From the NCBI RefSeq assembly GCF_030012215.1, contig NZ_JASCXX010000001.1, forward strand, positions 186,001 through 250,000: 64,000 nucleotides of DNA. Reading direction: 5' to 3'. The DNA is from Anaerobaca lacustris. GTDB lineage: Bacteria > Planctomycetota > Phycisphaerae > Sedimentisphaerales > Anaerobacaceae. The first letter of the stretch is position 1. Each line of letters begins with the position of its first letter. Position numbers and translations under genes: made by a program. Under the pieces are notes generated by a model. That model did no database searches. It was not told the origin of the DNA and saw only the letters and a list, made by a program, of their open reading frames with translations. Below, one piece after another: positions 1-64,000 of the stretch.

Positions 1-1671
1 ACGGTCAGCCCAACGCCTCAGAGACCTTCGATTGGGTCCGCGCCGGCGAGGGACTCGACGCGCCCGAGCGACCGATCCGACGTCCTCGAAAGAAGTCGCG
101 GTCTGAATCGTACGTCGCCCGACCTTGGGACCCGCACGATCCGTCCGTCCTCGGACTCGCAGCCGGCGATGGACTCGACGCGCCCGAGCAGCCGATCCGA
201 CGTCCTCGAAAGAAGTCGCGATCTGAATCGCACGTCGCCGGATCTCGGAAGTCGCGCGATCACGACCCGTCCATCGTCGGGTAACGAAGGGCTCGACCGC
301 ATTCGCGACGCCACGCGCAACCGCATCAGCGAGAGGAGAATCGATTCGGTCAGGGTGCGAACCGACAGCAGCATCGACCGATCCGAACAGGTTCGCACGG
401 CCGGTCCGGAGCTGCGCACGCGGACGACGCTGGAGTCGCGACTGGAACGCTCCATTGGCCACCGGCCCGCGACGGTGGTCCAGCGCGACCTCGGCCGCAT
501 CCACAGGGAGTACACGGTTCGGCCTCGTGTGGTCTATCGCGACCGTCCCGACCTGGTGCGTCACACGCCTCGCCACGTGTACGTCTATCGTGATCCGTAC
601 GATCGGCTCTGTCACCGCATCATCTGGCCGCGATACTACTATCCGGTCTACTACACCTGGGGACCGTATCGCACGTTCCATTGGGTCTATCCATACTATC
701 ATCGCAAGTACGTGTTCGTCAGCCTCGGCGGCTGGTGGCCCTGGGATTACGACTACGTCCGCTACTATTGGTACGGCGCCCATCCGTATGCCTGGATGGG
801 CTACTATCCGGTCCCGCGCGAGGTCCAGAGCGCTTCGTACAACTATTACACCTACAACTACTACACGGGCGACGCTGACGTCTCGGCTGCGCCGGCGCAG
901 ACCAGTTCAGGCGGCCTGCCCTACGGCATCGATGCCGAGACCTATGCCCGAGTTCAGCAGAGGCTCCGCGAGCAGCAGGTGGGCGAGCCGGGCGACGCGA
1001 CGCTCGTCGATACACGATTCGAAACGGGCGTCACCAGCTTCGAGGCCGGCAATTACGCCGAGGCCGCCCAGGCCTTTGCCTCGGCGATGGAGATGGCGCC
1101 GAACGACGTGATTCTGCCGTTCGCCTATGCCCAGGCGCTCTTCGCCGACGGGCGCTACTCCGAGGCGGCCGACGTTCTGCGTGCGGCGCTGAGCAACGCG
1201 TCGCCGGAGAAGGAAGGCGTGTTCTATCCGCGCGGACTCTATGCGGAAGATGATGTCCTGTTCGCTCAGATCGAGAAGCTGCTGGACAAGGTCGATGCCT
1301 ACGGCTTCGATGCGGACCTTCAGCTTCTGCTCGGCTACCACCTTCTGGGCGTTGGCGAAACGGAGTACGCGCGCGGGCCGCTGGAGCAGGCGGGAAAGGA
1401 CATCCGCAACGCCGAGGCGGCCAGAATGCTGCTGAACGTGCTGAGCAAGCAGGAAGCAGCCGGTGTTGCGGACCCTGATATGGGATCGCAGGGCCTCACG
1501 GACGCTTCTGCCACGACGCCGGACGTCGCGGAGCCTGTCACGTCGTCGAAGGAAAACGTGCTCGATCGAATGAAGGGATCGAACTCCGACGATTCGGGAA
1601 CGACCGTTCCCGGTGCGCTGCCTCAGGAAGCGCCGGCCAGGAAAGAGGATGATGGTACGCAGGCGATGTAG
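1..1671 (+). CDS. Tyr-rich TPR-containing protein (5' end cut by window)
   Basis: The reading frame is open from base 1, so the true start lies outside the window; 556 codons are visible. The visible N-terminal part is Arg/Ser-rich and holds two copies of a 40-residue repeat (DSTRPS-RSDVLERSR core). It is followed by a strongly Tyr/Trp/His-rich stretch (roughly residues 185-290) with clusters such as WPRYYYPVYYTWGPY. Residues about 330-470 look like tetratricopeptide repeats (FETGVTSFEAGNYAEAAQAF, then FAYAQALFADGRYSEAADVL), which usually mediate protein-protein contacts. The tail is Ser/Asp/Ala-rich and low in complexity. The Tyr-rich segment suggests a cell-envelope or matrix protein, but that is inference. 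The gene overlaps the start of the next gene by about 23 nt, so the two are probably co-translated. No family is recognised apart from the TPR part. Confidence 0.75.
   Translation, partial: TVSPTPQRPSIGSAPARDSTRPSDRSDVLERSRGLNRTSPDLGTRTIRPSSDSQPAMDSTRPSSRSDVLERSRDLNRTSPDLGSRAITTRPSSGNEGLDRIRDATRNRISERRIDSVRVRTDSSIDRSEQVRTAGPELRTRTTLESRLERSIGHRPATVVQRDLGRIHREYTVRPRVVYRDRPDLVRHTPRHVYVYRDPYDRLCHRIIWPRYYYPVYYTWGPYRTFHWVYPYYHRKYVFVSLGGWWPWDYDYVRYYWYGAHPYAWMGYYPVPREVQSASYNYYTYNYYTGDADVSAAPAQTSSGGLPYGIDAETYARVQQRLREQQVGEPGDATLVDTRFETGVTSFEAGNYAEAAQAFASAMEMAPNDVILPFAYAQALFADGRYSEAADVLRAALSNASPEKEGVFYPRGLYAEDDVLFAQIEKLLDKVDAYGFDADLQLLLGYHLLGVGETEYARGPLEQAGKDIRNAEAARMLLNVLSKQEAAGVADPDMGSQGLTDASATTPDVAEPVTSSKENVLDRMKGSNSDDSGTTVPGALPQEAPARKEDDGTQAM
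52..250 (+). repeat. Two-copy in-frame 120-bp tandem repeat
   Basis: The motif beginning GACTCGACGCGCCCGAGC occurs at 52 and again at 172, exactly 120 bp (40 codons) apart. About 76 bp of each copy are nearly identical and the rest diverges. The repeat lies inside the coding frame and keeps phase, so it is a protein-level duplication. Confidence 0.85.
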
Positions 1672-2833
1672 AATGCTGATGGTCTTGCTGCTGCTTGGCG
1701 GTTTGGGCGGGTCAACAGTCCAGGCGGGACGATGGGCTCAATGGCCCATCCTTCCGGGCCCGGACGATCAGGAGAATCCCGATATCGATGGAACGATGGT
1801 GGTCTGGCAGGAGTTTGTTTCGCAGTTCGGCGATTACGACGTTTATGTGGTGGATGTCAATGACCTCGACGATCTGCGGGTGGTCGCGATCGGCGATGCG
1901 AACGACCAGACCCATCCGGCCGTCTACGGCAGCCGGGTGGTCTGGCAGGATCTGGTGACTTGGGATGATTCGGCCGACTGGGACATCCGTATGGCGGACC
2001 TGAGCGACTTCGACGCGCCGGTCGGCTATGTCGTGTCCGACATTCCGGCCAACGACGAGCAGAGGCCCGCCATTTACGGCAACGTCGTCGTCTGGCAGGA
2101 CACGAACGGAGGCAGCTCCAGCATCTTCGGCGCCGACGTGACCGACCCGGGGCGGCCGCGCGAGTTCGTCGTCGCGGCCTATGAGGGCGATCAGCAGAGG
2201 CCGGCGATCTGGCGGACCACCGTGGTCTGGCAGGACAGCTACTTCGGCGACAACGACATCGTGGCGGCCGATATTCTGATGCAGGACCGGCCGGCCGAGT
2301 TTGCCGTCGTTCTGCTCGGAGGCGATCAGCAGAACCCGGCCATCAGCGGTGACACGGTCGTTTGGGAGGACGATTTCTTCGGGGACTGGGACGTCTTCGG
2401 CGCTCGCATCGCGGACCAGAACCAGATCAGCGAGTTCGTCGTTGTCTCGGCCGAGGGCGATCAGCGTTACCCGGACATCGACGGGCATCTGGTCGTCTGG
2501 CAGGACAATCGAAACGGCGATTGGGACATCTATGGCTACAATCTTATCACGCGCCGGACGTTTCGCATCACCGACGATCCCGGCGATCAGATTCGTCCGG
2601 CCGTCAGCGGCAATGTGGTTGTCTGGCAGGACAACCAGAGGGGACCGTGGAACATCTATGCGGCCGTCCTTGATGGTCCCGAGGTTGCGGGCTGTCCGGC
2701 GCCGCCGGCGGGTGACCTGAACGGGGATTGCCGGGTTGACGTTGCCGATCTGGCGATCCTGGCCGAAGCATGGCTTCAGTCCCATCTGGACGGGAATCGA
2801 AAGAGGGGGGCAACGTGGCAGCTTGCCGGTTGA
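1649..2833 (+). CDS. Secreted seven-repeat WQD beta-propeller with C-terminal dockerin-like repeat
   Basis: The predicted product is a 394-aa exported protein. An Arg-rich N-terminus and hydrophobic stretch (MLMVLLLLGGLGGSTVQA) form a signal peptide. Seven repeats of the type xVVWQDxxxGDxDIYxxDL follow, spaced about 45 residues apart, as in TolB/WD-like propellers. The last about 40 residues contain GDLNGDCRVDVADLAILAEA, a single calcium-binding dockerin-type repeat typical of planctomycete secreted proteins; the second half of a classical dockerin is missing and replaced by a short basic tail. I chose ATG 1649, in a purine-rich stretch; ATG 1652 or 1673 are alternatives. It overlaps the end of the upstream gene, which suggests translational coupling. 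The role is probably extracellular binding or scaffolding; no catalytic residues are visible. Confidence 0.8.
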   Translation: MMVRRRCRMLMVLLLLGGLGGSTVQAGRWAQWPILPGPDDQENPDIDGTMVVWQEFVSQFGDYDVYVVDVNDLDDLRVVAIGDANDQTHPAVYGSRVVWQDLVTWDDSADWDIRMADLSDFDAPVGYVVSDIPANDEQRPAIYGNVVVWQDTNGGSSSIFGADVTDPGRPREFVVAAYEGDQQRPAIWRTTVVWQDSYFGDNDIVAADILMQDRPAEFAVVLLGGDQQNPAISGDTVVWEDDFFGDWDVFGARIADQNQISEFVVVSAEGDQRYPDIDGHLVVWQDNRNGDWDIYGYNLITRRTFRITDDPGDQIRPAVSGNVVVWQDNQRGPWNIYAAVLDGPEVAGCPAPPAGDLNGDCRVDVADLAILAEAWLQSHLDGNRKRGATWQLAG

Positions 2834-2858
2834 GTTTCTCGAATGCCCACGATAGAAT
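2830..2858 (+). promoter_or_regulatory. Sigma70-like promoter for the sigma-factor gene
   Basis: TTGAGT at 2830-2835 and TAGAAT at 2853-2858 are separated by 17 nt. The -35 box overlaps the TGA stop of the preceding gene, so the sigma-factor gene appears to be transcribed separately, from about 2865. Confidence 0.55.
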
Positions 2859-2867
2859 GCGGGTTTC

Positions 2868-2884
2868 CGGGGCACGGTGCCCCG
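2868..2884 (+). other. GC-rich hairpin in the sigma-factor leader
   Basis: CGGGGCA (2868-2874), loop CGG, TGCCCCG (2878-2884) form a perfect 7-bp stem. No T-run follows. It sits at the predicted 5' end of the transcript and may be a leader structure or a weak terminator for the upstream gene. Confidence 0.45.
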
Positions 2885-2951
2885 CGCCTTGTCGCCTCCT
2901 CGGAGCTGACGAGGTGAGCAATGTCGCGAATCGGACAACGAAAAACCGGAT

Positions 2952-3527
2952 ATGGATAAGCGGCTGCGTAACGCTTTGAAGGGACTGACGAGCCCGGATG
3001 CCGAGTCCCGTCGCCGGGCCATGGAGCCTTTTGTAAGGGCGACATTCAACATCTTCATTCGCCATTTGTATCGCTATCTCGGCAACGAGGTCGAATGTGA
3101 GGATGTGCTCGAGGATGTGTATGCCGACATCTGGGAAAACCCGGACCACCTGCGTGACATCGCCAACGATGCGCACCTGCTGCGGACCGTGTATCTCTAC
3201 TACATGCGCAAGCGGCTCCGCGAGGTGTACCGGCGGATGAATCGAAGCCTGTCGCTGTCCCAGGCGGACCTGGAGAACCTGGTCGCGCCGGAAATGGGGC
3301 TCCACGACATCACGGAACAGGCGGAGCTCAAACAGCTCTTGCATCGCATGCTCGGCAAGCTCAAGGCCCGCGAACGCAAGGCCATCGAGATGTGGATGCA
3401 GGGGATGTCGAACCGGGCGATCGCCAACCAGCTCAAGACGACGGTGGGGGCCGTCAAGATGCTGGAGTTCCGGACGATCTTGAAGCTGAGGAGAATGATG
3501 AAAGACTATTCAGACGAAGAGGACTGA
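2952..3527 (+). CDS. ECF-like sigma-70 family RNA polymerase sigma factor
   Basis: The 191-aa protein has the two-domain layout of small alternative sigma factors. Residues about 26-92 resemble region 2 (FVRATFNIFIRHLYRYLGNE, then the acidic ECEDVLEDVYADIWENP that contacts core polymerase). Residues about 124-182 resemble region 4, with an HTH in MSNRAIANQLKTTVGAVKML that would read a -35 element. No region 3 or long C-terminal extension is present. The start has only a weak ribosome site. No obvious anti-sigma factor with a membrane segment follows; the next two genes are an unknown small protein and an editing-domain-like protein, on the same strand with 27-28 nt gaps, so the three probably form an operon. 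Target genes cannot be told from this window. Confidence 0.85.
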   Translation: MDKRLRNALKGLTSPDAESRRRAMEPFVRATFNIFIRHLYRYLGNEVECEDVLEDVYADIWENPDHLRDIANDAHLLRTVYLYYMRKRLREVYRRMNRSLSLSQADLENLVAPEMGLHDITEQAELKQLLHRMLGKLKARERKAIEMWMQGMSNRAIANQLKTTVGAVKMLEFRTILKLRRMMKDYSDEED

Positions 3528-3554
3528 TCGTCTTCTTTTGGGAGTGTTTCACCG

Positions 3555-3860
3555 ATGGCAAATGTGAATCGAGAGATCCAGGAGTTGCTGGCCGACTACG
3601 GGGTGGCGCTGCGGGACGGGTGCCTTCCCAGCTTCCTGAAATCGCTGACGCGCGAGGAGGCCCGGGCCATCCGGGAGTCGGAGGATTTCTGGGAGGCGAC
3701 GGAGATGGTCCGTCTGATGAACGGCGCGGGATTCGCGGACAAGGTGGTGACGCCCGACGTGGGCCTTTTTATCTCGCGCGTTGACGCGGCCATCGTCTCG
3801 CGGCAGAAGAAAGCGACCGCGTCAACGCGAAGCCCCAGCCGTAACCGGGTGAACCTGTAG
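3555..3860 (+). CDS. Small hypothetical protein (101 aa)
   Basis: I do not recognise this family. The protein is soluble, with a helical, acidic first 80 residues (QELLADYGVALRDG, SFLKSLTREEARAIRESEDF) and a short basic Ser/Arg tail (KKATASTRSPSRNR). A GGGAG ribosome site lies upstream of ATG 3555. It sits 27 nt after the sigma-factor gene and 28 nt before the editing-domain-like gene, so co-transcription is likely. By position it could be a regulator of the sigma factor, but no zinc-finger (HxxxCxxC) or transmembrane anti-sigma signature is present, so this stays speculation. Confidence 0.6.
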   Translation: MANVNREIQELLADYGVALRDGCLPSFLKSLTREEARAIRESEDFWEATEMVRLMNGAGFADKVVTPDVGLFISRVDAAIVSRQKKATASTRSPSRNRVNL

Positions 3861-3888
3861 CCGATCCGGAATGGAATTGACGTAGCGT

Positions 3889-4968
3889 ATGATTATCGAC
3901 AGCTATCAATGCTCCTCGTGCTACTTCGAGGACAAGAAACCGAGCAACCGCATCGATTCCTCGACGATCTCTCCGCCGCAGCCGCGGGCGGAGTTCGAGA
4001 ACGTGCTGGTGATGTTCGTCTGCATCGAGCGGTACGACGGCCGTGAGGAGGTGGACCAGGCCGCCGAGGAGTTCGGCGCCCTGGTCGACATGCTGGGCGA
4101 GCGGCCTCTCATATTGTGTCCCAACGTCCATCTGTCGGTGGACAAGGCGCCGGAGAAGCTGGCGGTCCTTCTGATCGGCCAACTGGAAGAGAAGCTCGCC
4201 GAGCGGGGCTATCAGGTGCATCGCCTGTCGTTCGGCTATCACAAGCGGTACGGTCTGGAATGCAACGGCAACGTGGGCAGCGTCGTGGGCCGGCGCTTCT
4301 ACGGCTCCGAGCACAAGCAGTTCCTTCGCCTCATGACGCGCCTGGGCGTCTGCCCGCCCGATGCGCTGCCCAAGGACATGCCGGTCTGGGCCGAAGTGCT
4401 GATGCAGCGGCAGCTCAAGGTGCTCGGCAGTCGGCGTGAGACGTACAACGCCGCCAAGAAGATGTGCGAGGACCAGTTGGACGCCACGGGACAGGGCGAG
4501 TTGTGGACCTGCATGCTGTTCGAGGGCGAGCGGCAGCCCATGGACGATTATCTCAGCCAGCTCTATACGATCATCGAAGAGTATCCCGATGTCCGGGTGC
4601 ACCGTGCGATGAACCTCAGCGTTCCCGGGTTCTCCAACGCTGCCCGGCATTTGTTTCGCAAGTACCCCGAGGCCATCGAGTCGGGCCGGCTGCGGATCTA
4701 CAACAGCAAGGTCTCCGACATCGAGTTCATGCTGAGCCGCGAGGCCGTGTTGCTGGCCTTTCCGCAGATCCCGCGCAAGCAGGGCTCGCACGCCGGAGAG
4801 ATTTCGTTCGGGATCTACTGCAAGGACGCCGATTTCGCCAAGAACCTGATTCAGTGGTACAGCTCATTCCTGGTCGATCCGGAGGTCGGGTGGATTCGCA
4901 CGGAATCGGACTTGAACGCCGTGATCAGCGAATTGGAAGAGGAGATGTTCGAAGAAGAGCGCGAATAG
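3889..4968 (+). CDS. Protein with archaeal ThrRS editing-like N-domain fused to an unknown C-domain
   Basis: Residues 37-130 of this 359-aa protein match the pattern of the archaeal threonyl-tRNA synthetase editing domain (DTD fold, which removes Ser from mischarged tRNA-Thr). The matching pieces are ENVLVMFVCIER, LILCPNVHLSVDKAPEKL at 74-91 (archaeal form: YPYAHLSSxLAxP) and SFGYHKRYGLECNG at 114-127 (archaeal form: PFGxYKxFxLxCKG). The Lys of the FGxxK motif is kept (K119), but the following GHP is replaced by NVG, so activity is uncertain. No synthetase catalytic core follows. Residues 205-330 (TCMLFEGERQ; EAVLLAFPQIPRKQGS; FGIYCKDADFAKNLIQWYSS) recall the effector domain of TrmB-like regulators. 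The N-terminus has a CxxC (C8, C11). It may edit tRNA in trans or sense a ligand; both are inference. Confidence 0.65.
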   Translation: MIIDSYQCSSCYFEDKKPSNRIDSSTISPPQPRAEFENVLVMFVCIERYDGREEVDQAAEEFGALVDMLGERPLILCPNVHLSVDKAPEKLAVLLIGQLEEKLAERGYQVHRLSFGYHKRYGLECNGNVGSVVGRRFYGSEHKQFLRLMTRLGVCPPDALPKDMPVWAEVLMQRQLKVLGSRRETYNAAKKMCEDQLDATGQGELWTCMLFEGERQPMDDYLSQLYTIIEEYPDVRVHRAMNLSVPGFSNAARHLFRKYPEAIESGRLRIYNSKVSDIEFMLSREAVLLAFPQIPRKQGSHAGEISFGIYCKDADFAKNLIQWYSSFLVDPEVGWIRTESDLNAVISELEEEMFEEERE

Positions 4969-4973
4969 CCCCG

Positions 4974-5014
4974 ATCCCGGCGTGGGCAGACCCCTTCCTC
5001 ACGCCGAGCGGGAT
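4974..5014 (+). terminator. Possible intercistronic hairpin terminator
   Basis: ATCCC-GGCGTG (4974-4984) can pair with CACGCC-gagc-GGGAT (5000-5014), leaving a 15-nt loop and a 4-nt bulge. No clear T-run follows, so it is a weak candidate for separating the sigma-factor operon from the symporter gene. Confidence 0.35.
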
Positions 5015-5042
5015 GTGACAGGCAAGATTAGGGAACGGAACG

Positions 5043-6425
5043 GTGCAGACGGTGGTCTCGGTGACGCTCGTGGCCTGCTACGTGGTGGTTCTCACGTTCG
5101 TGGCCGTGCGCGCCCGCGCCGCCCGCGAGTACGCCGACTTTTCTCTGGCCCGTCGATCGCTGCCGCTGGCGCTGGTCTTCGGCAGCTTGTGCGCGACCTA
5201 CGTCGGTCCCGGATTCTCCATCGGGTTCGTGGGCAAGGGGTTTGAGAGCGGGTTCTTGTTCTTCGGGATCGGTCTGGCGTATTCGCTTCAGAACGTTCTC
5301 GTCGGCGTCCTCGTGGCGCCGCGCCTGCGGGCACTGAACGACTGTCACACCCTCGGCGACGCCATCGGGCAGAAGTACGACCGGCGATGTCACGTTCTGG
5401 CGGGTGTGATCTCGGTGGGGCTCTGCACCGGGTACGCCGCTGTGATGGCCAAGGCCGGCGGCGTTGTGTTCAAGGATGTCTTCGGCCTTCCGATCTGGTC
5501 GGGTGTCGTGCTCATCGTCGGAATCACCACGCTGTACACGACCTCCGGCGGCCTGCGGGCGAGCGTGGTCACCGATGCCTTCCAATTCACGGCCTTCGCC
5601 ATCCTGTTGCCCGTCGTGCTGCTGCTGGCGCTCGGGTTTCATCTGCAGGGCGGCATCGCCGGTTTCGCGGAACGGGCCTCGGCGGCCACGCAGAGCGGAC
5701 TCGCCTCGAAGACGCCGTTTCAGATCATCGGATTGCTCACGGCGTTTTTGCTCGGGGAAACGCTGATTCCGCCCTATGCCAACCGCGCTCTGGCCTCGCG
5801 AACCACGCAGGTCTCCCGGTATGGCTTCGTGCTGGGGGGCGTGTTCAGCGTGGTCTGGTTTGCCGTGATGATCTCGCTGGGCGTGGCGGCGCGCGGCATC
5901 GTCCCGGTCGGGACCGATGAGGACCACGTCCTGCTGAACATGGTCCGGGCGATCATGCCGGCGGGGGGGTACATGTTGCTGATGGTGGTCTCAATCTCCG
6001 TCATCATGTCGAGCCTGGATTCGCTGCTGAACGCCGGGGCGGTGGTCTTCACGCAGGATATCGTTCGTCCCGTGTGGAAGGTCGCGAACGGCAAGGCCCT
6101 GGATGTGGGTCGGACGGCGACGGTTGTGATTGCCCTGGCGGCCGCTGCGGCCGCTGCTGTGGTGCCCACGATCATCGACGGCCTGCTGGTCTGCTATACG
6201 ATCTGGGCGCCGGCGATCCTTCCGGCTCTGGTCCTGGGCCTGTGGCTCAAGAAGCCGCGACCGCTGGCGGGCATCCTTTCGATGGTCGTCGGGGCGCTCG
6301 TAGCGGGATTGTCTCAGCTTGCCGTGGGTGGTCCGACGAAGGTTCCGGCCATTCTTCCGGCGCTCGGCGCTGCGATCCTGGCCTATGTCGTCGGGCATCT
6401 ACTCAGTCGCGAGAAGGGAGCATAG
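5043..6425 (+). CDS. Sodium:solute symporter (SSS family)
   Basis: The 460-aa polytopic membrane protein has about 13 hydrophobic segments and the SSS (LeuT-fold) pattern. The N-terminus DFSLARRSLPLALVFGSLCA and the motif YVGPGFSIGFVGKGFE in the second segment are typical, as is the TSGGLRASVVTDAFQF region of TM5-6. Such proteins use the Na+ gradient to import sugars, acids or other solutes. The next block degrades rhamnose-containing glycans, so a sugar or uronate is a plausible substrate (inference). The start is GTG at 5043, preceded by AGGGA. The stop at 6425 is only 3 nt before a 50-aa membrane microprotein, which points to co-translation. Confidence 0.88.
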   Translation: MQTVVSVTLVACYVVVLTFVAVRARAAREYADFSLARRSLPLALVFGSLCATYVGPGFSIGFVGKGFESGFLFFGIGLAYSLQNVLVGVLVAPRLRALNDCHTLGDAIGQKYDRRCHVLAGVISVGLCTGYAAVMAKAGGVVFKDVFGLPIWSGVVLIVGITTLYTTSGGLRASVVTDAFQFTAFAILLPVVLLLALGFHLQGGIAGFAERASAATQSGLASKTPFQIIGLLTAFLLGETLIPPYANRALASRTTQVSRYGFVLGGVFSVVWFAVMISLGVAARGIVPVGTDEDHVLLNMVRAIMPAGGYMLLMVVSISVIMSSLDSLLNAGAVVFTQDIVRPVWKVANGKALDVGRTATVVIALAAAAAAAVVPTIIDGLLVCYTIWAPAILPALVLGLWLKKPRPLAGILSMVVGALVAGLSQLAVGGPTKVPAILPALGAAILAYVVGHLLSREKGA

Positions 6426-6428
6426 ACC

Positions 6429-6581
6429 ATGGGGACGGTCCTCATCGCTTTCGTGATCCTGGCCGCCGCAGCCACCATCGCCAGCGGCGTGTGGGTGGCG
6501 ACCGGCTTGATCTCGGCCATGCTCGCCTTCAAAGCCCAGGCACGTGCCCTGAAGGACGCAGAACACCACGACCATTCCTGA
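6429..6581 (+). CDS. 50-aa single-span membrane microprotein next to the symporter
   Basis: ATG 6429 follows the symporter stop by 3 nt and the frame runs to TGA 6579-6581. The translation has one clear transmembrane helix (about residues 4-34: VLIAFVILAAAATIASGVWV continuing to LISAMLAF), then a short amphipathic KAQARALKDAE segment and a His/Asp tail ending HHDHS. There is no signal-peptidase site. The tight spacing suggests translational coupling to the symporter. A plausible role is an accessory subunit, as seen for some SSS transporters with small partner proteins, but I do not recognise the family. It is short enough to be missed by gene callers with a 60-aa cutoff. Confidence 0.65.
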   Translation: MGTVLIAFVILAAAATIASGVWVATGLISAMLAFKAQARALKDAEHHDHS

Positions 6582-6604
6582 CGCGTCGAACCATTCCTGT
6601 TTCG

Positions 6605-6649
6605 GTGGATCACTTTTGCGTAGTGTGATCTCACGCGCTGCAATATAAT
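6605..6649 (+). promoter_or_regulatory. Candidate regulated promoter of the rhamnosidase operon
   Basis: A perfect TATAAT -10 box lies at 6644-6649. No good -35 hexamer is present. Instead, two dyad-like elements lie upstream: GTGGATCAC (6605-6613) and GTGATCTCAC (6625-6634), the second in the -35 position. This arrangement would suit an activator-dependent or repressor-controlled sugar operon. Confidence 0.4.
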
Positions 6650-6727
6650 CGACGCCGGGATGGTGCTCCGACCGCATCTGTCCGTTTTGTGTCCATTCAT
6701 CGAACCGAGATCGCTCAGGAGGCCGAC

Positions 6728-9541
6728 ATGAAGACACCGACACGCCTTGCACTCTCTCTCGTTCTCCTTGCTCTGTTGTTGCTCGGCACGGCATCTGCGG
6801 CCGACCGCACATGCTCCGTGACACCGGTGGAACTGCGGTGCGAGTACCTCAACGACCCGCTGGGCATCGACGTGACCGAGCCGCGACTGAGCTGGCAGTT
6901 GGCGGCGACCGACTCTGATGCGTACGGCCAGCGGCAGAGCGGCTATCAGGTGCTCGTGGCCTCCACGAAGGACCTGCTCGATCGCGGCAAAGGGGATATG
7001 TGGGACTCGGGCATGGTGGCCTCCGATCGATCGGTCCACGTGGTGTATCAGGGCCGGCCGCTTGGCTCGCGCATGCAGTGCTTCTGGAAGGTCCGCGTCA
7101 AGGACGAGAGCGGCGTCGTCTCACGATGGAGTGAGCCGGCCCGCTGGACGATGGGGCTGTTGGAGCCGGGCGATTGGCACGCCCGGTGGATCGGCACGGA
7201 CCAGGTTTTCGAGCGCAAGCAGGGCTGGCCACCGCCCGACAACGATGTGCCCGACCCCTGGCTCCGCAGGAGCTTCACGCTCGACGCCAGGCCCAAGCGG
7301 GCGGCCATTTACATCGCTTCGGTTGGCTACCACGAGTTGTACGTCAACGGCCGGAAGGTCGGTGACACCGTCCTGGCCCCGAGCGTAGCCAACCACCGCA
7401 AGCGGGCCCGCTACGTCACCTACGAGATCGCCGAGCATCTCAAAGAAGGCAGGAATGTCATCGGACTGTGGCTGGGTGTCTCCTGGTCGATCTTCCCCCA
7501 GTACAAGACGCCGGATAAGCCGCAGACGCCGATTGTGCTGGCCCAGGCCGAGATCGAATTGCCCGGCGGCAAGACGGTGCGCATCGTCACGGACGACAGT
7601 TGGCGGACGTGTCCGAGCCCCAACACGCTGCTGGGCGTCTGGGACTTCATGCACTTCGGTGGCGAACTGTACGACGCTCGCAAGGAAGTGCCCGGCTGGT
7701 GCGAGGTGGACTTCGATGATTCGATCTGGAAACCGGCGACGGTCTACTCACCTTCGCTGAAACTGTCGGCCGAGATGGTCGAGCCCAACCGACGCGTTCG
7801 AGAGGTCCGGCCCGTCGCCATTGCTGAGACCAGGCTTGGTGTGTACCGAGTCGATTTGGGTGTGAACATGACCGGCTTTTTCGAGATGAACGTGCGGGGC
7901 GAGCCCGGCCAAGTGGTCGAGATGAAGTTCTCCGAGCAGTCCAAGGCGGACATGACGCATCGGCTGCGGAGCAAGTACATCATCGGCCCATCGGGCAAAG
8001 GCACGTTCCGCAATCGCTCCAATTACTTCGCGGGCCAGTGGGTGACGATCGAGGGGCTCAAGTACAAGCCCCGGCTCGACGACATTCGCGCCGATCTCGT
8101 TCGCACAGATTATGCACGGGCGTCAAGCTTCGAGTGCTCGAACGAGCTGCTCAACTGGATCCACGATGCGACGCTTCTGACGTTCGAGAACCTGAGCCTG
8201 GGCGGCTACGTTGTCGACTGCGCGCAGCGCGAACGAATGGGTTACGGCGGCGACGGCCACGCGACGACCGAGTGCGGCCTGAACCACTTCGGCCTGGGCG
8301 CCTTCTACACGAAGTGGGTCCAGGACTGGCGGGACGTGCAGGGCGGCGAGAGCGCCTGGGGCACCAGCGGCGACAAGGCCGCGACAACCGACGCCATTGA
8401 AAGCGGCAATCTGCCGTACACTGCGCCCACCTACTGGGGCGGGGGTGGGCCCGCCTGGAGCGGGTTCTGCGTCACGCTGCCGCGGGAAATCTACGAACGC
8501 TATGGCGACGTTCGCATCCTCGAAGTCAATTTCCCGATGATCCGGCGCTGGCTGGCCTTCCTCGAAACCAAGGCCAAAGACGACATGCTCGTGCGGTGGG
8601 GTGGCGAATGGGACTTCCTGGGCGACTGGCTCTGGCCCGGCGCCAAGGGGGTCAACGGCGATACGATCGAGACGCTGTTCTTCAACAACTGCTTCTGGAT
8701 CTTCAACCTGCAGACGGCGGCCGAGATCGCCGGGATTATCGGCGAGGAAGATGCGGCGGCGAAATATCGCGCGCGGGCCGACGAGGTGCGCCGGGCCGTA
8801 CACGCCAAATTCTTCAAGCCCGATGAGAACAGCTACGTCAACGGTTTCCAGGGCTATCTGGCGATCGCGCTGCTGGTGGACCTGCCGCCGAAAGAGCTGC
8901 GGCCGGCGATCTGGAATCGACTGGAGAAGGAAATCCTGATCGTACGCAAGGGCCACATCCACGCGGGCATCACCGCCGGAGCTTTCCTGTTCAAGACTCT
9001 GCTCGACGCCGACCGCCAGGACCTGATCTTTACGATGGCCAACAAGGACACCTATCCGAGTTGGGGCCTCATGCGGCGCAACGGCCTCACGGCCATCGCC
9101 GAGTCGTGGATGATGGACAATTCGCTCTGCCATAGCTCGTATCTGTACGTCGGGACGTGGTTCATCGAGGGCCTCGCCGGCATCAAGCCCGATGTGAGCC
9201 GTCCCGGCTTCAAGCATTTTGTTCTCAAGCCCGGCATTATCGACGACCCGTCGATGAGATGGGTCAAGGCCCACCACGATTGCCTCTATGGACGGATCGA
9301 GAGCCGCTGGCGGATCGATGACGACCGCGTGTTGACCTTGAACGTCACTGTCCCGCCCAACACGACCGCGACGCTGCATCTGCCGACAGCCGCCGACAAG
9401 GCGATTACAGCCAGCGGCAGCGCTCTGGCCGAGGCCAAGGGGCTGCGGCACGTACGCACCGAAGAAGGCTGCGCGATCGTCGAGCTGGGGCCGGGACGCT
9501 ACGAATTCCAGTCCAGTCTCGCCGTCGTCGCCAGGCCGTAG
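6728..9541 (+). CDS. Secreted alpha-L-rhamnosidase (GH78)
   Basis: The 937-aa protein is predicted to release terminal alpha-L-rhamnose from plant or algal glycans. A signal peptide (LALSLVLLALLLLGTASA) is followed by Bac_rhamnosid N-type beta domains (PVELRCEYLNDPLGIDVTEP; LRRSFTLDARPKRAAIYIAS), then an (alpha/alpha)6 barrel. The key acidic cluster DCAQRERMGYGGD has the spacing known for GH78 (D497, E502, D509; E502 is the likely general acid). AIAESWMMDNS around E792 matches the second catalytic region. The C-terminal beta domain carries GIKPDVSRPGFKHFVLKP. ATG 6728 was chosen because AGGAGG lies just upstream and the signal peptide starts there. A ThuA gene follows after 41 nt and is probably in the same operon. 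Confidence 0.9.
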   Translation: MKTPTRLALSLVLLALLLLGTASAADRTCSVTPVELRCEYLNDPLGIDVTEPRLSWQLAATDSDAYGQRQSGYQVLVASTKDLLDRGKGDMWDSGMVASDRSVHVVYQGRPLGSRMQCFWKVRVKDESGVVSRWSEPARWTMGLLEPGDWHARWIGTDQVFERKQGWPPPDNDVPDPWLRRSFTLDARPKRAAIYIASVGYHELYVNGRKVGDTVLAPSVANHRKRARYVTYEIAEHLKEGRNVIGLWLGVSWSIFPQYKTPDKPQTPIVLAQAEIELPGGKTVRIVTDDSWRTCPSPNTLLGVWDFMHFGGELYDARKEVPGWCEVDFDDSIWKPATVYSPSLKLSAEMVEPNRRVREVRPVAIAETRLGVYRVDLGVNMTGFFEMNVRGEPGQVVEMKFSEQSKADMTHRLRSKYIIGPSGKGTFRNRSNYFAGQWVTIEGLKYKPRLDDIRADLVRTDYARASSFECSNELLNWIHDATLLTFENLSLGGYVVDCAQRERMGYGGDGHATTECGLNHFGLGAFYTKWVQDWRDVQGGESAWGTSGDKAATTDAIESGNLPYTAPTYWGGGGPAWSGFCVTLPREIYERYGDVRILEVNFPMIRRWLAFLETKAKDDMLVRWGGEWDFLGDWLWPGAKGVNGDTIETLFFNNCFWIFNLQTAAEIAGIIGEEDAAAKYRARADEVRRAVHAKFFKPDENSYVNGFQGYLAIALLVDLPPKELRPAIWNRLEKEILIVRKGHIHAGITAGAFLFKTLLDADRQDLIFTMANKDTYPSWGLMRRNGLTAIAESWMMDNSLCHSSYLYVGTWFIEGLAGIKPDVSRPGFKHFVLKPGIIDDPSMRWVKAHHDCLYGRIESRWRIDDDRVLTLNVTVPPNTTATLHLPTAADKAITASGSALAEAKGLRHVRTEEGCAIVELGPGRYEFQSSLAVVARP

Positions 9542-9582
9542 GGCCATTTCGTGATGACGACTGTGTTTTGGAGGATGATTGA

Positions 9583-10518
9583 ATGCGATATCTGTTTATC
9601 GTTGGAGTTTTTCTACTGTGTAGTGCTCTTGATGCGGGGGTATCTGCGAACGACTCCGCCAGGAAGAAGGTCGTCTTTCTGCCCGGTCGGCAGAGTCACG
9701 GCTGGAGCGGGCACGCCTATACCGCTGACTGCAAGCTCTTCGCCCGAATCCTCAACGAGAATATGCCGGCGGTCGATGCGGTGGTGATGGAACAGGGGTG
9801 GCCGAAGGACCTCAAGGTCCTTGAAGAGGCCGCTGCGATTGTCATCGCCTGCGACGGCAACAGCCTGATCGGACGGGAGGCGAACTGGAAGGACCTCGAC
9901 GCCATTGCGCGCAAAGGCACGGGGATTGTCTTCATTCACTACGCGTTGGATCCGGGCGACCTCTACGGCAAGTACCTGCTCGACTGGATCGGCGGCTATT
10001 ACGAGCAGCACTGGTCCGTCAATCCCTTCTGGCGGGCCGAGTTCAAGACCCTGCCCGGGCACCCGATCACGCGAGGTGTCAAGCCGTTTGCGGTGACGGA
10101 CGAGTGGTATTACCACATGCGTTTTCGCCCGGAGATGGAAGGGGTGACGCCGATTCTGACGGCGATCCCGCCGGACAACACGCGGAAAGGCCCGGATGGC
10201 CCGCACAGCGGCAACCCGACCGTGCGGAGCCGGCTCGGTACGCCGGAGCACGTGGCGTGGGCGTGCGAGCGTCCCGGCGGCGGTCGCGGCTTCGGCTGTA
10301 CCGGCGGCCACACCCATTGGGTCTACGCCCAGGACGATTTCCGCAAGCTCATGCTCAACGCCATCTGTTGGGTCGCAAAGGTCGATGTTCCGCCCGGCGG
10401 CGTTCCGACTCCGACTCCCAGCGTCGAGCAGATGGAGACCCATCTCGAAGGCGATCGTCCCGCCGACTGGCCGCCCGAGCGGACCCGCCAGGTGATCGAG
10501 CAGATGAACGCGAAATGA
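9583..10518 (+). CDS. Secreted ThuA-domain protein
   Basis: The 311-aa protein begins with a signal peptide (MRYLFIVGVFLLCSALDAG). The remainder is a ThuA/trehalose-utilisation-like domain with a class I glutamine-amidotransferase-like fold: KKVVFLPGRQSHGWSGHAY, then AAIVIACDGN, WKDLDAIARKGTGIVFIHYA, and the Gly/His-rich GGGRGFGCTGGHTHWVYAQD. ThuA proteins are abundant in planctomycetes beside sugar hydrolases and Gfo/Idh oxidoreductases, where they are thought to act in sugar metabolism; the reaction is not established. A ribosome site (GGAGG) precedes ATG 9583. It sits 41 nt after the GH78 gene, so rhamnoside use is the likely context. Confidence 0.85.
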   Translation: MRYLFIVGVFLLCSALDAGVSANDSARKKVVFLPGRQSHGWSGHAYTADCKLFARILNENMPAVDAVVMEQGWPKDLKVLEEAAAIVIACDGNSLIGREANWKDLDAIARKGTGIVFIHYALDPGDLYGKYLLDWIGGYYEQHWSVNPFWRAEFKTLPGHPITRGVKPFAVTDEWYYHMRFRPEMEGVTPILTAIPPDNTRKGPDGPHSGNPTVRSRLGTPEHVAWACERPGGGRGFGCTGGHTHWVYAQDDFRKLMLNAICWVAKVDVPPGGVPTPTPSVEQMETHLEGDRPADWPPERTRQVIEQMNAK

Positions 10519-10553
10519 GTCGCCCGAAAACAGCCGTCGCCACGGCAAAAGGG

Positions 10554-10582
10554 TTCACGTATGGCAATAGATGCGTTAGAAT
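10554..10582 (+). promoter_or_regulatory. Sigma70-like promoter for the Tat oxidoreductase gene
   Basis: TTCACG (10554-10559) and TAGAAT (10577-10582) are 17 nt apart. The -35 box is weak and the -10 good. Transcription would start near 10589, giving a leader of about 90 nt. Confidence 0.4.
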
Positions 10583-10681
10583 GACCGTCTGTACTGGATA
10601 TCTGGTGCGCATGAAAGCCGGCACGATTCATTCCGTACGAATTGGACGATTGTGCCTCGATTTGAGCGAAAGGAAACGAAG

Positions 10682-12163
10682 ATGAAGCAGATCAGTCGCC
10701 GCAACTTCCTCCAGCGCAGTGTCGCCGCCACGGCTGGATCGTATCTGGCCTTGTCCGGCCCGTCTCGCCTCGTGACCCGCGCGCGGGGGGCGAACAACCA
10801 GATCCGGGTCGCCGTGGCCGGGATCAACAGCCAGGGCAACGGGCACGTCGGCCGGTTTCAGGGGCTGCCGGGCGTCCAGGTCGTGGCCCTGTGCGAGCCG
10901 GACAAAGAGATTCTCGGCAAGCGCCTCGCGGAGTTCAAGGCCAAGTACGAGGTCGGCGACGACGCGATCAAGGGATACGCCGATATCCGCGACGTCCTGG
11001 ATCGCAAGGATATCGACGCCATCGTGATCGCCACGCCGAACCATTGGCACTCGCTGATGACCGTCTGGGCCTGCCAGGCGGGCAAGCATGTTTACGTCGA
11101 GAAGCCCGTGAGCCACTCGATCTGGGAAGGCCGCAAGATGGTCGAGGCCGCCCGCAAGTACAATCGTATCGTGCAGACCGGCACGCAGCAGCGGTCCTGT
11201 CCGGCGGTGATCGAGGCGGCCGCCGATATCCAGTCGGGCAAGTACGGCAAGGTCAAGTGGGTTCATTGCTCCAAGCTCGGAGCGCGCGGCACGATCGGCA
11301 AGGTCACGACCCCGCAGCCGGTGCCGGGCCACATCGACTACAATCTCTGGGCGGGTCCGGCCCCCATGAGCCCGGTCATGCGCCAGTCGTTCCACTACGA
11401 CTGGCACTGGCAGTGGAACTGGGGCGACGGTGAAATGGCCAACTGGGGCGTGCACTACCTCGACGACCTCCATCATCTGCTCGGCTGGAACGATGTGCCC
11501 AATAAGATGATCGCCGCCGGCAACCGGTTTGCCTGGGACGACAACGGCGAGACGCCGAACATGCACTTCTCGTTGATGTATTACGACGATCTGCCGATTG
11601 TCGTGGACATTCGCAATCTACCCGATCCGAAACGGCGGGGGGGCAACAGCGGGGCCGTATATCTCGGCGCGCGACACGGCAACTACATTCAGTGTGAGCA
11701 CGCCTCCGTGCGACTGGCGCGGGGCGGCGGCGGCGCCTATGACAACGACGGCCAACGCATTCACCAGTACAAGGGCGACGGCGGCGGGGCGCACGCCCGC
11801 AACTTCATCGACGCGATTCGAAGCGGCCGGCGCCAGGACCTGGCGGCCGAGATCGAAGGCGGCCACCAGAGCACCGTCATCTGCCATCAGGCCAACATCG
11901 CCTGGCGGGCCGGGGCCGAGACCTCGGTCGAGGAGGTTCGCGCCGCGATGAAGTCGCACGAGGACGCCCTGAATACCCTCAATGATATGCTCGAACAGAT
12001 GGACGGCAACGACGTCGATCTCAAGAAAGAGCCTTTCATCCTCGGACCGATGCTGACGTATGATCGCAAGCAGGAGAAGTTCGTCGGCGCCAACGCGGAG
12101 AAGGCCAACAAGTTTGTCACGTGTTCTTACCGAGAGCCTTTCGTCATTCGCGACGAAGTCTAA
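10682..12163 (+). CDS. Tat-exported Gfo/Idh/MocA-family oxidoreductase
   Basis: This is a predicted NAD(P)-dependent sugar or polyol dehydrogenase of 493 aa. The N-terminus KQISRRNFLQRSVAATAGSY carries a twin-arginine motif, so the folded enzyme is probably exported with its cofactor. The Rossmann domain follows (IRVAVAGINSQGNGHVGRFQ; VALCEPD), with EKPVSH (planctomycete form of the family's EKP motif, whose Lys is catalytic). The C-terminal alpha/beta domain includes the GDGEMANWGVHYLDDLHHLLGW stretch. ATG 10682 was chosen because AGGAAACGA precedes it and the Tat signal begins there. The gene lies downstream of the GH78 and ThuA genes with its own probable promoter, and ends at a strong terminator. 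Confidence 0.88.
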   Translation: MKQISRRNFLQRSVAATAGSYLALSGPSRLVTRARGANNQIRVAVAGINSQGNGHVGRFQGLPGVQVVALCEPDKEILGKRLAEFKAKYEVGDDAIKGYADIRDVLDRKDIDAIVIATPNHWHSLMTVWACQAGKHVYVEKPVSHSIWEGRKMVEAARKYNRIVQTGTQQRSCPAVIEAAADIQSGKYGKVKWVHCSKLGARGTIGKVTTPQPVPGHIDYNLWAGPAPMSPVMRQSFHYDWHWQWNWGDGEMANWGVHYLDDLHHLLGWNDVPNKMIAAGNRFAWDDNGETPNMHFSLMYYDDLPIVVDIRNLPDPKRRGGNSGAVYLGARHGNYIQCEHASVRLARGGGGAYDNDGQRIHQYKGDGGGAHARNFIDAIRSGRRQDLAAEIEGGHQSTVICHQANIAWRAGAETSVEEVRAAMKSHEDALNTLNDMLEQMDGNDVDLKKEPFILGPMLTYDRKQEKFVGANAEKANKFVTCSYREPFVIRDEV

Positions 12164-12189
12164 GCACTCATTCTGGTTTCTTCAGTCTC

Positions 12190-12218
12190 GAAGGCACGGC
12201 CACGACGGCCGTGCCTTC
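12190..12218 (+). terminator. Strong intrinsic terminator hairpin
   Basis: GAAGGCACGGCC (12190-12201), loop ACGAC, and GGCCGTGCCTTC (12207-12218) form a perfect 12-bp stem, followed by CTTGTTCT. It lies 27 nt after the oxidoreductase stop and should end transcription of that gene. Confidence 0.8.
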
Positions 12219-12255
12219 CTTGTTCTGGCCTGCTGCAAGAGCGAGGAAATGCCAT

Positions 12256-12284
12256 TTGCCTGTGGGGATGGAGGCCCGTAGAAT
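12256..12284 (+). promoter_or_regulatory. Sigma70-like promoter for the DUF3795 gene
   Basis: TTGCCT (12256-12261) and TAGAAT (12279-12284) are 17 nt apart. The predicted start is near 12291, inside the loop of an inverted repeat. Confidence 0.5.
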
Positions 12285-12310
12285 GCCGGCGTAGTGCGGC
12301 CCGCCGGCAT
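12283..12310. repeat. Inverted repeat at the transcription start of the DUF3795 gene
   Basis: ATGCCGGC (12283-12290) and GCCGGCAT (12303-12310) are perfect complements around a 12-nt loop. The left arm touches the -10 box, so it could be an operator or a 5' mRNA hairpin. Confidence 0.5.
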
Positions 12311-12422
12311 CTGGAGTGCAGATGGGGATCGGGGATGGACGAGTGCGGATCGCCGCGCGGGGCGAGGCAAAGAACGGTGTGGCTGCTCCGGGCGGGTTCC
12401 GGAGCTATGAAGGGAGATCGAG

Positions 12423-12773
12423 ATGGCGATGTTGCTGGCGATGTGCGGATTGGATTGTGCGGCTTGTCCTGCGTTGATCGCTCATCGAACCGACGACCAG
12501 GCCCTGCGGGTCAAGACCGCCGCGGAGTGGTCCAGGCAGTTCGGCGTCGAGATTTGGCCCGAGCAGGTCAACTGCGTGGGCTGCCTGAAGCTTGAGGGCG
12601 TGCACATCGGCCACTGCGGCGAGTGCGAGATTCGCAAGTGCGGCCTGGATCGCCACGTCAAGAGCTGCGCCCTCTGCGACGACTACGGCTGCCCGACCAT
12701 CAGCAAATTCCTCGACCAGGTCCCGCACGCCAAAGCCAACCTCGAAACCCTCCGCCGCACCCGACAGGAATAG
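12423..12773 (+). CDS. DUF3795 cysteine-rich protein
   Basis: The 116-aa soluble protein is rich in Cys arranged as in DUF3795: CGLDCAACPA at the N-terminus, CVGCLK in the middle, HCGECEIRKCGLDRHVKSCA and CDDYGCP near the end. Such Cys sets suggest binding of zinc or an iron-sulfur cluster, but the function of the family is unknown. A GGGAG-like ribosome site precedes ATG 12423. The gene appears to be a stand-alone transcription unit between the terminator at 12190-12218 and the next lipoprotein-like gene. Confidence 0.8.
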   Translation: MAMLLAMCGLDCAACPALIAHRTDDQALRVKTAAEWSRQFGVEIWPEQVNCVGCLKLEGVHIGHCGECEIRKCGLDRHVKSCALCDDYGCPTISKFLDQVPHAKANLETLRRTRQE

Positions 12774-12856
12774 TGAGTCTGAGGAACAGAGGGCAGGCTT
12801 GGTGGCCCCAGACCAGAGGATTCTCGGGCTTGCCCCGATGTGCGAGGTGAATCGAC

Positions 12857-13534
12857 ATGAGCGACGTCAGGAAGTTCTTGGGTGTGGCCTGGATGATTGC
12901 ACTTCTCGTGGGCACGTCATGCACGCGGGCGCCTCAGGGAGATCAATTGGCATCATCCGAAGAATCTCACAGCATCGATGCAGACAACACGTCCATCGCA
13001 CCGGCCATGGCCGACACTGTGCCCAGCGATGGCAAGCCAGATGCCGGACAGGAGGATGGCGAGTTCATACAAGCCGCGCCACCCTCGGAGGTGGATATCA
13101 ACAGCGGTGACGTCAGAGGATCGAGGTACCGGGCTGATGGTTCTGCTCAGTACGGAGTATACGAATCGCGGTTGTCGAAGGAGGTTCGCAGGCTGGGCAT
13201 TCCCATTCCTGATCGACGTGATTGGTGGCCCATCGCTGCGCCCTCGATTGGAGTCGGAGGAATGCGCGTCACGTATGTATACGAGAATCTGCTTCCGACG
13301 GCTCACAGATTGCTGGATGTGCTCGGTAAGGTCAATGCGCCGGACAGTGAGCGGCGGGACATCATAGAGAGGCTTATGGCAGGTTTGCAGACCGAGAGAC
13401 CGCCAGTCGCGATTGCGAACGCGCGTGCGCTGATCGTGGAGGTCGTGGATCGTTACGGTTTGGAGAGCCCTTTCCTTCCGCACCACACTGAACACCTTCG
13501 GCAACGGCGCAACGGGCAGGTGGGAGAGCCCTGA
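12857..13534 (+). CDS. Hypothetical exported protein, possible lipoprotein (225 aa)
   Basis: The N-terminus (VRKFLGVAWMIALLVGTSCTRA) has a positive charge, a hydrophobic core and a Cys at a possible lipobox (GTSC, weak because -3 is Gly). A Ser/Asp/Glu-rich disordered linker (residues about 25-85) follows, then a more ordered domain with SRLSKEVRRLGIPIPDRRDW and a helical C-terminus (ERRDIIERLMAGLQTERPPVAIANARALIVEVVDRYG). I do not recognise a family. It is the last plus-strand gene before a convergent GH10 gene. The window gives no clue to its job beyond probable export. Confidence 0.6.
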   Translation: MSDVRKFLGVAWMIALLVGTSCTRAPQGDQLASSEESHSIDADNTSIAPAMADTVPSDGKPDAGQEDGEFIQAAPPSEVDINSGDVRGSRYRADGSAQYGVYESRLSKEVRRLGIPIPDRRDWWPIAAPSIGVGGMRVTYVYENLLPTAHRLLDVLGKVNAPDSERRDIIERLMAGLQTERPPVAIANARALIVEVVDRYGLESPFLPHHTEHLRQRRNGQVGEP

Positions 13535-13624
13535 CGTTGCATGGCAGACGTTCCTCTGACCGCCGGGGGAGTGGTCGCCAGCCCTTCTCCCGGAGGGGGT
13601 GTTGCCGATCTGAAACGGCCGGGG

Positions 13625-14884
13625 TCAGGGCAGGCGGATTGTCAGGGTCTGGGCCTGCGGTCCCGGGGTGACTTGCACGGATTGGCTTATGGGGTCGCCC
13701 TCGCGGGGGGTGATGGTGACTTCATAGTCTCCGTGGAAGCAGCGGAAGGCGAAGAGGCCGTCGGTGTTGCTTTCGCCGGAGGCTTCGGTGGACCACTCGC
13801 GCATCAGGGCCTCGTACCGTTTGCCCGCCTCGTTCAGGGTCCAGTCGCGTCGGGCGATGCCGGCGTTGGGTCCGCGCCACGAATTGCCGGCCCAGACAAC
13901 CCACATCACGATCCCTTCGACGGCCGGATGGCTGTAGGCGGTGCGGTAGACCAGTTCGAGCTTGTCGGCGCAGCTCTGTTCGTCGTCGTCGGCCACGTCG
14001 AACTCGCTGATCCAGATCGGCAGGTTCAGGGTCGCGACCTTGTCGAGCCGCTCCTTGAGGATGTGCGGCCTGGACAGGATGTCCTCGGCCCAGATGTGGC
14101 CCTGGATGCCGACGCCGTGGATCGGGGCGCCCTGGTCGATCAGCCATCGCGTGTGGGCGACGTACTCGTCCGTCTGTACTTCCTCGAAATTCTGGTCGAC
14201 CGAGAGGATGTTGAACTCGTTGACGAACAGCCTGGCGTCCGGGTCGAGCTCGTGCGTGCGCTGGAACATCCACGGCCAGATCGACTCGCCGAGACGGGCC
14301 TTGAAGAAGTCGCCGTGGAGCATCTCATTGTTGACGTCCCAATGGACGAACTTGCCCCGGAAGTGGGGCACGACGCTTTCAAGACGTCGCTCGACGGCTT
14401 CTCGCAGGGCGTCGCCGGTCAGGGGCTGGACCCATTTCGTCTGCCACTTCTCGGGCTCCCAGAAGACGCAGTGGCCTCGCACCGGGATGCCATTGGCCTG
14501 ACACCATGCGAACATCGCATCGGCCGTGGCATAGTCGACCCGTTCGGGGCTCCTCTCGTTGGCGTACCACTTCGATTCGTTCTCGAAGACGGCCCAGTTG
14601 AAGTGGTCTTTGAAGAACTCCTGGAACTGGGTGTTGCCCAGGATCGCGCGGCTCATGGCGGCGCCGAATGGAAAGGCCTTGCGGACCTGCCGGGCTTCGA
14701 TGCGGACACCCGGGACCGGCTCGTCCCGGCCGTTGACCACGTGCAGTCGCACGTCCTGCTTGCGAAGCTGCTCGATCCGGGCGTCGGCCTCCGCCTTCCA
14801 GTCGGCGGCCGAAGTGGATACGTTCATTGTTGCGACGATCAACGACAGGCTCACGAACGTGGGAATCGACCGATATCGTGTCAT
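13625..14884 (-). CDS. Secreted GH10 endo-beta-1,4-xylanase
   Basis: The 419-aa protein has a signal peptide (PTFVSLSLIVATMNVSTSA), a small beta-rich N-terminal module (about residues 45-75) and a GH10 TIM barrel. GH10 hallmarks visible are the substrate-binding NESKWYANERSPERVDY, the general acid/base in HWDVNNEM (E187; usual form is DVVNE), the GVGIQGH strand, and the nucleophile in WISEFDV (E294). A short C-terminal beta segment after about residue 365 (FRCFHGDYEVTITPREGDPI) resembles a small carboxypeptidase-regulatory-like fold. The substrate is expected to be xylan. ATG 14884 is chosen because AGGGAGGA sits 8 nt upstream and the signal peptide begins there. The gene is divergent from GH97; the 202-bp gap should hold both promoters. 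Confidence 0.9.
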   Translation of the reverse strand: MTRYRSIPTFVSLSLIVATMNVSTSAADWKAEADARIEQLRKQDVRLHVVNGRDEPVPGVRIEARQVRKAFPFGAAMSRAILGNTQFQEFFKDHFNWAVFENESKWYANERSPERVDYATADAMFAWCQANGIPVRGHCVFWEPEKWQTKWVQPLTGDALREAVERRLESVVPHFRGKFVHWDVNNEMLHGDFFKARLGESIWPWMFQRTHELDPDARLFVNEFNILSVDQNFEEVQTDEYVAHTRWLIDQGAPIHGVGIQGHIWAEDILSRPHILKERLDKVATLNLPIWISEFDVADDDEQSCADKLELVYRTAYSHPAVEGIVMWVVWAGNSWRGPNAGIARRDWTLNEAGKRYEALMREWSTEASGESNTDGLFAFRCFHGDYEVTITPREGDPISQSVQVTPGPQAQTLTIRLP

Positions 14885-15086
14885 CTTGCATGTCCTCCCT
14901 TTGCCATGAATTCGGACCGGACGGCACCAGCCGGGCGTCTCCACTATAATACCGGCCGAGCAACCTGCAGGAAACGCCAAAGTCGTTTTCGCGCGCGGAA
15001 AGGGTTGCATCGAAACGACCGATATGGCACTTTAGGGCCAACGGAGGGGCGCGTCGAAATACCGCCGTCTGGAAAGGAAAACTGCG

Positions 15087-16958
15087 ATGACAGCTCGATT
15101 CGCTGGTATGCTTGCGTTTGTGTCGATGTGCGTGTTCGCCGGAGCGGTCCATGCGGCTGAGGCCGTGACGATCGAATCGCCCGGCGGACAGATTCGGGTC
15201 GAGGTCCGCGTCGGCGCGGACGGTCGGCTCAGCTACGCCGTCCAGCGTAAGAAGGGGGCCAAGACCGCTCTGCTACGGCCGTCGCCCCTTGGGATTACGG
15301 TGGACGGCGTCGATCTCGGGCAGGGCGTGGCCTTGGGGGACTGCCGACGGATGACGCACGACGAGCGGTATCCCTGGCGGGGCGTCCACGCCGAGGCGGT
15401 CGATTGCTACAACGGCGCCGAGATCGACGTGACGCACGTCGGTTCGAAGACGGCCTACGTTCTTGAAGTCCGGGCATTCGACGACGGTCTGGGCTATCGC
15501 TACATCGTTCCAGGGGTGGGCCGGCGGACCGTCTCCGGGGAGGCCAGCGCATGGAACCTTCCGGACGGCTGTCAGATATGGTACCAGACGAACATCGCCA
15601 ACTACGAAGGTTTCTACGCCAAGGTGGCCCCGTCGAAGGTCAAGGCCGATGAGCAGATCGGCTTTCCCGTTACGGTCGAATACGCCGATGGGACCTACGG
15701 CGCGATCACCGAGGCCGGGCTGCTCGCTTACAGCGGCATGACGCTTCGCGCCACCGGCTCGACACGGCTGCAAGGGGTCTTCGAAGACGATGCGAGCTGG
15801 CAGGAGACCGGCCCAATCCGCACGCCTTGGCGGGTGACGATGACGGGACCCGATCTGAACGCGCTGGTCAACAGCGACATCGTGGCGAACCTGTGCCCTG
15901 CGCCGGACGCCAATCTGTTTCCGGAGGGCATCCACAGTCCATGGATTAAGCCGGGACGCGCGCTGTGGAACTGGTGGTCGGACAGCAGCGTGGAGTTTCG
16001 CTACCAGAAGGAGTGGGTAGACAAGGCGGCCGAGATGGGCTTCGAGTATTACCTCGTCGATGCCGGCTGGGAGAAGGCCTGGCAACTGCCCGGCAAGGAC
16101 ATGTGGGCCTGCCTCAAGGAGTTGTGCGACTACGCCAGAGGCAAGGGCGTGGGCATTCACGTCTGGAAGCACTGGGGCGGCCTGGAGCAGGCGGACGCGA
16201 GGGAGGATTTCTTGCGGCGGTGCGCCCGGGAGGGGGCCGTCGGCGTGAAGATCGACTTCATGGACTCGGAGTCCCGCTCGCGGATCGATTTCTACACTTA
16301 TACCTTGGCGACGGCGGCCCGGCACAGGCTCATGGTCAACTTCCACGGGGCCAACAAGCCGACCGGCGAATCGCGGACGTTCCCGAACGAGATGACGCGC
16401 GAGGGCATCCGGGGGCTGGAATACAACAAGTGGTCCGACCTGCCGGCGACGCACTACGCGACCCTTCCGTTCACGCGCTACCTGGCCGGGCATGGCGATT
16501 TCACGCCCTGCACGTTCAACCCGGACAAACTCAAGGGGACCACGGCGGCCCTTCAGCTCGCCTCGGCGGTGGTGTACACCTCGCCGCTGATGCACTGGGC
16601 CGACCACTGGAAGTTCTACCTCGAAAGCAACGTTCTGGATGTCATCGAGGCGATGCCGTCCACGTGGGACCAGACGGTCGTGCTGGCCGGCAGCGAGATC
16701 GGCCAGGTTGCGGCCTTCGCCCGGCGCAGCGGGACAAGCTGGTTCGTCGGGATCATCAACGGCGGCAAGGCCAGAACCTATCCGCTGGATCTGTCGTTCC
16801 TGGCCGACGGCACGTACGAGGCGGTCCTGGTCCGCGACATCGAGGGCGAGCCGGCTGCGATGAGCGTCGAACGCACGAAGACAAACCGAGGCCGGAAGAT
16901 CGACGTGCAGATGCAGGACGGAGGCGGGTTCGTCGCCTGGCTGGTCCCCGCCAAGTGA
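15087..16958 (+). CDS. Secreted GH97 glycosidase, probably of the retaining type
   Basis: The 623-aa protein starts with a signal peptide (FAGMLAFVSMCVFAGAVHAA). It then has the GH97 N-domain (SPGGQIRVEVRVGADGRLSY; DGLGYRYIVPG), the TIM barrel (YYLVDAGWEK; GIHVWKHW; GVKIDFMDSESR) and a C-terminal beta domain (SWFVGIINGGKARTYPLDLS). In GH97 the mechanism depends on the catalytic site: here an Asp stands at the end of the barrel strand (D390 of KIDFMD) and a Glu lies 55 residues later (E445 of RGLEYNKW). This matches the retaining alpha-galactosidase-like branch better than the inverting SusB branch; the assignment is by motif and spacing only. AGGAAAACTGCG precedes ATG 15087. It is divergent from GH10 and convergent with the next gene. 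Confidence 0.88.
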   Translation: MTARFAGMLAFVSMCVFAGAVHAAEAVTIESPGGQIRVEVRVGADGRLSYAVQRKKGAKTALLRPSPLGITVDGVDLGQGVALGDCRRMTHDERYPWRGVHAEAVDCYNGAEIDVTHVGSKTAYVLEVRAFDDGLGYRYIVPGVGRRTVSGEASAWNLPDGCQIWYQTNIANYEGFYAKVAPSKVKADEQIGFPVTVEYADGTYGAITEAGLLAYSGMTLRATGSTRLQGVFEDDASWQETGPIRTPWRVTMTGPDLNALVNSDIVANLCPAPDANLFPEGIHSPWIKPGRALWNWWSDSSVEFRYQKEWVDKAAEMGFEYYLVDAGWEKAWQLPGKDMWACLKELCDYARGKGVGIHVWKHWGGLEQADAREDFLRRCAREGAVGVKIDFMDSESRSRIDFYTYTLATAARHRLMVNFHGANKPTGESRTFPNEMTREGIRGLEYNKWSDLPATHYATLPFTRYLAGHGDFTPCTFNPDKLKGTTAALQLASAVVYTSPLMHWADHWKFYLESNVLDVIEAMPSTWDQTVVLAGSEIGQVAAFARRSGTSWFVGIINGGKARTYPLDLSFLADGTYEAVLVRDIEGEPAAMSVERTKTNRGRKIDVQMQDGGGFVAWLVPAK

Positions 16959-16971
16959 CGGCCGGATCGGG

Positions 16972-18558
16972 TCACTTGGCGCTCTGCTGTACGGCGTAGA
17001 GGCTCTTCATCGTGGCGATGTACAGGACGCCCTTGGCCGCCACCGGACTGCCGGCCATGGGACTGTCGAGCCGGACCGAATGGAGGACCTTCTTCTCCTT
17101 GTCGGCCGCCAGGACCCAGAAGTCACGCCGGCGCGTGCCGATGTAGACTTTGCCGTCGGCCACGAGCGTCGAGGCCCAGATCTCACCGTCGCACTTGTGC
17201 GTCCAGTGGGGCTTGCCCGTCTCGATATCGATGCAATGAACGTTGCCGTCGCAGTCGGCGACGAAGGCCATGCCGTTCCAGATCGACGGCGTCGAGCAGC
17301 AGTGCGTCTGCATCGGAAAGGCCCAGATCGGACCCGCGGAGGTCGTGTCTCCCGTTTGCGTCGCATCGATGCACTGGAGCCAAGCGAGTCGCTTGCCCCA
17401 CCAGATGTCGCCGCCGACGGTGACGTACAGGCGGTCGTTGTGGAAGACGGGCATGCTCTTGATGTTGCTCGGGCTCACTTGGCGATTCCCGTTGTACTGC
17501 TGGACGTTCTCCTTGGGCGCGGTCGGATCGCAATCGAATCGCCACAGACGTTGGAGCTTCGCGATGCCGTCGGCCAGGACCGATGACACGGGCTCGAACC
17601 CATAACAGACGCCGTCTCCTCCGCAGAAGAACACCCGCGTTTGGCCGTCCACCTGGCCGACCGCCGGAGACGACCACGTCGAGTGGATAATGTTCGGGCC
17701 GATGTTCTCGTCCTCGCGGGCGACCAGCCGCCCCGTGGCCTTGTCGAGCACGATCAGGCTCGGGCCCTCGGGCGTGCGGACGTCCTTGTGCGTGCCGGTC
17801 AGGCCGCTGTTGGTGTTGATGTAGAGAAACTGTCCGAGGATGAGGATCGAACAATGGGCCGAGTCGTGCGGAAACACGCCGATCTCGGCGGGGATGTCAT
17901 AGAGCCAGATGACATCGGCGTCGGTGTTTTTCAGCGGCAGCGGTTCCTTGTCGGCGGGGACCATGCGCCGGGCCTCGTCGCGATAGGGGCCGTCGTTGCC
18001 GTTGGCCAGACCGTGCAGATCGAGACAGACCACCTCATTGCGATTGGTCACCATATACACGCGGTCGCCCTCGACGGTGGGCGGCGAACACATCCCGGCC
18101 CTGGGCCAGTCCTTGTAGATGTCGTCGGAGAGCTTCGGCGCGATGAGCTGCCAGCACAAGGAGCCGTCGGCCTCGTTCAGGCACAGGAGGATGCCGCGAT
18201 CGCCTTTGTGGTCTTCGTCGCGGGGGTTGTCGTTGTTGGTGCCGATGAGCACCTTGCCGCCGGCGACCGTCGGAGTCGCCCAGGTCTGACTGCCCAGCGG
18301 GACGATCCATTTGACATTCTCGCCGGTGGCCGGATCGAAGCGGTCGGGCAGTCCCGTTTCGGACGAGATCATGTTGCGGCTGTGCCGTTGGCCCCATTGT
18401 GGGGCATCGGCCGCACGGCTGCCTGCCGCGACGGCCAGAACCCCCAGCAGCGCAAGGACGGCCGTCGATCTCCTCCGGGTAAGTGACTCACTGGCCCACA
18501 GCGTGATTCGTACGGCGGCGCAACGCTGCTGCGCCGAATGGCCGGTTCGCATTCGCAT
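16972..18558 (-). CDS. Secreted PQQ-type beta-propeller protein
   Basis: The 528-aa protein has a long N-region followed by a hydrophobic export signal (STAVLALLGVLAVAAGSRAA). The rest is an eight-bladed quinoprotein-like propeller with repeated blade motifs such as WATPTVAGGKVLIGTNND, SPPTVEGDRVYMVTNRNEVV and STLVADGKVYIGTRRRDFWV. Typical PQQ-dehydrogenase catalytic residues and a haem c site (CxxCH) are not seen, so it is more likely a BamB-like or binding propeller than a dehydrogenase. The family is very common in planctomycete secretomes. Start choice is uncertain: ATG 18558 has GAGGA 5 nt upstream; ATG 18573 and GTG 18576 are possible. Its promoter is probably at 18609-18637. Confidence 0.8.
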   Translation of the reverse strand: MRMRTGHSAQQRCAAVRITLWASESLTRRRSTAVLALLGVLAVAAGSRAADAPQWGQRHSRNMISSETGLPDRFDPATGENVKWIVPLGSQTWATPTVAGGKVLIGTNNDNPRDEDHKGDRGILLCLNEADGSLCWQLIAPKLSDDIYKDWPRAGMCSPPTVEGDRVYMVTNRNEVVCLDLHGLANGNDGPYRDEARRMVPADKEPLPLKNTDADVIWLYDIPAEIGVFPHDSAHCSILILGQFLYINTNSGLTGTHKDVRTPEGPSLIVLDKATGRLVAREDENIGPNIIHSTWSSPAVGQVDGQTRVFFCGGDGVCYGFEPVSSVLADGIAKLQRLWRFDCDPTAPKENVQQYNGNRQVSPSNIKSMPVFHNDRLYVTVGGDIWWGKRLAWLQCIDATQTGDTTSAGPIWAFPMQTHCCSTPSIWNGMAFVADCDGNVHCIDIETGKPHWTHKCDGEIWASTLVADGKVYIGTRRRDFWVLAADKEKKVLHSVRLDSPMAGSPVAAKGVLYIATMKSLYAVQQSAK

Positions 18559-18608
18559 AAGGTCCTCGGTCATCACCTCGGAGAGTCTGCCATCACAGAC
18601 GAGTCTCT

Positions 18609-18637
18609 ATTCTACCGGTTCGCGCGGTTCATCTCAA
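18609..18637 (-). promoter_or_regulatory. Sigma70-like promoter for the PQQ propeller gene
   Basis: On the minus strand TTGAGA (18637-18632) and TAGAAT (18614-18609) are 17 nt apart, giving a leader of about 45 nt. Confidence 0.55.
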
Positions 18638-18704
18638 GGGCCCGTGCCGGCGGTGTGTCGGTCGCGGCTGTATCGCTGTTTCAGGAATTTTTCCAGCTTG
18701 CCTC

Positions 18705-18734
18705 TTGCGTTCGAGGCGGGACGTGCCGTAAACT
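18705..18734 (+). promoter_or_regulatory. Sigma70-like promoter for the HEAT-like gene
   Basis: TTGCGT (18705-18710) and TAAACT (18729-18734) are 18 nt apart. The intergenic stretch 18559-18901 otherwise holds only this, the divergent promoter at 18609-18637, and a leader of about 160 nt with no recognised element. Confidence 0.45.
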
Positions 18735-18901
18735 GAACCGGCGAACCGGTCTGCGGTCCTCGATGGTTGTCTCGTGGTCTCCGGGTACTGGGGGTGTCGG
18801 GACACAAGGGAAATGGAGGGCGCCAGGAAGGAGCAGGAGCCTCTATCCGCGCAGGGAGGAGGCAAGGGCAAGAAGCATGGATGCTTGACAAGGAGGGCTC
18901 T

Positions 18902-19369
18902 ATGAAGCTCGAGAAAAGGAAACCTTCCGGTAGAGAGAAGGACGAGGCCGCGATTGAGCTGCTCAACAAACTTCGGGAGAGGCTGTTCAGCGACAACGTT
19001 TCCACCGCCCGTCTGGCCGCGTTCAATCTGTCCTGGATGCAGGAGGACGGCCTGGACATCCTCAAGGAGGTCCTCTTTGGAGATTTTCCAAGGACCGCCA
19101 AGAAGGCGGCGGCCTATGGGCTGCGGAGCATGAAGGGCCGCATGAGGAAGATGGCGTCGGAGGTCCTGGCCGACGGTGTCAAGCATTCCGATCGTATCAC
19201 GCGCGACGCCTGCGCGAAGGCCGTGTTCATTATGAACGGGGGGCAACCCCCGAAGCCGGCGTTTCGCGGCAAACGGAAGCCGGGCAAGGGGAGAATTCAG
19301 GAATTCCGCAAGAAGGGTGGCTCCAGGGCCCCGTCCCCCTGGAAGCGATCTTCATCCGGTCGCACATAG
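18902..19369 (+). CDS. Small HEAT-repeat-like protein with basic tail
   Basis: The 155-aa protein starts at ATG 18902 after a good AGGAGG. Residues about 20-115 are alpha-helical repeats resembling HEAT/armadillo units (NVSTARLAAFNLSWMQEDGL; TAKKAAAYGLRSMKGRMRKM; SDRITRDACAKAVFIM). The C-terminal 40 residues are strongly basic and Gly/Pro/Lys-rich (KPAFRGKRKPGKGRIQEFRK), suggesting nucleic-acid or ribosome contact. It could be a scaffold or an RNA-associated protein; no enzymatic motif is present. It has its own probable promoter and is convergent with the flavoprotein gene. Confidence 0.65.
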   Translation: MKLEKRKPSGREKDEAAIELLNKLRERLFSDNVSTARLAAFNLSWMQEDGLDILKEVLFGDFPRTAKKAAAYGLRSMKGRMRKMASEVLADGVKHSDRITRDACAKAVFIMNGGQPPKPAFRGKRKPGKGRIQEFRKKGGSRAPSPWKRSSSGRT

Positions 19370-19425
19370 ATCCACGGTCTCTTCTGCCCTGATAGAGAAA
19401 ACGAATTGCGCGTCCCTGTCGTGCT

Positions 19426-20535
19426 TCATGCTACCTTCGCGGGCGTGCAGGTGTGCTCGTCGACCATCGCCAGTGCCAACTCAGCGATCAGTTTTGCCAC
19501 CAATGCCTTGACCGGTATGATCTCATTGCATCGGTAGGCATTCGAGCCGGCGAAGGCGAAGGATTCGTCCAGTTTGCCCATCGCGGCCTTCGCCAGAACC
19601 TCGGCAATGCAATAGGGGGCCTTTCGGGGGTCGCAGCCTCGCAGGCACTGGCTCTTGCAGAGGAACGGTTTGGTTTCGCCCCGCTTGATGCTCTCGACGA
19701 ACGCATTGTTGATGACGCGGCCCGGAAGCCCCACGGGGCTCTCGATGAGAGTGATGTCCTCGGGACGGGCGTCGAGATACGCCTGCTTGAAATTGTCGTG
19801 GACGTCGCATTCATCCGTGCAGACGAAACGCGTGGCCATCTGCACCCCGGAGGCGCCTGACCTGAGGAAGTGAGCGATGTCCTGGCCGTCGAAGATGCCG
19901 CCGGCGGCGATGACAGGGATGACGGGGGAGAAGGAATTGGCCACGGCGACAACCTCGGTGACCAATTGCTCCAGTGTGGGAGCGGAATCGTCTGCGAGGC
20001 TTTCCAGGGCGTAGCCGAGGTGGCCTCCGGCCCGGGCGCCCTCCACGACCACCGCATCGGGCAGTCGATGGAAGTGATTCTGCCATCTTCTACAGATGAT
20101 CTGAAAGGTCCGCGCCGACGATACGATCGGGACCAGTTTGGTGGATCCGCCACCTACGTATCCGGGCAGGGCCAGTGGCAGCCCGGCTCCCGATACGATC
20201 ATGTCGGCGCCTTCCTCGACCGCCACCCGGACGAGTTGCTCGTAGTTGGACAAGGCGACCATGATGTTGACGCCGATGACTCCGTCGGTGAGCTGCTTTG
20301 CCTTGCGGATCTCGCTGCGGAGAACCTCTTCCCCCAGCCGCTTGGATGCGGAGGCGCGGAGGTCCTCGAACAGGCCCAATCCGGCGCTGGCGATGACGCC
20401 GGCGCAGCCGGCGTTGGCGACCGCCGCGGCAAGGCCCGCCCCTGAGACCCTCACGCCCATTCCACCTTGGATGATGGGCAGACGGATTTCCAGATTCCCT
20501 ATCTTCAGGGCCGGTATATGATGATCTTGGTACAT
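19426..20535 (-). CDS. NAD(P)H-dependent flavin oxidoreductase / nitronate monooxygenase-like
   Basis: The 369-aa TIM-barrel flavoprotein belongs to the 2-nitropropane dioxygenase/FabK-like family. Visible family features are LPIIQGGMGVRVSGAGLAAA at the N-terminus, IGVNIMVA, GAGLPLALPG, the FMN-phosphate loop VEGARAGGHLG, AAGGIFDGQDIA, and GVQMATRFVCTDEC. Residues about 290-310 hold a four-Cys cluster (CKSQCLRGCDPRKAPYC) that could bind a metal or Fe-S cluster and is seen in some but not all relatives. Possible reactions are nitronate oxidation, enoyl-ACP reduction or another flavin-linked step; the sequence does not decide. The start at 20535 has only a weak AGGG ribosome site. Confidence 0.8.
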   Translation of the reverse strand: MYQDHHIPALKIGNLEIRLPIIQGGMGVRVSGAGLAAAVANAGCAGVIASAGLGLFEDLRASASKRLGEEVLRSEIRKAKQLTDGVIGVNIMVALSNYEQLVRVAVEEGADMIVSGAGLPLALPGYVGGGSTKLVPIVSSARTFQIICRRWQNHFHRLPDAVVVEGARAGGHLGYALESLADDSAPTLEQLVTEVVAVANSFSPVIPVIAAGGIFDGQDIAHFLRSGASGVQMATRFVCTDECDVHDNFKQAYLDARPEDITLIESPVGLPGRVINNAFVESIKRGETKPFLCKSQCLRGCDPRKAPYCIAEVLAKAAMGKLDESFAFAGSNAYRCNEIIPVKALVAKLIAELALAMVDEHTCTPAKVA

Positions 20536-20972
20536 GATGTACCCTATTCAAAAAACGTTGTTGGTGCGAAAGCCATGCCGGGAGTGACCGAACACGTACC
20601 GGGTCCCACAAAGAGAGTGTTCGGAAGATGTACCGAGAGGGGCGTTCAAGAGGAGTCGGATGCGAGATGTTCAGTCGGCGCCGAGAGCTCTAACCCATGA
20701 GGGTACAAAAACAGATACACACCTTCATTCTATGGCCACTATACCATGCACGTTCCTTCAACGTCAAGGATTCATGCCGATTTGTCTGCTTGTCCCTTGA
20801 GCTCGGAGCAGGCGAATCACGGCTGATCCCTTGATGTAATATCGGCCGGAGAGAGCCGATATCTGGTGCAGAAAACACACAATCTGCACTGAATCTCCGC
20901 CTCGGACCGCTTCCGATCTCCCCAGAGGAGAACACATTCGTCTCTACGGGGGGAAGGGGCCTGTCCGGTCGG
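20536..20972. other. Intergenic region with one perfect hairpin
   Basis: There is no convincing gene in these 437 bases; short open frames here lack ribosome sites. The only structure is a perfect 8-bp inverted repeat, ATATCGGC (20837-20844) and GCCGATAT (20853-20860), with an 8-nt loop. It lies between the end of lepA and the start of the flavoprotein gene and has no T-run on either strand. Confidence 0.5.
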
Positions 20973-22769
20973 TTAATCGCTGGTGTCCAGGATGCTCATG
21001 AAGGCTTTCTGTGGGATCTGCACCGATCCAATGCTCTTCATGCGTCGCTTGCCTTCTTTCTGCCTCTTGAGCACCTTCATCTTCCGGGTTACGTCGCCGC
21101 CGTAGAGCTTGGCGGTTACGTCCTTGCGGTAGGCCTTGACGGTCTCCCTTGCGATGATCTTGCCGCCGATGGCAACCTGAAGCGGGATCTCGAACTGGTG
21201 CCTTGGAATGGCCTTTCGCAGCTTGAGGATCAGCTTGCGGCCTCGCTGTTCGGCGTTGTCGCGGTGAACGATGATCGACAGGGCGTCGACGGGCTGGCCG
21301 TTGACGAGGATATCGATCTTGACCAGGTTGGTCGCCTCGAAGTCGGTCAGCTCGTAGTCCATGGTCGCATACCCCCGGCTGATCCCCTTGATCTGGTCGT
21401 AGAAGTCGTAGACGATCTCGGCCAGGGGGGCTCGATATTCCATCATCACGCGGGTCGGATTGAGGTAGTCTGTCTTGAGGAGCTTGCAGCGCCGCGCCTC
21501 GGCCAGTTTCATGATCCCGCCGATCGACTCGGTGCTGGTGATGATTTCCAGGCGGACGAAGGGCTCGCGCAGCTCCTCAATGTGCGTTCGGTCGGGTAGT
21601 TCGCTGGGCGAGCCGATCCGGCGCACCTGCCCATCGCTCATGACAACCTCGTAGCTGACGGTCGGGGCGGTCTGGACGATGTCGATGTCGTTCTCGCGTT
21701 CGAGGCGCTCCTGGATGATCTCCATGTGGAGCAGGCCGAGAAAGCCGCAGCGAAAGCCGAACCCCAGGGCCGGGGAGTTCTGGGGGACGAACGAGAAGCT
21801 GGCGTCGTTGAGGGCCAGCTTGTCGAAGGCGGCCCGGAGCTTCGAATACTCGGTGTTGTCGCCCGGATAGAAGTCGGAGAAGACCATCTGCATGGGCGGC
21901 TGATAGCTCTTCAGCGGGTCCTGGGCCGGGTTGGCGTCGTCGGTGACTGTGTCGCCGACGTGCACGTCGGCCAGATCGCGAATGTTCGCGACGATGTAGC
22001 CGACCTCGCCGGTGCCGAGTTCTTCGACGGGCGTCATGGCCGGGCGGAACTTGCCCAACTCCGTAACCAGATAACTGCGGCCCGTGTGCATGAGCCGCAT
22101 CCTCTGACGCACGCGCAGCTTGCCGCTGAAGACGCGTACGTAGCAGATGACGCCCCGGTAGGGGTCCGAGTGGCTGTCGAAGACCAGGGCCCGCGCCGGC
22201 TCGTCGCTTCGGTCGGCGGGGGCCGGCAGCAACTCGCAGATCGCATCGAGCAATTCCCTGACGCCCTTGCCTGTCTTGGCGCTGATCGCAAAACACTCGT
22301 TCTTGCGGATTCCGAGCACGTGCTCGATTTCTTCGGCCACGACGTCCGGCTGTGCGGCCGGAAGGTCCACTTTGTTGATGACACCCATGATCTCGACCCC
22401 GGTCTCTACCGCCAGATAGGCGTTGGCGACGGTCTGGGCCTCGACCCCCTGGCTGGCGTCGACTACCAGCAGGGCTCCCTCGCAGGCGGCCAGGGCGCGG
22501 GAGACCTCGTAGTGGAAGTCCACGTGCCCCGGCGTGTCGATCAGGTTGAGCATGTACGTGTGGCCTTCGTACTCGTAGTGCATCGTCACCGCCGAGGCCT
22601 TGATGGTGATGCCTCGCTCCCGCTCGATGTCCATGTCGTCGAGGAGCTGCTCTTTGGCCTCGCGGGCGGTGATCGTTCCGGTCAGTTCGAGCATCCGGTC
22701 GGCCAGCGTGCTCTTGCCGTGATCGATGTGGGCGACGATCGAGAAGTTGCGTATGTACTTCGTGTCCAA
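20973..22769 (-). CDS. lepA: Elongation factor 4 (LepA), TTG start
   Basis: The 598-aa ribosome-associated GTPase back-translocates or rescues stalled ribosomes. Domain G starts at IRNFSIVAHIDHGKSTLADR (P-loop), followed by DTPGHVDF and NKVDLP. LepA-specific regions follow: GFRCGFLGLLHMEI, ALSIIVHRDNAE, and the C-terminal QKEGKRRMKSIGSVQIPQKA. The start is placed at TTG 22769 because it aligns with the usual LepA N-terminus (xDTKYIRNFSIVAHID), GAGGAA lies 7 nt upstream, and the total length is then the family norm. An ATG at 22856 would overlap the hemW coding end and add 29 unlikely residues. It follows hemW by 10 nt, in the operon rho-hemW-lepA. Confidence 0.95.
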   Translation of the reverse strand: MDTKYIRNFSIVAHIDHGKSTLADRMLELTGTITAREAKEQLLDDMDIERERGITIKASAVTMHYEYEGHTYMLNLIDTPGHVDFHYEVSRALAACEGALLVVDASQGVEAQTVANAYLAVETGVEIMGVINKVDLPAAQPDVVAEEIEHVLGIRKNECFAISAKTGKGVRELLDAICELLPAPADRSDEPARALVFDSHSDPYRGVICYVRVFSGKLRVRQRMRLMHTGRSYLVTELGKFRPAMTPVEELGTGEVGYIVANIRDLADVHVGDTVTDDANPAQDPLKSYQPPMQMVFSDFYPGDNTEYSKLRAAFDKLALNDASFSFVPQNSPALGFGFRCGFLGLLHMEIIQERLERENDIDIVQTAPTVSYEVVMSDGQVRRIGSPSELPDRTHIEELREPFVRLEIITSTESIGGIMKLAEARRCKLLKTDYLNPTRVMMEYRAPLAEIVYDFYDQIKGISRGYATMDYELTDFEATNLVKIDILVNGQPVDALSIIVHRDNAEQRGRKLILKLRKAIPRHQFEIPLQVAIGGKIIARETVKAYRKDVTAKLYGGDVTRKMKVLKRQKEGKRRMKSIGSVQIPQKAFMSILDTSD

Positions 22770-22779
22770 GCGGCGTTCC

Positions 22780-23931
22780 TCAAAGCGATGAAAAATCACA
22801 CAAAACCGAATCGGCGACGGCCAGGGCCCTTCGCGATAGGCATACCCGGCCCGCACCGGTTTCTATGAGCCCTTCCCGCTCATACCGGCGTAACGGCCTC
22901 TCGAAGATCTTCCGGAAATCCGCTCCGGTTCTGCGCTGGAAGTCGGCCAGATCGACGCCTCTGCGGGTCCGCATGTTCAGGACGGCCGTCTCGCAGATGC
23001 GATCGTCGCGGTTGGACTGTTGCCGCTGTTCGGTCGCCGGCAGGCCGGCCTCTATCCTGCGGATATACGCGTCGATGTCGGCCACGTTCGCGGTCCGTTC
23101 GCCGAGCCAGTACGAGGCCGCCGACGGACCGATGCCGATGTAGGGGCGGTTCTCCCAACATCCCATGTTGTGTACGCACTCGAATCCTTCTCGTGCGAAG
23201 TTGGAGATTTCGTATTGTGCAAACCCCGCCGACGCCAGCAAGTCGATGGCCAGTTCGTACATCGCCCGGTCCGTGTTCTCCTCGATGCTCTCGATTCGGC
23301 CCAGTCGATGGGCCTCGTACAGGGGCGTTCCCGACTCGAAGCTCAGGCTGTACGTTGAGATATGCTGTATGCTCAGCGAGAGCGCTGATTCCAGGCATTG
23401 CTGCCACGAATCGAGCGTCGAGCCCGGAACGGCAAAGATCAGATCGATCCCCACGTTCGCGAATCCCAGATACTGGGCCTGGCGGACCGACCGCACCGCA
23501 TCATCGACGCTGTGCCGACGGCCGAGCAACTCCAGTTCGCTTGTGTGGAAGGACTGTACGCCGAACGAGAGCCGATTGACGCCGCAACGGGCCAGCATCG
23601 ACAGCATCTCCACATCGGTCTGTCCCGGATTGCACTCGACGGTGAATTCCTCCGTGTTGGGCCAAATGGACGCGACGGTGTCGATGAGACTGGCCAGTTG
23701 GTCCACCGGCAGGCTGATCGGGCTGCCGCCACCGACGTAAACCGTCCGCACCGCTTGAACGCTCCGGTAGCGTCCGACCTCCGCCCGCAAGGCCGAAACC
23801 AGACGAGGCACGTCGTGGCCGGCCACCGGCTCCGAGTAGAATGCGCAGTATCGGCATTTGCTCCGGCAGAACGGCACGTGGAGGTAAAGGCCGGGGGCCT
23901 CGCTGTCTGGTGGTGGGGAGTCTGAACTCAC
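22780..23931 (-). CDS. hemW: Radical SAM haem chaperone HemW
   Basis: The 383-aa protein is related to oxygen-independent coproporphyrinogen III oxidase and probably inserts haem into target proteins. The radical-SAM cluster motif is CRSKCRYC (CxxxCxxC, near residue 22-29, the HemW form). It is followed by VYVGGGSPISLP, the EFTVECNPGQ strand, GVNRLSFGVQSFH, and HISTYSLSFE. The C-terminal HemW domain includes YEISNFAREGFECVHNMGCW. The start is GTG 23931, 6 nt after the rho stop. In many bacteria hemW sits near lepA, which supports the call. Confidence 0.92.
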   Translation of the reverse strand: MSSDSPPPDSEAPGLYLHVPFCRSKCRYCAFYSEPVAGHDVPRLVSALRAEVGRYRSVQAVRTVYVGGGSPISLPVDQLASLIDTVASIWPNTEEFTVECNPGQTDVEMLSMLARCGVNRLSFGVQSFHTSELELLGRRHSVDDAVRSVRQAQYLGFANVGIDLIFAVPGSTLDSWQQCLESALSLSIQHISTYSLSFESGTPLYEAHRLGRIESIEENTDRAMYELAIDLLASAGFAQYEISNFAREGFECVHNMGCWENRPYIGIGPSAASYWLGERTANVADIDAYIRRIEAGLPATEQRQQSNRDDRICETAVLNMRTRRGVDLADFQRRTGADFRKIFERPLRRYEREGLIETGAGRVCLSRRALAVADSVLCDFSSL

Positions 23932-23937
23932 GGGCGG

Positions 23938-25056
23938 TCAACTCTGAGAACGCATACTCTCCAGGAATTCCTCGTTGGTCGGGTATCTCTTGAGCAGCTT
24001 GAACAGGGCCTCCATCGCATCGCGAGGGCCGTAGTTCGCCAGAACGCGTCGCAGCGTAATCAGGCCCTGACTGCGTTTGTCGTCGTACAGCTTGGTCTCC
24101 TTGCGCGTTCCGCTGGCCGGGATGTCGATCGCCGGATAGACCCTTGCCTCGGCCAGCGTCCGATCCAGTACGACCTCGCTGTTGCCCGTGCCTTTGAATT
24201 CCTCGAAGATCAACTGGTCCATGCGCGAACCCGTATTGGTCAGGCAGGTGGCGATGATCGTGATGGATCCGCCGTTCTCGACGTTGCGGGCCAGGCCGAA
24301 GAGACGTCGTGGCACCTCCAGGATGCCTGCCTCCAGGCCGCCGCTCATCGTGTGGCCGCGCGGGGCGCCTCGCCGGCGGGTCCGGTTGTTGAATGCCCGA
24401 CCCATTCGCGTCAGGCTGTCGATCAACAGGACGATCTCGCGGCCGCACTCCAGTTCCGTCTGGACGTGGGCCAGCATCAGTTCGGCCAGCTCGGTGTGCT
24501 CGTCGGCACTGTGATCGCTCGTGCTCGAGACCACCTCGGCCCCCTCCACAGCCCGGCGGAAGTGAGTGACTTCCTCCGGACGCTCGTCCAGCAGCAGGAC
24601 AATGACGCGGCTCTGGGGCGAGCACTGGCGAATCGCCAGGACCATCTGTTCGAGCAGAACGGTCTTGCCCGCCTTCGGGGGCGAGACGATCAACTGTCGC
24701 GTCCCCTTGCCGATGGGGGCGATCAGGTCCACGATTCGCATGCTCACCTGGCCCGAACTGCCCAGATCGAACCGCTCGTGCGGGTCGACGGCGGTCAGGT
24801 CGGCGAAATGAGGCCGTTTGCGGAAGGCGTCGGGGGCCAGGCCGCCGATCGTCTCGACGGTCGTCAAGCTGGGTTTGCCCTTCTTCCTCTCGATCTGGCC
24901 GGTGACGGCGGCGCCCTCGGTCAACGGGATGCGGCGCAAAAGCTCGGGGTGGACCATCAACTCGACCGGGCCGGGCCGAAAAGACCGCTCCGCCGTTCGC
25001 ACCGCGAACTGGCGTTTGGCAACGTGCTTCAATATTCCAGTAATTGTATCGGCCAT
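23938..25056 (-). CDS. rho: Transcription termination factor Rho (short form)
   Basis: The 372-aa protein is a hexameric RNA helicase that releases RNA polymerase. The catalytic part is canonical: Walker A SPPKAGKTVLL (about 125-135), ERPEEVTHF, Walker B IVLLIDSLTRMGRA (about 208-221), the GGLEAGILEVPRRLFGLARN region, and the C-terminal RRVLANYGPRDAMEALFKLL. Compared with E. coli Rho (419 aa), the N-terminal helical Rho_N part is absent and the OB-fold is degenerate: the usual GFGFLR motif reads RQFAVRT. It is the first gene of the operon with hemW and lepA, behind the promoter at 25113-25140. It could be a second rho in the genome; that cannot be told here. Confidence 0.92.
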   Translation of the reverse strand: MADTITGILKHVAKRQFAVRTAERSFRPGPVELMVHPELLRRIPLTEGAAVTGQIERKKGKPSLTTVETIGGLAPDAFRKRPHFADLTAVDPHERFDLGSSGQVSMRIVDLIAPIGKGTRQLIVSPPKAGKTVLLEQMVLAIRQCSPQSRVIVLLLDERPEEVTHFRRAVEGAEVVSSTSDHSADEHTELAELMLAHVQTELECGREIVLLIDSLTRMGRAFNNRTRRRGAPRGHTMSGGLEAGILEVPRRLFGLARNVENGGSITIIATCLTNTGSRMDQLIFEEFKGTGNSEVVLDRTLAEARVYPAIDIPASGTRKETKLYDDKRSQGLITLRRVLANYGPRDAMEALFKLLKRYPTNEEFLESMRSQS

Positions 25057-25112
25057 CGAAACCTTCCAAGGGAAAACATCGCTGAAACAGGGTGATCGAG
25101 CGAAACCTGTGT

Positions 25113-25140
25113 ATCATAGCACAATCACCGGCATTGGCAA
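25113..25140 (-). promoter_or_regulatory. Sigma70-like promoter of the rho-hemW-lepA operon
   Basis: On the minus strand TTGCCA (25140-25135) and TATGAT (25118-25113) are 16 nt apart; the predicted start is near 25106, 50 nt before rho. Confidence 0.6.
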
Positions 25141-25271
25141 ACGCAACCTTTGGTCAATCCAGCAGGAATAAACGCCCACGAAGTCCGCCCCATTCTCGAT
25201 GGATTGCGTGACGCGGTCTGACCCATCCCGGCTTTCTTCGCAAGATTATCGGTCAATCGACGCCAAAGTAC

Positions 25272-25299
25272 TTGACTTGGCCGGGCACGGACCTATAAT
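25272..25299 (+). promoter_or_regulatory. Strong sigma70-like promoter with perfect -10
   Basis: TTGACT (25272-25277) and TATAAT (25294-25299) are 16 nt apart. It is one of the best promoter matches in the window. The predicted start is near 25306, which gives a leader of about 88 nt containing a long hairpin. Confidence 0.7.
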
Positions 25300-25314
25300 A
25301 CCCGCTTGGGAACC

Positions 25315-25353
25315 AAGGAAGCAAGGGCATGTACGCCTCTTGCGGGGTTCCTT
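25315..25353 (+). other. Long hairpin in the 5' leader of the 25394 gene
   Basis: AAGGAA-GCAAG-GGC (25315-25328) pairs with GCC-t-CTTGC-gggg-TTCCTT (25335-25353), with a 6-nt loop, one single-base bulge and a 4-nt bulge: 14 paired bases. No family of known regulatory RNA is recognised. It may stabilise the mRNA or act as a control element. Confidence 0.5.
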
Positions 25354-25393
25354 ACGCGTTCATCGGTCATGACTGCAATGGAGGAGGCATAAG

Positions 25394-25999
25394 ATGAACC
25401 CTGTGGTTGTTTTTCTGTTGTGCAGCACGTCTTTCATCACCCCCGCATCCCACGGCCCGAGCAGGGCGATATCGGAGCCATTCAGGCCCACGGTGTCGGT
25501 CCGGCTCGACGTCGGCGCCCCGGAACAGCTCGCCGGTGCGATTCGCCAACTGATGACCCAGGCGTTCGGGCCCTACGAGGGGGTCCGCCTGGTCGAACAA
25601 AACCCTCAATGGACGATCAAGATCGTGACCCAGTCGCTTCTGGACGACGAGGGCCAAATGATGGCGGTGGGCCTGTCGGTGGTCGTCCTGGAGCACGGAC
25701 AGCAGATGGACATGCTGATGACGTTAGCGCAGGCGTGGCGCTACGTTATTAACGCCGGGCTTCTCCAGAGGGATCAGCCTTTGGAGGTGGGGATGAGGCA
25801 GTTGATGGCGGCCATCGAGCGGTTGCCCCGGACCAACGACCTGACGGTCCTGTCGCAACATCTGATGTGCGTGATCCCCACCGAGAAGTTGGGCGACGCC
25901 TGTCGTGATATCGCCATCGACTTCAACTCCAGAGTCCTTCAGCCGAAAGCCGAACGGCGTGACGGTGCTCCGGCAGCGCCGGCGAGGCGTGCGAGTTGA
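25394..25999 (+). CDS. Hypothetical secreted protein (201 aa)
   Basis: ATG 25394 follows GGAGGAGG. The first 20 residues (NPVVVFLLCSTSFITPASHG) look like a short signal peptide. The mature part holds an alpha/beta segment (VSVRLDVGAPEQLAGAIRQL, then WTIKIVTQSLLDDEGQMMAV and LSVVVLEHGQQMDMLMTLAQ) and a C-terminal segment with CVIPTEKLGDACRDIAIDFN; the last 20 residues are basic and Ala/Pro-rich. I do not recognise the family. It is driven by a strong promoter with a structured leader, which suggests abundant or tightly controlled expression (inference). Confidence 0.65.
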   Translation: MNPVVVFLLCSTSFITPASHGPSRAISEPFRPTVSVRLDVGAPEQLAGAIRQLMTQAFGPYEGVRLVEQNPQWTIKIVTQSLLDDEGQMMAVGLSVVVLEHGQQMDMLMTLAQAWRYVINAGLLQRDQPLEVGMRQLMAAIERLPRTNDLTVLSQHLMCVIPTEKLGDACRDIAIDFNSRVLQPKAERRDGAPAAPARRAS

Positions 26000-26020
26000 G
26001 GGCCGTGGTGCGTTGGTCTA

Positions 26021-26047
26021 TTGCTTGCAGGTAGCCCAGTTTACAAT
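26021..26047 (+). promoter_or_regulatory. Possible promoter for the subtilase gene
   Basis: TTGCTT (26021-26026) and TACAAT (26042-26047) are 15 nt apart, a short spacer. It would leave a leader of about 170 nt. Confidence 0.3.
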
Positions 26048-26223
26048 ACGTAGTTGCCACAATTGACAAATCCACGGATGTTGTTACCGTGAACGCATCG
26101 TGAGGAGGGTCGTGCCGGACCATACGTCCGAATGGGCGTCGCCTCTTCGCCGAACCTCGAATTGGAACGGTGAAGGGTGTGCGTCATGGGGGTAGTGGAT
26201 AGTGCGGTAAGGAGGGTGCGACC

Positions 26224-28377
26224 GTGGAAACGCTACGGAGAGCGTTGGGGATCGCGTTGGCGATTCTCTTGGGTTGCTGTCAGGTTCCAATCGCGTCGGC
26301 CCAGAGCGAGTCGGCCGGGCGCAAGGTGCTCATTGGTTTCAATCGTCTCGTCGAGTCCCAGCGCCCGCAGACCCTTGCCGAGTTGATCCAACGCGCGGGC
26401 GGGAAGATCGAGCATTCATACCACCTGCTGCCGGTGGTCCTGGCGACGCTGAACGATGAGACCATCGAGAATCTGAGGGATCACCCGGAGATCGCGTACG
26501 TTGAGCGAGACCAGCGCGTCCACGCGACGGTGCAGGAGACCCCCTGGAACATCGAGCGGATTGACGCCGAACGGGTCTGGCATGCCGAGTATGGCGCCAG
26601 CTCCGGCGCCGGAGTGAATGTAGCGATTCTGGACACGGGGATCGATGCGGATCACCCGGACCTGGCGGTCGCGGGCGGCGTCAACTTCACCGGCAACCTC
26701 CTGAAAGACGGCAGCACGAGACGAGCCGATTGGATCGACAAGGAAGGGCATGGCACACACTGCGCCGGGGTTGTGGCGGCCCTCGACAACAGCATCGGGG
26801 TCGTCGGTGTTTCGCCCCGGGTCCGGCTCTGGGCCGTGAGAGTGCTCGCCGACGACAGGAGCGGGTACGTCAGCGACGTGATCCAGGGGATCGAGTGGTG
26901 CGTGGACAACGGCATCGATATCGCATCGATGAGTTTTGCGGGTCAATACAGTCAGGCCCTCCGCGAGGCGTGTGACATTGCCTATCGGGCGGGTCTGCTC
27001 CTCGTCGCTGCATCCGGCAACGACGGGTCGGCCGTCGGCTATCCTGCGGCATACGACTCGGTCATCGCGGTCTCCGCTATTGACACGATGGACGGCTTGG
27101 CGGGGTTCTCCTGTGTCGGTCCCGAGGTCGAGTTGGCCGCTCCCGGCGTGGGCGTTCGATCCACCTACCGCGACGGCGGATACGCCAGTTTCAGCGGCAC
27201 CTCCATGGCCTGTCCGCACGTTGTCGGCGTCGCCGCGTTGGTCTGGGCCTCTCCGGCCCTGGGAGTCCACAGCGCCGCCGCCGTGCGAGCTCGACTGCAA
27301 GAGACCGCCGAAAGGCTTCCCTCTCTCTCCTCCGAGCAGGTCGGCTATGGCCTCGTTCACGCCGGGCGGGCGGCCGTGCCGCCTGCGGTGACCGACCTGG
27401 CCGTTGCAGGCATCGACGTGCCCGGTTCGGTTGTCCAGGGCGATTCGGTCGAGGTGATCGTGACTGTTGAGAACGTCGGCAATCGGGCGTGTGCGGCAGG
27501 GGTGTCCGTTACCCTGGCGACCGGCTCCGGAAGCAGTGCCAATGGTGTGATCGGCGCCAGGACGACGGCCGGACCGTTGAGCCCGGGCGCCTCGGCCATG
27601 TTGACCTACACGTGGGATACGACCGACGTTCCCTCGGGCGCACATACGCTCATGGCCCGGCACGACCTGTCCGACGATGACGCGACGAACGATGCCAGGA
27701 GCGTGCCTGTGGTCGTTCACGCAGCCATCACTGACATCGCCATAACCGGTGTCGACGGCCCCTCCGTTGTCACGAAGGGAGATTCAGTACAGATCGTCGT
27801 CACAGTGGAGAACGTCGGCGACAGAGACGTCGAGGAAGACATCGCCGTGTCGCTGACCTTGAACGGCGGGGCGGCCTCCCATACGGGTGACGACATCGTT
27901 ATCGGGATGCAGATCGTTCGAGGGGGGCTTCGGGTCGGGCAGGATGCCGCCTTGACGTATACATGGGACACGCGCGGAGTAGAAGCCGGCGTGCACGCCC
28001 TCACGGCGCGCCACGACAGGGCCGATGAGTATTCCGACAACGATTCCGACGGAATGACTCTGACGGTTGCGGCGGGGATGCCGTCGGCCGGGGTGACGAT
28101 CACCTCGATCATGCCCAAGACGATGTGGTCGGGCATGTCGGGTTCGGTCATCATCCGAGGGACCGGTTTCGTCGATGGCGCCGAGGTGTCCTTCGAAGGG
28201 GGTGAAGGCCTGCCCCCGGTGGCCACAGGCATTCGTGTTATGGGTTCCAGTTCGATCATGGCCAGGGTGGCCGTCGGAGACAGGACGTTGCCTGCTCCTT
28301 CCGTGTGGGACGTTCGCGTGACCAATCCGGATGGATCCTCTGCCGTGTTCCATGACGGCCTTATCGTTCAGCCGTAG
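26224..28377 (+). CDS. Secreted subtilisin-like serine protease with CARDB and IPT domains
   Basis: The 717-aa protease has a signal peptide (residues 1-26, LGIALAILLGCCQVPIASA) and an I9-type propeptide (about 34-100, KVLIGFNRLVESQRPQTLAE). In the S8 catalytic domain (about 105-375) the triad is visible: D137 in VAILDTGIDADHPDL, H176 in GHGTHCAG, S327 in SGTSMACPH, plus the oxyanion Asn in ASGNDGS. Two CARDB-type adhesion domains follow (about 390-500 and 505-625; both carry GDSVxVxVTVENVGxR and TYTWDTxxVxxGxHxLxARHD). A terminal IPT/TIG Ig-like domain (about 635-715) contains ITSIMPKTMWSGMSGSVIIR. The start is GTG 26224, with AGGAGG 8 nt upstream. The architecture suggests a surface or extracellular nutrient protease. 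Confidence 0.92.
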   Translation: METLRRALGIALAILLGCCQVPIASAQSESAGRKVLIGFNRLVESQRPQTLAELIQRAGGKIEHSYHLLPVVLATLNDETIENLRDHPEIAYVERDQRVHATVQETPWNIERIDAERVWHAEYGASSGAGVNVAILDTGIDADHPDLAVAGGVNFTGNLLKDGSTRRADWIDKEGHGTHCAGVVAALDNSIGVVGVSPRVRLWAVRVLADDRSGYVSDVIQGIEWCVDNGIDIASMSFAGQYSQALREACDIAYRAGLLLVAASGNDGSAVGYPAAYDSVIAVSAIDTMDGLAGFSCVGPEVELAAPGVGVRSTYRDGGYASFSGTSMACPHVVGVAALVWASPALGVHSAAAVRARLQETAERLPSLSSEQVGYGLVHAGRAAVPPAVTDLAVAGIDVPGSVVQGDSVEVIVTVENVGNRACAAGVSVTLATGSGSSANGVIGARTTAGPLSPGASAMLTYTWDTTDVPSGAHTLMARHDLSDDDATNDARSVPVVVHAAITDIAITGVDGPSVVTKGDSVQIVVTVENVGDRDVEEDIAVSLTLNGGAASHTGDDIVIGMQIVRGGLRVGQDAALTYTWDTRGVEAGVHALTARHDRADEYSDNDSDGMTLTVAAGMPSAGVTITSIMPKTMWSGMSGSVIIRGTGFVDGAEVSFEGGEGLPPVATGIRVMGSSSIMARVAVGDRTLPAPSVWDVRVTNPDGSSAVFHDGLIVQP

Positions 28378-28673
28378 CCGTGTGATATCGCATGGGGTCC
28401 GAAGGGGACGTCGGCATGCGGTGATCGAGTGCAAACCGTCCGGGCGGCGGTTCGGATGGATGCAGCAAGCCAAGGATGGGTGGCGGTAGTCGGTACGTCC
28501 ACGGATGGACCGGGGCACTGCCCGGGGCAGCAACCCGGCGCGATAGGCACAGGGCGCATTGTCCTGGGCGGTGCCCTCCCGATAGCGATCCTGGCGGTCG
28601 CGGATGTCGGCCATGCTATTGGCGTCGGTTCCCTGTCTGGCGCAGGCTGGGCAGGAGCAGCTTTGCGTGTGCA
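28378..28673. other. Intergenic stretch without recognised gene
   Basis: A frame is open through most of this region but has no ribosome site and low-complexity, non-protein-like content. No clear terminator or promoter is seen; a transcript leader for the microprotein at 28711 may start here. Confidence 0.4.
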
Positions 28674-28697
28674 TGAATTCCAGGGTGTTGGAATTCA
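28674..28697 (+). repeat. Perfect 9-bp inverted repeat just upstream of a ribosome site
   Basis: TGAATTCCA (28674-28682), loop GGGTGT, TGGAATTCA (28689-28697). The AGGAGG of the following microprotein begins at 28701, so a hairpin here would sit directly beside the ribosome-binding site, or the dyad could be an operator. Confidence 0.6.
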
Positions 28698-28710
28698 CCA
28701 AGGAGGGGTG

Positions 28711-28863
28711 ATGACAATGAGGCTACTATGGTTTCTGCGCCACCTTTGGCATGGCTGGCTCGCCCTTTGGCAGTGGAATTGGGACGGCACGGCGGCGCCG
28801 GATTTCCACAAGTGGGAAAGCAAGGTGGAGATCCGCCAGCGCCTGTCGAGCCGCCATCTCTGA
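28711..28863 (+). CDS. Trp-rich microprotein (50 aa)
   Basis: A strong AGGAGG (28701-28706) precedes ATG 28711 (4 nt) and ATG 28717 (10 nt), so the protein is 50 or 48 aa. Seven of its residues are Trp, concentrated in RLLWFLRHLWHGWLALWQWN, followed by a polar part (DFHKWESKVEIRQRLSSRHL). It could be an interfacial membrane peptide or a leader-type regulatory peptide. I do not know the family. The longer frame upstream (from 28429) is not needed: the ribosome site and change of composition mark this start. It stands alone between the subtilase and htrA genes. Confidence 0.5.
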   Translation: MTMRLLWFLRHLWHGWLALWQWNWDGTAAPDFHKWESKVEIRQRLSSRHL

Positions 28864-28931
28864 TCCGGGTGTGACGGGCTCCACGCCGCTTGCATCGGGG
28901 AGGTTCCTCGCCCCTGTTGCGCGATAGTGCT

Positions 28932-28960
28932 TTGACAGTCGTCCGCCTGAAGCCTATGAT
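28932..28960 (+). promoter_or_regulatory. Sigma70-like promoter for the htrA operon
   Basis: TTGACA (28932-28937) and TATGAT (28955-28960) are 17 nt apart, a near-consensus match. The predicted start is near 28967, giving a leader of about 70 nt. Confidence 0.7.
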
Positions 28961-29038
28961 GACCGGCGGCATGTGAAGGGGTCGCCCAAGGCGATGCGAC
29001 CGCTGGAACGATAGGCTACTCGACGGGAGCCGGCTGCC

Positions 29039-30178
29039 ATGGAAGAAAGCAACGTGGGTCGAAACCGCATCCCTACGCCACCGGATCACAGCCGGGGATT
29101 GATCCTGCTGCTGGTGGCGCTGCTGGTGGTGCTGCTCTTCTGGCAGATCAGGCCCTGGCTCTTTGGCGTGCACGACCGCCATGCCACGCCGCGCGCCATC
29201 ACACCGCGAGGCGACCTTGCAGAACACGAGAAGAGCACGATCGAGCTGTTTCGGCAGGCCTCGCCATCGGTGGTGTTCATCACCAGTAAGGCCGTTCGAC
29301 GAGATCTGTTCAGTCTGTATGCTACCGAAGTGCCCCAGGGGACGGGGTCGGGCTTCGTCTGGGATGAAAACGGGTACATCGTGACGAATTTCCACGTCAT
29401 CAAGGACGCCCAGGCCGCCGACGTCACCCTGGCGGACCATTCGACGTGGCCGGCCCGACTCGTCGGGGCCGAGCCGGACAAGGATCTGGCCGTCCTGAAG
29501 ATCGACACGCAGGGCCGCGCCCTGCCCGCCATAGCCGTCGGCACTTCGAGCGACCTCGAGGTCGGACAGCAGGTCTTTGCCATCGGCAATCCCTTCGGAT
29601 TCGACCAGACCCTGACGACCGGCGTGATCAGTGGCCTGGGCCGTGTGATCCAGTCGCTGACGGGTCGTCCCATCGAGGGGGTGATCCAGACCGATGCGGC
29701 TATCAATCCGGGCAACTCCGGCGGGCCGCTGCTGGACAGCGCCGGCCGACTGATCGGGATCAACACCGCCATCGTCAGTCCCTCCGGGGCGTACGCCGGG
29801 ATCGGTTTTGCCGTGCCGGTCGACGTGGTCAATCGTCTGGTTCCGCAGATCATTCGCTATGGCCGCCCGCCCAGGGCCGGTCTCGGTGTGATCTTCTTCG
29901 AGGACTACATCGTGCGGCGCCTTGGCATGGAAGGCGTGCTCATCCGCGAGGTGAGGTCCGGCAGCGCCGCCGAGAAGGCGGGTCTGCGATCGGCGCGGTA
30001 CGACTCTCGCGGCCGAATGGCGGGCGATCTGATCGTCGCCGTGGACGGCCAGCCGGTGCGCAACAGCCGCGATCTGTACCGTCTTCTCGACGTACGCGAG
30101 GTTGGAGATCGAGTGGTGCTGAGCGTGTGGCGTCCGGAGGGAAAGACGGATATCGAAGTGACGCTGCAATCGCTATGA
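29039..30178 (+). CDS. HtrA/DegP-like trypsin-fold serine protease with one PDZ domain
   Basis: The 379-aa S1C protease is anchored by one N-terminal membrane helix (residues 20-40, LILLLVALLVVLLFWQI). The triad is H119 in TNFHVI, D149 in DKDLAVL and S227 in INPGNSGGP. One PDZ domain covers about 285-375 (GVLIREVRSGSAAEKAGLRS; GDLIVAVDGQPVRNSRDLYR). Such proteases degrade or sense misfolded envelope proteins. A near-consensus promoter lies upstream. The stop overlaps the start of the PHP phosphatase gene (ATGA), so the two are translationally coupled, which links envelope quality control with exopolysaccharide control. Confidence 0.93.
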   Translation: MEESNVGRNRIPTPPDHSRGLILLLVALLVVLLFWQIRPWLFGVHDRHATPRAITPRGDLAEHEKSTIELFRQASPSVVFITSKAVRRDLFSLYATEVPQGTGSGFVWDENGYIVTNFHVIKDAQAADVTLADHSTWPARLVGAEPDKDLAVLKIDTQGRALPAIAVGTSSDLEVGQQVFAIGNPFGFDQTLTTGVISGLGRVIQSLTGRPIEGVIQTDAAINPGNSGGPLLDSAGRLIGINTAIVSPSGAYAGIGFAVPVDVVNRLVPQIIRYGRPPRAGLGVIFFEDYIVRRLGMEGVLIREVRSGSAAEKAGLRSARYDSRGRMAGDLIVAVDGQPVRNSRDLYRLLDVREVGDRVVLSVWRPEGKTDIEVTLQSL

Positions 30179-30960
30179 CGCCGCAGGACTCCAATACAAC
30201 CAAAGGCGCCGTAGAGGCGAGCTTCATCGACGTGCACTGTCACTGCCTGCCCGGTCTGGACGACGGTCCGCCCGATGTGCCGGCGGCCCTGACGCTGTGT
30301 CGGGCCCTCGCGGCCGACCGCATCGCGACCGTCGTGGCCACGCCTCACCAACTCGGACGCTACGACGGACGCTACGACGCCCGGATGATCCGACGGGCGG
30401 TCGCGCAGCTCAATGAGCTGCTTGCGGAGGCCCGGATCCCATTGAGCGTTCTGCCGGGGGCGGATATTCGAATCGACGAACGGATCGAAGACATGGTGCG
30501 ATCCGATGAGATCGTTACAGTGGCCGATGGGAAGCGATACCTGCTGCTTGAACTGCCGCATGAGGTCTTCATCGATCCGGAGATGCTGCTGGCAAGGCTG
30601 GTGGAGGGGGGGCTCTGCGGCGTCATCACGCACCCGGAACGTCATGCGTTCCTTGCGGAACGCCCGGAGTTCGTCCGTCGGTGGGTCCCATATCGGCCGT
30701 GCCTGCAGATTACCGCGGGCAGTTTTCTCGGCGGTTTCGGCCGGCGAAGCGAAGAGGCCGCATGGGCGTTCCTCAGAGAGCCGCTGCCCTTGGCCGTTGC
30801 CACCGACGCCCACGACACCGCCGGGCGCGCCCCCTGTATGAGCGAGGCGTATCGCCTGCTCCATCGGTACGTCGGCCGCGACGAGGCCGACATTCTCTGC
30901 ATGGAGAACCCGCGACGACTCGTCGCAGGAGAGGCGCTGGTCAGCCTGAATGTGGAGTGA
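30175..30960 (+). CDS. PHP-domain tyrosine phosphatase (CpsB/YwqE-like)
   Basis: The 261-aa protein has the metal-binding PHP motifs of CpsB/CapC/YwqE enzymes: IDVHCHCLPGLDDGPPDV at the N-terminus, ATPHQLGRY, LLELPHE, ITHPERHAFL, and ATDAHDTAGRAP near the end. These manganese-dependent enzymes dephosphorylate bacterial tyrosine kinases that control capsule or EPS export. ATG 30175 overlaps the htrA stop by the ATGA pattern; the frame upstream of it overlaps htrA and is not coding. No tyrosine kinase is in the window, but a UDP-sugar dehydrogenase follows, consistent with polysaccharide synthesis. Confidence 0.85.
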   Translation: MTPQDSNTTKGAVEASFIDVHCHCLPGLDDGPPDVPAALTLCRALAADRIATVVATPHQLGRYDGRYDARMIRRAVAQLNELLAEARIPLSVLPGADIRIDERIEDMVRSDEIVTVADGKRYLLLELPHEVFIDPEMLLARLVEGGLCGVITHPERHAFLAERPEFVRRWVPYRPCLQITAGSFLGGFGRRSEEAAWAFLREPLPLAVATDAHDTAGRAPCMSEAYRLLHRYVGRDEADILCMENPRRLVAGEALVSLNVE

Positions 30961-31155
30961 GACGGGCGAGGGCAGAGAGCAGTCATGGGAGAGGCCGGAA
31001 TGTTGCCATATCCGCTTGGGGCCATTTTTCTTGGGGCAAGACTGTCCGAAATGCAAATTCCACTGTCACGCCTGCCGATATTGGGATATGAACGCATCGA
31101 TCCGGCCCGGGTGTCGGGCGCGATAAGATAAGGTCTTTGTGATGGCGAGGTCATT

Positions 31156-32478
31156 GTGGCAAAACGCAAGAGTGCAAATCCGAAAGGCGACGGCGCGTCC
31201 GTCTATGTAGGCATCGTCGGTTTGGGCTACGTCGGACTGCCGCTGGCACGCGAGTTCTGCAAGGGCGGGGCGAAGGTCCTGGGCTTCGACGTCAATTCCA
31301 AGGCGGTCGCGACGATCAATCGGGGTCGCAGTCCGATAAAGCACATCCCGCACACCACCATGTCGGAGATGATCGGGTCGGGCCAGTTTCGGGCCACTGA
31401 GGACATGCGCGAACTGTCGAAGCCGGACGCGATTCTGATCTGCGTGCCTACGCCTTTGACCAAGAACCGCGAACCCGATCTTCAATACGTCGAGACCACC
31501 TGTCACACAATCGCCAAATACCTCCGCAAGGGCCAGCTTGTGGTTCTGGAGAGCACGACCTATCCCGGCACGACCCGCGAAGTCATGCTGCCGATTCTCG
31601 AACAGTCGGGGCTCAAGGCCGAGAAGGACTTCTTCCTGGCCTATTCGCCCGAGCGCGAGGACCCGGGCAACAAAAGCTTCCAGACGTCCACGATCCCCAA
31701 GGTGATCGGCGGCTACGGCAAGGAGAGCCTGCGCCGGGCGCTGGAAGTCTACCGCTGTGCGATCGAGACGCTGGTTCCCGTGGACAACTGCGAAGTGGCC
31801 GAGGCGGCCAAAATCCTCGAGAACACCTATCGCTGCATCAACATCGCCCTGGTCAACGAGCTGAAGATGCTCTTCGACCGCATGGGCATCGACGTCTGGG
31901 AGGTCATTCGAGCCGCCGGCACGAAGCCGTTCGGATTCAGTGCGTTCTATCCGGGCCCCGGCCTGGGCGGCCACTGCATCCCGATCGATCCGTTCTATCT
32001 GACGTGGAAGGCGCGCCAGTACGCGATGCCGACGCGTTTCATCGAGCTGGCCGGCGAGATCAACACGGGCATGCCCGAATACGTCGTGCAACGGACGGCC
32101 GACGCCCTCAACGAGCGGCGCAAGAGCCTCAAGGGCTCACGGGTCCTGGTGCTCGGCCTGGCCTATAAGCCGGACATCGACGACGTGCGCGAATCGCCGT
32201 CGCTGGAACTGATCGAGATGCTCAAGGAAAAGGGCGCCAAGGTCGATTACAACGATCCCTACATCCCGCAGACACATAAGCAGCGCGAGTACGACCTTCG
32301 GATGAAGAGCAAGCCGCTGACCGCCAAGACCCTTGCCGGCTACGACGCCGTGCTGATCGCCACCAACCACAGCGAATATGACTATGCCTGGATCGTCAGG
32401 CACGCCAGGCTGGTTGTGGACACGCGCAACGCCACGGCGGCGGTTCGCAGCGGGCGCAGCAAGATCGTCAAGGCGTGA
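31156..32478 (+). CDS. wbpA: UDP-N-acetylglucosamine 6-dehydrogenase (WbpA/WecC-like)
   Basis: The 440-aa enzyme would oxidise C6 of a UDP-N-acetylhexosamine to the uronic acid for a surface glycan. The N-terminal Rossmann fold is VGIVGLGYVGLPLAREF, then CVPTPLTKNREPDL and ESTTYPGTT. The central domain has YSPERED and LENTYRCINIALVNEL. The catalytic Cys is C274 in YPGPGLGGHCIPIDPFYLTW, the form typical of WbpA-type enzymes rather than UDP-glucose dehydrogenase. The C-terminal domain has VLGLAYKPDIDDVRESPSLE. The start is GTG 31156 after GCGAGG. Neighbouring glycan genes (the PHP phosphatase, and rml genes 9 kb away) agree. The exact substrate (GlcNAc or ManNAc form) is not certain. Confidence 0.88.
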   Translation: MAKRKSANPKGDGASVYVGIVGLGYVGLPLAREFCKGGAKVLGFDVNSKAVATINRGRSPIKHIPHTTMSEMIGSGQFRATEDMRELSKPDAILICVPTPLTKNREPDLQYVETTCHTIAKYLRKGQLVVLESTTYPGTTREVMLPILEQSGLKAEKDFFLAYSPEREDPGNKSFQTSTIPKVIGGYGKESLRRALEVYRCAIETLVPVDNCEVAEAAKILENTYRCINIALVNELKMLFDRMGIDVWEVIRAAGTKPFGFSAFYPGPGLGGHCIPIDPFYLTWKARQYAMPTRFIELAGEINTGMPEYVVQRTADALNERRKSLKGSRVLVLGLAYKPDIDDVRESPSLELIEMLKEKGAKVDYNDPYIPQTHKQREYDLRMKSKPLTAKTLAGYDAVLIATNHSEYDYAWIVRHARLVVDTRNATAAVRSGRSKIVKA

Positions 32479-32498
32479 TGCGAGGTCTGCGCGCTTCC

Positions 32499-35024
32499 TC
32501 AGTCGGCGACGGCGTCCGCGTCTGCCTCGACATGTTGGTTGTCGGACAGGATCGCGAGGAGCAGTTGGAACTGTAGCTCGTAGAGATTTCGCATCGCCGC
32601 GTTGGGAATCGTGTCACCGGTCACGCCCATGTTCAGGTCGGTGAATTGCGCGCCGAAGCCAACTACGGTGACGGTCCCAGTGCCGAATCCGACGGTTGCG
32701 GCCACCGGACGACCTGTGATTCGAATCAGGGGTGTGCCGCCTTCGATCTGGCCGGAATTCTGCGTTGTGACCCCGGCGGGCCAGCCTTCGGGCGTCTCCA
32801 AGGGCCCGGCCAGCAGCGGGCTGTTGACGATACGCATACCGAACGGGTGCAGCAGGGTGTTGGCGGTCGATCGGCCGTTCGCGGGCGCGTCGATCACAAG
32901 GATTCTGCCGCCCCCGTCAACATAGTCGGCCAGTTGTCTGCGGAAGTCGGCGTCGACGTCGCGGCGGGGATACAGAAATACGAGCAGATCACCGCTGAAC
33001 GCGTCGCGACCTTCGCGGCGTGAGGTGAAATAGCCCAGCCTCAGGATCCAGCGTTCGAAGATGCCAAACCCATCGGCCTGGCCGCTGATGAACCCGCTCC
33101 TGGACAGCGGTGCGTCGCACACGGTGCGGTCGATGACAACGTGTGTGAACGGCCGGAGGGCCGTGGGAACCGGCATGGCCGACCGATGCATCGCTCGCAC
33201 GGCGACGCCCGCGGCAGTCACGCCGAGCAGGATGCCGGCCAGCAGAACGAGCCGGCCACCGGGCCATCTCCGGCTGAGGATCAGAGCGCCGGCCGCGAGC
33301 AGAAGCCCCATTCCGACCACAATCGTCTGCGAATCCCGGGAAGGAGCCTTGTGGTTGAGCCATTCGAGCATGCCCAGCATCAGCTCGGCCTTTCCCGGCT
33401 CGAACGTCGAGAAGTTGGAGAAGATCGTCGAGTCGCCGAACGCCGCGACGCGGCCGGCGCCGTGGTCCATCGCCCACAACTGCACGAACGCGCCGTATCG
33501 CGCATCGGCTCGGTCCTCGACCTGGGGATAGTAGTTGCTCGCGTGGTAGTCGGCCGGAAGGCTGCGAAGGCCAGTGGCCCGGATGGCGGCCTGGCCCGAA
33601 CTGGCGCCCGGATCGATCGAGCACGAGACCGCGAAATCCATCGTCGGCATGTGCTGGACGATGGGGTGCGGCACGAGCGGCGGGTGGTAGAGTTGCTCGA
33701 AGGGCGTGTCGATATCGAACAGGCAGTCGTGGCGAAAGCGGAAGCCGAACCGCGCAGCGATGTCGTTGAGATAGGTTCCGGAGTTGAATACGTTGGTGTG
33801 CTCGCCGATCAGCAGCAGGCCGCCGCCGTTCTCGACGAATCGCACGATGTGCTCGACTTCTTCCGTCGTGTAGCGCGCGGTCGGGACCTTTACGACGAGA
33901 ACGTCGCATTCGGCCAGCGTGTTGGCGTCGATAGGGTCGTAAACCCGATCCATGTCGTAGAAGCGGGAGCTGTAATCGTAGATGCAGGCGTAGTTGTAGC
34001 CAGACTCCTGACCGTACCAGTTGGGATCGTAAGGCCGGTCAGTGCGCTCCCAGTTCGAGCGGTGCTCGTCCACCCAGATGCGTCCCTGCTTGCGCGAGCC
34101 GGACGGGGCCCACAGCAGCCCCATCGCCACAAGCAGTGCTCCGACAAACGCCAAGACGACGCACGCGATTCGCCTCGATCGTCTTGGCGTCTCCATCGTT
34201 TGGACCGGTATCGGTGGCGTGCGTACGAAGCGCCAAACCAGGAAGACGGGACCGGCAAGAAGCGCAAGCAGCACCCACGGACTCCAGAAGGGACTCATTA
34301 GCGCCAGCGGCGCATTGTATTCCGTGCGCAGGGCGCGGTGCATGTGGACCGCGATCAGAATCGCGGCTCGCACAGGCAGCCAGAGAGCCACACAGACGAC
34401 CAAACCGAGCAGCCGCGCGAAGGACCGCGATATCGACGCCCTGGAGACGCGCAAGCAGATCAGAGCCATGCCCCCGACCAGAAAGCTGAAGGTCGCCGGG
34501 TCGAGCAGCAGTCCCCACGTGGCGCCGAGACGATGGGTATGGCGGATCGAATACAGGGCCAGCGTTGAGCCATCGAGGGCGGCGGGAATCCCGATCGCCT
34601 GCGCGACGCCGTGGAGCATCGCGGCAAGCTGCGGCGGCAGTTCGTGGGACCGAGCCGTGACGGACTCATAGGCGAGCATTCCGGCTGCCTGCAGAACGAG
34701 GATCGTTCCGGCCATCAGTGCCGCCTGGCCCACCCGGCCGGGCCAGCGCCTTGGGATCGGCGCCGCACAGAGCAACAGGCCCGTCACGAGCAGTGCGACC
34801 GCTGCGCGCCACGGCCAGGGAATCAGGATCAACACGGGCATCAGCAGGGCCGCCGCGATGATCGATTCGATGCGCGCCGGCACGCGGAGATCGACGCCGA
34901 TCAGAAGTCCGGTGCCCGCCAGTACGAGGAGGGCCCAGATCGTCCCGTTGGGATCGTGATAGTAGCCCAGCCCGAAGAGCCACGATGCGCTCAACAATGC
35001 CAAACCGATCCACGCCCGCCTCAT
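32499..35024 (-). CDS. Large polytopic membrane protein B with two GATase1-like modules
   Basis: The 841-aa protein begins with about eight hydrophobic helices (residues 1-265). A large extracytoplasmic module (about 320-560) has the Rossmann-like pattern CDVLVVKVPTARYTTEEVEH, then FVENGGGLLLIGEHTNVFNS, similar to DUF4350/ThuA-type GATase1 folds but without an obvious catalytic Cys. Two helices (about 575-620) follow, then a second such module (about 685-800, LLVFLYPRRDVDADFRRQLA; YVDGGGRILVIDAPAN). The order of the N-terminal helices and the LWLPVRAAILIAVHMH segment recall exosortase/archaeosortase topology, but no exosortase Cys motif is present. Its ATG overlaps the stop of the next paralogue gene (ATGA). 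Function unknown; processing or anchoring of a surface protein is inference. Confidence 0.7.
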   Translation of the reverse strand: MRRAWIGLALLSASWLFGLGYYHDPNGTIWALLVLAGTGLLIGVDLRVPARIESIIAAALLMPVLILIPWPWRAAVALLVTGLLLCAAPIPRRWPGRVGQAALMAGTILVLQAAGMLAYESVTARSHELPPQLAAMLHGVAQAIGIPAALDGSTLALYSIRHTHRLGATWGLLLDPATFSFLVGGMALICLRVSRASISRSFARLLGLVVCVALWLPVRAAILIAVHMHRALRTEYNAPLALMSPFWSPWVLLALLAGPVFLVWRFVRTPPIPVQTMETPRRSRRIACVVLAFVGALLVAMGLLWAPSGSRKQGRIWVDEHRSNWERTDRPYDPNWYGQESGYNYACIYDYSSRFYDMDRVYDPIDANTLAECDVLVVKVPTARYTTEEVEHIVRFVENGGGLLLIGEHTNVFNSGTYLNDIAARFGFRFRHDCLFDIDTPFEQLYHPPLVPHPIVQHMPTMDFAVSCSIDPGASSGQAAIRATGLRSLPADYHASNYYPQVEDRADARYGAFVQLWAMDHGAGRVAAFGDSTIFSNFSTFEPGKAELMLGMLEWLNHKAPSRDSQTIVVGMGLLLAAGALILSRRWPGGRLVLLAGILLGVTAAGVAVRAMHRSAMPVPTALRPFTHVVIDRTVCDAPLSRSGFISGQADGFGIFERWILRLGYFTSRREGRDAFSGDLLVFLYPRRDVDADFRRQLADYVDGGGRILVIDAPANGRSTANTLLHPFGMRIVNSPLLAGPLETPEGWPAGVTTQNSGQIEGGTPLIRITGRPVAATVGFGTGTVTVVGFGAQFTDLNMGVTGDTIPNAAMRNLYELQFQLLLAILSDNQHVEADADAVAD

Positions 35025-37615
35025 GGCGCCACCTCCGCGCCGGCCGGCTGTTCGCGCACGGCCTCAGGCAGCCACATGGGTTCCTCACGCAGGACGGTGA
35101 GCAACCATCGCCAGAAATCGGCGTTCTCGCGGAGGCCCTCGAACGGCTCGCCGCCTTCGCGTTCGAGGTTCTTGTTCATCGCAAAGCCCGTATCGCCGAC
35201 GAGGACGGCCTTGCCTTGGCCGATTCGGCGGAGGACGATGACGGGCTGGTTGTCGCGTCCGTAGGCAATCACGCGGGCGTTCGGGTCGCTCAATCGCACG
35301 GACCAGGCGGCATGGAAGCGCACGTAGACGCGACGGTCGGCTGATTCGAGGTAGGGCGATTTGAAGTGGCCCAGAGGCGCCGGCTCCGGCGCATCGGCCT
35401 GCTCCGGCTCGAATCCAAGTTCTCTGAGCAAGGGCAGGGAAGGCCCCATTCGATCCTGCCCAACGGTGATGACGAATGTGCCGCCGGCGTTGACGAAATC
35501 GACGATTGTCCGCCTCTCGGCCGGCGAGAAGGCGCGGGTTGGTGCGATGGAGACGAGCAGGCCGGCCCGTTCGAGACGCTCGGCCGTCAGTTCGCCCAGC
35601 GACAGCGTCAGATAGCCGCTGCGCATCAGCGTCAGTGCCAGTCCGCCGACGCCGTCGGGCCGCCAGGATTCGCCGCTGTAGGCTTCGAGATGCGATGCGT
35701 CGATATAGGCGAGGTTGTTGGGCGTCGCTCGACGGCCGTCAGGCAGGGGCTTGGCCGCCGCGGATGCCGCCTGGACACAGACCGCCAGCGACGCCGCCAG
35801 GCCGACCGCGACGAGGGCCGTCTTCCCGAGGCTCGGCCGCAGACACAGCATGGCGGCCAGCAGCAGCACGATCAGCGTCCCGACAAGCTGTCGCCACACG
35901 GGGTGCGCATCTCTGGCGCCGACAAGATAGGCGAGAAGCCGAGATGTGAAGACATGGGACGAGACGTTGATCGCATTCGAGAAGCCTGAGGTGTCGCCGA
36001 AGGCGATCACGCGTCCTTTGCCTAGCGGCTGCTCGGCTGCCAGGACGAGATCGCCGAGCTTCTCGCCGGGGTCGTAGCGGCCGTTGCCCATCAGAGCGCG
36101 GGCGCTCGCCTCGTCGCCGGCGTCGTTCCAGCCCCATCGCCCGACGAGCAGCGGCCGCGCCGGCCACTGCGCCCGAACCGAGGCGCCGATGACCACGCCG
36201 AACTCGTTGCGGTCGTCGGCGATTCCCGTGGTCGTCGGATGGGCGAGGGGCTCATACGAGTGCAGCCATCCTCCGACGGCGAAGGTGGCCGAATCGAAGC
36301 GGACGCGCATCGACGTCGGCGACAGGACGTCGTTGAATCGATTGTTGCCTTCGGCGTCGCCGGCGGTGTGTTCGCTAAGCAGCAGCAGCGATCCGCCGCG
36401 TCGTACGAACTGATGGATGCGATCCAGTTGGCCCTCGGCCCAAGGTTCGTGGGGGAAGATCAGCACCAGCGCATCGGCGTCGGCAAGGTCGGCTTCGGAC
36501 AGGTCGGGCGAGATCAGGCTCTCGGCGCCGAGACTCTCGACGAACTCCGGCAGCATCCCATACATCCCACTGGACAGCCTGCCGTAGGAGCCGTGCGTCG
36601 GCTTGAGCCAATTCAGGAAACCTTTTTCGTAGAAGACGATCTTCTTGCCCTCAGCGCTCAAGGCCCTGGTGTCGAGCACTGTGACGATAGGCAGAAGGAT
36701 TGCCATCGCCAACGCCGCCGAGGCCAACGTCAGGCGGGTCCAGGCCAAACGAGCGGGACGCTCGGCCGGCGCGCCGACAGCAGCGGGGGACCATGCCGAC
36801 CAGCGAAGCATCGCGCCGATGACTGTGAGGTGGATCGCGCAGGCCAAAAGAGGCGCGTTCCAGGGCAGCGCTCCGTGTGCCAAGGGGGCGAGCCAGCCCG
36901 TGTTCTGACCGGCCGACTCCGGAATCGCGACCAGGAGATCCGGGACATACGACACGGCGAGGAGATAGACGATGTGACCGACGAGGACCGCTATGAAGCC
37001 GTACACTGCCCTCGCCGTTCGGGGCGGTCTCGTGTGGGCCAGATACAGGCCCCAGAACACGGTGGTTAGAAGCAGGTGGTCCACACCGGCGAAGGTGGCG
37101 CCGACGTGAAGCGGCTGGCTCGCGATCGCGCCCGGCAGAGCGCCGAACGCGCGGCCGAGGGCGTCGGCGAGCTGCCAGATCGAGGGAATGGCCGTACGCG
37201 AGAAGACATAGAGGCCGAAGAGGGCGGTCGCCGTTGCGGCGGCCCGCAGACTGTCTCTGTTTGCGCCTGCGGATGCCCATGCGAGGAAGGCCAGCACGAA
37301 TGCGGCGGCCAGGACATTTGCGGCCGGCAACGGCAGGGCGACCATTGCGATGGCGGCGCCGGCGACAAGCGGGGTCAGCAGAGCGCGCACGCCACGACGT
37401 CGCGTCCCGAGGCCGGGGGCCAGCAGCGCGACTCCAAGCGCGATCAGTGTGCAGGTGCGTCGCGAAGGATGGGCCAGCAGACCCGTCGAGCCGGTGGCAA
37501 ACCAAGCGGCTGCCAGGCCCGACAGCACTGCCAGCAGCGAACCGAAGGCCACCGATGCACCTATCGGAGAATCCACGGCCCGCTGTTCGTGTTGTTCGTG
37601 TTCAACAGAGTGCAC
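35021..37615 (-). CDS. Large polytopic membrane protein A, paralogue of the downstream gene
   Basis: The 864-aa protein has the same layout as its neighbour: about ten hydrophobic helices (20-290), a GATase1-like module (about 375-545, DALVLIFPHEPWAEGQLDRI; FVRRGGSLLLLSEHTAGD), a helix pair (about 570-620), and a second module (about 690-830, LLVSIAPTRAFSPAERRTIV; FVNAGGTFVITVGQDR; LVGDTGFAMNKN). The two proteins are diverged but clearly built alike, so they are tandem duplicates. The start is GTG 37615 with no good ribosome site; a possible promoter lies immediately upstream, so initiation may be leaderless, or a later GTG may be used. The gene ends by ATGA overlap with gene B and begins 135 nt after the heptad-repeat protein gene. 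Confidence 0.7.
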   Translation of the reverse strand: MHSVEHEQHEQRAVDSPIGASVAFGSLLAVLSGLAAAWFATGSTGLLAHPSRRTCTLIALGVALLAPGLGTRRRGVRALLTPLVAGAAIAMVALPLPAANVLAAAFVLAFLAWASAGANRDSLRAAATATALFGLYVFSRTAIPSIWQLADALGRAFGALPGAIASQPLHVGATFAGVDHLLLTTVFWGLYLAHTRPPRTARAVYGFIAVLVGHIVYLLAVSYVPDLLVAIPESAGQNTGWLAPLAHGALPWNAPLLACAIHLTVIGAMLRWSAWSPAAVGAPAERPARLAWTRLTLASAALAMAILLPIVTVLDTRALSAEGKKIVFYEKGFLNWLKPTHGSYGRLSSGMYGMLPEFVESLGAESLISPDLSEADLADADALVLIFPHEPWAEGQLDRIHQFVRRGGSLLLLSEHTAGDAEGNNRFNDVLSPTSMRVRFDSATFAVGGWLHSYEPLAHPTTTGIADDRNEFGVVIGASVRAQWPARPLLVGRWGWNDAGDEASARALMGNGRYDPGEKLGDLVLAAEQPLGKGRVIAFGDTSGFSNAINVSSHVFTSRLLAYLVGARDAHPVWRQLVGTLIVLLLAAMLCLRPSLGKTALVAVGLAASLAVCVQAASAAAKPLPDGRRATPNNLAYIDASHLEAYSGESWRPDGVGGLALTLMRSGYLTLSLGELTAERLERAGLLVSIAPTRAFSPAERRTIVDFVNAGGTFVITVGQDRMGPSLPLLRELGFEPEQADAPEPAPLGHFKSPYLESADRRVYVRFHAAWSVRLSDPNARVIAYGRDNQPVIVLRRIGQGKAVLVGDTGFAMNKNLEREGGEPFEGLRENADFWRWLLTVLREEPMWLPEAVREQPAGAEVAP

Positions 37616-37621
37616 GCGTGG

Positions 37622-37650
37622 ATTATCCTTGAGTTTTCTACGCCGGACAA
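37622..37650 (-). promoter_or_regulatory. Possible promoter overlapping a hairpin before membrane protein A
   Basis: On the minus strand TTGTCC (37650-37645) and GATAAT (37627-37622) are 17 nt apart. The -35 box lies in one arm of a hairpin: GGACA-a-CAGG (37645-37654) and CCTG-TGTCC (37661-37669), extended by one C-G pair. It may be a secondary promoter or a processing site inside an operon. Confidence 0.35.
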
Positions 37651-37750
37651 CAGGAAAACACCTGTGTCCGCATCAGCCTTCACCAGTCTCCGACTGAGGA
37701 ACCGCCATTGACGTTGTTCGGCGCATCTCTCGTCGCCGTAATCATCTGTG

Positions 37751-40700
37751 CTACCGTGCCATCATCGCGAGATAGTCGGCAACGCTGAGACACTCGGTGT
37801 CCACCACAGGACACATCTGCGCGAGGACGTCGCGCACCGGCCCGCTCATCATCACGAGTCGGTTCGTGGAGCACTTCGTCGTCGTGGCCGGGCACAGCGT
37901 TTCCATCGTCGGGCATTGCGTCAAGGTCGCCGGGCACCGCGTCTCCGTTGCGGGACACCGTGTGACGCTCGGCGGACAGCGGGTCTCGGTGGTCGGGCAC
38001 TGCGTCTCCACTATGGGGCACGTGGTGGACGTTGCCGGGCACTGCGTTTGAACTGCCGGGCAGCGGGTCTGGAAAACGGGACAGTGTGTCTGTGTCGCCG
38101 GGCATTGCGTTTCCGTGGTGGGACACTGGGTGACGCTCGGCGGACATCGGGTTTCCGTACTCGGACATTGCGTCTGCATCGTCGGGCATTGGGTGAGGCT
38201 TGCCGGACACGAGGTCGAGACCGTCGGGCAACTCGTGACCATCGGCGGGCACTGCGTCTCGGTCGTGGGGCATCGCGTCTGCACCGTCGGGCATTGGGTC
38301 ACTGTGGCGGGGCACTTCGTCTCGGTCGCCGGGCACATGGTCTCAAAGGCCGGACAATAGGTGATCGTTGACGGACGCGACGTGACCGGAGGTTCGGCTG
38401 CGCCGTCCGACGTATACCGCAGGCAGAAAGCCATATCGACGGAGTTGTATCGGCTGTCGTAGCACGGATGATCCGCCGGATACCGCAACTCCTGCCAGGG
38501 ACGGGGCAGCTTTGTGCCGAGGTCCCACACGGCGTCGTCGGCGAAGTACTCGGGCCAGCGGCGCGTGTTCCAGCCGAACTGCCCACCCGTGGTCTCCATC
38601 TCGACCGACAGCCAGTAGATGCGAGGATTCTGCTCGGAGCCGTCCTGCAGGAAGGCTTCCTCTGCGTCGATCTCGAAGTCGAGCTGCCAGATCTGCGTGT
38701 TGCTGCCCGCAATCGCCTGTCCTGCGGCCGGGTCCCACCACCACTGGCTACCGACCGTCAGAATGTGATAAAGGTTTTCCTGGAACTGGCCTGCGGCGAA
38801 TTGCTTCTCCCAGAGGACTTCCGGACGGGGCTTGCCGAATGGGTTTGTTTTGTCGGCGCCTTCGGGCCCGGCCGGATCGTCGGCGTAGATGCGCAGCCGC
38901 ACCAGACGGATCTCGCCGCTCTGGTCGTTCATCCACGAGCCCCACAGACGGACGTGGGTCAGCCGGTCGCGGCTGGTGCACTGGAAGTTGTCCGCCAGGG
39001 CGCGAGGGGAGTCCTGCGTGCCGTCGATGCGAATGCCGATGCCACGATGGGTCGGATCAGGCCGCTGGCACCATTTCACATTGGCTGGCTGCGGGTCGAT
39101 CCACACTTCGTGGTCTTCCACCTCCCCGTTGGCCGCCGGGCCGCCGGGGTCGAGACTGCCGTGCGTGCTGATGCGGAATCTGGCGAACGCCTGCCCGACC
39201 GCCGCGTTCTGCGGAACGTCCACCGACAGAACGTGAATGCCGTCCGGCAGGAAACCGTTGAACACCTGTTCGCCGGCCTGCCAGGTCTTATCCGCGTTGA
39301 AGTCGATCCACCCTTGAACGACACCGCCGTCACCGCTGACCTCTACGGTGATAGAGGCCGGCCGGCCCTGGACCAGCGGCGGGATCGACACGCCGTTCTC
39401 GAAGTCGTCGCCCAGCGCGTTTGGATGGGGCAAGCCATCGGTTTCTGCGTCCGGTCGGTCCGACGCGTCGCCCAGCCACGGTCCGGCGATGATGTGTCGA
39501 GCGCCGTTGTGAATCGCCAGGGTCGGATACCCGGCGGGAGCGTCGCCCCAGTCATAGCGCGTCGGACCGGCCTGCATCAGCGGCCGAAGGTAGTAGTCTT
39601 CCGTCTCGCCGTATTGGTAGCCGCCGGCCGGACCCGCGCCGCCCGCCTTGGGCGCAGCCACGATGTCCTGCCATCTCTGTTCCGAGATCGTGATGCGCAC
39701 CCAGATCGGGTCCGCCTCATCCGCCTGAGGGTGCCAGCAGGTGAAGGCCGGCGTCGTCAGCGTGTAGGCGCCAATGCCGACGAGGTTCAGCGGATGATCC
39801 TGAACGGCCCATTCGGGAATCAACGTGCCGTCTGCGGCGACGATCGTGTCGTTCCAATCGCCGTCGCGATTCCAATCGCACCAGACATTGATATAGATTT
39901 CCCCGGCCAGGTGGCTCGTCTTCGTCACGGTGTAGTCCAACGTGGTCCGTCCGAGATGCGGCATGACCACGGGCAGCACGAGCCCGTCGTCGCCGCCGTC
40001 CTGGTTGGACACGCCGGACGGGGGGACGAGGTTGTTGACCCCGTCGTCGTCAGGACCGAGGTCGGCCTCGTTTTCGAGGCTGACCCACGTGCCAAGGAAG
40101 AATGCGTCACGGGGCTGCCGGTGCAGGGGGCCATACGGCGGGCTTCCCGTTCGGTAGACGGTGGGGAAATCGCCTGCGACAGTGCCCGAATACGCCGGCA
40201 TCTTGACGGATGCAAAGTTGCCGGTGCTGTCCGGGGCGTCACCAAGGTCATATTCGGGCGTCGTCTCGTCACCGCCGGTAATAACGAAGGCCAGGTCCAC
40301 AGGGGCCGCCGCGTCCTCATGTCGGTCGGGGTAGTTGACATGCGTCCAGTCCCACGACCCCTGGGTCAGAACGACCGCGCTACTGTTCCATTGCCGCCGG
40401 CGCGACGTGGTCTTCCATGCGAAGGCGCCGTCTGTGGCCGGTGCGGCGACTCGGAGGCCCAGCCAGTAGACGTTTCCTTCGTGTTGAATGAAGGGCTGAT
40501 CCTGCACGCAGAAGTTGTACTGATAGGTCTGTCTGTGGCTTTCAGAGAGATACGTTTCCGTCGCCGGGTCGTACCAGTTGTTGGAGCCGTTGTGGATGTT
40601 CTGGGCGGTGTACTGGCCCGGTGAGAACGTGCGGCTCCAGAGCAGTTCGCCCGGCCGGCCCGATGTGGCGTCGTCGCCGGAGCGGTTCGAGTAGAAGGTC

Positions 40701-41017
40701 AGTTCCAGTGTCAGGCCGTCCGCTCCTTCTTTCGGCAGACTGTCGTTGTGGAAGGAGGTCCAGATGTGGATGTTCCGGATCGGGCCGGTGGCGGTGCAGA
40801 GGAAGTCGTCGGCCAGTGCGGCGGCCGAGAGGTCCACACCGGTGCCGGTCGGGGTGAAATCCGGCAGTTGCGGCCAGTGCATCTTGTGTGGCTGGCCTGC
40901 CTGCCAGTCGCAATCGTTCGTCGCCTGGGCGCGCACCGACGCCGGCAAGGCGACGATGGAGATCAGCACGACGAGAAGAACTGCACGATGTGAACGAGAT
41001 TCTGTTGACCCCTTCAT
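37751..41017 (-). CDS. Secreted GEVED-domain protein ending in 23 CPxxxTx heptads
   Basis: The 1088-aa protein has a signal peptide (VLLVVLISIVALPASVRAQ). Two homologous beta-rich domains flank the middle (about 25-245: LADDFLCTATGPIRNIHIWT; about 650-870: LADNFQCTSRDRLTHVRLWG), a planctomycete surface-protein domain whose database name I cannot verify. Between them lie two GEVED-type domains (closing motifs YGETEDYYLRP and NGEVEDHEVW). Residues 888-1048 are 23 uninterrupted heptads with invariant Cys, Pro and Thr, followed by a 40-residue tail containing CPVVDTEC. ATG 41017 is chosen because AGGAGG lies 8 nt upstream; ATG 41023 is too close. A promoter is at 41217-41244. The paralogous membrane proteins follow on the same strand. 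It is probably a surface stalk or matrix protein; the role is unknown. Confidence 0.8.
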   Translation of the reverse strand: MKGSTESRSHRAVLLVVLISIVALPASVRAQATNDCDWQAGQPHKMHWPQLPDFTPTGTGVDLSAAALADDFLCTATGPIRNIHIWTSFHNDSLPKEGADGLTLELTFYSNRSGDDATSGRPGELLWSRTFSPGQYTAQNIHNGSNNWYDPATETYLSESHRQTYQYNFCVQDQPFIQHEGNVYWLGLRVAAPATDGAFAWKTTSRRRQWNSSAVVLTQGSWDWTHVNYPDRHEDAAAPVDLAFVITGGDETTPEYDLGDAPDSTGNFASVKMPAYSGTVAGDFPTVYRTGSPPYGPLHRQPRDAFFLGTWVSLENEADLGPDDDGVNNLVPPSGVSNQDGGDDGLVLPVVMPHLGRTTLDYTVTKTSHLAGEIYINVWCDWNRDGDWNDTIVAADGTLIPEWAVQDHPLNLVGIGAYTLTTPAFTCWHPQADEADPIWVRITISEQRWQDIVAAPKAGGAGPAGGYQYGETEDYYLRPLMQAGPTRYDWGDAPAGYPTLAIHNGARHIIAGPWLGDASDRPDAETDGLPHPNALGDDFENGVSIPPLVQGRPASITVEVSGDGGVVQGWIDFNADKTWQAGEQVFNGFLPDGIHVLSVDVPQNAAVGQAFARFRISTHGSLDPGGPAANGEVEDHEVWIDPQPANVKWCQRPDPTHRGIGIRIDGTQDSPRALADNFQCTSRDRLTHVRLWGSWMNDQSGEIRLVRLRIYADDPAGPEGADKTNPFGKPRPEVLWEKQFAAGQFQENLYHILTVGSQWWWDPAAGQAIAGSNTQIWQLDFEIDAEEAFLQDGSEQNPRIYWLSVEMETTGGQFGWNTRRWPEYFADDAVWDLGTKLPRPWQELRYPADHPCYDSRYNSVDMAFCLRYTSDGAAEPPVTSRPSTITYCPAFETMCPATETKCPATVTQCPTVQTRCPTTETQCPPMVTSCPTVSTSCPASLTQCPTMQTQCPSTETRCPPSVTQCPTTETQCPATQTHCPVFQTRCPAVQTQCPATSTTCPIVETQCPTTETRCPPSVTRCPATETRCPATLTQCPTMETLCPATTTKCSTNRLVMMSGPVRDVLAQMCPVVDTECLSVADYLAMMAR
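37874..38356 (-). repeat. 23-copy 21-bp / 7-residue repeat (C-P-x-x-x-T-x)
   Basis: Twenty-three consecutive heptads occupy 483 bp. Cys at 1, Pro at 2 and Thr at 6 never vary; positions 3-5 and 7 vary (for example CPATETK, CPTVQTR, CPPSVTQ). Higher-order similarity exists: the block TRCPPSVT occurs twice. The DNA itself is degenerate at third positions, so the protein pattern is under selection and is not a recent microsatellite expansion. Confidence 0.97.
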
Positions 41018-41216
41018 GGTCATACCCTCCTGTCCGTAGCCTTGGACAAAACCTAAACTCGTACGAGGTGCCGCTGGGAACGAAGCGCCGACGTGGGCGT
41101 CCCTTTCCTGGACATTGCGTCTTGGAATCGCGATACATAGAGGCTTGTCGCACGCCGTGTGGAATCACGCGACATGCGCTACGACCTCCTCCAAAGATTG
41201 CCATCAACCCACCGCG

Positions 41217-41244
41217 AGTATACCTGCGGCCGGGGAGAAATCAA
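41217..41244 (-). promoter_or_regulatory. Sigma70-like promoter of the heptad-repeat protein gene
   Basis: On the minus strand TTGATT (41244-41239) and TATACT (41222-41217) are 16 nt apart. The predicted start near 41210 leaves a leader of about 190 nt. Confidence 0.55.
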
Positions 41245-41588
41245 TCGAAAAGTCGCTTTTTCTCTGCTGACGCCATTGTTTTTCGGACGCTCGATGATCT
41301 CGGACGGCTACCATCGCTCGATGGGCGGGAGGACACCGAATGCGCAGGGTCTTCGCGTCCCGAGACGACAGCCGGAACATTCTGGTTGAATTGCGAGGAG
41401 AGGTCCTGTAAGTGTAGTGTGCGCCGTTGTTTAACTGGGTCTTAAGTTGCGGATCGATTGGACCGATGTTCTCTGGAGGCGGTTGGATTCGTGCCGAAGG
41501 CGCCGCCCGGAAAGACCGCCGCCAACCCGAGTGATGGAGATGACGACCCGACAGCGCGGGCAGGTGTCGCTGAAAGGAATCGGACGAA
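41245..41588. other. Intergenic region without recognised gene
   Basis: These 344 bases between the heptad-protein promoter and tRNA-Lys hold no frame with a ribosome site and recognisable protein content. A short AT-rich dyad (AAAAG-CGA-CTTTT on the minus strand, near 41250-41262) lies just upstream of the -35 box. Confidence 0.4.
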
Positions 41589-41661
41589 TGAGAGTGCTGG
41601 GACTCGAACCCAGGACCTACGCATTAAAAGTGCGTTGCTCTACCGACTGAGCTACACTCCC
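41589..41661 (-). tRNA. tRNA-Lys (anticodon UUU)
   Basis: On the minus strand the cloverleaf is complete: acceptor GGGAGTG/CACTCTC with one G-U pair, D-arm GCTCAGTCGGTAGAGC, anticodon stem ACGCA/TGCGT around loop CTTTTAA (anticodon TTT), T-arm CTGGG-TTCGAGT-CCCAG, discriminator A. CCA is not encoded. It charges Lys for AAA and AAG codons. Confidence 0.97.
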
Positions 41662-41678
41662 TTCTGCTAAGTCGTGTT

Positions 41679-41708
41679 AATATAGCACCTTCTCAAAAGG
41701 GCTGTCAA
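41679..41708 (-). promoter_or_regulatory. Near-consensus promoter of tRNA-Lys
   Basis: On the minus strand TTGACA (41708-41703) and TATATT (41684-41679) are 18 nt apart, placing the start about 10 nt before the mature tRNA 5' end. Confidence 0.7.
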
Positions 41709-41836
41709 ATACTTTGTCGGCGCCGGACGCGACGCCTGGTCCGGCGTCGTCCTGTTGCCTGTGATCTGAGGCCGATGCGCTGGTTCGCACAGCGCAGGAG
41801 ACGTTGAATGGGTCCGGTTGTGTTGAGGATAGTGCC

Positions 41837-42562
41837 ATGAATATCCGGGGTGTCGTGCTGGCCGGCGGGACGGGATCGCGCCTGCGGCCGCTGACGAAGG
41901 TCACGAACAAGCACTTGCTGCCCGTCGGGCAGAAACCCATGATCTACTATCCCATCGAGAGGCTCACCGGCGTCGGGATCGAAGAGATCCTGATCGTTAC
42001 GGGCGTCGAGCACATGGGCGACGTGGTGGGTCTGCTGGGCTCGGGAAGGGAGTTCGGTTGCCGGTTCACGTACAAGGTCCAGGATGAGGCCGGCGGGATC
42101 GCCCAAGCCCTCGGGCTGGCGGAGAACTTTGCCAACGGACAGTCGATAGCCGTGATCCTGGGCGACAACGTCTTCCAGGGCGACCTCAGGCAACACGCCG
42201 GAGCGTTCATCAAGCAGGGCCAGGGCGCCCGGCTGCTGCTCAAGCAGGTGCCTGATCCCGAGCGGTTCGGCGTCGCTGAGATTTGCGACGGCAGGGTCCT
42301 CGGGATCGAAGAGAAGCCGAAGACGCCGAAGTCCGACTACGCGATCATCGGCGTGTATTTCTATGACGGGACCGTCTTCGACATCATCCGAACGCTCAAA
42401 CCTTCGGCCCGTGGCGAGCTGGAAATCACCGATGTGAACAACGCCTATATTCGCAAGGGGCAGTTGGGATACGATATTCTCGAAGGCTGGTGGACGGACG
42501 CCGGGACGTTCGAGTCCCTCGCCCGGGCCAACGAGTTGGTGCAGAAGGAGCCGCTGAAGTGA
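41837..42562 (+). CDS. rmlA: Glucose-1-phosphate thymidylyltransferase (short RmlA type)
   Basis: The 241-aa nucleotidyltransferase makes dTDP-glucose from dTTP and glucose-1-phosphate. The N-terminal signature is VVLAGGTGSRLRPLTKVTNK, followed by KPMIYYPIE, ILGDNVFQGDL, DPERFGVAE, EEKPKTPKSDYAIIGVYFY and GWWTDAGTFESL. It is the short form of the family, lacking the C-terminal extension of about 50 residues in the long RmlA. ATG 41837 follows GAGGAT. The stop overlaps the rmlD start (GTGA), and rmlD overlaps rmlB, so the three genes are a tight operon for dTDP-rhamnose or a related deoxysugar. Confidence 0.92.
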   Translation: MNIRGVVLAGGTGSRLRPLTKVTNKHLLPVGQKPMIYYPIERLTGVGIEEILIVTGVEHMGDVVGLLGSGREFGCRFTYKVQDEAGGIAQALGLAENFANGQSIAVILGDNVFQGDLRQHAGAFIKQGQGARLLLKQVPDPERFGVAEICDGRVLGIEEKPKTPKSDYAIIGVYFYDGTVFDIIRTLKPSARGELEITDVNNAYIRKGQLGYDILEGWWTDAGTFESLARANELVQKEPLK

Positions 42563-43422
42563 CACGCAAGGGCGCGCACAGGGACAAGCCCGCTATCGCC
42601 GTCCTTGGCGGCAGGGGAATGCTTGGGACCGATCTGGTGGCTGCATGTACTGCCCGAGGGTTCGACGTTCGCGGCTACGACCTGCCGGAGTTTGACATCA
42701 CCGATGCCGAGCATCTGCGAGGTGTGGTCGAGGCGTCGGACGCTATCCTCAACTGCGCCGCCTACACCGACGTCGACGGCGCTGAGACGCATACGGCGCT
42801 GGCCCACCGGGTCAACGCCGAGGCCGTCGGTCATCTCGGCGAACTGGCGGCTCAGTACGGCCGATGGGTTCTGCACTTCAGCACGGATTTCGTCTTTGAC
42901 GGGACGTTCGATCGGCCTTACGTGGAGACCGACGCTCCCAACCCGATCAATGAGTACGGTCGAAGCAAGTTGGCCGGGGAGGAACGGCTGGCCGCGAGCG
43001 GCTGCTCCTATTGTGTGGTTCGGCTTCAGTGGACCTACGGTCTGCACGGAAACAGCTTCGTAACCAAGACCATCGAACGCGCGGTTACCGAGCGGCGGCT
43101 TGCCGTGGTCGAAGACCAGGTCGGCTCACCGACCCCGACGACGCTGGTGGCCGATGTCGCGTGCGAGTTGCTGGGGCGTAAAACGGAAGGGACGTTCCAC
43201 CTGGCCAGCGCCGGCTACGTCAGCAGGTTCGGCGTGACGCAGTTCGTATTCGAGCGGCTCGGACTGAACGTGGAACTGGCGCCGTGTTGCAGCAGCGAAT
43301 ACCTGACGCCGGCCACGCGGCCCTTGAACAGCCGATTCGATTGCCGTAAGATCCAGACCCTGCTGAAAGACCCCATTGAGCCGTGGCAGCAGGGGCTCGA
43401 ACGCTTTCTGAGGCAGCTATGA
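42559..43422 (+). CDS. rmlD: dTDP-4-dehydrorhamnose reductase (RmlD)
   Basis: The 287-aa short-chain dehydrogenase-like protein catalyses the last step to dTDP-L-rhamnose with NAD(P)H. Visible are the Rossmann glycine motif AVLGGRGMLGTDL, DITDAEHLRGV, NCAAYTDVDGAE, the STDFVFDG strand, the catalytic YGRSK, and RLQWTYGLHG. The start is GTG 42559, overlapping the rmlA stop by four bases (GTGA); this gives the normal length for the family, while earlier starts would overlap rmlA heavily. It ends in an ATGA overlap with rmlB. Confidence 0.9.
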   Translation: MTRKGAHRDKPAIAVLGGRGMLGTDLVAACTARGFDVRGYDLPEFDITDAEHLRGVVEASDAILNCAAYTDVDGAETHTALAHRVNAEAVGHLGELAAQYGRWVLHFSTDFVFDGTFDRPYVETDAPNPINEYGRSKLAGEERLAASGCSYCVVRLQWTYGLHGNSFVTKTIERAVTERRLAVVEDQVGSPTPTTLVADVACELLGRKTEGTFHLASAGYVSRFGVTQFVFERLGLNVELAPCCSSEYLTPATRPLNSRFDCRKIQTLLKDPIEPWQQGLERFLRQL

Positions 43423-44432
43423 AACGACTCCTCGTCACCGGCGGCACCGGCTTCATCGGCAGCAACTTCGTCCGAATGGTCCTGTCGGAGCACCCGGACT
43501 GCCTGCTGGTCAATCTCGACAAGCTCACGTACGCCGGCAATCTCGAGAATCTCGCCGAATTTCTGCAGCACGAGAATCATGTGTTCGTCCAAGGTGACAT
43601 CGCCGACGGTTCCCTCGTCGCACGGCTCCTCGACGAGCACCGGATCGAGGCCATCGTCAATTTTGCCGCCGAGAGCCACGTAGACCGCTCGATTGCTGGA
43701 CCGAAGATCTTCATCGACACCAACGTCGGCGGCACGCTGACGCTGCTCGAAGCTGCTCGCGACAAGAAGGTCGCGCGGTTCGTCCAGGTCTCCACCGACG
43801 AGGTCTATGGCTCGCTCGGCTCCGAAGGCATGTTCACCGAGCGGACGCCGCTGCGCCCGAACTCGCCCTATTCGGCCAGCAAGGCCTCGGCCGACCATTT
43901 CGTCCGGGCGTTCGGGCACACCTGGGGTCTGCCGTACAACATCACCCGCTGCTCCAACAACTACGGGCCCTATCAGTTCCCCGAGAAGCTGATCCCGCTG
44001 ATGATCCACAACGCGATCCACGACAAGGAGTTGCCCGTCTACGGCGACGGCCTCTACGTTCGCGACTGGCTGTACGTTTACGACCACTGCACCGCGATCT
44101 GGCGCGTGCTCGAGAGGGCGCCGTCGGGGAAGATCTACAACATCGGCGGGTGCAACGAGAAGCCTAACCTCGAAGTGATCCGGCTCATTCTCAAGCATCT
44201 CGGCAAGCCCGAGACGTTGATCAAGCACGTCAAAGACCGCCCAGGCCACGACCGCCGTTATGCCATCGACGCGAGCAAGATCATTCGCGAGCTGGACTGG
44301 AAACCCTCCGTGACGTTCGAGGAAGGCATCGCCAGGACCATCGACTGGTACCTTGCCAACACCGGATGGCTGGCCCACGTCGTCTCCGGCGACTACCAGA
44401 AGTACTACGACACCATGTACGCCAACCGCTGA
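43419..44432 (+). CDS. rmlB: dTDP-glucose 4,6-dehydratase (RmlB)
   Basis: The 337-aa extended SDR enzyme converts dTDP-glucose to dTDP-4-keto-6-deoxyglucose. Hallmarks are LLVTGGTGFIGSNFV, NLDKLTYAGNLENL, NFAAESHVDRSI, VSTDEVYG, YSASKA (catalytic Tyr/Lys), RCSNNYGPYQFPEKLIP, VRDWLYVYDH and RPGHDRRYAID. ATG 43419 overlaps the rmlD stop (ATGA). The epimerase gene rmlC is not next to it, so either rmlC is elsewhere or the operon makes a different dTDP-6-deoxysugar. Confidence 0.95.
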   Translation: MKRLLVTGGTGFIGSNFVRMVLSEHPDCLLVNLDKLTYAGNLENLAEFLQHENHVFVQGDIADGSLVARLLDEHRIEAIVNFAAESHVDRSIAGPKIFIDTNVGGTLTLLEAARDKKVARFVQVSTDEVYGSLGSEGMFTERTPLRPNSPYSASKASADHFVRAFGHTWGLPYNITRCSNNYGPYQFPEKLIPLMIHNAIHDKELPVYGDGLYVRDWLYVYDHCTAIWRVLERAPSGKIYNIGGCNEKPNLEVIRLILKHLGKPETLIKHVKDRPGHDRRYAIDASKIIRELDWKPSVTFEEGIARTIDWYLANTGWLAHVVSGDYQKYYDTMYANR

Positions 44433-44472
44433 CCGCCGACCCCGCCCGCCCGTCGGTTCTGCCACTTTTCCC

Positions 44473-44509
44473 TTGCCCGTGGCGCAGAGAGTGGGTATAT
44501 TGTAATTAC
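44473..44509 (+). promoter_or_regulatory. mazEF promoter with palindromic operator candidate
   Basis: TTGCCC (44473-44478) and TATATT (44496-44501) are 17 nt apart. The perfect palindrome GTAATTAC (44502-44509) covers the predicted transcription start, a likely site for autorepression by the antitoxin. Confidence 0.55.
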
Positions 44510-44546
44510 GTCTGCCGCCGGCGTCTCGAATGGGAAAGGTCCGGAT

Positions 44547-44792
44547 ATGCTGATACCACTGATACGAATCGGGAACTCCAAGGGTGTTCGCCTGCCGAAG
44601 GCGGTGATCGAGCAGGCGGGTCTGGAAGACCAGATCGATCTGGAGGTCAAGGACGGCAAAGTGATTCTCTCCTCCGCTCGCCCGGCCCGGGCCGGATGGG
44701 AGGCGGCCGCACAGGCATGCCATGACGGCGGTCACGATGACTTGGCCGACTGGGACGGCGCCTTGAATGACTTCGAAGGATCGTGGGAATGA
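44547..44792 (+). CDS. mazE: MazE/AbrB-type antitoxin
   Basis: The 81-aa protein has an N-terminal swapped-hairpin DNA-binding domain of the AbrB/MazE type: LIRIGNSKGVRLPKAVIEQA, then DQIDLEVKDGKVILSS. The acidic C-terminus (HDDLADWDGALNDFEGSWE) fits the flexible toxin-neutralising tail. An AAAGG ribosome site precedes ATG 44547. The stop overlaps the toxin start (ATGA), the usual arrangement that keeps antitoxin and toxin synthesis linked. Autoregulation through the palindrome at 44502-44509 is likely. Confidence 0.88.
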   Translation: MLIPLIRIGNSKGVRLPKAVIEQAGLEDQIDLEVKDGKVILSSARPARAGWEAAAQACHDGGHDDLADWDGALNDFEGSWE

Positions 44793-45103
44793 ACCGATTC
44801 GAAGTCTGGTTGGTCAACCTCGATCCCACCATTGGCAGCGAGACCCGAAAGACCCGACCGGCTGTCATCGTCAGTCCGGATGAGTTGAACAAGCACCTTC
44901 GCACGGTGATCGTGGTCCCATTGACAACGGGCAGAACCTATCCGTTTCGCGTGGCCACGAAGGTCGCCGGCAAGCCCGGCGTCGCCGCCGTCGACCAGAT
45001 CCGAACCGTGGACAAACAGCGTCTTGTCAAGAAGGTCGGAACCGTCTCCGGCAAAACGCGCCAGAATCTGCTCGATACCCTGGCTGCGCTGTTCGCCGAT
45101 TGA
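44789..45103 (+). CDS. mazF: MazF/PemK-family endoribonuclease toxin
   Basis: The 104-aa protein shows the MazF pattern: RFEVWLVNLDPTIGSETRKT at the N-terminus (with the conserved Arg of the TRPAVIVS segment as catalytic candidate), VIVVPLTT with the conserved Thr, and VAAVDQIRTVDKQRLVKKVG. MazF toxins cut mRNA at short sequence motifs to arrest growth. ATG 44789 overlaps the antitoxin stop (ATGA); an ATG 6 nt earlier is possible but the overlap is typical. The pair lies beside the rml operon and a gene remnant, a region that may have been reshuffled. Confidence 0.9.
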   Translation: MNRFEVWLVNLDPTIGSETRKTRPAVIVSPDELNKHLRTVIVVPLTTGRTYPFRVATKVAGKPGVAAVDQIRTVDKQRLVKKVGTVSGKTRQNLLDTLAALFAD

Positions 45104-45248
45104 TGCCTTGATCTGTCCGTAGCAGGAGCGGATGATTATTAGTCCCCGCCGGGCATCCTACGCTCAGGCAAGACAACGCCTGACACCATCACTCCAAGTG
45201 CGCGTGACAGCATGACAGCGTGCCATGTGCCAACGACACAGGCCCTTG

Positions 45249-45512
45249 TCATGCGCGCTTCACGGCGATGGGGCTATGGTGGCAGGAGTTGTTCAAGAGC
45301 GTTTCCCATGGCCGCTTGAGCGCGGCGCTGGGATCGCCGATGGGGGGCGGGGCGTGGTCCTCGTCGGCGGGCGAGCCGAGCCGTTCGGTCAGGATCGGTT
45401 TCAGGGCGTCGGCCCAGAGCTGATAGCTGTTGGGCGATAGGTGCAACCCATCGACGGTCATGCCGTCGTATAGCCTGCCGTCCTGGTCCGTGCGTTCAGC
45501 GGCCAAGGACAC
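45249..45512 (-). pseudogene. C-terminal remnant of an SGNH/GDSL hydrolase
   Basis: The minus-strand frame reads GRLYDGMTVDGLHLSPNSYQ and LWADALKPIL, the last conserved block (DGLHLS with the catalytic Asp and His) of SGNH lipases/esterases. Those enzymes are usually 220 aa or more; here only about 80 codons remain. The N-terminal blocks (GDS, GxND) are absent, and the upstream side runs straight into the lpxI 3' end with a 17-nt overlap. So this looks like a truncated gene left by a deletion or rearrangement. Confidence 0.7.
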
Positions 45513-46344
45513 AGATGCCGAACTGGTCGGCCAGGGCGATGGTCTGGGGCTTGTCGATGACGATGGTCTTGCCCGCCTCGACAGCCAGGCAGGCGGCGCC
45601 GTTGGCGGCGAGGTCGCGGATCGTCTCGGGCCCGACGCAGGGCACGTCGAATCGCGGGTCCTGCCCGGGCTTGGCGGTCTTGATGAGGGTCCATCCTCCG
45701 GCCCTGCAGAACTGGCCCGCCCGCTTGATCATCTCGGCGGTGCCCTCGATGGCCTCGACGGCGATCACCTCGCGCTCGCGGACGGCGATGGCCTGGCCGA
45801 TGTCCATGTCGCCAAGCTGCCGGGCCAGCGGCCAGCCGAATTCGATATCGCGGAGCACCTGTGCGGCGGGCTGGTGTTTCGTCATGACGCCCGAATCGGC
45901 CATGTATTGCTCGCAGTACATCGTGGAGTTCTCCAAGCGAATGCCGCCGGTGGCCAGCTCGTCGGCCAGGGCGGTCAGGAGTACGTCTGTTTGTTTGGGC
46001 CGGCCGCGAAGCCGCCAGTAGTAGATGCGAAACGCTCGCCAGTCCGGCACGTAGCGCAGGATACGCCTCCGCGTGAACAGGTGCGACTTCGTGACGGTGC
46101 CGACCATGATGGCCTCGATCGCCCCATGTTTGCGGAGGCGGCGAATCCAGCTACCGGGACGGGCTACCGCGACCTCGTAGAACACATCCACCTCGGACGC
46201 CAGCGCCGCGTCCACATAGCCGGCCAGGCCGACGCAGACCACACGCCGTCCTGCCTTCCTCGCACCGGCGGCCACCATGAAAGGCAATCGCCCTCCGCCT
46301 GCGATCAGGCCCACGATGTCGTGTTTCATCATGGCCGGCGTCAT
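45496..46344 (-). CDS. lpxI: UDP-2,3-diacylglucosamine pyrophosphatase LpxI
   Basis: The 282-aa protein (former DUF1009) would hydrolyse UDP-2,3-diacylglucosamine to lipid X in lipid A synthesis at the inner membrane. Family features are VGLIAGGGRLPFMVAAGARK at the N-terminus, IMVGTVTKSHLF, LLTALADEL, the middle FGWPLARQLGDMDIGQAIAV, VIAVEAIEGTAEMI, and the C-terminal VGPETIRDLAANGAACLAVE. The start is uncertain: ATG 46344 gives the normal length; ATG 46332 and 46329 are close alternatives, and the frame is open further upstream to 46494. The presence of LpxI implies an LPS-type outer membrane. Confidence 0.88.
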   Translation of the reverse strand: MTPAMMKHDIVGLIAGGGRLPFMVAAGARKAGRRVVCVGLAGYVDAALASEVDVFYEVAVARPGSWIRRLRKHGAIEAIMVGTVTKSHLFTRRRILRYVPDWRAFRIYYWRLRGRPKQTDVLLTALADELATGGIRLENSTMYCEQYMADSGVMTKHQPAAQVLRDIEFGWPLARQLGDMDIGQAIAVREREVIAVEAIEGTAEMIKRAGQFCRAGGWTLIKTAKPGQDPRFDVPCVGPETIRDLAANGAACLAVEAGKTIVIDKPQTIALADQFGICVLGR

Positions 46345-46543
46345 GTGGACGCCCTGCTGCTGTATTCGACGGTTCGTGACCTCATAGAGACGGCTGCATC
46401 CTTTCAAGGCGCCCTTTCTCACGCAACGCGAAAGCCTCTTGAATATTGCGCGGGGGCCGAACGTGGATTCTATCCGGCGGCGCCATGCGGTCAAGTCCGC
46501 ACCTGGATCTCCCGGCGGCGCGAGAAGAGGACGGAGTTTGGGA

Positions 46544-47623
46544 TCAGGCGGTCGCGGGACTCTGTGGCGGTGCGGCGAGGCCTTCGGCGACGACCTTCTG
46601 GAGATCGGGGCAGGGCTGTCGGGTGAACCGGTCGTGCGGGTCCTGAAGGACGGTTACCGCCGGGCCGATCGGCTGGTACAGGGCTGGGTCGGTCGGGCCG
46701 AACATGGCGATCGTGCGCAACCCCATCCCGGCGGCAAGGTGCGTGACCCCGCTGTCGTTGCCGAGGAACGCATCGGCACATGCCAGAAGATCGACGACCC
46801 GGCTCAGAGGCAGGTGTGCGGCACACCTGGCCGTGGCGTACAGACGGGCCTTATCCATGCTCTCGAAGCGTTCCACCTCGGCCGGTCCGAGCAGAAACAA
46901 GACCTCGATTTCCCTATCGCGAAGCGTCCGGGCAACGTCGAGGAAATTCGCGATGTGCCAGCATTTGTGGCGACCGCCGCTGCCGGGATGGATCACCACG
47001 AGCCGCCTGGAAACATCGATGCCCATCTGTTCGACCATCTCCAGCCCACGTTCGCGGTCGGCGGCAGTCACCTGAATCAGAGGCTCGACGGTTGCGACCT
47101 TCGCCTGGTCCGGCGGCAGACTGCTCTGGCGGGCGAACTGGTGGACGTAGTGCTCGGCGACGTGCCGTCCGGCGTCCTGGGGTGGTTTGAGCGACAGAGT
47201 GATAATCTCGGCGCTGTGGCTGCAATTGGCCGTGAAGATCAGGTTCTGTTCGAAAGGTCCGTCCGGCTCGCCAAGAAACGTGACGATCCATGCGTAGTCG
47301 GCGAACGTGTTGATCAGGGGATCGCGGTCGGCCAGATCGAACTTGGCCGGTTCGACGAACAGGCGGTGCAGCTCGGTCGAATCGATCGAACGAACGCTGC
47401 TGACGCAACTGCGGCCCGGCAGGATGCCGATGTACTCACTGTGTCCGACGAGATCGACGCCGCCGAGACCGAGCGCCTCGGTCATGACTTTGACCAGCGG
47501 CAACGTCAGAATGCAGTCGCCCAAGGCCCCCGGCTGGAGAATGACGCCTCGCTGGGCCTCCTTGGCCACCTGTGCGCCCTTGGCTTCGAGCAAACTCAGA
47601 ATGTCGTCACGGGTCTGCACCAT
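46544..47623 (-). CDS. Glycosyltransferase family 9 (heptosyltransferase-like)
   Basis: The 359-aa GT-B enzyme resembles WaaC/WaaF-type LPS heptosyltransferases. It has GVILQPGALGDCILTLPLVK at the N-terminus (sugar-acceptor side) and, in the C-terminal donor-binding half, VVIHPGSGGRHKCWHIANF and NDSGVTHLAAGMGLRTIAMF followed by GPTDPALYQPIGP. It probably adds a heptose or other sugar to the LPS core, which fits with lpxI next to it. I place the start at ATG 47623; GTG 47632 would lie upstream of the predicted transcription start. With the promoter at 47635-47663, the mRNA would be nearly leaderless. Confidence 0.85.
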   Translation of the reverse strand: MVQTRDDILSLLEAKGAQVAKEAQRGVILQPGALGDCILTLPLVKVMTEALGLGGVDLVGHSEYIGILPGRSCVSSVRSIDSTELHRLFVEPAKFDLADRDPLINTFADYAWIVTFLGEPDGPFEQNLIFTANCSHSAEIITLSLKPPQDAGRHVAEHYVHQFARQSSLPPDQAKVATVEPLIQVTAADRERGLEMVEQMGIDVSRRLVVIHPGSGGRHKCWHIANFLDVARTLRDREIEVLFLLGPAEVERFESMDKARLYATARCAAHLPLSRVVDLLACADAFLGNDSGVTHLAAGMGLRTIAMFGPTDPALYQPIGPAVTVLQDPHDRFTRQPCPDLQKVVAEGLAAPPQSPATA

Positions 47624-47634
47624 GTTGACCACAG

Positions 47635-47663
47635 ATTATACCGCATCTTCCGTTCTACGGCAA
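47635..47663 (-). promoter_or_regulatory. Promoter of the GT9 gene, giving a leaderless or very short leader
   Basis: On the minus strand TTGCCG (47663-47658) and TATAAT (47640-47635) are 17 nt apart. The predicted start at about 47628 lies only about 5 nt before ATG 47623. Confidence 0.6.
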
Positions 47664-47705
47664 GACTCGATCGCCTCATGTGTGCGAATGCACCTGAGTC
47701 TGTGT

Positions 47706-48761
47706 CTATCCGTCGGCTCGTTCGATCCAGCCGGCGCCCACGACGCGCCGCAGCGGGCCTTCGTCCGTATAGAAGACAGCGAGTTGCCCCGGGGTGATGG
47801 CCATGTTGGGCTCGTCGAATTCCACGTGCACGGCGTCCTCGGTCGGATGCACCGTGGCAGGTTTGCCTCGGTCGTTATAGCGGATTTTAACGGACGCATG
47901 GAACGACGATTGCGGCGGCTCGATCAGCCAGTTGGCCCGGTTGGCGATCAGGCGGCGGTGCATCACCTCTTCCTTCGGGCCCAGGATCACCGTGTTGCTG
48001 CCAGCGTCGAGACCGATAACATAGTAGGGCTTGCCCATCGCCACGCGCAGGCCGCGCCGCTGGCCGATTGTGAAACGGTGTATGCCCTGGTGTGTGCCGA
48101 GCACCGTGCCCGAACTGTCCACGATCTCACCTTGCCGGATCAACTCGGGGTGGTGCTGTTCGAGCATTGCAGCGTAGTCGTCGTCGGGGATGAAGCAGAT
48201 CTCCTGTGACTCGGCCTTGGCCTCCGTGCCCAGGGCCAGTCGCCGGGCGATCTGGCGGGCCTGGTCCTTGGAGTGTTCGCCCATCGGCAGCAGCACGTGG
48301 GCCAATACGTTGCGGTCGATCATCGACAATGCATAAGACTGGTCTTTGAAAGGGGTTACGCTTTCATAAAGTCCGGCCTGGCCGTCGGTTGTGATGATCC
48401 TGGCGTAGTGGCCGGTCGCGAGGAACTCGGCGCCCGCCTGGCGGGCGAAATCCCAGAGCTTGCCGAACTTGACCAGGCGGTTGCACATTACGCAGGGGTT
48501 GGGCGTGCGGGCCTTGGCGTACTCGCCAAAGAAATAGGCGAGAATCTGCGCGAAGTCGTCGCGCAGATCGAGCACGGTCAAGTGGATGCCAAGTCGGCCG
48601 GCCACCTCCTCGGCTTCTGCCTGGGCGTGGCGGCCCTGCTCGCAGGTAATCATGAACACGCCCTGGACACGGTGGCCCGCTTCAAGTAGCAGGGCGGCGG
48701 CGACCGAACTATCGACGCCCCCGCTGAGAGCGACGACCACATTGTGTCTTTCGGCCGTCAC
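47706..48761 (-). CDS. mnmA: tRNA-specific 2-thiouridylase MnmA
   Basis: The 351-aa enzyme adds sulfur to U34 of tRNA-Lys, -Glu and -Gln. The PP-loop is VVALSGGVDSSVAAALLLEA; the first catalytic Cys is in TPNPCVMCNRLVKF, the second in ESQEICFIPDDDY. The TGHYAR motif, TIGQRRGL and YYVIGLD are typical. The start is GTG 48761, overlapping the stop of the upstream polysaccharide-enzyme gene (GTGA), which gives the family length; earlier starts would overlap that gene. The tRNA-Lys(UUU) gene at 41589 encodes one of its substrates. Confidence 0.94.
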   Translation of the reverse strand: MTAERHNVVVALSGGVDSSVAAALLLEAGHRVQGVFMITCEQGRHAQAEAEEVAGRLGIHLTVLDLRDDFAQILAYFFGEYAKARTPNPCVMCNRLVKFGKLWDFARQAGAEFLATGHYARIITTDGQAGLYESVTPFKDQSYALSMIDRNVLAHVLLPMGEHSKDQARQIARRLALGTEAKAESQEICFIPDDDYAAMLEQHHPELIRQGEIVDSSGTVLGTHQGIHRFTIGQRRGLRVAMGKPYYVIGLDAGSNTVILGPKEEVMHRRLIANRANWLIEPPQSSFHASVKIRYNDRGKPATVHPTEDAVHVEFDEPNMAITPGQLAVFYTDEGPLRRVVGAGWIERADG

Positions 48762-50926
48762 CGTGGTCCAGGCGCGACGTCGTCGTAGCCGGCCTCGGCT
48801 CCGCCCATGCGGAACTCGTCGTGGTAGAGGATGCGCCGGCTCACGGCGTCGCTGGGCCGGTCCGCGTCGGCCCAACCTTTATAGAGGCCCATCTTGAAGT
48901 ATGGGCCGCGCTCATCGTTGAAGGCGTTGGGCCCGTCCTGATCGATTACCTTGTCGCCCTCTTTCCAGACTTGCAGAAATCCGTCCCGTCCATACGACCA
49001 CTTCACATGAACGACCCAGTCGGTCCAGACACCCTTGCGGTAGCGACCAAGATCGTAATGTTGCGTCCCGCCGTACTGGCGGGTCCCGCTCTCGAACGTG
49101 TTGCGTTTGGCGTCCCAGCGACTGACCCAGCCCCACCGGCCGTTGGTCGTGGAAAGTGCCATGACGGGATTGCGCCAGTCTTCGCCGATGTCGAAGTCGG
49201 GCACGCCGTGCCATTGGGCCACGATCTCCCAGATCCCGTCGGGTTGGTAATCTTCGGGCAACAGGATGCTGAACCCGTACCAGTACTCCTTGCCAACGTC
49301 GGCGCCGGGGCCGCTGACCTCGGTGCGGTACGAAACCTTGTCTTTGTCGCGATCGAGCGAGGTCTGCATGGCCTGCCGGCCGGCCCGGGCGAGGACGCCG
49401 GTGACACGCGGGGCGTTGCCCGACGTCTTCCAGCCCTTGAGGTCTTCGGTCTCGAAGTCGCTTTCAAACAGCAATCCCTGGCGCGGCCGCTGAGCGCTGA
49501 CGATCCGCAGGGCGATATCGTCGGTGTATGGCGGCACGTCGAGCGGATGGAGGCCGCTGTCGTGCGTGAACGATTGGGCATCTGCGATCTGCCCGGTCTT
49601 GGTGTCGATCCATTCGGCCTTGTAGGCGCCGCTGGGCAGATCGACGGTCAGTCTGGTTGCGTTGTTTCCGTTGATGTAGATCGCATAGGCGACGCCCGGC
49701 TGCACGAGCGCCCGCGCCGTGGTGCCGTCGGGCAGGTCCGAGGTGAGGACCGAATCGTCCGGACGCATCCGGATGAAATCGAAGCCGTTGATGAAGTCCC
49801 GAAGGATGGCCAACTGGTGCCAGAGTTCGGGACCGCCGCCGCCCGGTGCGTTGATCCTGGCCGAGCCGTCTTCATGGCCGACGGCGAAGGAGTAGTCCAG
49901 GTTGTTGAAGACCGCGCCGCCGGCGATGATGAAGTCCCATCCTTCGAGCCGATACGGCTTGACCCGGTCGTCCCCGGCGAACCCGGTCTCATCGTCGCCG
50001 ATCACACGGTCCCAGTGGTAGTTCTGGGCCACGGCGATCGGCGGCTTGGCGTAGTGGAAGTTGAAGATCGACACAAGAGGACTGGGGTTCTCGACGACCT
50101 GGGCCTTGTTGGCGATGTTCTGCGCGATCAGGTGCCTGTGTGCAAACCTCGATTCGGCGCTGGCGATGGTCTCGGCGATGTGGTGCTGCCAGTCCATGGT
50201 GACGCCGCCGAAGTACGGCTCATTGCAGATTTCGTAGTAGAGGTTGTCGAAGCCTTCCAAGGCCTCGACGATTCTGCGGACCATCGCCTCCTGAATCGCC
50301 AGCAGCTTGGGGTGTTTGAGCGTATAAACCTCCGTGCGCGGCATGGTTCCGATGTCGTTGACGTTGTTGCGCACGTTCATCGGGCTCAGTTCCCACATGC
50401 TGTCTTCGTAAAACGGACAGAACAGGACCATCTCCACGACGATGCCGCGCCGGCCCGCCTGGGCGACGAAGTCGCTCAGACGCCGGAAGTACTCCGGATC
50501 CCATTTCGTCAGATCGAACTTGTTGCCCCCGTTGGCATAGCCCGGCGTGTCGCTGCGCGCCCACGGACAGAGCAAGTCCCCTCTGGCCGGCGCGAGCGTG
50601 TTCTTCTCGATGTTGAACGCGCCAGGCGGCTCGCAGTAGGCGCCGCTGAAGGTCCGCGTCATGTTGAACCCGTTGGCTTGTAGCGTGTCGAGGTACTTGA
50701 CATAGTCGAACGCGCGGTTCAGCACCGCGCCATAGTGTTCGGCCGACGTGATCAGGACCGTGGGCTTATCCCGCCAGAGAAAGTAGTGGGGGTTCTCCGG
50801 ATGCAGGGCGATCGGTGCGAACGCCGCTGCCCGCGCCGCGCGGCCCCAACCCGGCGAGAGAATCGCCATTGCCAAGAACATCCATCCCAAAACGGGGCCG
50901 GTTCGCGTCCTCCGTTGTCCGTTCAT
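48758..50926 (-). CDS. Secreted two-domain polysaccharide enzyme (GH-like barrel plus heparin-lyase-like jelly roll)
   Basis: The 722-aa protein has a signal peptide (VLGWMFLAMAILSPGWGRA). Residues about 35-450 form a cellulase-like TIM barrel: HYFLWRDKPTVLITSAEHYG, FNMTRTFSGAYCEPPG, YYEICNEPYFGG (a likely catalytic Glu in the NEP motif, as in clan GH-A) and a second acidic site near GDDETGFAGDD. Residues about 495-722 resemble the PF14099-type polysaccharide lyase/heparin-lyase fold: SYRTEVSGPGADVGKEYWYG, WTDWVVHVKWSYGRDGFLQV, GPYFKMGLYKGW. So a hydrolase and a lyase or carbohydrate-binding module may be joined. CAGGAGA lies 8 nt before ATG 50926. It is in operon with the Tat oxidoreductase upstream and mnmA downstream. 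Confidence 0.75.
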   Translation of the reverse strand: MNGQRRTRTGPVLGWMFLAMAILSPGWGRAARAAAFAPIALHPENPHYFLWRDKPTVLITSAEHYGAVLNRAFDYVKYLDTLQANGFNMTRTFSGAYCEPPGAFNIEKNTLAPARGDLLCPWARSDTPGYANGGNKFDLTKWDPEYFRRLSDFVAQAGRRGIVVEMVLFCPFYEDSMWELSPMNVRNNVNDIGTMPRTEVYTLKHPKLLAIQEAMVRRIVEALEGFDNLYYEICNEPYFGGVTMDWQHHIAETIASAESRFAHRHLIAQNIANKAQVVENPSPLVSIFNFHYAKPPIAVAQNYHWDRVIGDDETGFAGDDRVKPYRLEGWDFIIAGGAVFNNLDYSFAVGHEDGSARINAPGGGGPELWHQLAILRDFINGFDFIRMRPDDSVLTSDLPDGTTARALVQPGVAYAIYINGNNATRLTVDLPSGAYKAEWIDTKTGQIADAQSFTHDSGLHPLDVPPYTDDIALRIVSAQRPRQGLLFESDFETEDLKGWKTSGNAPRVTGVLARAGRQAMQTSLDRDKDKVSYRTEVSGPGADVGKEYWYGFSILLPEDYQPDGIWEIVAQWHGVPDFDIGEDWRNPVMALSTTNGRWGWVSRWDAKRNTFESGTRQYGGTQHYDLGRYRKGVWTDWVVHVKWSYGRDGFLQVWKEGDKVIDQDGPNAFNDERGPYFKMGLYKGWADADRPSDAVSRRILYHDEFRMGGAEAGYDDVAPGPR

Positions 50927-50954
50927 GTCGTCGGTCTCCTGGTAAGGCCAGCTC

Positions 50955-52274
50955 TCAGAGCGTCCATCCCCGTCGGTAGGGACGCTGAATATACGCATCC
51001 GCCTGTGGGCAGCCAACAGCTTTGAGATTGGCGGCGTCCCACGTGAGCTTCTCGCCCGTGCGCAGCGCCACATTGCACAGCAGGGCCGCCTCGGTCAGCG
51101 CGCCGGAGTAGTCGAAATTGCAGGTGGTCGGCCCGCCCGTCTTGCACGCCTCGATCCATTCGCGATGATGGCCGATGGAGTTCGCAATGAATGGATCGGG
51201 CGGCTGGAAACCTGCGAACTCCGTCTCGGGCAGCAGTTGGTGCCGGCCGTAGTCGGCCAGCAGCATGCCCTTGCTGCCGACAAACAGCACGCCGCTGGAC
51301 CACTGCGGCACGTTGCGTTCCTTGACGAGCGCCGGATAGCCGCCGCCGTTGTACCAGGTCAGATGGACCGGGGGCAAATCGCCGCGAGCGGGGTACTGCT
51401 GTTTGGCGATGGTCCATTTGGCGGTGCTTTCGGGATGGACAGGTCCTTCGGCTTCGACCGTTGTCGGGTGCCGCAACTTCAGCGCCCAGAAGGCCAGATC
51501 GCAATAGTGGCAGAAGAAGTCACCCAGTTGTCCGTTGGCGAAGTTCCACCAGTATCGCCAGTGGAACGGTGCATAGGCGGGGCTGTAGAAGCGGTACGGC
51601 GCCGGTCCCAGCCAGAGGTCCCAGTCCAGACCTGCTGGCACGGGCACATGGTCGGTCGGGGCGTTCGGCTGGCTCATGTCGGTGGGTTTGGGCGGACCGT
51701 CGAAGTTGGCTCCCAGCCAGACGTGAACCTCGCGCACGGGGCCGATGGCGTTGCTCTGCACCAGCTCGACGGCGCGGCGGTAGTTGTTCTCGGCGTGGAT
51801 CTGCGTGCCCATCTGTGTCACGAGCCCCTTCTCGCGGGCGATATTCGCCATCAGCCGGGCCTCGTAGACGCTGTGGGTCAGCGGTTTCTCGCAGTAGCAG
51901 TGTTTGCCGAGCTTCATGGCCATCACGCCGGCCGGCGCGTGAGTGTGGTCGGGCGTGCCGATCACGACCGCATCGATCTGATTGTGCACTGCGTCGAGCA
52001 TCCTGCGGAAATCCTTGAACCGCTTGGCGTCGGGATGTTGCTCGAACGTTGCGGCCGCGTGCTTTTCATCGACGTCACAGAGGGCGACGATGTTCTCGCT
52101 CGCCACGCCCTGGATGTTGGCGGCGCCGCGACCGCCGATACCGATTCCGGCGATATTGAGCTTGCTGTTGGCCAAGGTCCCTCGCACCAGCCGGCTATTG
52201 GACAGGATGACCAGGCCCGAGCCGGCCCAGGCGGCGTTGCGGAGGAAGGTACGGCGGGTCAGTTTGCGCTGCAT
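50955..52274 (-). CDS. Tat-exported Gfo/Idh/MocA-family oxidoreductase
   Basis: The 439-aa protein begins KLTRRTFLRNAAWAGSGLVI, a twin-arginine signal. The NAD(P)-binding fold follows (LNIAGIGIGGRGAANIQGVA; VALCDVDEKHAA), then TPDHTHAP and the EKPLTHSVYEAR motif with the catalytic Lys. The C-terminal domain has WRYWWNFANGQLGDFFCHYC (planctomycete subgroup form). It is predicted to oxidise or reduce sugars, or to act on glycosides by transient oxidation. AAGGAG lies 9 nt before ATG 52274. It heads the minus-strand operon with the polysaccharide enzyme 28 nt downstream. Confidence 0.87.
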   Translation of the reverse strand: MQRKLTRRTFLRNAAWAGSGLVILSNSRLVRGTLANSKLNIAGIGIGGRGAANIQGVASENIVALCDVDEKHAAATFEQHPDAKRFKDFRRMLDAVHNQIDAVVIGTPDHTHAPAGVMAMKLGKHCYCEKPLTHSVYEARLMANIAREKGLVTQMGTQIHAENNYRRAVELVQSNAIGPVREVHVWLGANFDGPPKPTDMSQPNAPTDHVPVPAGLDWDLWLGPAPYRFYSPAYAPFHWRYWWNFANGQLGDFFCHYCDLAFWALKLRHPTTVEAEGPVHPESTAKWTIAKQQYPARGDLPPVHLTWYNGGGYPALVKERNVPQWSSGVLFVGSKGMLLADYGRHQLLPETEFAGFQPPDPFIANSIGHHREWIEACKTGGPTTCNFDYSGALTEAALLCNVALRTGEKLTWDAANLKAVGCPQADAYIQRPYRRGWTL

Positions 52275-52324
52275 CGTTTGCCACTCCTTACTATCATGTG
52301 GAACGGATCATGCCGACGGGTTCC

Positions 52325-52353
52325 ACCGTATCACCTGTCTTCCGGCCGGTCAA
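52325..52353 (-). promoter_or_regulatory. Sigma70-like promoter of the oxidoreductase operon
   Basis: On the minus strand TTGACC (52353-52348) and TACGGT (52330-52325) are 17 nt apart, with a leader of about 45 nt. Confidence 0.5.
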
Positions 52354-52420
52354 GCATGCGTTTCGCTGCCGGTGTCGGCGGACGCTTGACAGAATCGCGA
52401 CGGGCGTTTCTATAGAGGCC

Positions 52421-53230
52421 ATGCAGAGGTTGTTGTCGATATCGCTATTCGTTGCCTTGATTGCGTGCGGGTGCCGGCAAAGTCCGGAACCCCGCACCGC
52501 GCGATTGAGCGACGGTTGCCCGGCGGCTGTCTCCGGGACGTTCTCTATCGTGGCCGTCGATCCCAACACGGGTGTTTGCGGCGCCGCGGTGGCAAGCAAG
52601 TATCCGGCGGTGGGCAAGGTGGTTCCGTACGTGCGTGCCGGTGTCGGCGCCTTCTGCACGCAGCATTGGCACAATCCCGCGTGGGCCGAGCGGGCATTGG
52701 ATCTGCTGGCCGACGGGCATCTGCCCGAGCAGGTCCTTGCCGAACTGCTGCGGGACGACCCGCGTCGGGACAAGAGGCAACTGGCGATCATCGATATGTC
52801 GGGCCGGGCGGCCAATCGCAACCCGGCCGACGCCGACCCTTCGGGCCTGTGGTGGGGCGCTGCCAGCGGCCGATACTACGCCTGCCAAGGCAACACGCTG
52901 GCCGACTGTGAAGTCGTCTTCGCCATGGCCCGGGCCTACGAGCAGACGCAGGGCAGCCTCGCCGACCGCCTGATGGCGGCGCTTGTTGCAGGCGACTGTG
53001 CCGGCGGCGACCATCGCGGACGTCTGGCGGCGGGGATACGCGTCGCGAAGAAGGGGGTCGAAGGGCATTGGCTGGAGTTGTACGTCGATGAAAGCGACGA
53101 CGCCGTGATCGAACTGGCCCGGAAATACGCAGCTCTGGAACACGAAGCGAAGGGGTCATGGCCGGGTGGCCGCCTCCCGTTTACGCATCCCTGTCCGCCG
53201 CCTGGGGCCGACGGCGCAGTCGAGCGGTAG
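52421..53230 (+). CDS. DUF1028 lipoprotein (Ntn-hydrolase-like)
   Basis: The 269-aa protein has a lipoprotein signal (LLSISLFVALIACGCRQ, lipobox LIAC). The mature part is a DUF1028 domain, related in fold to Ntn hydrolases: GTFSIVAVDPNTGVCGAAVA, FCTQHWHNPAWAERALDLLA, RRDKRQLAIIDMSGRAA, YYACQGNTLA, and the Gly/Asp segment AGGDHRGRLAAGIRV. The function of the family is not settled. ATG 52421 is chosen for the lipobox; a TTGACA at 52386-52391 with a TCTATA at 52409-52414 would put transcription start at or just beside this codon, so the mRNA may be leaderless. It is followed 23 nt later by a methionine-sulfoxide reductase gene. Confidence 0.82.
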   Translation: MQRLLSISLFVALIACGCRQSPEPRTARLSDGCPAAVSGTFSIVAVDPNTGVCGAAVASKYPAVGKVVPYVRAGVGAFCTQHWHNPAWAERALDLLADGHLPEQVLAELLRDDPRRDKRQLAIIDMSGRAANRNPADADPSGLWWGAASGRYYACQGNTLADCEVVFAMARAYEQTQGSLADRLMAALVAGDCAGGDHRGRLAAGIRVAKKGVEGHWLELYVDESDDAVIELARKYAALEHEAKGSWPGGRLPFTHPCPPPGADGAVER

Positions 53231-53253
53231 CGCGTTCTGCCATCGGATGAGCA

Positions 53254-53724
53254 ATGGACTCGAACGAGAAACACCAGTTGTATGACCAGACCATCGATGG
53301 CATCGAGCGGCTGATCGCGGCCGAGACGGACCGGATTGCGGTCATGGCGACGGTAGTGTGCGAGTTGCACAATCGATTTGCGTGGTTCGACTGGACGGGA
53401 TTCTATCGCGTCGTCGCGCCGGGGCTGCTCAAGGTCGGTCCCTATCAGGGGCCGCACGGCTGCCTGGAGATCTCTTTCGACCGAGGCGTATGCGGCGCCG
53501 CCGCGCGCCTGCGGCAGACCCAGATCGTGCCGGACGTTCGCGCGTTTGCCGGCCATATCGCCTGTTCGCACTCGACGCGTTCGGAGATCGTGGTGCCCGT
53601 GCTCACGCCACAGGGCGAGTTGGTGGCCGTGCTCGATATCGATTCCAATCTGCCGGCGGCCTTCGACGAAGTCGATCGCGTGCATCTCGAAACGCTCTGT
53701 CAAATGATCGGTCGCGTCGGCTGA
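53254..53724 (+). CDS. msrC: Free methionine-(R)-sulfoxide reductase (GAF domain)
   Basis: The 156-aa protein is a GAF-fold enzyme that repairs free Met-R-sulfoxide. The three active-site cysteines are present with the spacing of the E. coli enzyme: C70 (GPHGCLEI), C80 (GVCGAAA) and C104 (HIACSHSTRSEIVVP), 10 and 24 residues apart. FDWTGFYRV and VPDVRAFAGHIAC are typical. It lies 23 nt after the DUF1028 gene and is convergent with the pseudopilin-like gene. The cytoplasmic enzyme probably works in oxidative-stress repair with thioredoxin. Confidence 0.93.
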   Translation: MDSNEKHQLYDQTIDGIERLIAAETDRIAVMATVVCELHNRFAWFDWTGFYRVVAPGLLKVGPYQGPHGCLEISFDRGVCGAAARLRQTQIVPDVRAFAGHIACSHSTRSEIVVPVLTPQGELVAVLDIDSNLPAAFDEVDRVHLETLCQMIGRVG

Positions 53725-53731
53725 GCCGTCT

Positions 53732-54277
53732 TCATCTCTGCCTTCGTTCGATGATCGCGACGGTGGCCTCGACCGCGAACTCCAACTCCTCGGGGCTGAG
53801 CATGGCGATCTGGCCGTCGAGGAACAGGACACTGCACTTGCCATCGTGAACGGGCTGCGGCTCGTACAGCAGGACGTTCGTCGGCGGCATGCCCAGGCTC
53901 TGGCCCGCGATGTAGACGTACTGCGGCGCGTTGGGTTCGTCGCAATGGAACAATCGCGATCCGTAGCCGCAGTAGTCCATCAAAGCCTGCTGGCTTGGCG
54001 GCAGACTCTCGTTGCCGATAGCATACATCTGGATGCTCTGCGCGATCGTGCGGAGATTGTTCTGGCACTTCAACGCCGAGGCCCTGTGGCTGGTCTGGAC
54101 CATGGCGGTGGAATACTGTTGGCCGGCATCGCCGACCGTCTTGAGAATCCAGAGGACCCCAAGGGCGAGCAGCCCGAAGAAGACCACGGCGACGATGAGG
54201 TTGACGATCGCGCCGCCGTTCGTCCGCCGCGTGGCGACGAGGGCAGCGTTCGATCTGTCGTTCTTGCGTCCGTTCAT
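53732..54277 (-). CDS. Pseudopilin-like protein with H-X9-DG-type C-terminus
   Basis: The 181-aa protein has one N-terminal membrane helix (about residues 23-47, GAIVNLIVAVVFFGLLALGV), a coil segment with CQNNLRTIAQSIQMYAIGNE (the usual pilin-like helix start), and a C-terminal HDGKCSVLFLDGQIAMLSPE motif resembling the H-x9-DG signature of planctomycete DUF1559 proteins. A classical prepilin peptidase site (G/FTLIE) is not seen, so processing is uncertain. The start may be ATG 54277 (AAGGGG 7 nt upstream) or ATG 54292. The promoter is probably at 54316-54344. It is convergent with msrC. Confidence 0.7.
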   Translation of the reverse strand: MNGRKNDRSNAALVATRRTNGGAIVNLIVAVVFFGLLALGVLWILKTVGDAGQQYSTAMVQTSHRASALKCQNNLRTIAQSIQMYAIGNESLPPSQQALMDYCGYGSRLFHCDEPNAPQYVYIAGQSLGMPPTNVLLYEPQPVHDGKCSVLFLDGQIAMLSPEELEFAVEATVAIIERRQR

Positions 54278-54315
54278 AGCCTGCCCCTTCATCGTTCCTG
54301 AGATTGTCGCATTTC

Positions 54316-54344
54316 ATCGTAGAGCGGCCTGACGACGCCGTCAA
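54316..54344 (-). promoter_or_regulatory. Sigma70-like promoter of the pseudopilin-like gene
   Basis: On the minus strand TTGACG (54344-54339) and TACGAT (54321-54316) are 17 nt apart. Confidence 0.55.
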
Positions 54345-54395
54345 TACCGAACGCGCCACGGGCATCGCACCAGTCGAATTGACGGAACAGAAGGG

Positions 54396-54424
54396 TTGAC
54401 AGAGGGCCGGGGCAGACCGATAGT
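54396..54424 (+). promoter_or_regulatory. Sigma70-like promoter of the C1 peptidase gene
   Basis: TTGACA (54396-54401) and GATAGT (54419-54424) are 17 nt apart; the leader would be about 80 nt. Confidence 0.55.
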
Positions 54425-54508
54425 GAAGCCTTTGGCCGAAGGCAGGATGCCGATTCGGTGCGAGCGTCAAGTGACGACGAATTCAGATGCGATGTCTGGA
54501 GGTTTCCC

Positions 54509-55993
54509 ATGAGAGAGGTTATGGCGCGGCTGATGGGGGTGCTGTTGGTGTGGTTGGTCCTTTCGGCCGGTGCGGCGGCCCAAGACGGGGCGCTGGCGCC
54601 GTCGCAGATCGAACGGATACGAAGCGAGTTCCAGATGGATGCCCACACGCGCGCGATGCGCAACGCGCTGACCGGCGCGAGCGTTCGCGACATCGCCGAG
54701 AATCGCGAGATTGTCGCGGCGCACAACGACCAGTTCAGCCACAAGATCAAGACCAAGGGCATCAGCAACCAGAAGAGCAGCGGACGATGCTGGATGTTCG
54801 CCGGGTTCAATACGATCAAGCCGGTGGTTCTGAACCGGCTCGATCTGGACAGCTTCGAGTTTTCCCATATCTACCTTCAGTTCTGGGACAAGATGGAGAA
54901 GGCCAACAGCTTCCTCGAATACATGATCGAGTACCGCGATCGGGACCTTCAGGACCGCGATATGGTTTTTCTGCTGAAGGACCCGGCCCCGGACGGCGGG
55001 TATTGGGAGAACTTCGTGGACCTGGTCACCAAGTACGGCGTGATTCCGAGAGAGACGATGGCCGAGACCGCCAGCTCGGAGAACACGGGCATGATGAACC
55101 GCGCCCTGGCGCGCCTGCTGCGCAAGAGCGCCGCCGAGCTGCGCGAGATCTATCAGGAGACCGGCTCGGTCCGAAAGATGCGCGACGCCAAGCCGAAGAT
55201 GCTGGCCGAGGTGTACCGCGTGCTCGTGCTGAACCTGGGAGAGCCGCCGGAGGAGTTCTCCTGGCGCCATAAGGCAAAAGGCAAGGCCGCCAAGGGCGAC
55301 GAGGAGAAGAGCGAGAAGGAGGATGATTCCGCCGAAGACCGGGCCAGCGACAAGAAGGACGACGGCTATCAGGTCGAGCAGGATTGGAGCGCGCTTCGCA
55401 CCTTCACGCCCGAATCGTTCTACGACGAGTTTGTGGGTCTGGACCTCCATCAGTACGTCAACGTCGCGAACGACCCGATCCGGCCGAAGGGCGGTCATTA
55501 CGAGATCGCAATGACCAGGAACCTCTACGACGGGCGCAACGCCAGCTACGTGAGCGTCGATATCCAGATCTTGAAGGACCTCGTCGTCAAGGTGCTGTTG
55601 AGCAACCAGCCGGTCTACTTCGCCGCCGACGTCTCGCCCGACCAGAACAGCAAGACGGGCATCATGGCCCGCAACCTCTACGACTACGAATCCGTCTATG
55701 CTCTCAACATGGGCCTGAACAAGACCGAGCGGCTCCTGCTGCGTGACAGCACGATCAATCACGGCATGGCGTTCATCGGCGTCGATCTGGTCGAGGGCAA
55801 AGCGGTCAAGTGGCTCGTCGAGAACAGTTGGGGCAGCGACCGCGGCCGCGGCGGGCTCTGGACCATGTACGACGACTGGTTCGACGACAACGTCTACAAC
55901 ATCATCGTGCACCGCGATGACCTGCCCGACGAGGTCCGCAAGATTCTGGCCCAGCCGACCGAGAAGCTGCCGGTGTGGGACCCGATGTGGTAG
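54509..55993 (+). CDS. Exported bleomycin-hydrolase-like aminopeptidase C (C1 family)
   Basis: The 494-aa papain-fold peptidase has the triad C94 in SSGRCWMFAGF, H418 in INHGMAFIGV and N439 in VENSWGSD. FEFSHIYLQFWDKMEKANSF and GVIPRETMAETASSE are typical of the bleomycin-hydrolase/PepC branch. Unlike the cytosolic family norm, it starts with a clear signal peptide (LMGVLLVWLVLSAGAAAQ, cut near residue 25). A charged low-complexity insert at about 255-288 (DEEKSEKEDDSAEDRASDKK) is also unusual. The C-terminal residue matters for aminopeptidase trimming in PepC; here the chain ends DPMW. GGAGG lies 7 nt before ATG 54509. It probably trims peptides in the periplasm. Confidence 0.9.
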   Translation: MREVMARLMGVLLVWLVLSAGAAAQDGALAPSQIERIRSEFQMDAHTRAMRNALTGASVRDIAENREIVAAHNDQFSHKIKTKGISNQKSSGRCWMFAGFNTIKPVVLNRLDLDSFEFSHIYLQFWDKMEKANSFLEYMIEYRDRDLQDRDMVFLLKDPAPDGGYWENFVDLVTKYGVIPRETMAETASSENTGMMNRALARLLRKSAAELREIYQETGSVRKMRDAKPKMLAEVYRVLVLNLGEPPEEFSWRHKAKGKAAKGDEEKSEKEDDSAEDRASDKKDDGYQVEQDWSALRTFTPESFYDEFVGLDLHQYVNVANDPIRPKGGHYEIAMTRNLYDGRNASYVSVDIQILKDLVVKVLLSNQPVYFAADVSPDQNSKTGIMARNLYDYESVYALNMGLNKTERLLLRDSTINHGMAFIGVDLVEGKAVKWLVENSWGSDRGRGGLWTMYDDWFDDNVYNIIVHRDDLPDEVRKILAQPTEKLPVWDPMW

Positions 55994-56054
55994 GACGGCC
56001 TCCCAGCGACACGGGGTTCGGCCTCGATCCGCCATCTCCGGGCTGTCGCGGCAG

Positions 56055-56083
56055 TTGACGGAGAGGACGCCGTCGGGTACAGT
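56055..56083 (+). promoter_or_regulatory. Sigma70-like promoter of the M14-propeller gene
   Basis: TTGACG (56055-56060) and TACAGT (56078-56083) are 17 nt apart; the predicted start is near 56090. Confidence 0.55.
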
Positions 56084-56149
56084 GCCCCTTGGACGATGAA
56101 GGAATGTCGGCCGTCGAGATATCGAACAGATCATCGGAAGGGAATCGCA

Positions 56150-58810
56150 ATGGCGTGTTCACATCCATCTTGCGCCCGTCAGCAATCGCTCCCCAAGCCG
56201 CCATCGCCGGTATTTTCCGTGGGTATGAGGGTCCTTGTTCTGGCCCTCCTGATCGCCCCCGATCTGGGGATTGTCCGGGGGCAGAACTCAGCCGGCGGTA
56301 TCATCGTCGATGCGGATTATCCGGGCGGCAATATTGTGGTCGAGCGGATGGAGGCGGAGACCGTCTACCTGCGGCCCGATCTGCGCGACACGGAGGGATG
56401 GTGGTTCTACTGGAACTTCCGCGTGCGCGGGGCCGAGGGTCGGACGCTGAGCTTTCAATTCAGCGGCAACAACCCGATCGGCGTGCGCGGCCCGGCTGTC
56501 AGTCTCGATCGGGGCCGGACCTGGGCCTGGCTCGGCGCCGAGGCCGTCAGGGGCAGCTCGTTCTCCTATGCGTTTTCACAGGATGCGGCCGACGTGCGTT
56601 TCTGCTTTGCGGTGCCCTACGTCGAGGCCGATCTGAGGGAGTTTCTGGCCGGCTTTGCCAGGCATCCCAACCTTCGCGTTGAAGAGCTGTGCAAGACACG
56701 CCAGGGACGGTCGGTCGAGCGGATCCACGCCGGCCGCCTGGACGGCGACCCGCGCTTTCGCGTCCTGCTGACTGCCCGGCACCACGCGTGCGAGTCGATG
56801 GCCAGCTTCGCTCTGGAAGGCCTGCTCGACGTGGTGTTGTCCGACAGCGACGATGGCCACTGGTTCGGCCGCAACGTCGAGGTCCTGGCGATTCCCTTTG
56901 TGGACAAGGACGGCGTCGAGGCGGGCGACCAGGGTAAGAACCGCAAACCTCGCGACCACAACCGCGACTATATCGGACCCAGCATCCATCCTTCGGTTGC
57001 GGCGCTTCGGACATTCGTGCCGAACTGGTCCAACGGCAAGCTGCGCGCCGCCTTCGATCTGCACTGCCCGCACATTCGAGGCGAGTACAACGAGGTAATC
57101 TATATCCCCGGCAGTTCGGACGAGCGGATGTGGCAGGAGCAACGCCGATTCGGCCGTCTGCTCGAAGATCTCCAGCGCGGTCCGCTGGTCTATCGCGTCT
57201 CGGACGATCTGCCGTTCGGCAAGGCGTGGAACACGGGGCGCAACTATGCGGCGGGCAAGAGTTGCAGTCGATGGGCGAGCGGAATCGACGGCGTACGATT
57301 GTCGGCGCCGTTCGAGATCCCATACGCCAACGCCGCGGGCCAGCCGGTGACCGCTGAGAGCGCCCGTGCCTTCGGGCGAAGTCTCGCCCGGGCGATGCGG
57401 GCGTACCTCGAACGCCTCGATGCGGAAGAACGGCAGGCCGAGGCATCGCCAGTGCGGCCCGTGCAGGTCGGCGGCGTCTTCCCGCAGATGACGGTGATGG
57501 CCCACGGGCTCGGCAGCGACTCCGAGGCGGGCATCGGCGCCCTGGTGCCATGGGTCGGCAAGCTCTGGGCGGTGGGCTATGTCGCGCACATTCGCGGCCA
57601 GGGGATCGGCCTCTATGAGATTGGCGAGGACATGACGATGCGACGTCACCCGGCCTCAGTGACGCTGACCGGGACCTTTGCCAACCGGTTCGTGCACTGG
57701 CCCAGCGGGCAGGCGTTCATCGGGCCCTATGCGATCGACATCGACGGCAACGTCCGCACCATCGAAGGCCTGAAGAATCATCGTCTGTGCGCGACGTGTG
57801 ATCACCTGAAGGACCCAAAAGACAAGGTCTACTTCCTGGGCATGGAAGGGGGCTTCTGGGAGGTGGACGTCCATAGCCTTCAAGCGACGCATCTGTTCGA
57901 TTTGCGCAAGGAGCTGGAGATCGCGGGCGCCAGAGAGCATTTCAAGAGTGCCTTTACCGCGCAGGGCCGCGTCGTGGTCGCCAACAACACGTACGACGAG
58001 CAGGAGTTTCTCGGCCGCCGTCAGGCGGGCCGGCTGGCCGAGTGGGACGGCGACAAATGGACGATTGTCGAGCGCAACCCCTTCGTCGAGGTCCACGCCA
58101 GTGCGAGCAGCAGTTCGTACGGCGGGAACACCCTTTACGCAACCGGCTGGACCAAATCGAGCGTGGTGCTGCGCGTCCTGGTCAACGGCACGTGGCAACG
58201 GTACCTGCTGCCGAAGGCCAGCCATAGCTGGGATCACGCCTGGAACACCGAATGGATGCGGATTCGCCACGCGGTGACCGAACGGCTGCTGATGGACGTC
58301 CACGGCATGTTCTACGAGTTGCCTCCGTTCGCCTACGGCGGTCGGATCTGGGGGATTCGGCCGATCTGCTCGCATCTGCGGGTGGTCCCGGACTTCTGCC
58401 ACTGGCGCGGGCTGTTCGTGATGGCGTCGGACCAGATCGACCACGACCAGGGCCAGCCGCAATCCGGGCTGTGGTTCGGAAACCTCGACGACCTCTGGCA
58501 GATGGGCAAGCCTGCCGGCTGGGGCGGCCCGTGGTGGGATACGCCCGTGCAGGCCGACGAGGTCTCGGACCCGTTCCTGATGACCGGCTTCGACAAGAAG
58601 GTCGTGCACATGGTCCACGACAGCGACGAAAATGTGAGTTTCGCTCTGGAGGTGGATTTCCTGGGCGACGGCAGTTGGCAACCCTATGAGACGTTCCGCT
58701 TCCGCAAAGGCTACCGGCACCACGAGTTCCCGGACGGCTTTTCCGCCCACTGGGTCCGTGTGCGGGCCGACAGGGCCTGCAAGGCCACGGTGTATTTCAT
58801 GTACAACTGA
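56150..58810 (+). CDS. M14 carboxypeptidase (CCP-like) fused to a C-terminal propeller-like domain
   Basis: The 886-aa protein has an N-terminal hydrophobic segment (RVLVLALLIAPDLGIVRG, about 27-44) for export. Next is a beta N-domain of the cytosolic-carboxypeptidase type (GWWFYWNFRVRGAEGRTLSF; VSLDRGRTWAWLG). The M14 zinc domain has ligands in ARHHACESM (H212 and E215, HxxE) and DLHCPH (H305), the substrate-binding RDHNRDY, and the catalytic Glu in SAPFEIPYAN (about E389). About 430 residues then follow with propeller-like repeats (LWAVGYVAHIRGQGIGLYEI; VYFLGMEGGFWEVDVHSLQA; NTLYATGWTKSSVVLRVLVN; LWFGNLDDLWQMGKPAGWGG). That region looks like a substrate-binding or sensor module. ATG 56150 follows AAGGGA; 56096 is an alternative. 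Confidence 0.8.
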   Translation: MACSHPSCARQQSLPKPPSPVFSVGMRVLVLALLIAPDLGIVRGQNSAGGIIVDADYPGGNIVVERMEAETVYLRPDLRDTEGWWFYWNFRVRGAEGRTLSFQFSGNNPIGVRGPAVSLDRGRTWAWLGAEAVRGSSFSYAFSQDAADVRFCFAVPYVEADLREFLAGFARHPNLRVEELCKTRQGRSVERIHAGRLDGDPRFRVLLTARHHACESMASFALEGLLDVVLSDSDDGHWFGRNVEVLAIPFVDKDGVEAGDQGKNRKPRDHNRDYIGPSIHPSVAALRTFVPNWSNGKLRAAFDLHCPHIRGEYNEVIYIPGSSDERMWQEQRRFGRLLEDLQRGPLVYRVSDDLPFGKAWNTGRNYAAGKSCSRWASGIDGVRLSAPFEIPYANAAGQPVTAESARAFGRSLARAMRAYLERLDAEERQAEASPVRPVQVGGVFPQMTVMAHGLGSDSEAGIGALVPWVGKLWAVGYVAHIRGQGIGLYEIGEDMTMRRHPASVTLTGTFANRFVHWPSGQAFIGPYAIDIDGNVRTIEGLKNHRLCATCDHLKDPKDKVYFLGMEGGFWEVDVHSLQATHLFDLRKELEIAGAREHFKSAFTAQGRVVVANNTYDEQEFLGRRQAGRLAEWDGDKWTIVERNPFVEVHASASSSSYGGNTLYATGWTKSSVVLRVLVNGTWQRYLLPKASHSWDHAWNTEWMRIRHAVTERLLMDVHGMFYELPPFAYGGRIWGIRPICSHLRVVPDFCHWRGLFVMASDQIDHDQGQPQSGLWFGNLDDLWQMGKPAGWGGPWWDTPVQADEVSDPFLMTGFDKKVVHMVHDSDENVSFALEVDFLGDGSWQPYETFRFRKGYRHHEFPDGFSAHWVRVRADRACKATVYFMYN

Positions 58811-58880
58811 GCGGCGGTCGGCGGTTGGATGACGTTGGCGCATGACGAACCTGAAACGATGCAGTTTGGGGAGAAGTGAG

Positions 58881-60419
58881 ATGGGACGAGTGTATAGAGG
58901 TCGGCGGCGGGCGCTCGGCTCGGCCGTATTGCCCTTGCTGGCCGTGCTGCTGGCGACGGGGCCGTCGGGTCTGGCCCAGGATCTGGCGGAATTCGAGTCG
59001 CGCGTGACCGAATTCGCGCTGGACAACGGGCTGAGGTTCATCGTGCTTCGGCGGCCCGAGGCGCCCGTCGTGACGTGCTTCACCCATGCCAACGTTGGCG
59101 CCGTCGACGAAGTCACCGGCCTTACGGGCCTGGCGCATCTCTTCGAGCACATGGCCTTCAAGGGCACGCGAACGATCGGGACCAGAGACCCCGAGGCCGA
59201 GGCCGAAGCGCTGGCGAAGATCGACGAAGTCTTCGAGGCGATCCGGGCCGAGCGGCACAAGGGCGGTCCGGCCGACGAGCAGAAGCTGGCCGAACTGCAA
59301 AGCCGGCTTGCCGAGGCGCAGGAGCAGGCCCAACAGTATCTCGTGCACGACGAGTTCGACGAGATCCTCAAGCGGGCCGGCGGGGTGGGGCTCAACGCCG
59401 GGACCAGTTCCGATTACACGGTCTACTTCGTAAGCTTGCCGGCCAACAAGCTCGAACTGTGGATGCTGATGGAGTCGGACCGGTTCCTCAATCCCGTCCT
59501 GCGCGAGTTCTACAGCGAGAAGGACGTGGTCATGGAAGAACGCCGGCTCCGCACGGAGACCCAGCCGGTCGGCAAGCTGCTGGAGGAATTCCTTGCGGCG
59601 GCGTATAAGGCCCATCCCTACGGCCAGCCGGTCATCGGACACATGAGCGACATCGAGGCCGTGACCCGCGCGCAGGCCGAGGCGTTCTTTCGGACGCACT
59701 ACGTGCCGAGCAACCTGACGGTGGCCATCGTCGGCGACGTCGATCCGGATCGTGTCAAGACGCTGGCCCGGGAGTACTTCGGGCGGATTCCCCATCGTCC
59801 GGCGCCGGGGCCGGTCGTGACAGTCGAGCCGCCGCAGCCGGGCGAGCGTCGCGTCGTCGTCGAGGACCCGGCTCAGCCCTTCGTCCTGATCGGATACCAC
59901 AAGCCAAGCATTCAGCACGAGGACAACGCGGTCTTCGATGCCATCACGGACATCATGGGCAGCGGGCGGACCTCGCGGCTGTATCGCAGCCTCGTCAAGG
60001 ACAAGCGGATCGCGATGGCTACCTCCGGCTTCCAGGGCATGCCCGGACAGAAGTACCCGGGGCTGTTCCTGTTCTACGCCATGCCGGCCAGGGGCCATAC
60101 GAACCAGGAGTGCGAACGGGCGATCTACGACGAGATCGAGCGGCTGCGGAACGAGCCGGTCAGCGAGCAGGAACTGCAGAAGGCCAAGACGCGGGCCCGC
60201 GCCGCCCTGATCCGGCAGCTCGACTCCAACTCGGGCCTGGCCGAGCAGTTGACGTTCTACGAGGTGATGGCGGGCGATTGGCGAAATCTGTTCCAACAGC
60301 TTGAACGGATCGACCGGGTCACCGCCGAGGATATCCAGCGGGTCGCCCGGACCTGTTTCACGACGAAGAACCGAACGGTCGGCATCATCGAGACCACCAC
60401 CGGCGAAAACGAATCCTGA
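58881..60419 (+). CDS. M16 zinc protease, catalytic subunit
   Basis: The 512-aa secreted peptidase has a signal peptide (ALGSAVLPLLAVLLATGPSG) and the inverted zinc motif HxxEH in LAHLFEHMAFKG (H86, E89, H90), with the third ligand in VVMEERRLRTE (about E219). A coiled-coil-like insert of about 60 residues (DPEAEAEALAKIDEVFEAIR onward) splits the N-domain, longer than usual. The C-terminal M16 half starts about 300. GGGGAGAAGTGAG precedes ATG 58881. The following gene is a second M16 protein without the zinc site, so a heterodimeric M16B protease is likely, acting on extracytoplasmic peptides. Confidence 0.92.
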   Translation: MGRVYRGRRRALGSAVLPLLAVLLATGPSGLAQDLAEFESRVTEFALDNGLRFIVLRRPEAPVVTCFTHANVGAVDEVTGLTGLAHLFEHMAFKGTRTIGTRDPEAEAEALAKIDEVFEAIRAERHKGGPADEQKLAELQSRLAEAQEQAQQYLVHDEFDEILKRAGGVGLNAGTSSDYTVYFVSLPANKLELWMLMESDRFLNPVLREFYSEKDVVMEERRLRTETQPVGKLLEEFLAAAYKAHPYGQPVIGHMSDIEAVTRAQAEAFFRTHYVPSNLTVAIVGDVDPDRVKTLAREYFGRIPHRPAPGPVVTVEPPQPGERRVVVEDPAQPFVLIGYHKPSIQHEDNAVFDAITDIMGSGRTSRLYRSLVKDKRIAMATSGFQGMPGQKYPGLFLFYAMPARGHTNQECERAIYDEIERLRNEPVSEQELQKAKTRARAALIRQLDSNSGLAEQLTFYEVMAGDWRNLFQQLERIDRVTAEDIQRVARTCFTTKNRTVGIIETTTGENES

Positions 60420-60435
60420 ATAGGGGAGCGGGAAT

Positions 60436-61890
60436 ATGAGATGCAAACGAACACGTCGTCTGTCACCGGTCCTCTGTGCGGTGGCGGTGTTGTTTCTGGC
60501 GGTTTCGCCGGTGGCGGCGCAGCGTATCCCGGACCACACGCAACTGAAATACCCGAACCTTCGCGACGTGGCCGTGCCCGAGGTGCAGCGCGTGACCCTG
60601 TCCAATGGGATGCGACTGTTTCTACTGGAAGACCGCGAACTGCCGCTGATTTCCCTGTCCGGCCGGATTCGGGTGGGGTCGATCTACGAGCCGGCCGAGA
60701 AGGTGGGCCTGGCCGACATCACCGGCGAGGTCATGCGCACCGGCGGAACGATGAGCAAGACAGGCGACGAACTGGACGACGAACTGGAGCAGATCGCCGC
60801 CTCGGTCGAGACGGGCATCGGGCAGGACTCCGGCTACGCCTCGGTGTCGGTGCTCGAGGAGGACATCGACCGGGGGCTTGCGATCCTGGCCGATGTGCTG
60901 ATGCACCCTGCGTTCCGCCAGGACAAGATCGAGCTGGCCAAGATGCAGCATCGCAGCGCCATCGCCCGGCGCAACGATTCGCCCCGCTCCGTTGCCTCGC
61001 GCGAATTCAACAAGCTGATCCATGGCCCCGACAGCGCGTATGCCCGGCACACCGAATATGCGACGATCGACAACATCAGCCGCGACGATCTGGTGGCGTT
61101 TCACAAGCGGTTCTTCGGGCCCAACAACATGATGCTGGCCGTCTGGGGCGATTTCGACACGCAGGAGATGATCGCCCGAATCGAGAAGGCCTTTGACGGA
61201 TGGGAGAAGATCGACCTGGACCTGCCGGCCAAGCCGGAGGTGGACTATGCGTGGCGGTCCTCCGTGAATCTCGTCTCCCGAGACGACCTCAATCAGTCCA
61301 ACATCTATCTCGGCCACCTCGGCGGGCGGATGAGCGACCCGGATTACCCGGCCCTGACGCTGATGAACCACATCCTCGGCGGGGGCTTCACCGGGCGATT
61401 GTTCAAGAATGTGCGGTCGCGGCAGGGCCTGGCCTATTCGGTCTTCGGAACGTTTTCGGCACAGTACGACCGGCCCGGCGTCTTCTCCTTGGGCTGCCAG
61501 ACGAAGTCGGAGAGCACCGTTCACGCGATTGAGGCGATCGTGGAAGAGGTCCGGAGGATTGTTGCCGAACCCGTGACCGATGAGGAACTGGAGCTGGCCA
61601 AGGATAGTTATCTGAACTCCTTCATCTTCCATTTCGACAGTACGGACAAGATCGTTCGTCGCCTGATGACCTACGAGTATTATGGCTATCCGCCCGACTT
61701 CCTCCAGACGACCAAAGAACGGATCGAGAAGGTCACCAAGGCCGATATTCTCAGGGCGGCCCGAGCGCGTCTGAGACCGGACGCCTTGCAGATCCTGGTG
61801 GTGGGACGGCCCGAGGATTTCGATCGGCCTCTTGCGACGTTGGGCGAGGTCCGCTCGATCGATGTCACCATCCCGCCGCCGGTCCGGTGA
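60436..61890 (+). CDS. M16-family protein, non-catalytic partner subunit
   Basis: The 484-aa exported protein has the M16 fold pattern: VQRVTLSNGMRLFLLEDREL, GSIYEPAEKVGLADITGEVM, AAS(V)ETGIG region, and the second-half MNHILGGGFTGRLFKNVRSR with GLAYSVFG. Where the zinc motif should be (HxLEH), the sequence reads LADITGEVMRTGG, so His and Glu ligands are missing. It starts 16 nt after the catalytic subunit stop, so both are probably made together. Such inactive partners help bind substrate in M16B dimers. Confidence 0.92.
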   Translation: MRCKRTRRLSPVLCAVAVLFLAVSPVAAQRIPDHTQLKYPNLRDVAVPEVQRVTLSNGMRLFLLEDRELPLISLSGRIRVGSIYEPAEKVGLADITGEVMRTGGTMSKTGDELDDELEQIAASVETGIGQDSGYASVSVLEEDIDRGLAILADVLMHPAFRQDKIELAKMQHRSAIARRNDSPRSVASREFNKLIHGPDSAYARHTEYATIDNISRDDLVAFHKRFFGPNNMMLAVWGDFDTQEMIARIEKAFDGWEKIDLDLPAKPEVDYAWRSSVNLVSRDDLNQSNIYLGHLGGRMSDPDYPALTLMNHILGGGFTGRLFKNVRSRQGLAYSVFGTFSAQYDRPGVFSLGCQTKSESTVHAIEAIVEEVRRIVAEPVTDEELELAKDSYLNSFIFHFDSTDKIVRRLMTYEYYGYPPDFLQTTKERIEKVTKADILRAARARLRPDALQILVVGRPEDFDRPLATLGEVRSIDVTIPPPVR

Positions 61891-61941
61891 CGCCAGGGAT
61901 TCCTCACGATTGTCACAACGCATTGGATGGAGAGACAGCGC

Positions 61942-63393
61942 ATGAACGAACGAGGCCAGCAGAGTTGGACGAGGCGGGGTTTTCTCCAGGCGGCTGGATT
62001 GGCTGCTGCTTCAGCGTTCGCTTCCGGCGGTTGTCGGACCGGTGGGTCGAAGCGGCTGGCCGGACCGAATCAGCCGAACATCGTCTTCATCATGGCCGAC
62101 GATCTCGGTTATGGCGACCTGGGCTGTTACGGCCAGCAGGTGATCCAGACCCCGAACATCGACCGGATGGCGGCCGAGGGCATGCTCTTCACCGATGCCT
62201 ATGCCGGCAGCACCGTCTGCGCGCCGTCGCGCTGCTCGTTGATGACGGGCCTGCACACCGGACACGCCTACGTCCGCGGCAACAAAGAGGCCAAGCCGAT
62301 GGGACAATTGCCTTTGCCCGAAGGCACGGTGACGATTCCAAAGCTTCTCCAGGCTCGCGGCTATCGGACGGGGCTGATCGGCAAGTGGGGCCTGGGCGGA
62401 CCGGGCAGCAGCGGAGCGCCCAACAATCAGGGCTTCGATTACTTCTTCGGATACCTCTGCCAGAGGCACGCGCACAACTACTATCCGGAGTTCCTTTTCC
62501 GCAACGACCAGCGTGTGCCGCTGCCCAACAAGGTTGCGGGCGACCGCGCCGACGGCGCCGGCGTGGCGACGGAGAAAGTCGTGTATTCGCACAACCTGAT
62601 TGCGGACGAGGCGCTGCAATTCATCGAAGAAAACCGCCAGGTGCCTTTCTTCCTGTATCTGGCGTTGACCATTCCGCACGCCAACAATGAGGCGGGCCGA
62701 GCGGGGATGGAGATTCCCTCGTACGGGCCGTACGCCGACGAGGATTGGCCCGAGCCGCAGAAGGGCCACGCCGCGATGATTACGCGGATGGACGGCGACG
62801 TGGGCCGCCTGCTCGATAAGCTCAAGAACCTTGGCATCGATCAGGACACGCTCGTACTGTTCACCAGCGACAACGGTCCGCACGCCGAGGGGGGCGCCGA
62901 TCCGGCGTTCTTCTACAGCAGCGGCCCGCTGCGCGGCATCAAACGCGATCTCTACGAGGGTGGGATTCGCGTGCCGTTGATTGCCCGTTGGCCGGGGAAG
63001 ATCGCCGCCGGCTCGGGCACGGACCACGTCTGCGCGTTTTGGGATTTCCTGCCGACCTTCTGCGACGTGGCCGGGGCGGTCCCGCCGGACGATACCGACG
63101 GGTTTTCCATCCTGCCCACGCTGCGAGACAAGCCCGAATACCAGAGAAGGCACGGATATCTCTATTGGGAATTCCACGAGCAAGGCAAGAAGCAGGCGGT
63201 CCGCATGGGCCGCTGGAAAGGCGTGCGTCTGAACGTGGCCAAGGACCCGAACGGGCCGATCGAGCTGTATGACCTGCAAACGGACCTGGGCGAAACGGCG
63301 AACCTCGTCGACGAATACCCTGAGATCGTCACGCAGATTGCCGCTCTGATGGAAGCTGCGCACAGGCCATCGGAGAACTGGCCGTTTCCCTGA
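61942..63393 (+). CDS. Tat-exported sulfatase (formylglycine type)
   Basis: The 483-aa arylsulfatase-like enzyme has a Tat-type N-terminus (WTRRGFLQAAGLAAASAF) and a Cys at the signal end (SGGCRTGG) that might be lipidated. The active-site motif is CAPSRCSLMTG with C93 becoming formylglycine (CxPSR). Metal-site residues are in PNIVFIMADDLGYGDLGCYG (Asp-Asp) and FTSDNGPHAEGG (Asp-Asn). GKWGLGG and the C-terminal ELYDLQTDLGETANLVDEYP are typical. An anaerobic-type (Fe-S) or FGE maturase is needed but not in the window. ATG 61942 follows GGAGAG. It probably removes sulfate from algal or animal glycans. Confidence 0.92.
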   Translation: MNERGQQSWTRRGFLQAAGLAAASAFASGGCRTGGSKRLAGPNQPNIVFIMADDLGYGDLGCYGQQVIQTPNIDRMAAEGMLFTDAYAGSTVCAPSRCSLMTGLHTGHAYVRGNKEAKPMGQLPLPEGTVTIPKLLQARGYRTGLIGKWGLGGPGSSGAPNNQGFDYFFGYLCQRHAHNYYPEFLFRNDQRVPLPNKVAGDRADGAGVATEKVVYSHNLIADEALQFIEENRQVPFFLYLALTIPHANNEAGRAGMEIPSYGPYADEDWPEPQKGHAAMITRMDGDVGRLLDKLKNLGIDQDTLVLFTSDNGPHAEGGADPAFFYSSGPLRGIKRDLYEGGIRVPLIARWPGKIAAGSGTDHVCAFWDFLPTFCDVAGAVPPDDTDGFSILPTLRDKPEYQRRHGYLYWEFHEQGKKQAVRMGRWKGVRLNVAKDPNGPIELYDLQTDLGETANLVDEYPEIVTQIAALMEAAHRPSENWPFP

Positions 63394-63428
63394 CAGTCAA
63401 CGCCAGGCGTCGACTCGATGGGGTAGGG

Positions 63429-64000
63429 TCAGTTCCGGCAGGAGAGCTGTCTTTCGGGGGTCCTGGACAGGTCGTTGAGCAGATACTTGCGCACGACCAC
63501 GTCCCAGCTCATGTTGTACGCCAGACGGTAGCCTTCGCTGATCATCGTCGTCAATTCCGCATCATTGGCGGGCAGGCGCTCAAGAATTTCTCTCGCCAGA
63601 CGGGCGGCCTCACCGGCTTCGATTTGATCGCGCACATGCCGGTCGATGCCCAGAAGATCTTCGATGTCCCTGTACGAACGGTCCCCCAGATCGGTGTAGT
63701 CCGCCAGCAGGATGTTCCCGACCGGCTTTCCGCCCGTCACGTCGCGAACGAAGCCGGCGCACCCGCAGACGCCGGTGAACACGCAGAGGCTCCCGTACGT
63801 GAGCGGTTCGAGCTGGGCGATGCCGAACGGCTCGTAAATGCTCTGGCCGAATTCGACGTCGCTGCCCTTTCGGATATCGACGAACTCCACGTCGAGCGGG
63901 ACCTTGCTGCCGCAGCAACTGCGATCGAACCCGAATTGATTGATGAAGACGGCCTTGATGTTTCGACTGCGGGCGTTGAACTGTTGGATAGCCGTGTGGA
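63429..64000 (-). CDS. C-terminal part of a glycosyltransferase (5' end outside the window)
   Basis: The minus-strand frame is open to the window edge, so at least 190 codons of the C-terminus are visible. The segment DVEFGQSIYEPFGIAQLEPL followed by TYGSLCVFTG matches the ExFGxxxLExxxxG donor-binding motif of GT-B enzymes (GT4/GT5-type, including glycogen synthases). The further NQFGFDRSCCG and KAVFINQFG upstream are consistent with the preceding strand. Residues after about the motif (SYRDIEDLLGIDRHVRDQIE; ILERLPANDAELTTMISEGY) form the C-terminal helical part. The acceptor and donor cannot be told. It is convergent with the sulfatase gene. Confidence 0.75.
   Translation of the reverse strand, partial: HTAIQQFNARSRNIKAVFINQFGFDRSCCGSKVPLDVEFVDIRKGSDVEFGQSIYEPFGIAQLEPLTYGSLCVFTGVCGCAGFVRDVTGGKPVGNILLADYTDLGDRSYRDIEDLLGIDRHVRDQIEAGEAARLAREILERLPANDAELTTMISEGYRLAYNMSWDVVVRKYLLNDLSRTPERQLSCRN

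Follow-up and report, generated by a model that had tools for sequence, protein, structure and literature searches.

A Cys-rich heptad repeat forms the tail of a probably exported protein in Anaerobaca lacustris and recurs in several bacterial phyla beside two paralogous membrane proteins, referred to here as A and B, while the domains attached to the repeat are exchanged. The repeat was studied in a stretch of 64,000 nucleotides (the window; positions 186,001–250,000 of contig NZ_JASCXX010000001.1), in which the genes for the array-bearing protein, A and B follow one another on the reverse strand. The array may act as the cargo module in an envelope system encoded by three genes, in which A and B would recognise the units and would assemble, anchor or modify an extended thread via Cys and/or Thr. 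We regard this proposal as evenly poised.

The array-bearing protein and its orthologues

The array-bearing protein (1090 aa) is encoded by an open reading frame at 37751–41023 on the reverse strand, as are all of its features described here. A probable Sec signal sequence (residues 1–33; 40925–41023), recognised by eye from its basic start, hydrophobic core and the ending SVRAQA, suggests that the protein is exported. It is followed by a DUF7901 domain, two GEVED domains, a second DUF7901 domain, 24 in-register Cys and a C-terminal box. Both families match in two stretches (DUF7901, E 6.1e-78; GEVED, E 5e-21, 75.7 bits compared with a cut-off of 24.4). Pfam places the best DUF7901 stretch (PF25470) at residues 48–249 (40277–40882) and the best GEVED stretch (PF20009) at residues 569–640 (39104–39319). 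The limits of the second DUF7901 domain, at about residues 645–870 (38414–39091), are approximate, as they come from the matches of relatives.

The preliminary description reported 23 unbroken CPxxxTx heptads at 37874–38356, and these coordinates are exact (residues 890–1050), with Cys, Pro and Thr at heptad positions 1, 2 and 6 in all 23 units. A degenerate last unit, CSTNRLV (37853–37873), supplies the 24th in-register Cys. The C-terminal echo CPVVDTEC, pointed out in the same description, is also present, again with a distance of seven between its two Cys, and lies inside the C-terminal box CPVVDTECLSVADYLAMMAR (37754–37813). This box was identified from an alignment of five tails; it is kept in the orthologues, and some other arrays have similar ends. 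The residues leading up to the first Cys, RPSTITYC, contain a P...T that has no preceding Cys. The protein ends in CLSVADYLAMMAR, where neither a membrane segment nor, in the protein as a whole, a sortase motif is seen by eye, and no C-terminal anchor of a known type is recognised.

Shuffled sequences do not reach the run of 24 Cys at spacing 7: 2000 shuffles of the whole protein never gave a run longer than 4, and 2000 shuffles of the tail never one longer than 5. In the Cys, Pro and Thr codons of the 23 units, bases 1 and 2 are identical while base 3 is the same in 51% of pairs. Because base 3 varies where bases 1 and 2 are fixed, the amino acid pattern is what is kept, in agreement with the earlier view that it is selected.

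Orthologues were sought in the window genome and 60 relatives. In seven other genomes the match covers most of the array-bearing protein and runs into a Cys array, with spacing-7 runs of 23 (G005), 24 (G002), 35 (G004) and 30 (G029), of at least 29 (G003) and at least 52 (G036), both halted by a run of N, and with seven shorter Cys runs in G023. The orthologue of G001 is cut by a contig end ahead of the array. Loss of the repeat from close relatives that keep the rest of the gene had been envisaged beforehand, and the seven full-length orthologues all retain it. Across five aligned tails, including that of the window, the Cys-Pro-Thr lattice is almost wholly invariant and the intervening residues vary. 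Other DUF7901/GEVED matches (L013–L033) have no array within the stretches examined. The order array-A-B is found with six orthologues (G005, G002, G004, G029, G036 and G023); the unit of a seventh, G003, is split, with the end of the array, A and B found elsewhere in the genome and a run of N on either side of the break.

Polysaccharide-type genes flank the three-gene unit of the window at 29446–32478 and 41804–44432 (CpsB/CapC-like, UDP-sugar dehydrogenase and dTDP-sugar genes). The dTDP-sugar genes (41804–44432, forward strand) comprise a nucleotidyltransferase-like frame recognised by eye (41804–42562) and, by Pfam, RmlD-like (42490–43422) and dehydratase (43383–44432) genes. They adjoin the array gene in G005, G002, G004, G001 and G029 and were not seen with G036 or G023, and are therefore probably outside the core system. 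Elsewhere in the window, a 771-aa open reading frame (48758–51073, reverse strand) contains a polysaccharide lyase domain (PF14099, E 6.8e-40), and a 120-bp tandem repeat of 1.8 copies with 88% matches lies at 42–261.

Database searches with the tail return no described family, as the preliminary description had supposed. No Pfam family matches the window tail at E 1, no NCBIfam model matches the whole protein, and the matches obtained are weak and of low complexity. A granulin structure in the PDB (E 0.0016) was read as Cys bias, and the Pfam family MSG, which matches the array protein of L122 over its cut-off (E 6e-7), as low complexity. A phage, plasmid or PDB origin was set aside: PHROGs give one weak match of the tail (E 0.003), the viral contigs scanned with tails contain no relatives, and the plasmids searched with B contain none. 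One viral protein structure matches B under E 0.001. AlphaFold modelling of the tail, which rested on 11 aligned sequences and whose failure does not prove disorder, gives a pLDDT of 31, with a short C-terminal helix only and no strands in the array; a solenoid or antifreeze-like fold of the tail was dropped on these grounds.

Membrane proteins A and B

Membrane proteins A (864 aa; 35021–37615) and B (841 aa; 32499–35024) are encoded on the reverse strand by genes that overlap by four bases. They are paralogues, as tblastn searches with A find B loci and vice versa, mostly at 21–28% identity. Protein A has a hydrophobic N-terminal membrane region by eye and two DUF4350/GIFT stretches (PF14258, E 4.7e-21). 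DUF4350 scores are 76.3 bits for A and 50.5 bits for B, compared with a curated cut-off of 30.4, and B exceeds the Pfam cut-offs for PF14258, PF09822 and PF23355. By sequence, A and B thus match the GIFT-domain proteins GldG, IFT52 and Wbp1/OST48 (DUF4350 PF14258; PF23355). The AlphaFold model of B (pLDDT 76.5) begins with a membrane region that is helical and includes three short strands, and continues with two alpha/beta domains, the first of which is poorly modelled, such that the comparison with the GIFT fold covers the second domain only. Residues 626–836 of B match the fold of IFT52 (Z 19.2, rmsd 2.9 over 192 residues), and the second domain is accordingly predicted to have an IFT52-like fold. 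Other fold matches of this domain include site-1 protease (Z 16), OST-complex chains (about 15) and GH42-type glycosidases (up to 15); the fold matches of B cover mostly residues 538–830 and not the membrane part. Features that set A and B apart from the known GIFT-domain proteins are a large N-terminal membrane region, their pairing and their usual place next to a repeat protein. GIFT domains are proposed sugar binders and are present in the OST subunit Wbp1, according to the sections of PMC7226087 used here. Neither A nor B has a recognisable enzyme activity.

Similar to exosortase/PEP-CTERM systems, A and B are membrane proteins with dedicated cargo, and, judged by eye, the cargo near some divergent A/B pairs seems to end in a membrane segment and basic residues. 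Neither A nor B matches the exosortase family PF09721 in Pfam at E 0.1. Profile alignments (hhalign) with exosortases, for which 13 of 24 exosortase loci were usable because the choice of frames by motif passed over the rest, give P values of 0.059 (A) and 0.43 (B, out of register) with shallow profiles and of 0.024 (A) and 0.041 (B) with deeper ones (60 rows for A, 51 for B), compared with 0.13 and 0.14 for reversed controls. With the deeper profiles, the membrane regions of both proteins align best at the catalytic motif of exosortases, a result that is suggestive and non-significant. In these weak alignments of uncertain register, the column of the ACSG Cys corresponds to Phe/Tyr175 of A, beside Thr174 (invariant in 16 of 16), and to Gly/Glu/Ala/Val171 of B; a Cys nine residues past that column is found in 5 of 15 B rows and is absent from the B of the window. 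As the alignment is weak and the catalytic Cys is not kept, A and B are not filed as exosortases. The window cargo also differs from PEP-CTERM cargo in that it has no C-terminal motif, membrane helix or basic end. If A and B did prove to be exosortase-derived sorting proteins, the system would no longer be wholly new.

Distribution of the arrays and of A and B

The association was probed from the side of A with a profile of 16 A proteins that contains no array sequence. Searching 84,980 species genomes gave 49 loci; as the profile was built from array-linked A proteins, near relatives are favoured. With an array taken as an open reading frame with at least five C-7-C-7-C and eight TxC, a heptad array lies near A in 37 of the 49 loci. 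In 34 loci it precedes A on the same strand within 1.4 kb (about 1.3 kb away in six of them); in two it is downstream (L109, L129) and in one on the opposite strand (L135). Among loci lacking an array, seven have under 1.5 kb of upstream sequence and five have more (L103, L123, L131, L134, L139). Protein B is present in 44 of the 49 loci. A TPR protein recurs in eight loci (L138:7226–8401, forward strand; relatives in L131–L133, L135–L137 and L140); its gene lies between array and A in L138, and a gap of the same size, about 1.3 kb, separates array and A in five further loci.

By record title, the loci belong to Planctomycetota, Verrucomicrobiota (arrays in L116 and L130) and Lentisphaerota (array in L122), and Desulfonema magnum 4be13 (L129) encodes a protein in which 143 Cys have another Cys seven residues away. 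Some titles of metagenome-assembled genomes look wrong: those of L109 (Nitrospira) and L136 (Alphaproteobacteria) are doubtful, and that of L127 (Deltaproteobacteria) may be. The arrays are consequently not confined to planctomycetes, where the preliminary description had proposed to look for them.

Genome samples of the class and the phylum were searched as well; their stretches and the 49 loci partly come from the same assemblies, and the two sets are not summed. The tail query matched 48 of 298 class genomes. The best locus was read in the best 30 of these, from which 18 were kept with at least 10 CPxxxT and 12 were dropped; G293 alone was read among the 18 weaker matches. Several of those dropped have Cys at spacing 7 without CPxxxT and are probably 21-base DNA repeats; frames of this kind (L055, L062, L063, L065, L068, L070) inflate low-scoring array searches. 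A long array is present in 18, A (E 1e-20) in 21 and both in 17 of the 298 genomes (Fisher P 5e-23, uncorrected for kinship). G262, the one array genome that lacks A, is 57% complete. Counted among the four A genomes without a long array is G293, which nevertheless has the shortest array seen: a 135-residue frame with a signal-like start and four Cys at spacing 7 (CPVVETKCPTAETQCPTLNTIC; L171:7309–7716, forward strand), directly upstream of an A fragment and ending 118 bases before the A frame opens. No array is present in over 9 kb upstream of A in G111 or in 2.1 kb in G239, and G311, a member of the divergent A group, has 210 bases of contig ahead of A.

Of 392 genomes in the phylum sample, 17 contain A at E 1e-30 and 15 were matched in the array search, of which seven, including the window's, were kept as CPxxxT arrays (G431 with only seven CPxxxT) and eight were dropped. 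Array and A are both found in six, on different contigs in G367 and G431, and no heptad array is seen in 11 of the 17 A genomes.

Arrays occur also away from A and B. Among 19 array stretches examined, 11 have A or A and B alongside and eight do not (L077, L078, L081, L082, L084–L087). Four of the eight end within 255 bases downstream of the array, and no A or B is found in the 7.4 to 11.3 kb downstream of the arrays of L078, L081, L085 and L086. On the question, raised earlier, of whether arrays always lie next to the paralogous membrane genes, the arrangement is frequent and extends far beyond the genus, and some arrays are without A or B.

Conversely, A and B do not always accompany Cys repeats. 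In divergent pairs, the neighbour of A may be a repeat protein of another period: a TCxGxx hexapeptide-repeat protein of 836 aa with 88 Cys and, by eye, two membrane-plus-basic segments, about 2.5 kb upstream (L185:13123–15633, reverse strand), or a protein of 1670 aa with 138 Cys and a roughly decapeptide TxDPxDxxCx repeat, about 0.5 kb upstream (L186:10304–15316, reverse strand). Small Cys-rich frames lie just upstream of A in L187 and L179, and no such Cys-repeat protein adjoins A in L177, L178, L182 or L188. Cys-poor frames of about 2100 aa are found just upstream of A in L180/L181 (one genome), L183 and L184, that is, in 3 of the 11 heptad-free A genomes. In a tree of 60 A proteins, the heptad-linked rows, labelled per locus, form two groups inside one group of 48 rows (SH-aLRT 97); the most divergent rows fall outside it, in outer placements that are unsure given long branches.

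The repeat unit and the domains attached to it

Array frames in the A-locus set range from contig-end fragments up to 1675 aa. Across all arrays, the number of Cys ranges from 4 to over 150. Domains attached to the arrays include DUF7901/GEVED, dockerin, CHRD and PBP-like domains. The array proteins of L112, L115, L122, L078 and L079 consist of little beyond a signal sequence and the array, and all of these but L078 adjoin A or A and B. Other array proteins carry domains C-terminal to the array, and the idea that arrays always stand at the C-terminus does not hold. Since the attached domains vary and some of the proteins contain little else, it is the array that goes with A and B. In L088 (8522–9241, forward strand), a short array with 11 CPxxxT is followed by a segment that looks cytochrome-c-like by eye, with CSCH instead of CxxCH; no cytochrome domain is found in this protein by Pfam.

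Among 2462 heptads of 39 non-redundant arrays, Pro and Thr are each present in 83%. Gaps between Cys in these arrays are most commonly 7 (2068 times), followed by 5 (145 times) and 8 (136 times), and stretches of other spacing break up some arrays (L041). His and Met are not among the eight commonest residues at any heptad position. In 21 of 31 scorable non-redundant arrays, a P...T without Cys occupies the seven residues before the first Cys, as in the window. The unit is therefore better written P-x-x-x-T-x-C, with Cys last.

Interpretation of the array-A-B system

The array is the constant partner and the attached domains are exchanged, which makes the array itself the most likely target of A and B. 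In the cargo-module proposal, an exported polypeptide of P-x-x-x-T-x-C units would stay extended, and the GIFT domains of A and B would probably face the outside. There, the units would be recognised by A and B, which would use their Cys and/or Thr to assemble, anchor or modify the thread. The resulting thread on the cell surface would carry, in the window, an adhesin-like DUF7901/GEVED head. From the companionship of A and B with the array we infer their action on each unit. A narrower and more tentative version, which is rather less likely to be right than wrong, holds that P-x-x-x-T-x-C or T-x-C is a modification sequon and that A and B form a hitherto undescribed extracytoplasmic enzyme complex that decorates or cross-links each repeat of a dedicated carrier thread via Thr and/or Cys.

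The Cys of many chains could instead oxidise together into a disulfide-crosslinked wall or sheath polymer, with A and B only aiding secretion or anchoring. A planctomycete protein sacculus with disulfide bonds is described in the portion of PMC2754498 drawn on here, and the array is rich in Cys and Pro; the chemistry is, however, that of other planctomycetes than the array carriers examined. The usual membrane oxidants of disulfide formation, DsbB and VKOR, were sought in the window genome and in 21 relatives that carry the array or, in G001, the truncated gene. DsbB is found in none of these 22 genomes and VKOR in eight, none of them among the six of the window's genus. The lack of DsbB and VKOR in many carriers weakens the disulfide idea in that genus, and the Thr conserved in 83% of units would be left unexplained, so that a disulfide wall seems possible and somewhat doubtful. 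Dense and regular Cys would also suit a surface array of thiolate ligands that bind metals, metal sulfide or heme, similar to an extracellular metallothionein, and the array of L088 precedes the cytochrome-like CSCH segment. This reading is improbable, given the absence of a Pfam cytochrome domain from the L088 protein and the scarcity of His and Met in the heptads; moreover, no metal gene family is recognised among those recurring in at least five loci, not all of which are annotated.

The strict spacing, with a gap of 7 far ahead of the next commonest, could reflect a regular heptad-based fold, a solenoid or a fibre, whose structural core would consist of Cys and Thr. Such a fold appears similarly improbable: the model of the tail has low pLDDT and its array lacks strands, some arrays are broken up by stretches of other spacing, and the repeats near related A/B systems have periods of 6 and about 10, which makes a single fold with a seven-residue turn unlikely. 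The repeated Cys/Thr unit is the better common factor, within the limits set by the Cys-poor neighbours and the orphan arrays. Finally, Tandem Repeats Finder reports two stretches with a period of 21 bases, and repeat number differs among relatives, as would be expected of a neutral low-complexity tail arising by DNA slippage. Window units share on average 61% of their bases, with the codon pattern described above, and arrays recur across phyla beside A and B, which leaves slippage with hardly any probability.

Relation to known envelope components and significance

Short tandem units containing Cys, Pro and Thr are also found in the high-sulfur keratin-associated proteins, which are vertebrate and cytoplasmic; the unit lengths differ from that of the array, and no homology is claimed. 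The GEVED domain is part of fibrillar adhesins in the part of PMC10952558 consulted. The window protein resembles these in its GEVED domains and differs in that its Cys heptad array sits where they have a stalk or anchor. A disulfide-stabilised planctomycete envelope rich in Pro and Cys, to which the composition of the array is similar, is described in passages of PMC3035269 that name no protein. In the literature searched, no description of the repeat or of the array-A-B trio was found. Their absence from these libraries and this literature, and the gene order shared across phyla, suggest that the repeat and the trio are of a new kind.

A repeat for which the libraries consulted have no entry is thus part of a gene system present in several phyla with two recurrent membrane partners. 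The array proteins are named, testable candidates for Cys/Pro-rich envelope material such as that reported for planctomycetes, and Desulfonema magnum, which has the system, is a named strain whose genome is complete. Should A and B act on each unit, they would represent a new route by which bacteria covalently build or decorate a surface polymer. If the unit is a modification sequon, a new class of surface polymer would be common to Planctomycetota, Verrucomicrobiota, Lentisphaerota and Desulfonema. The system may therefore be an undescribed way of building or decorating a surface polymer.
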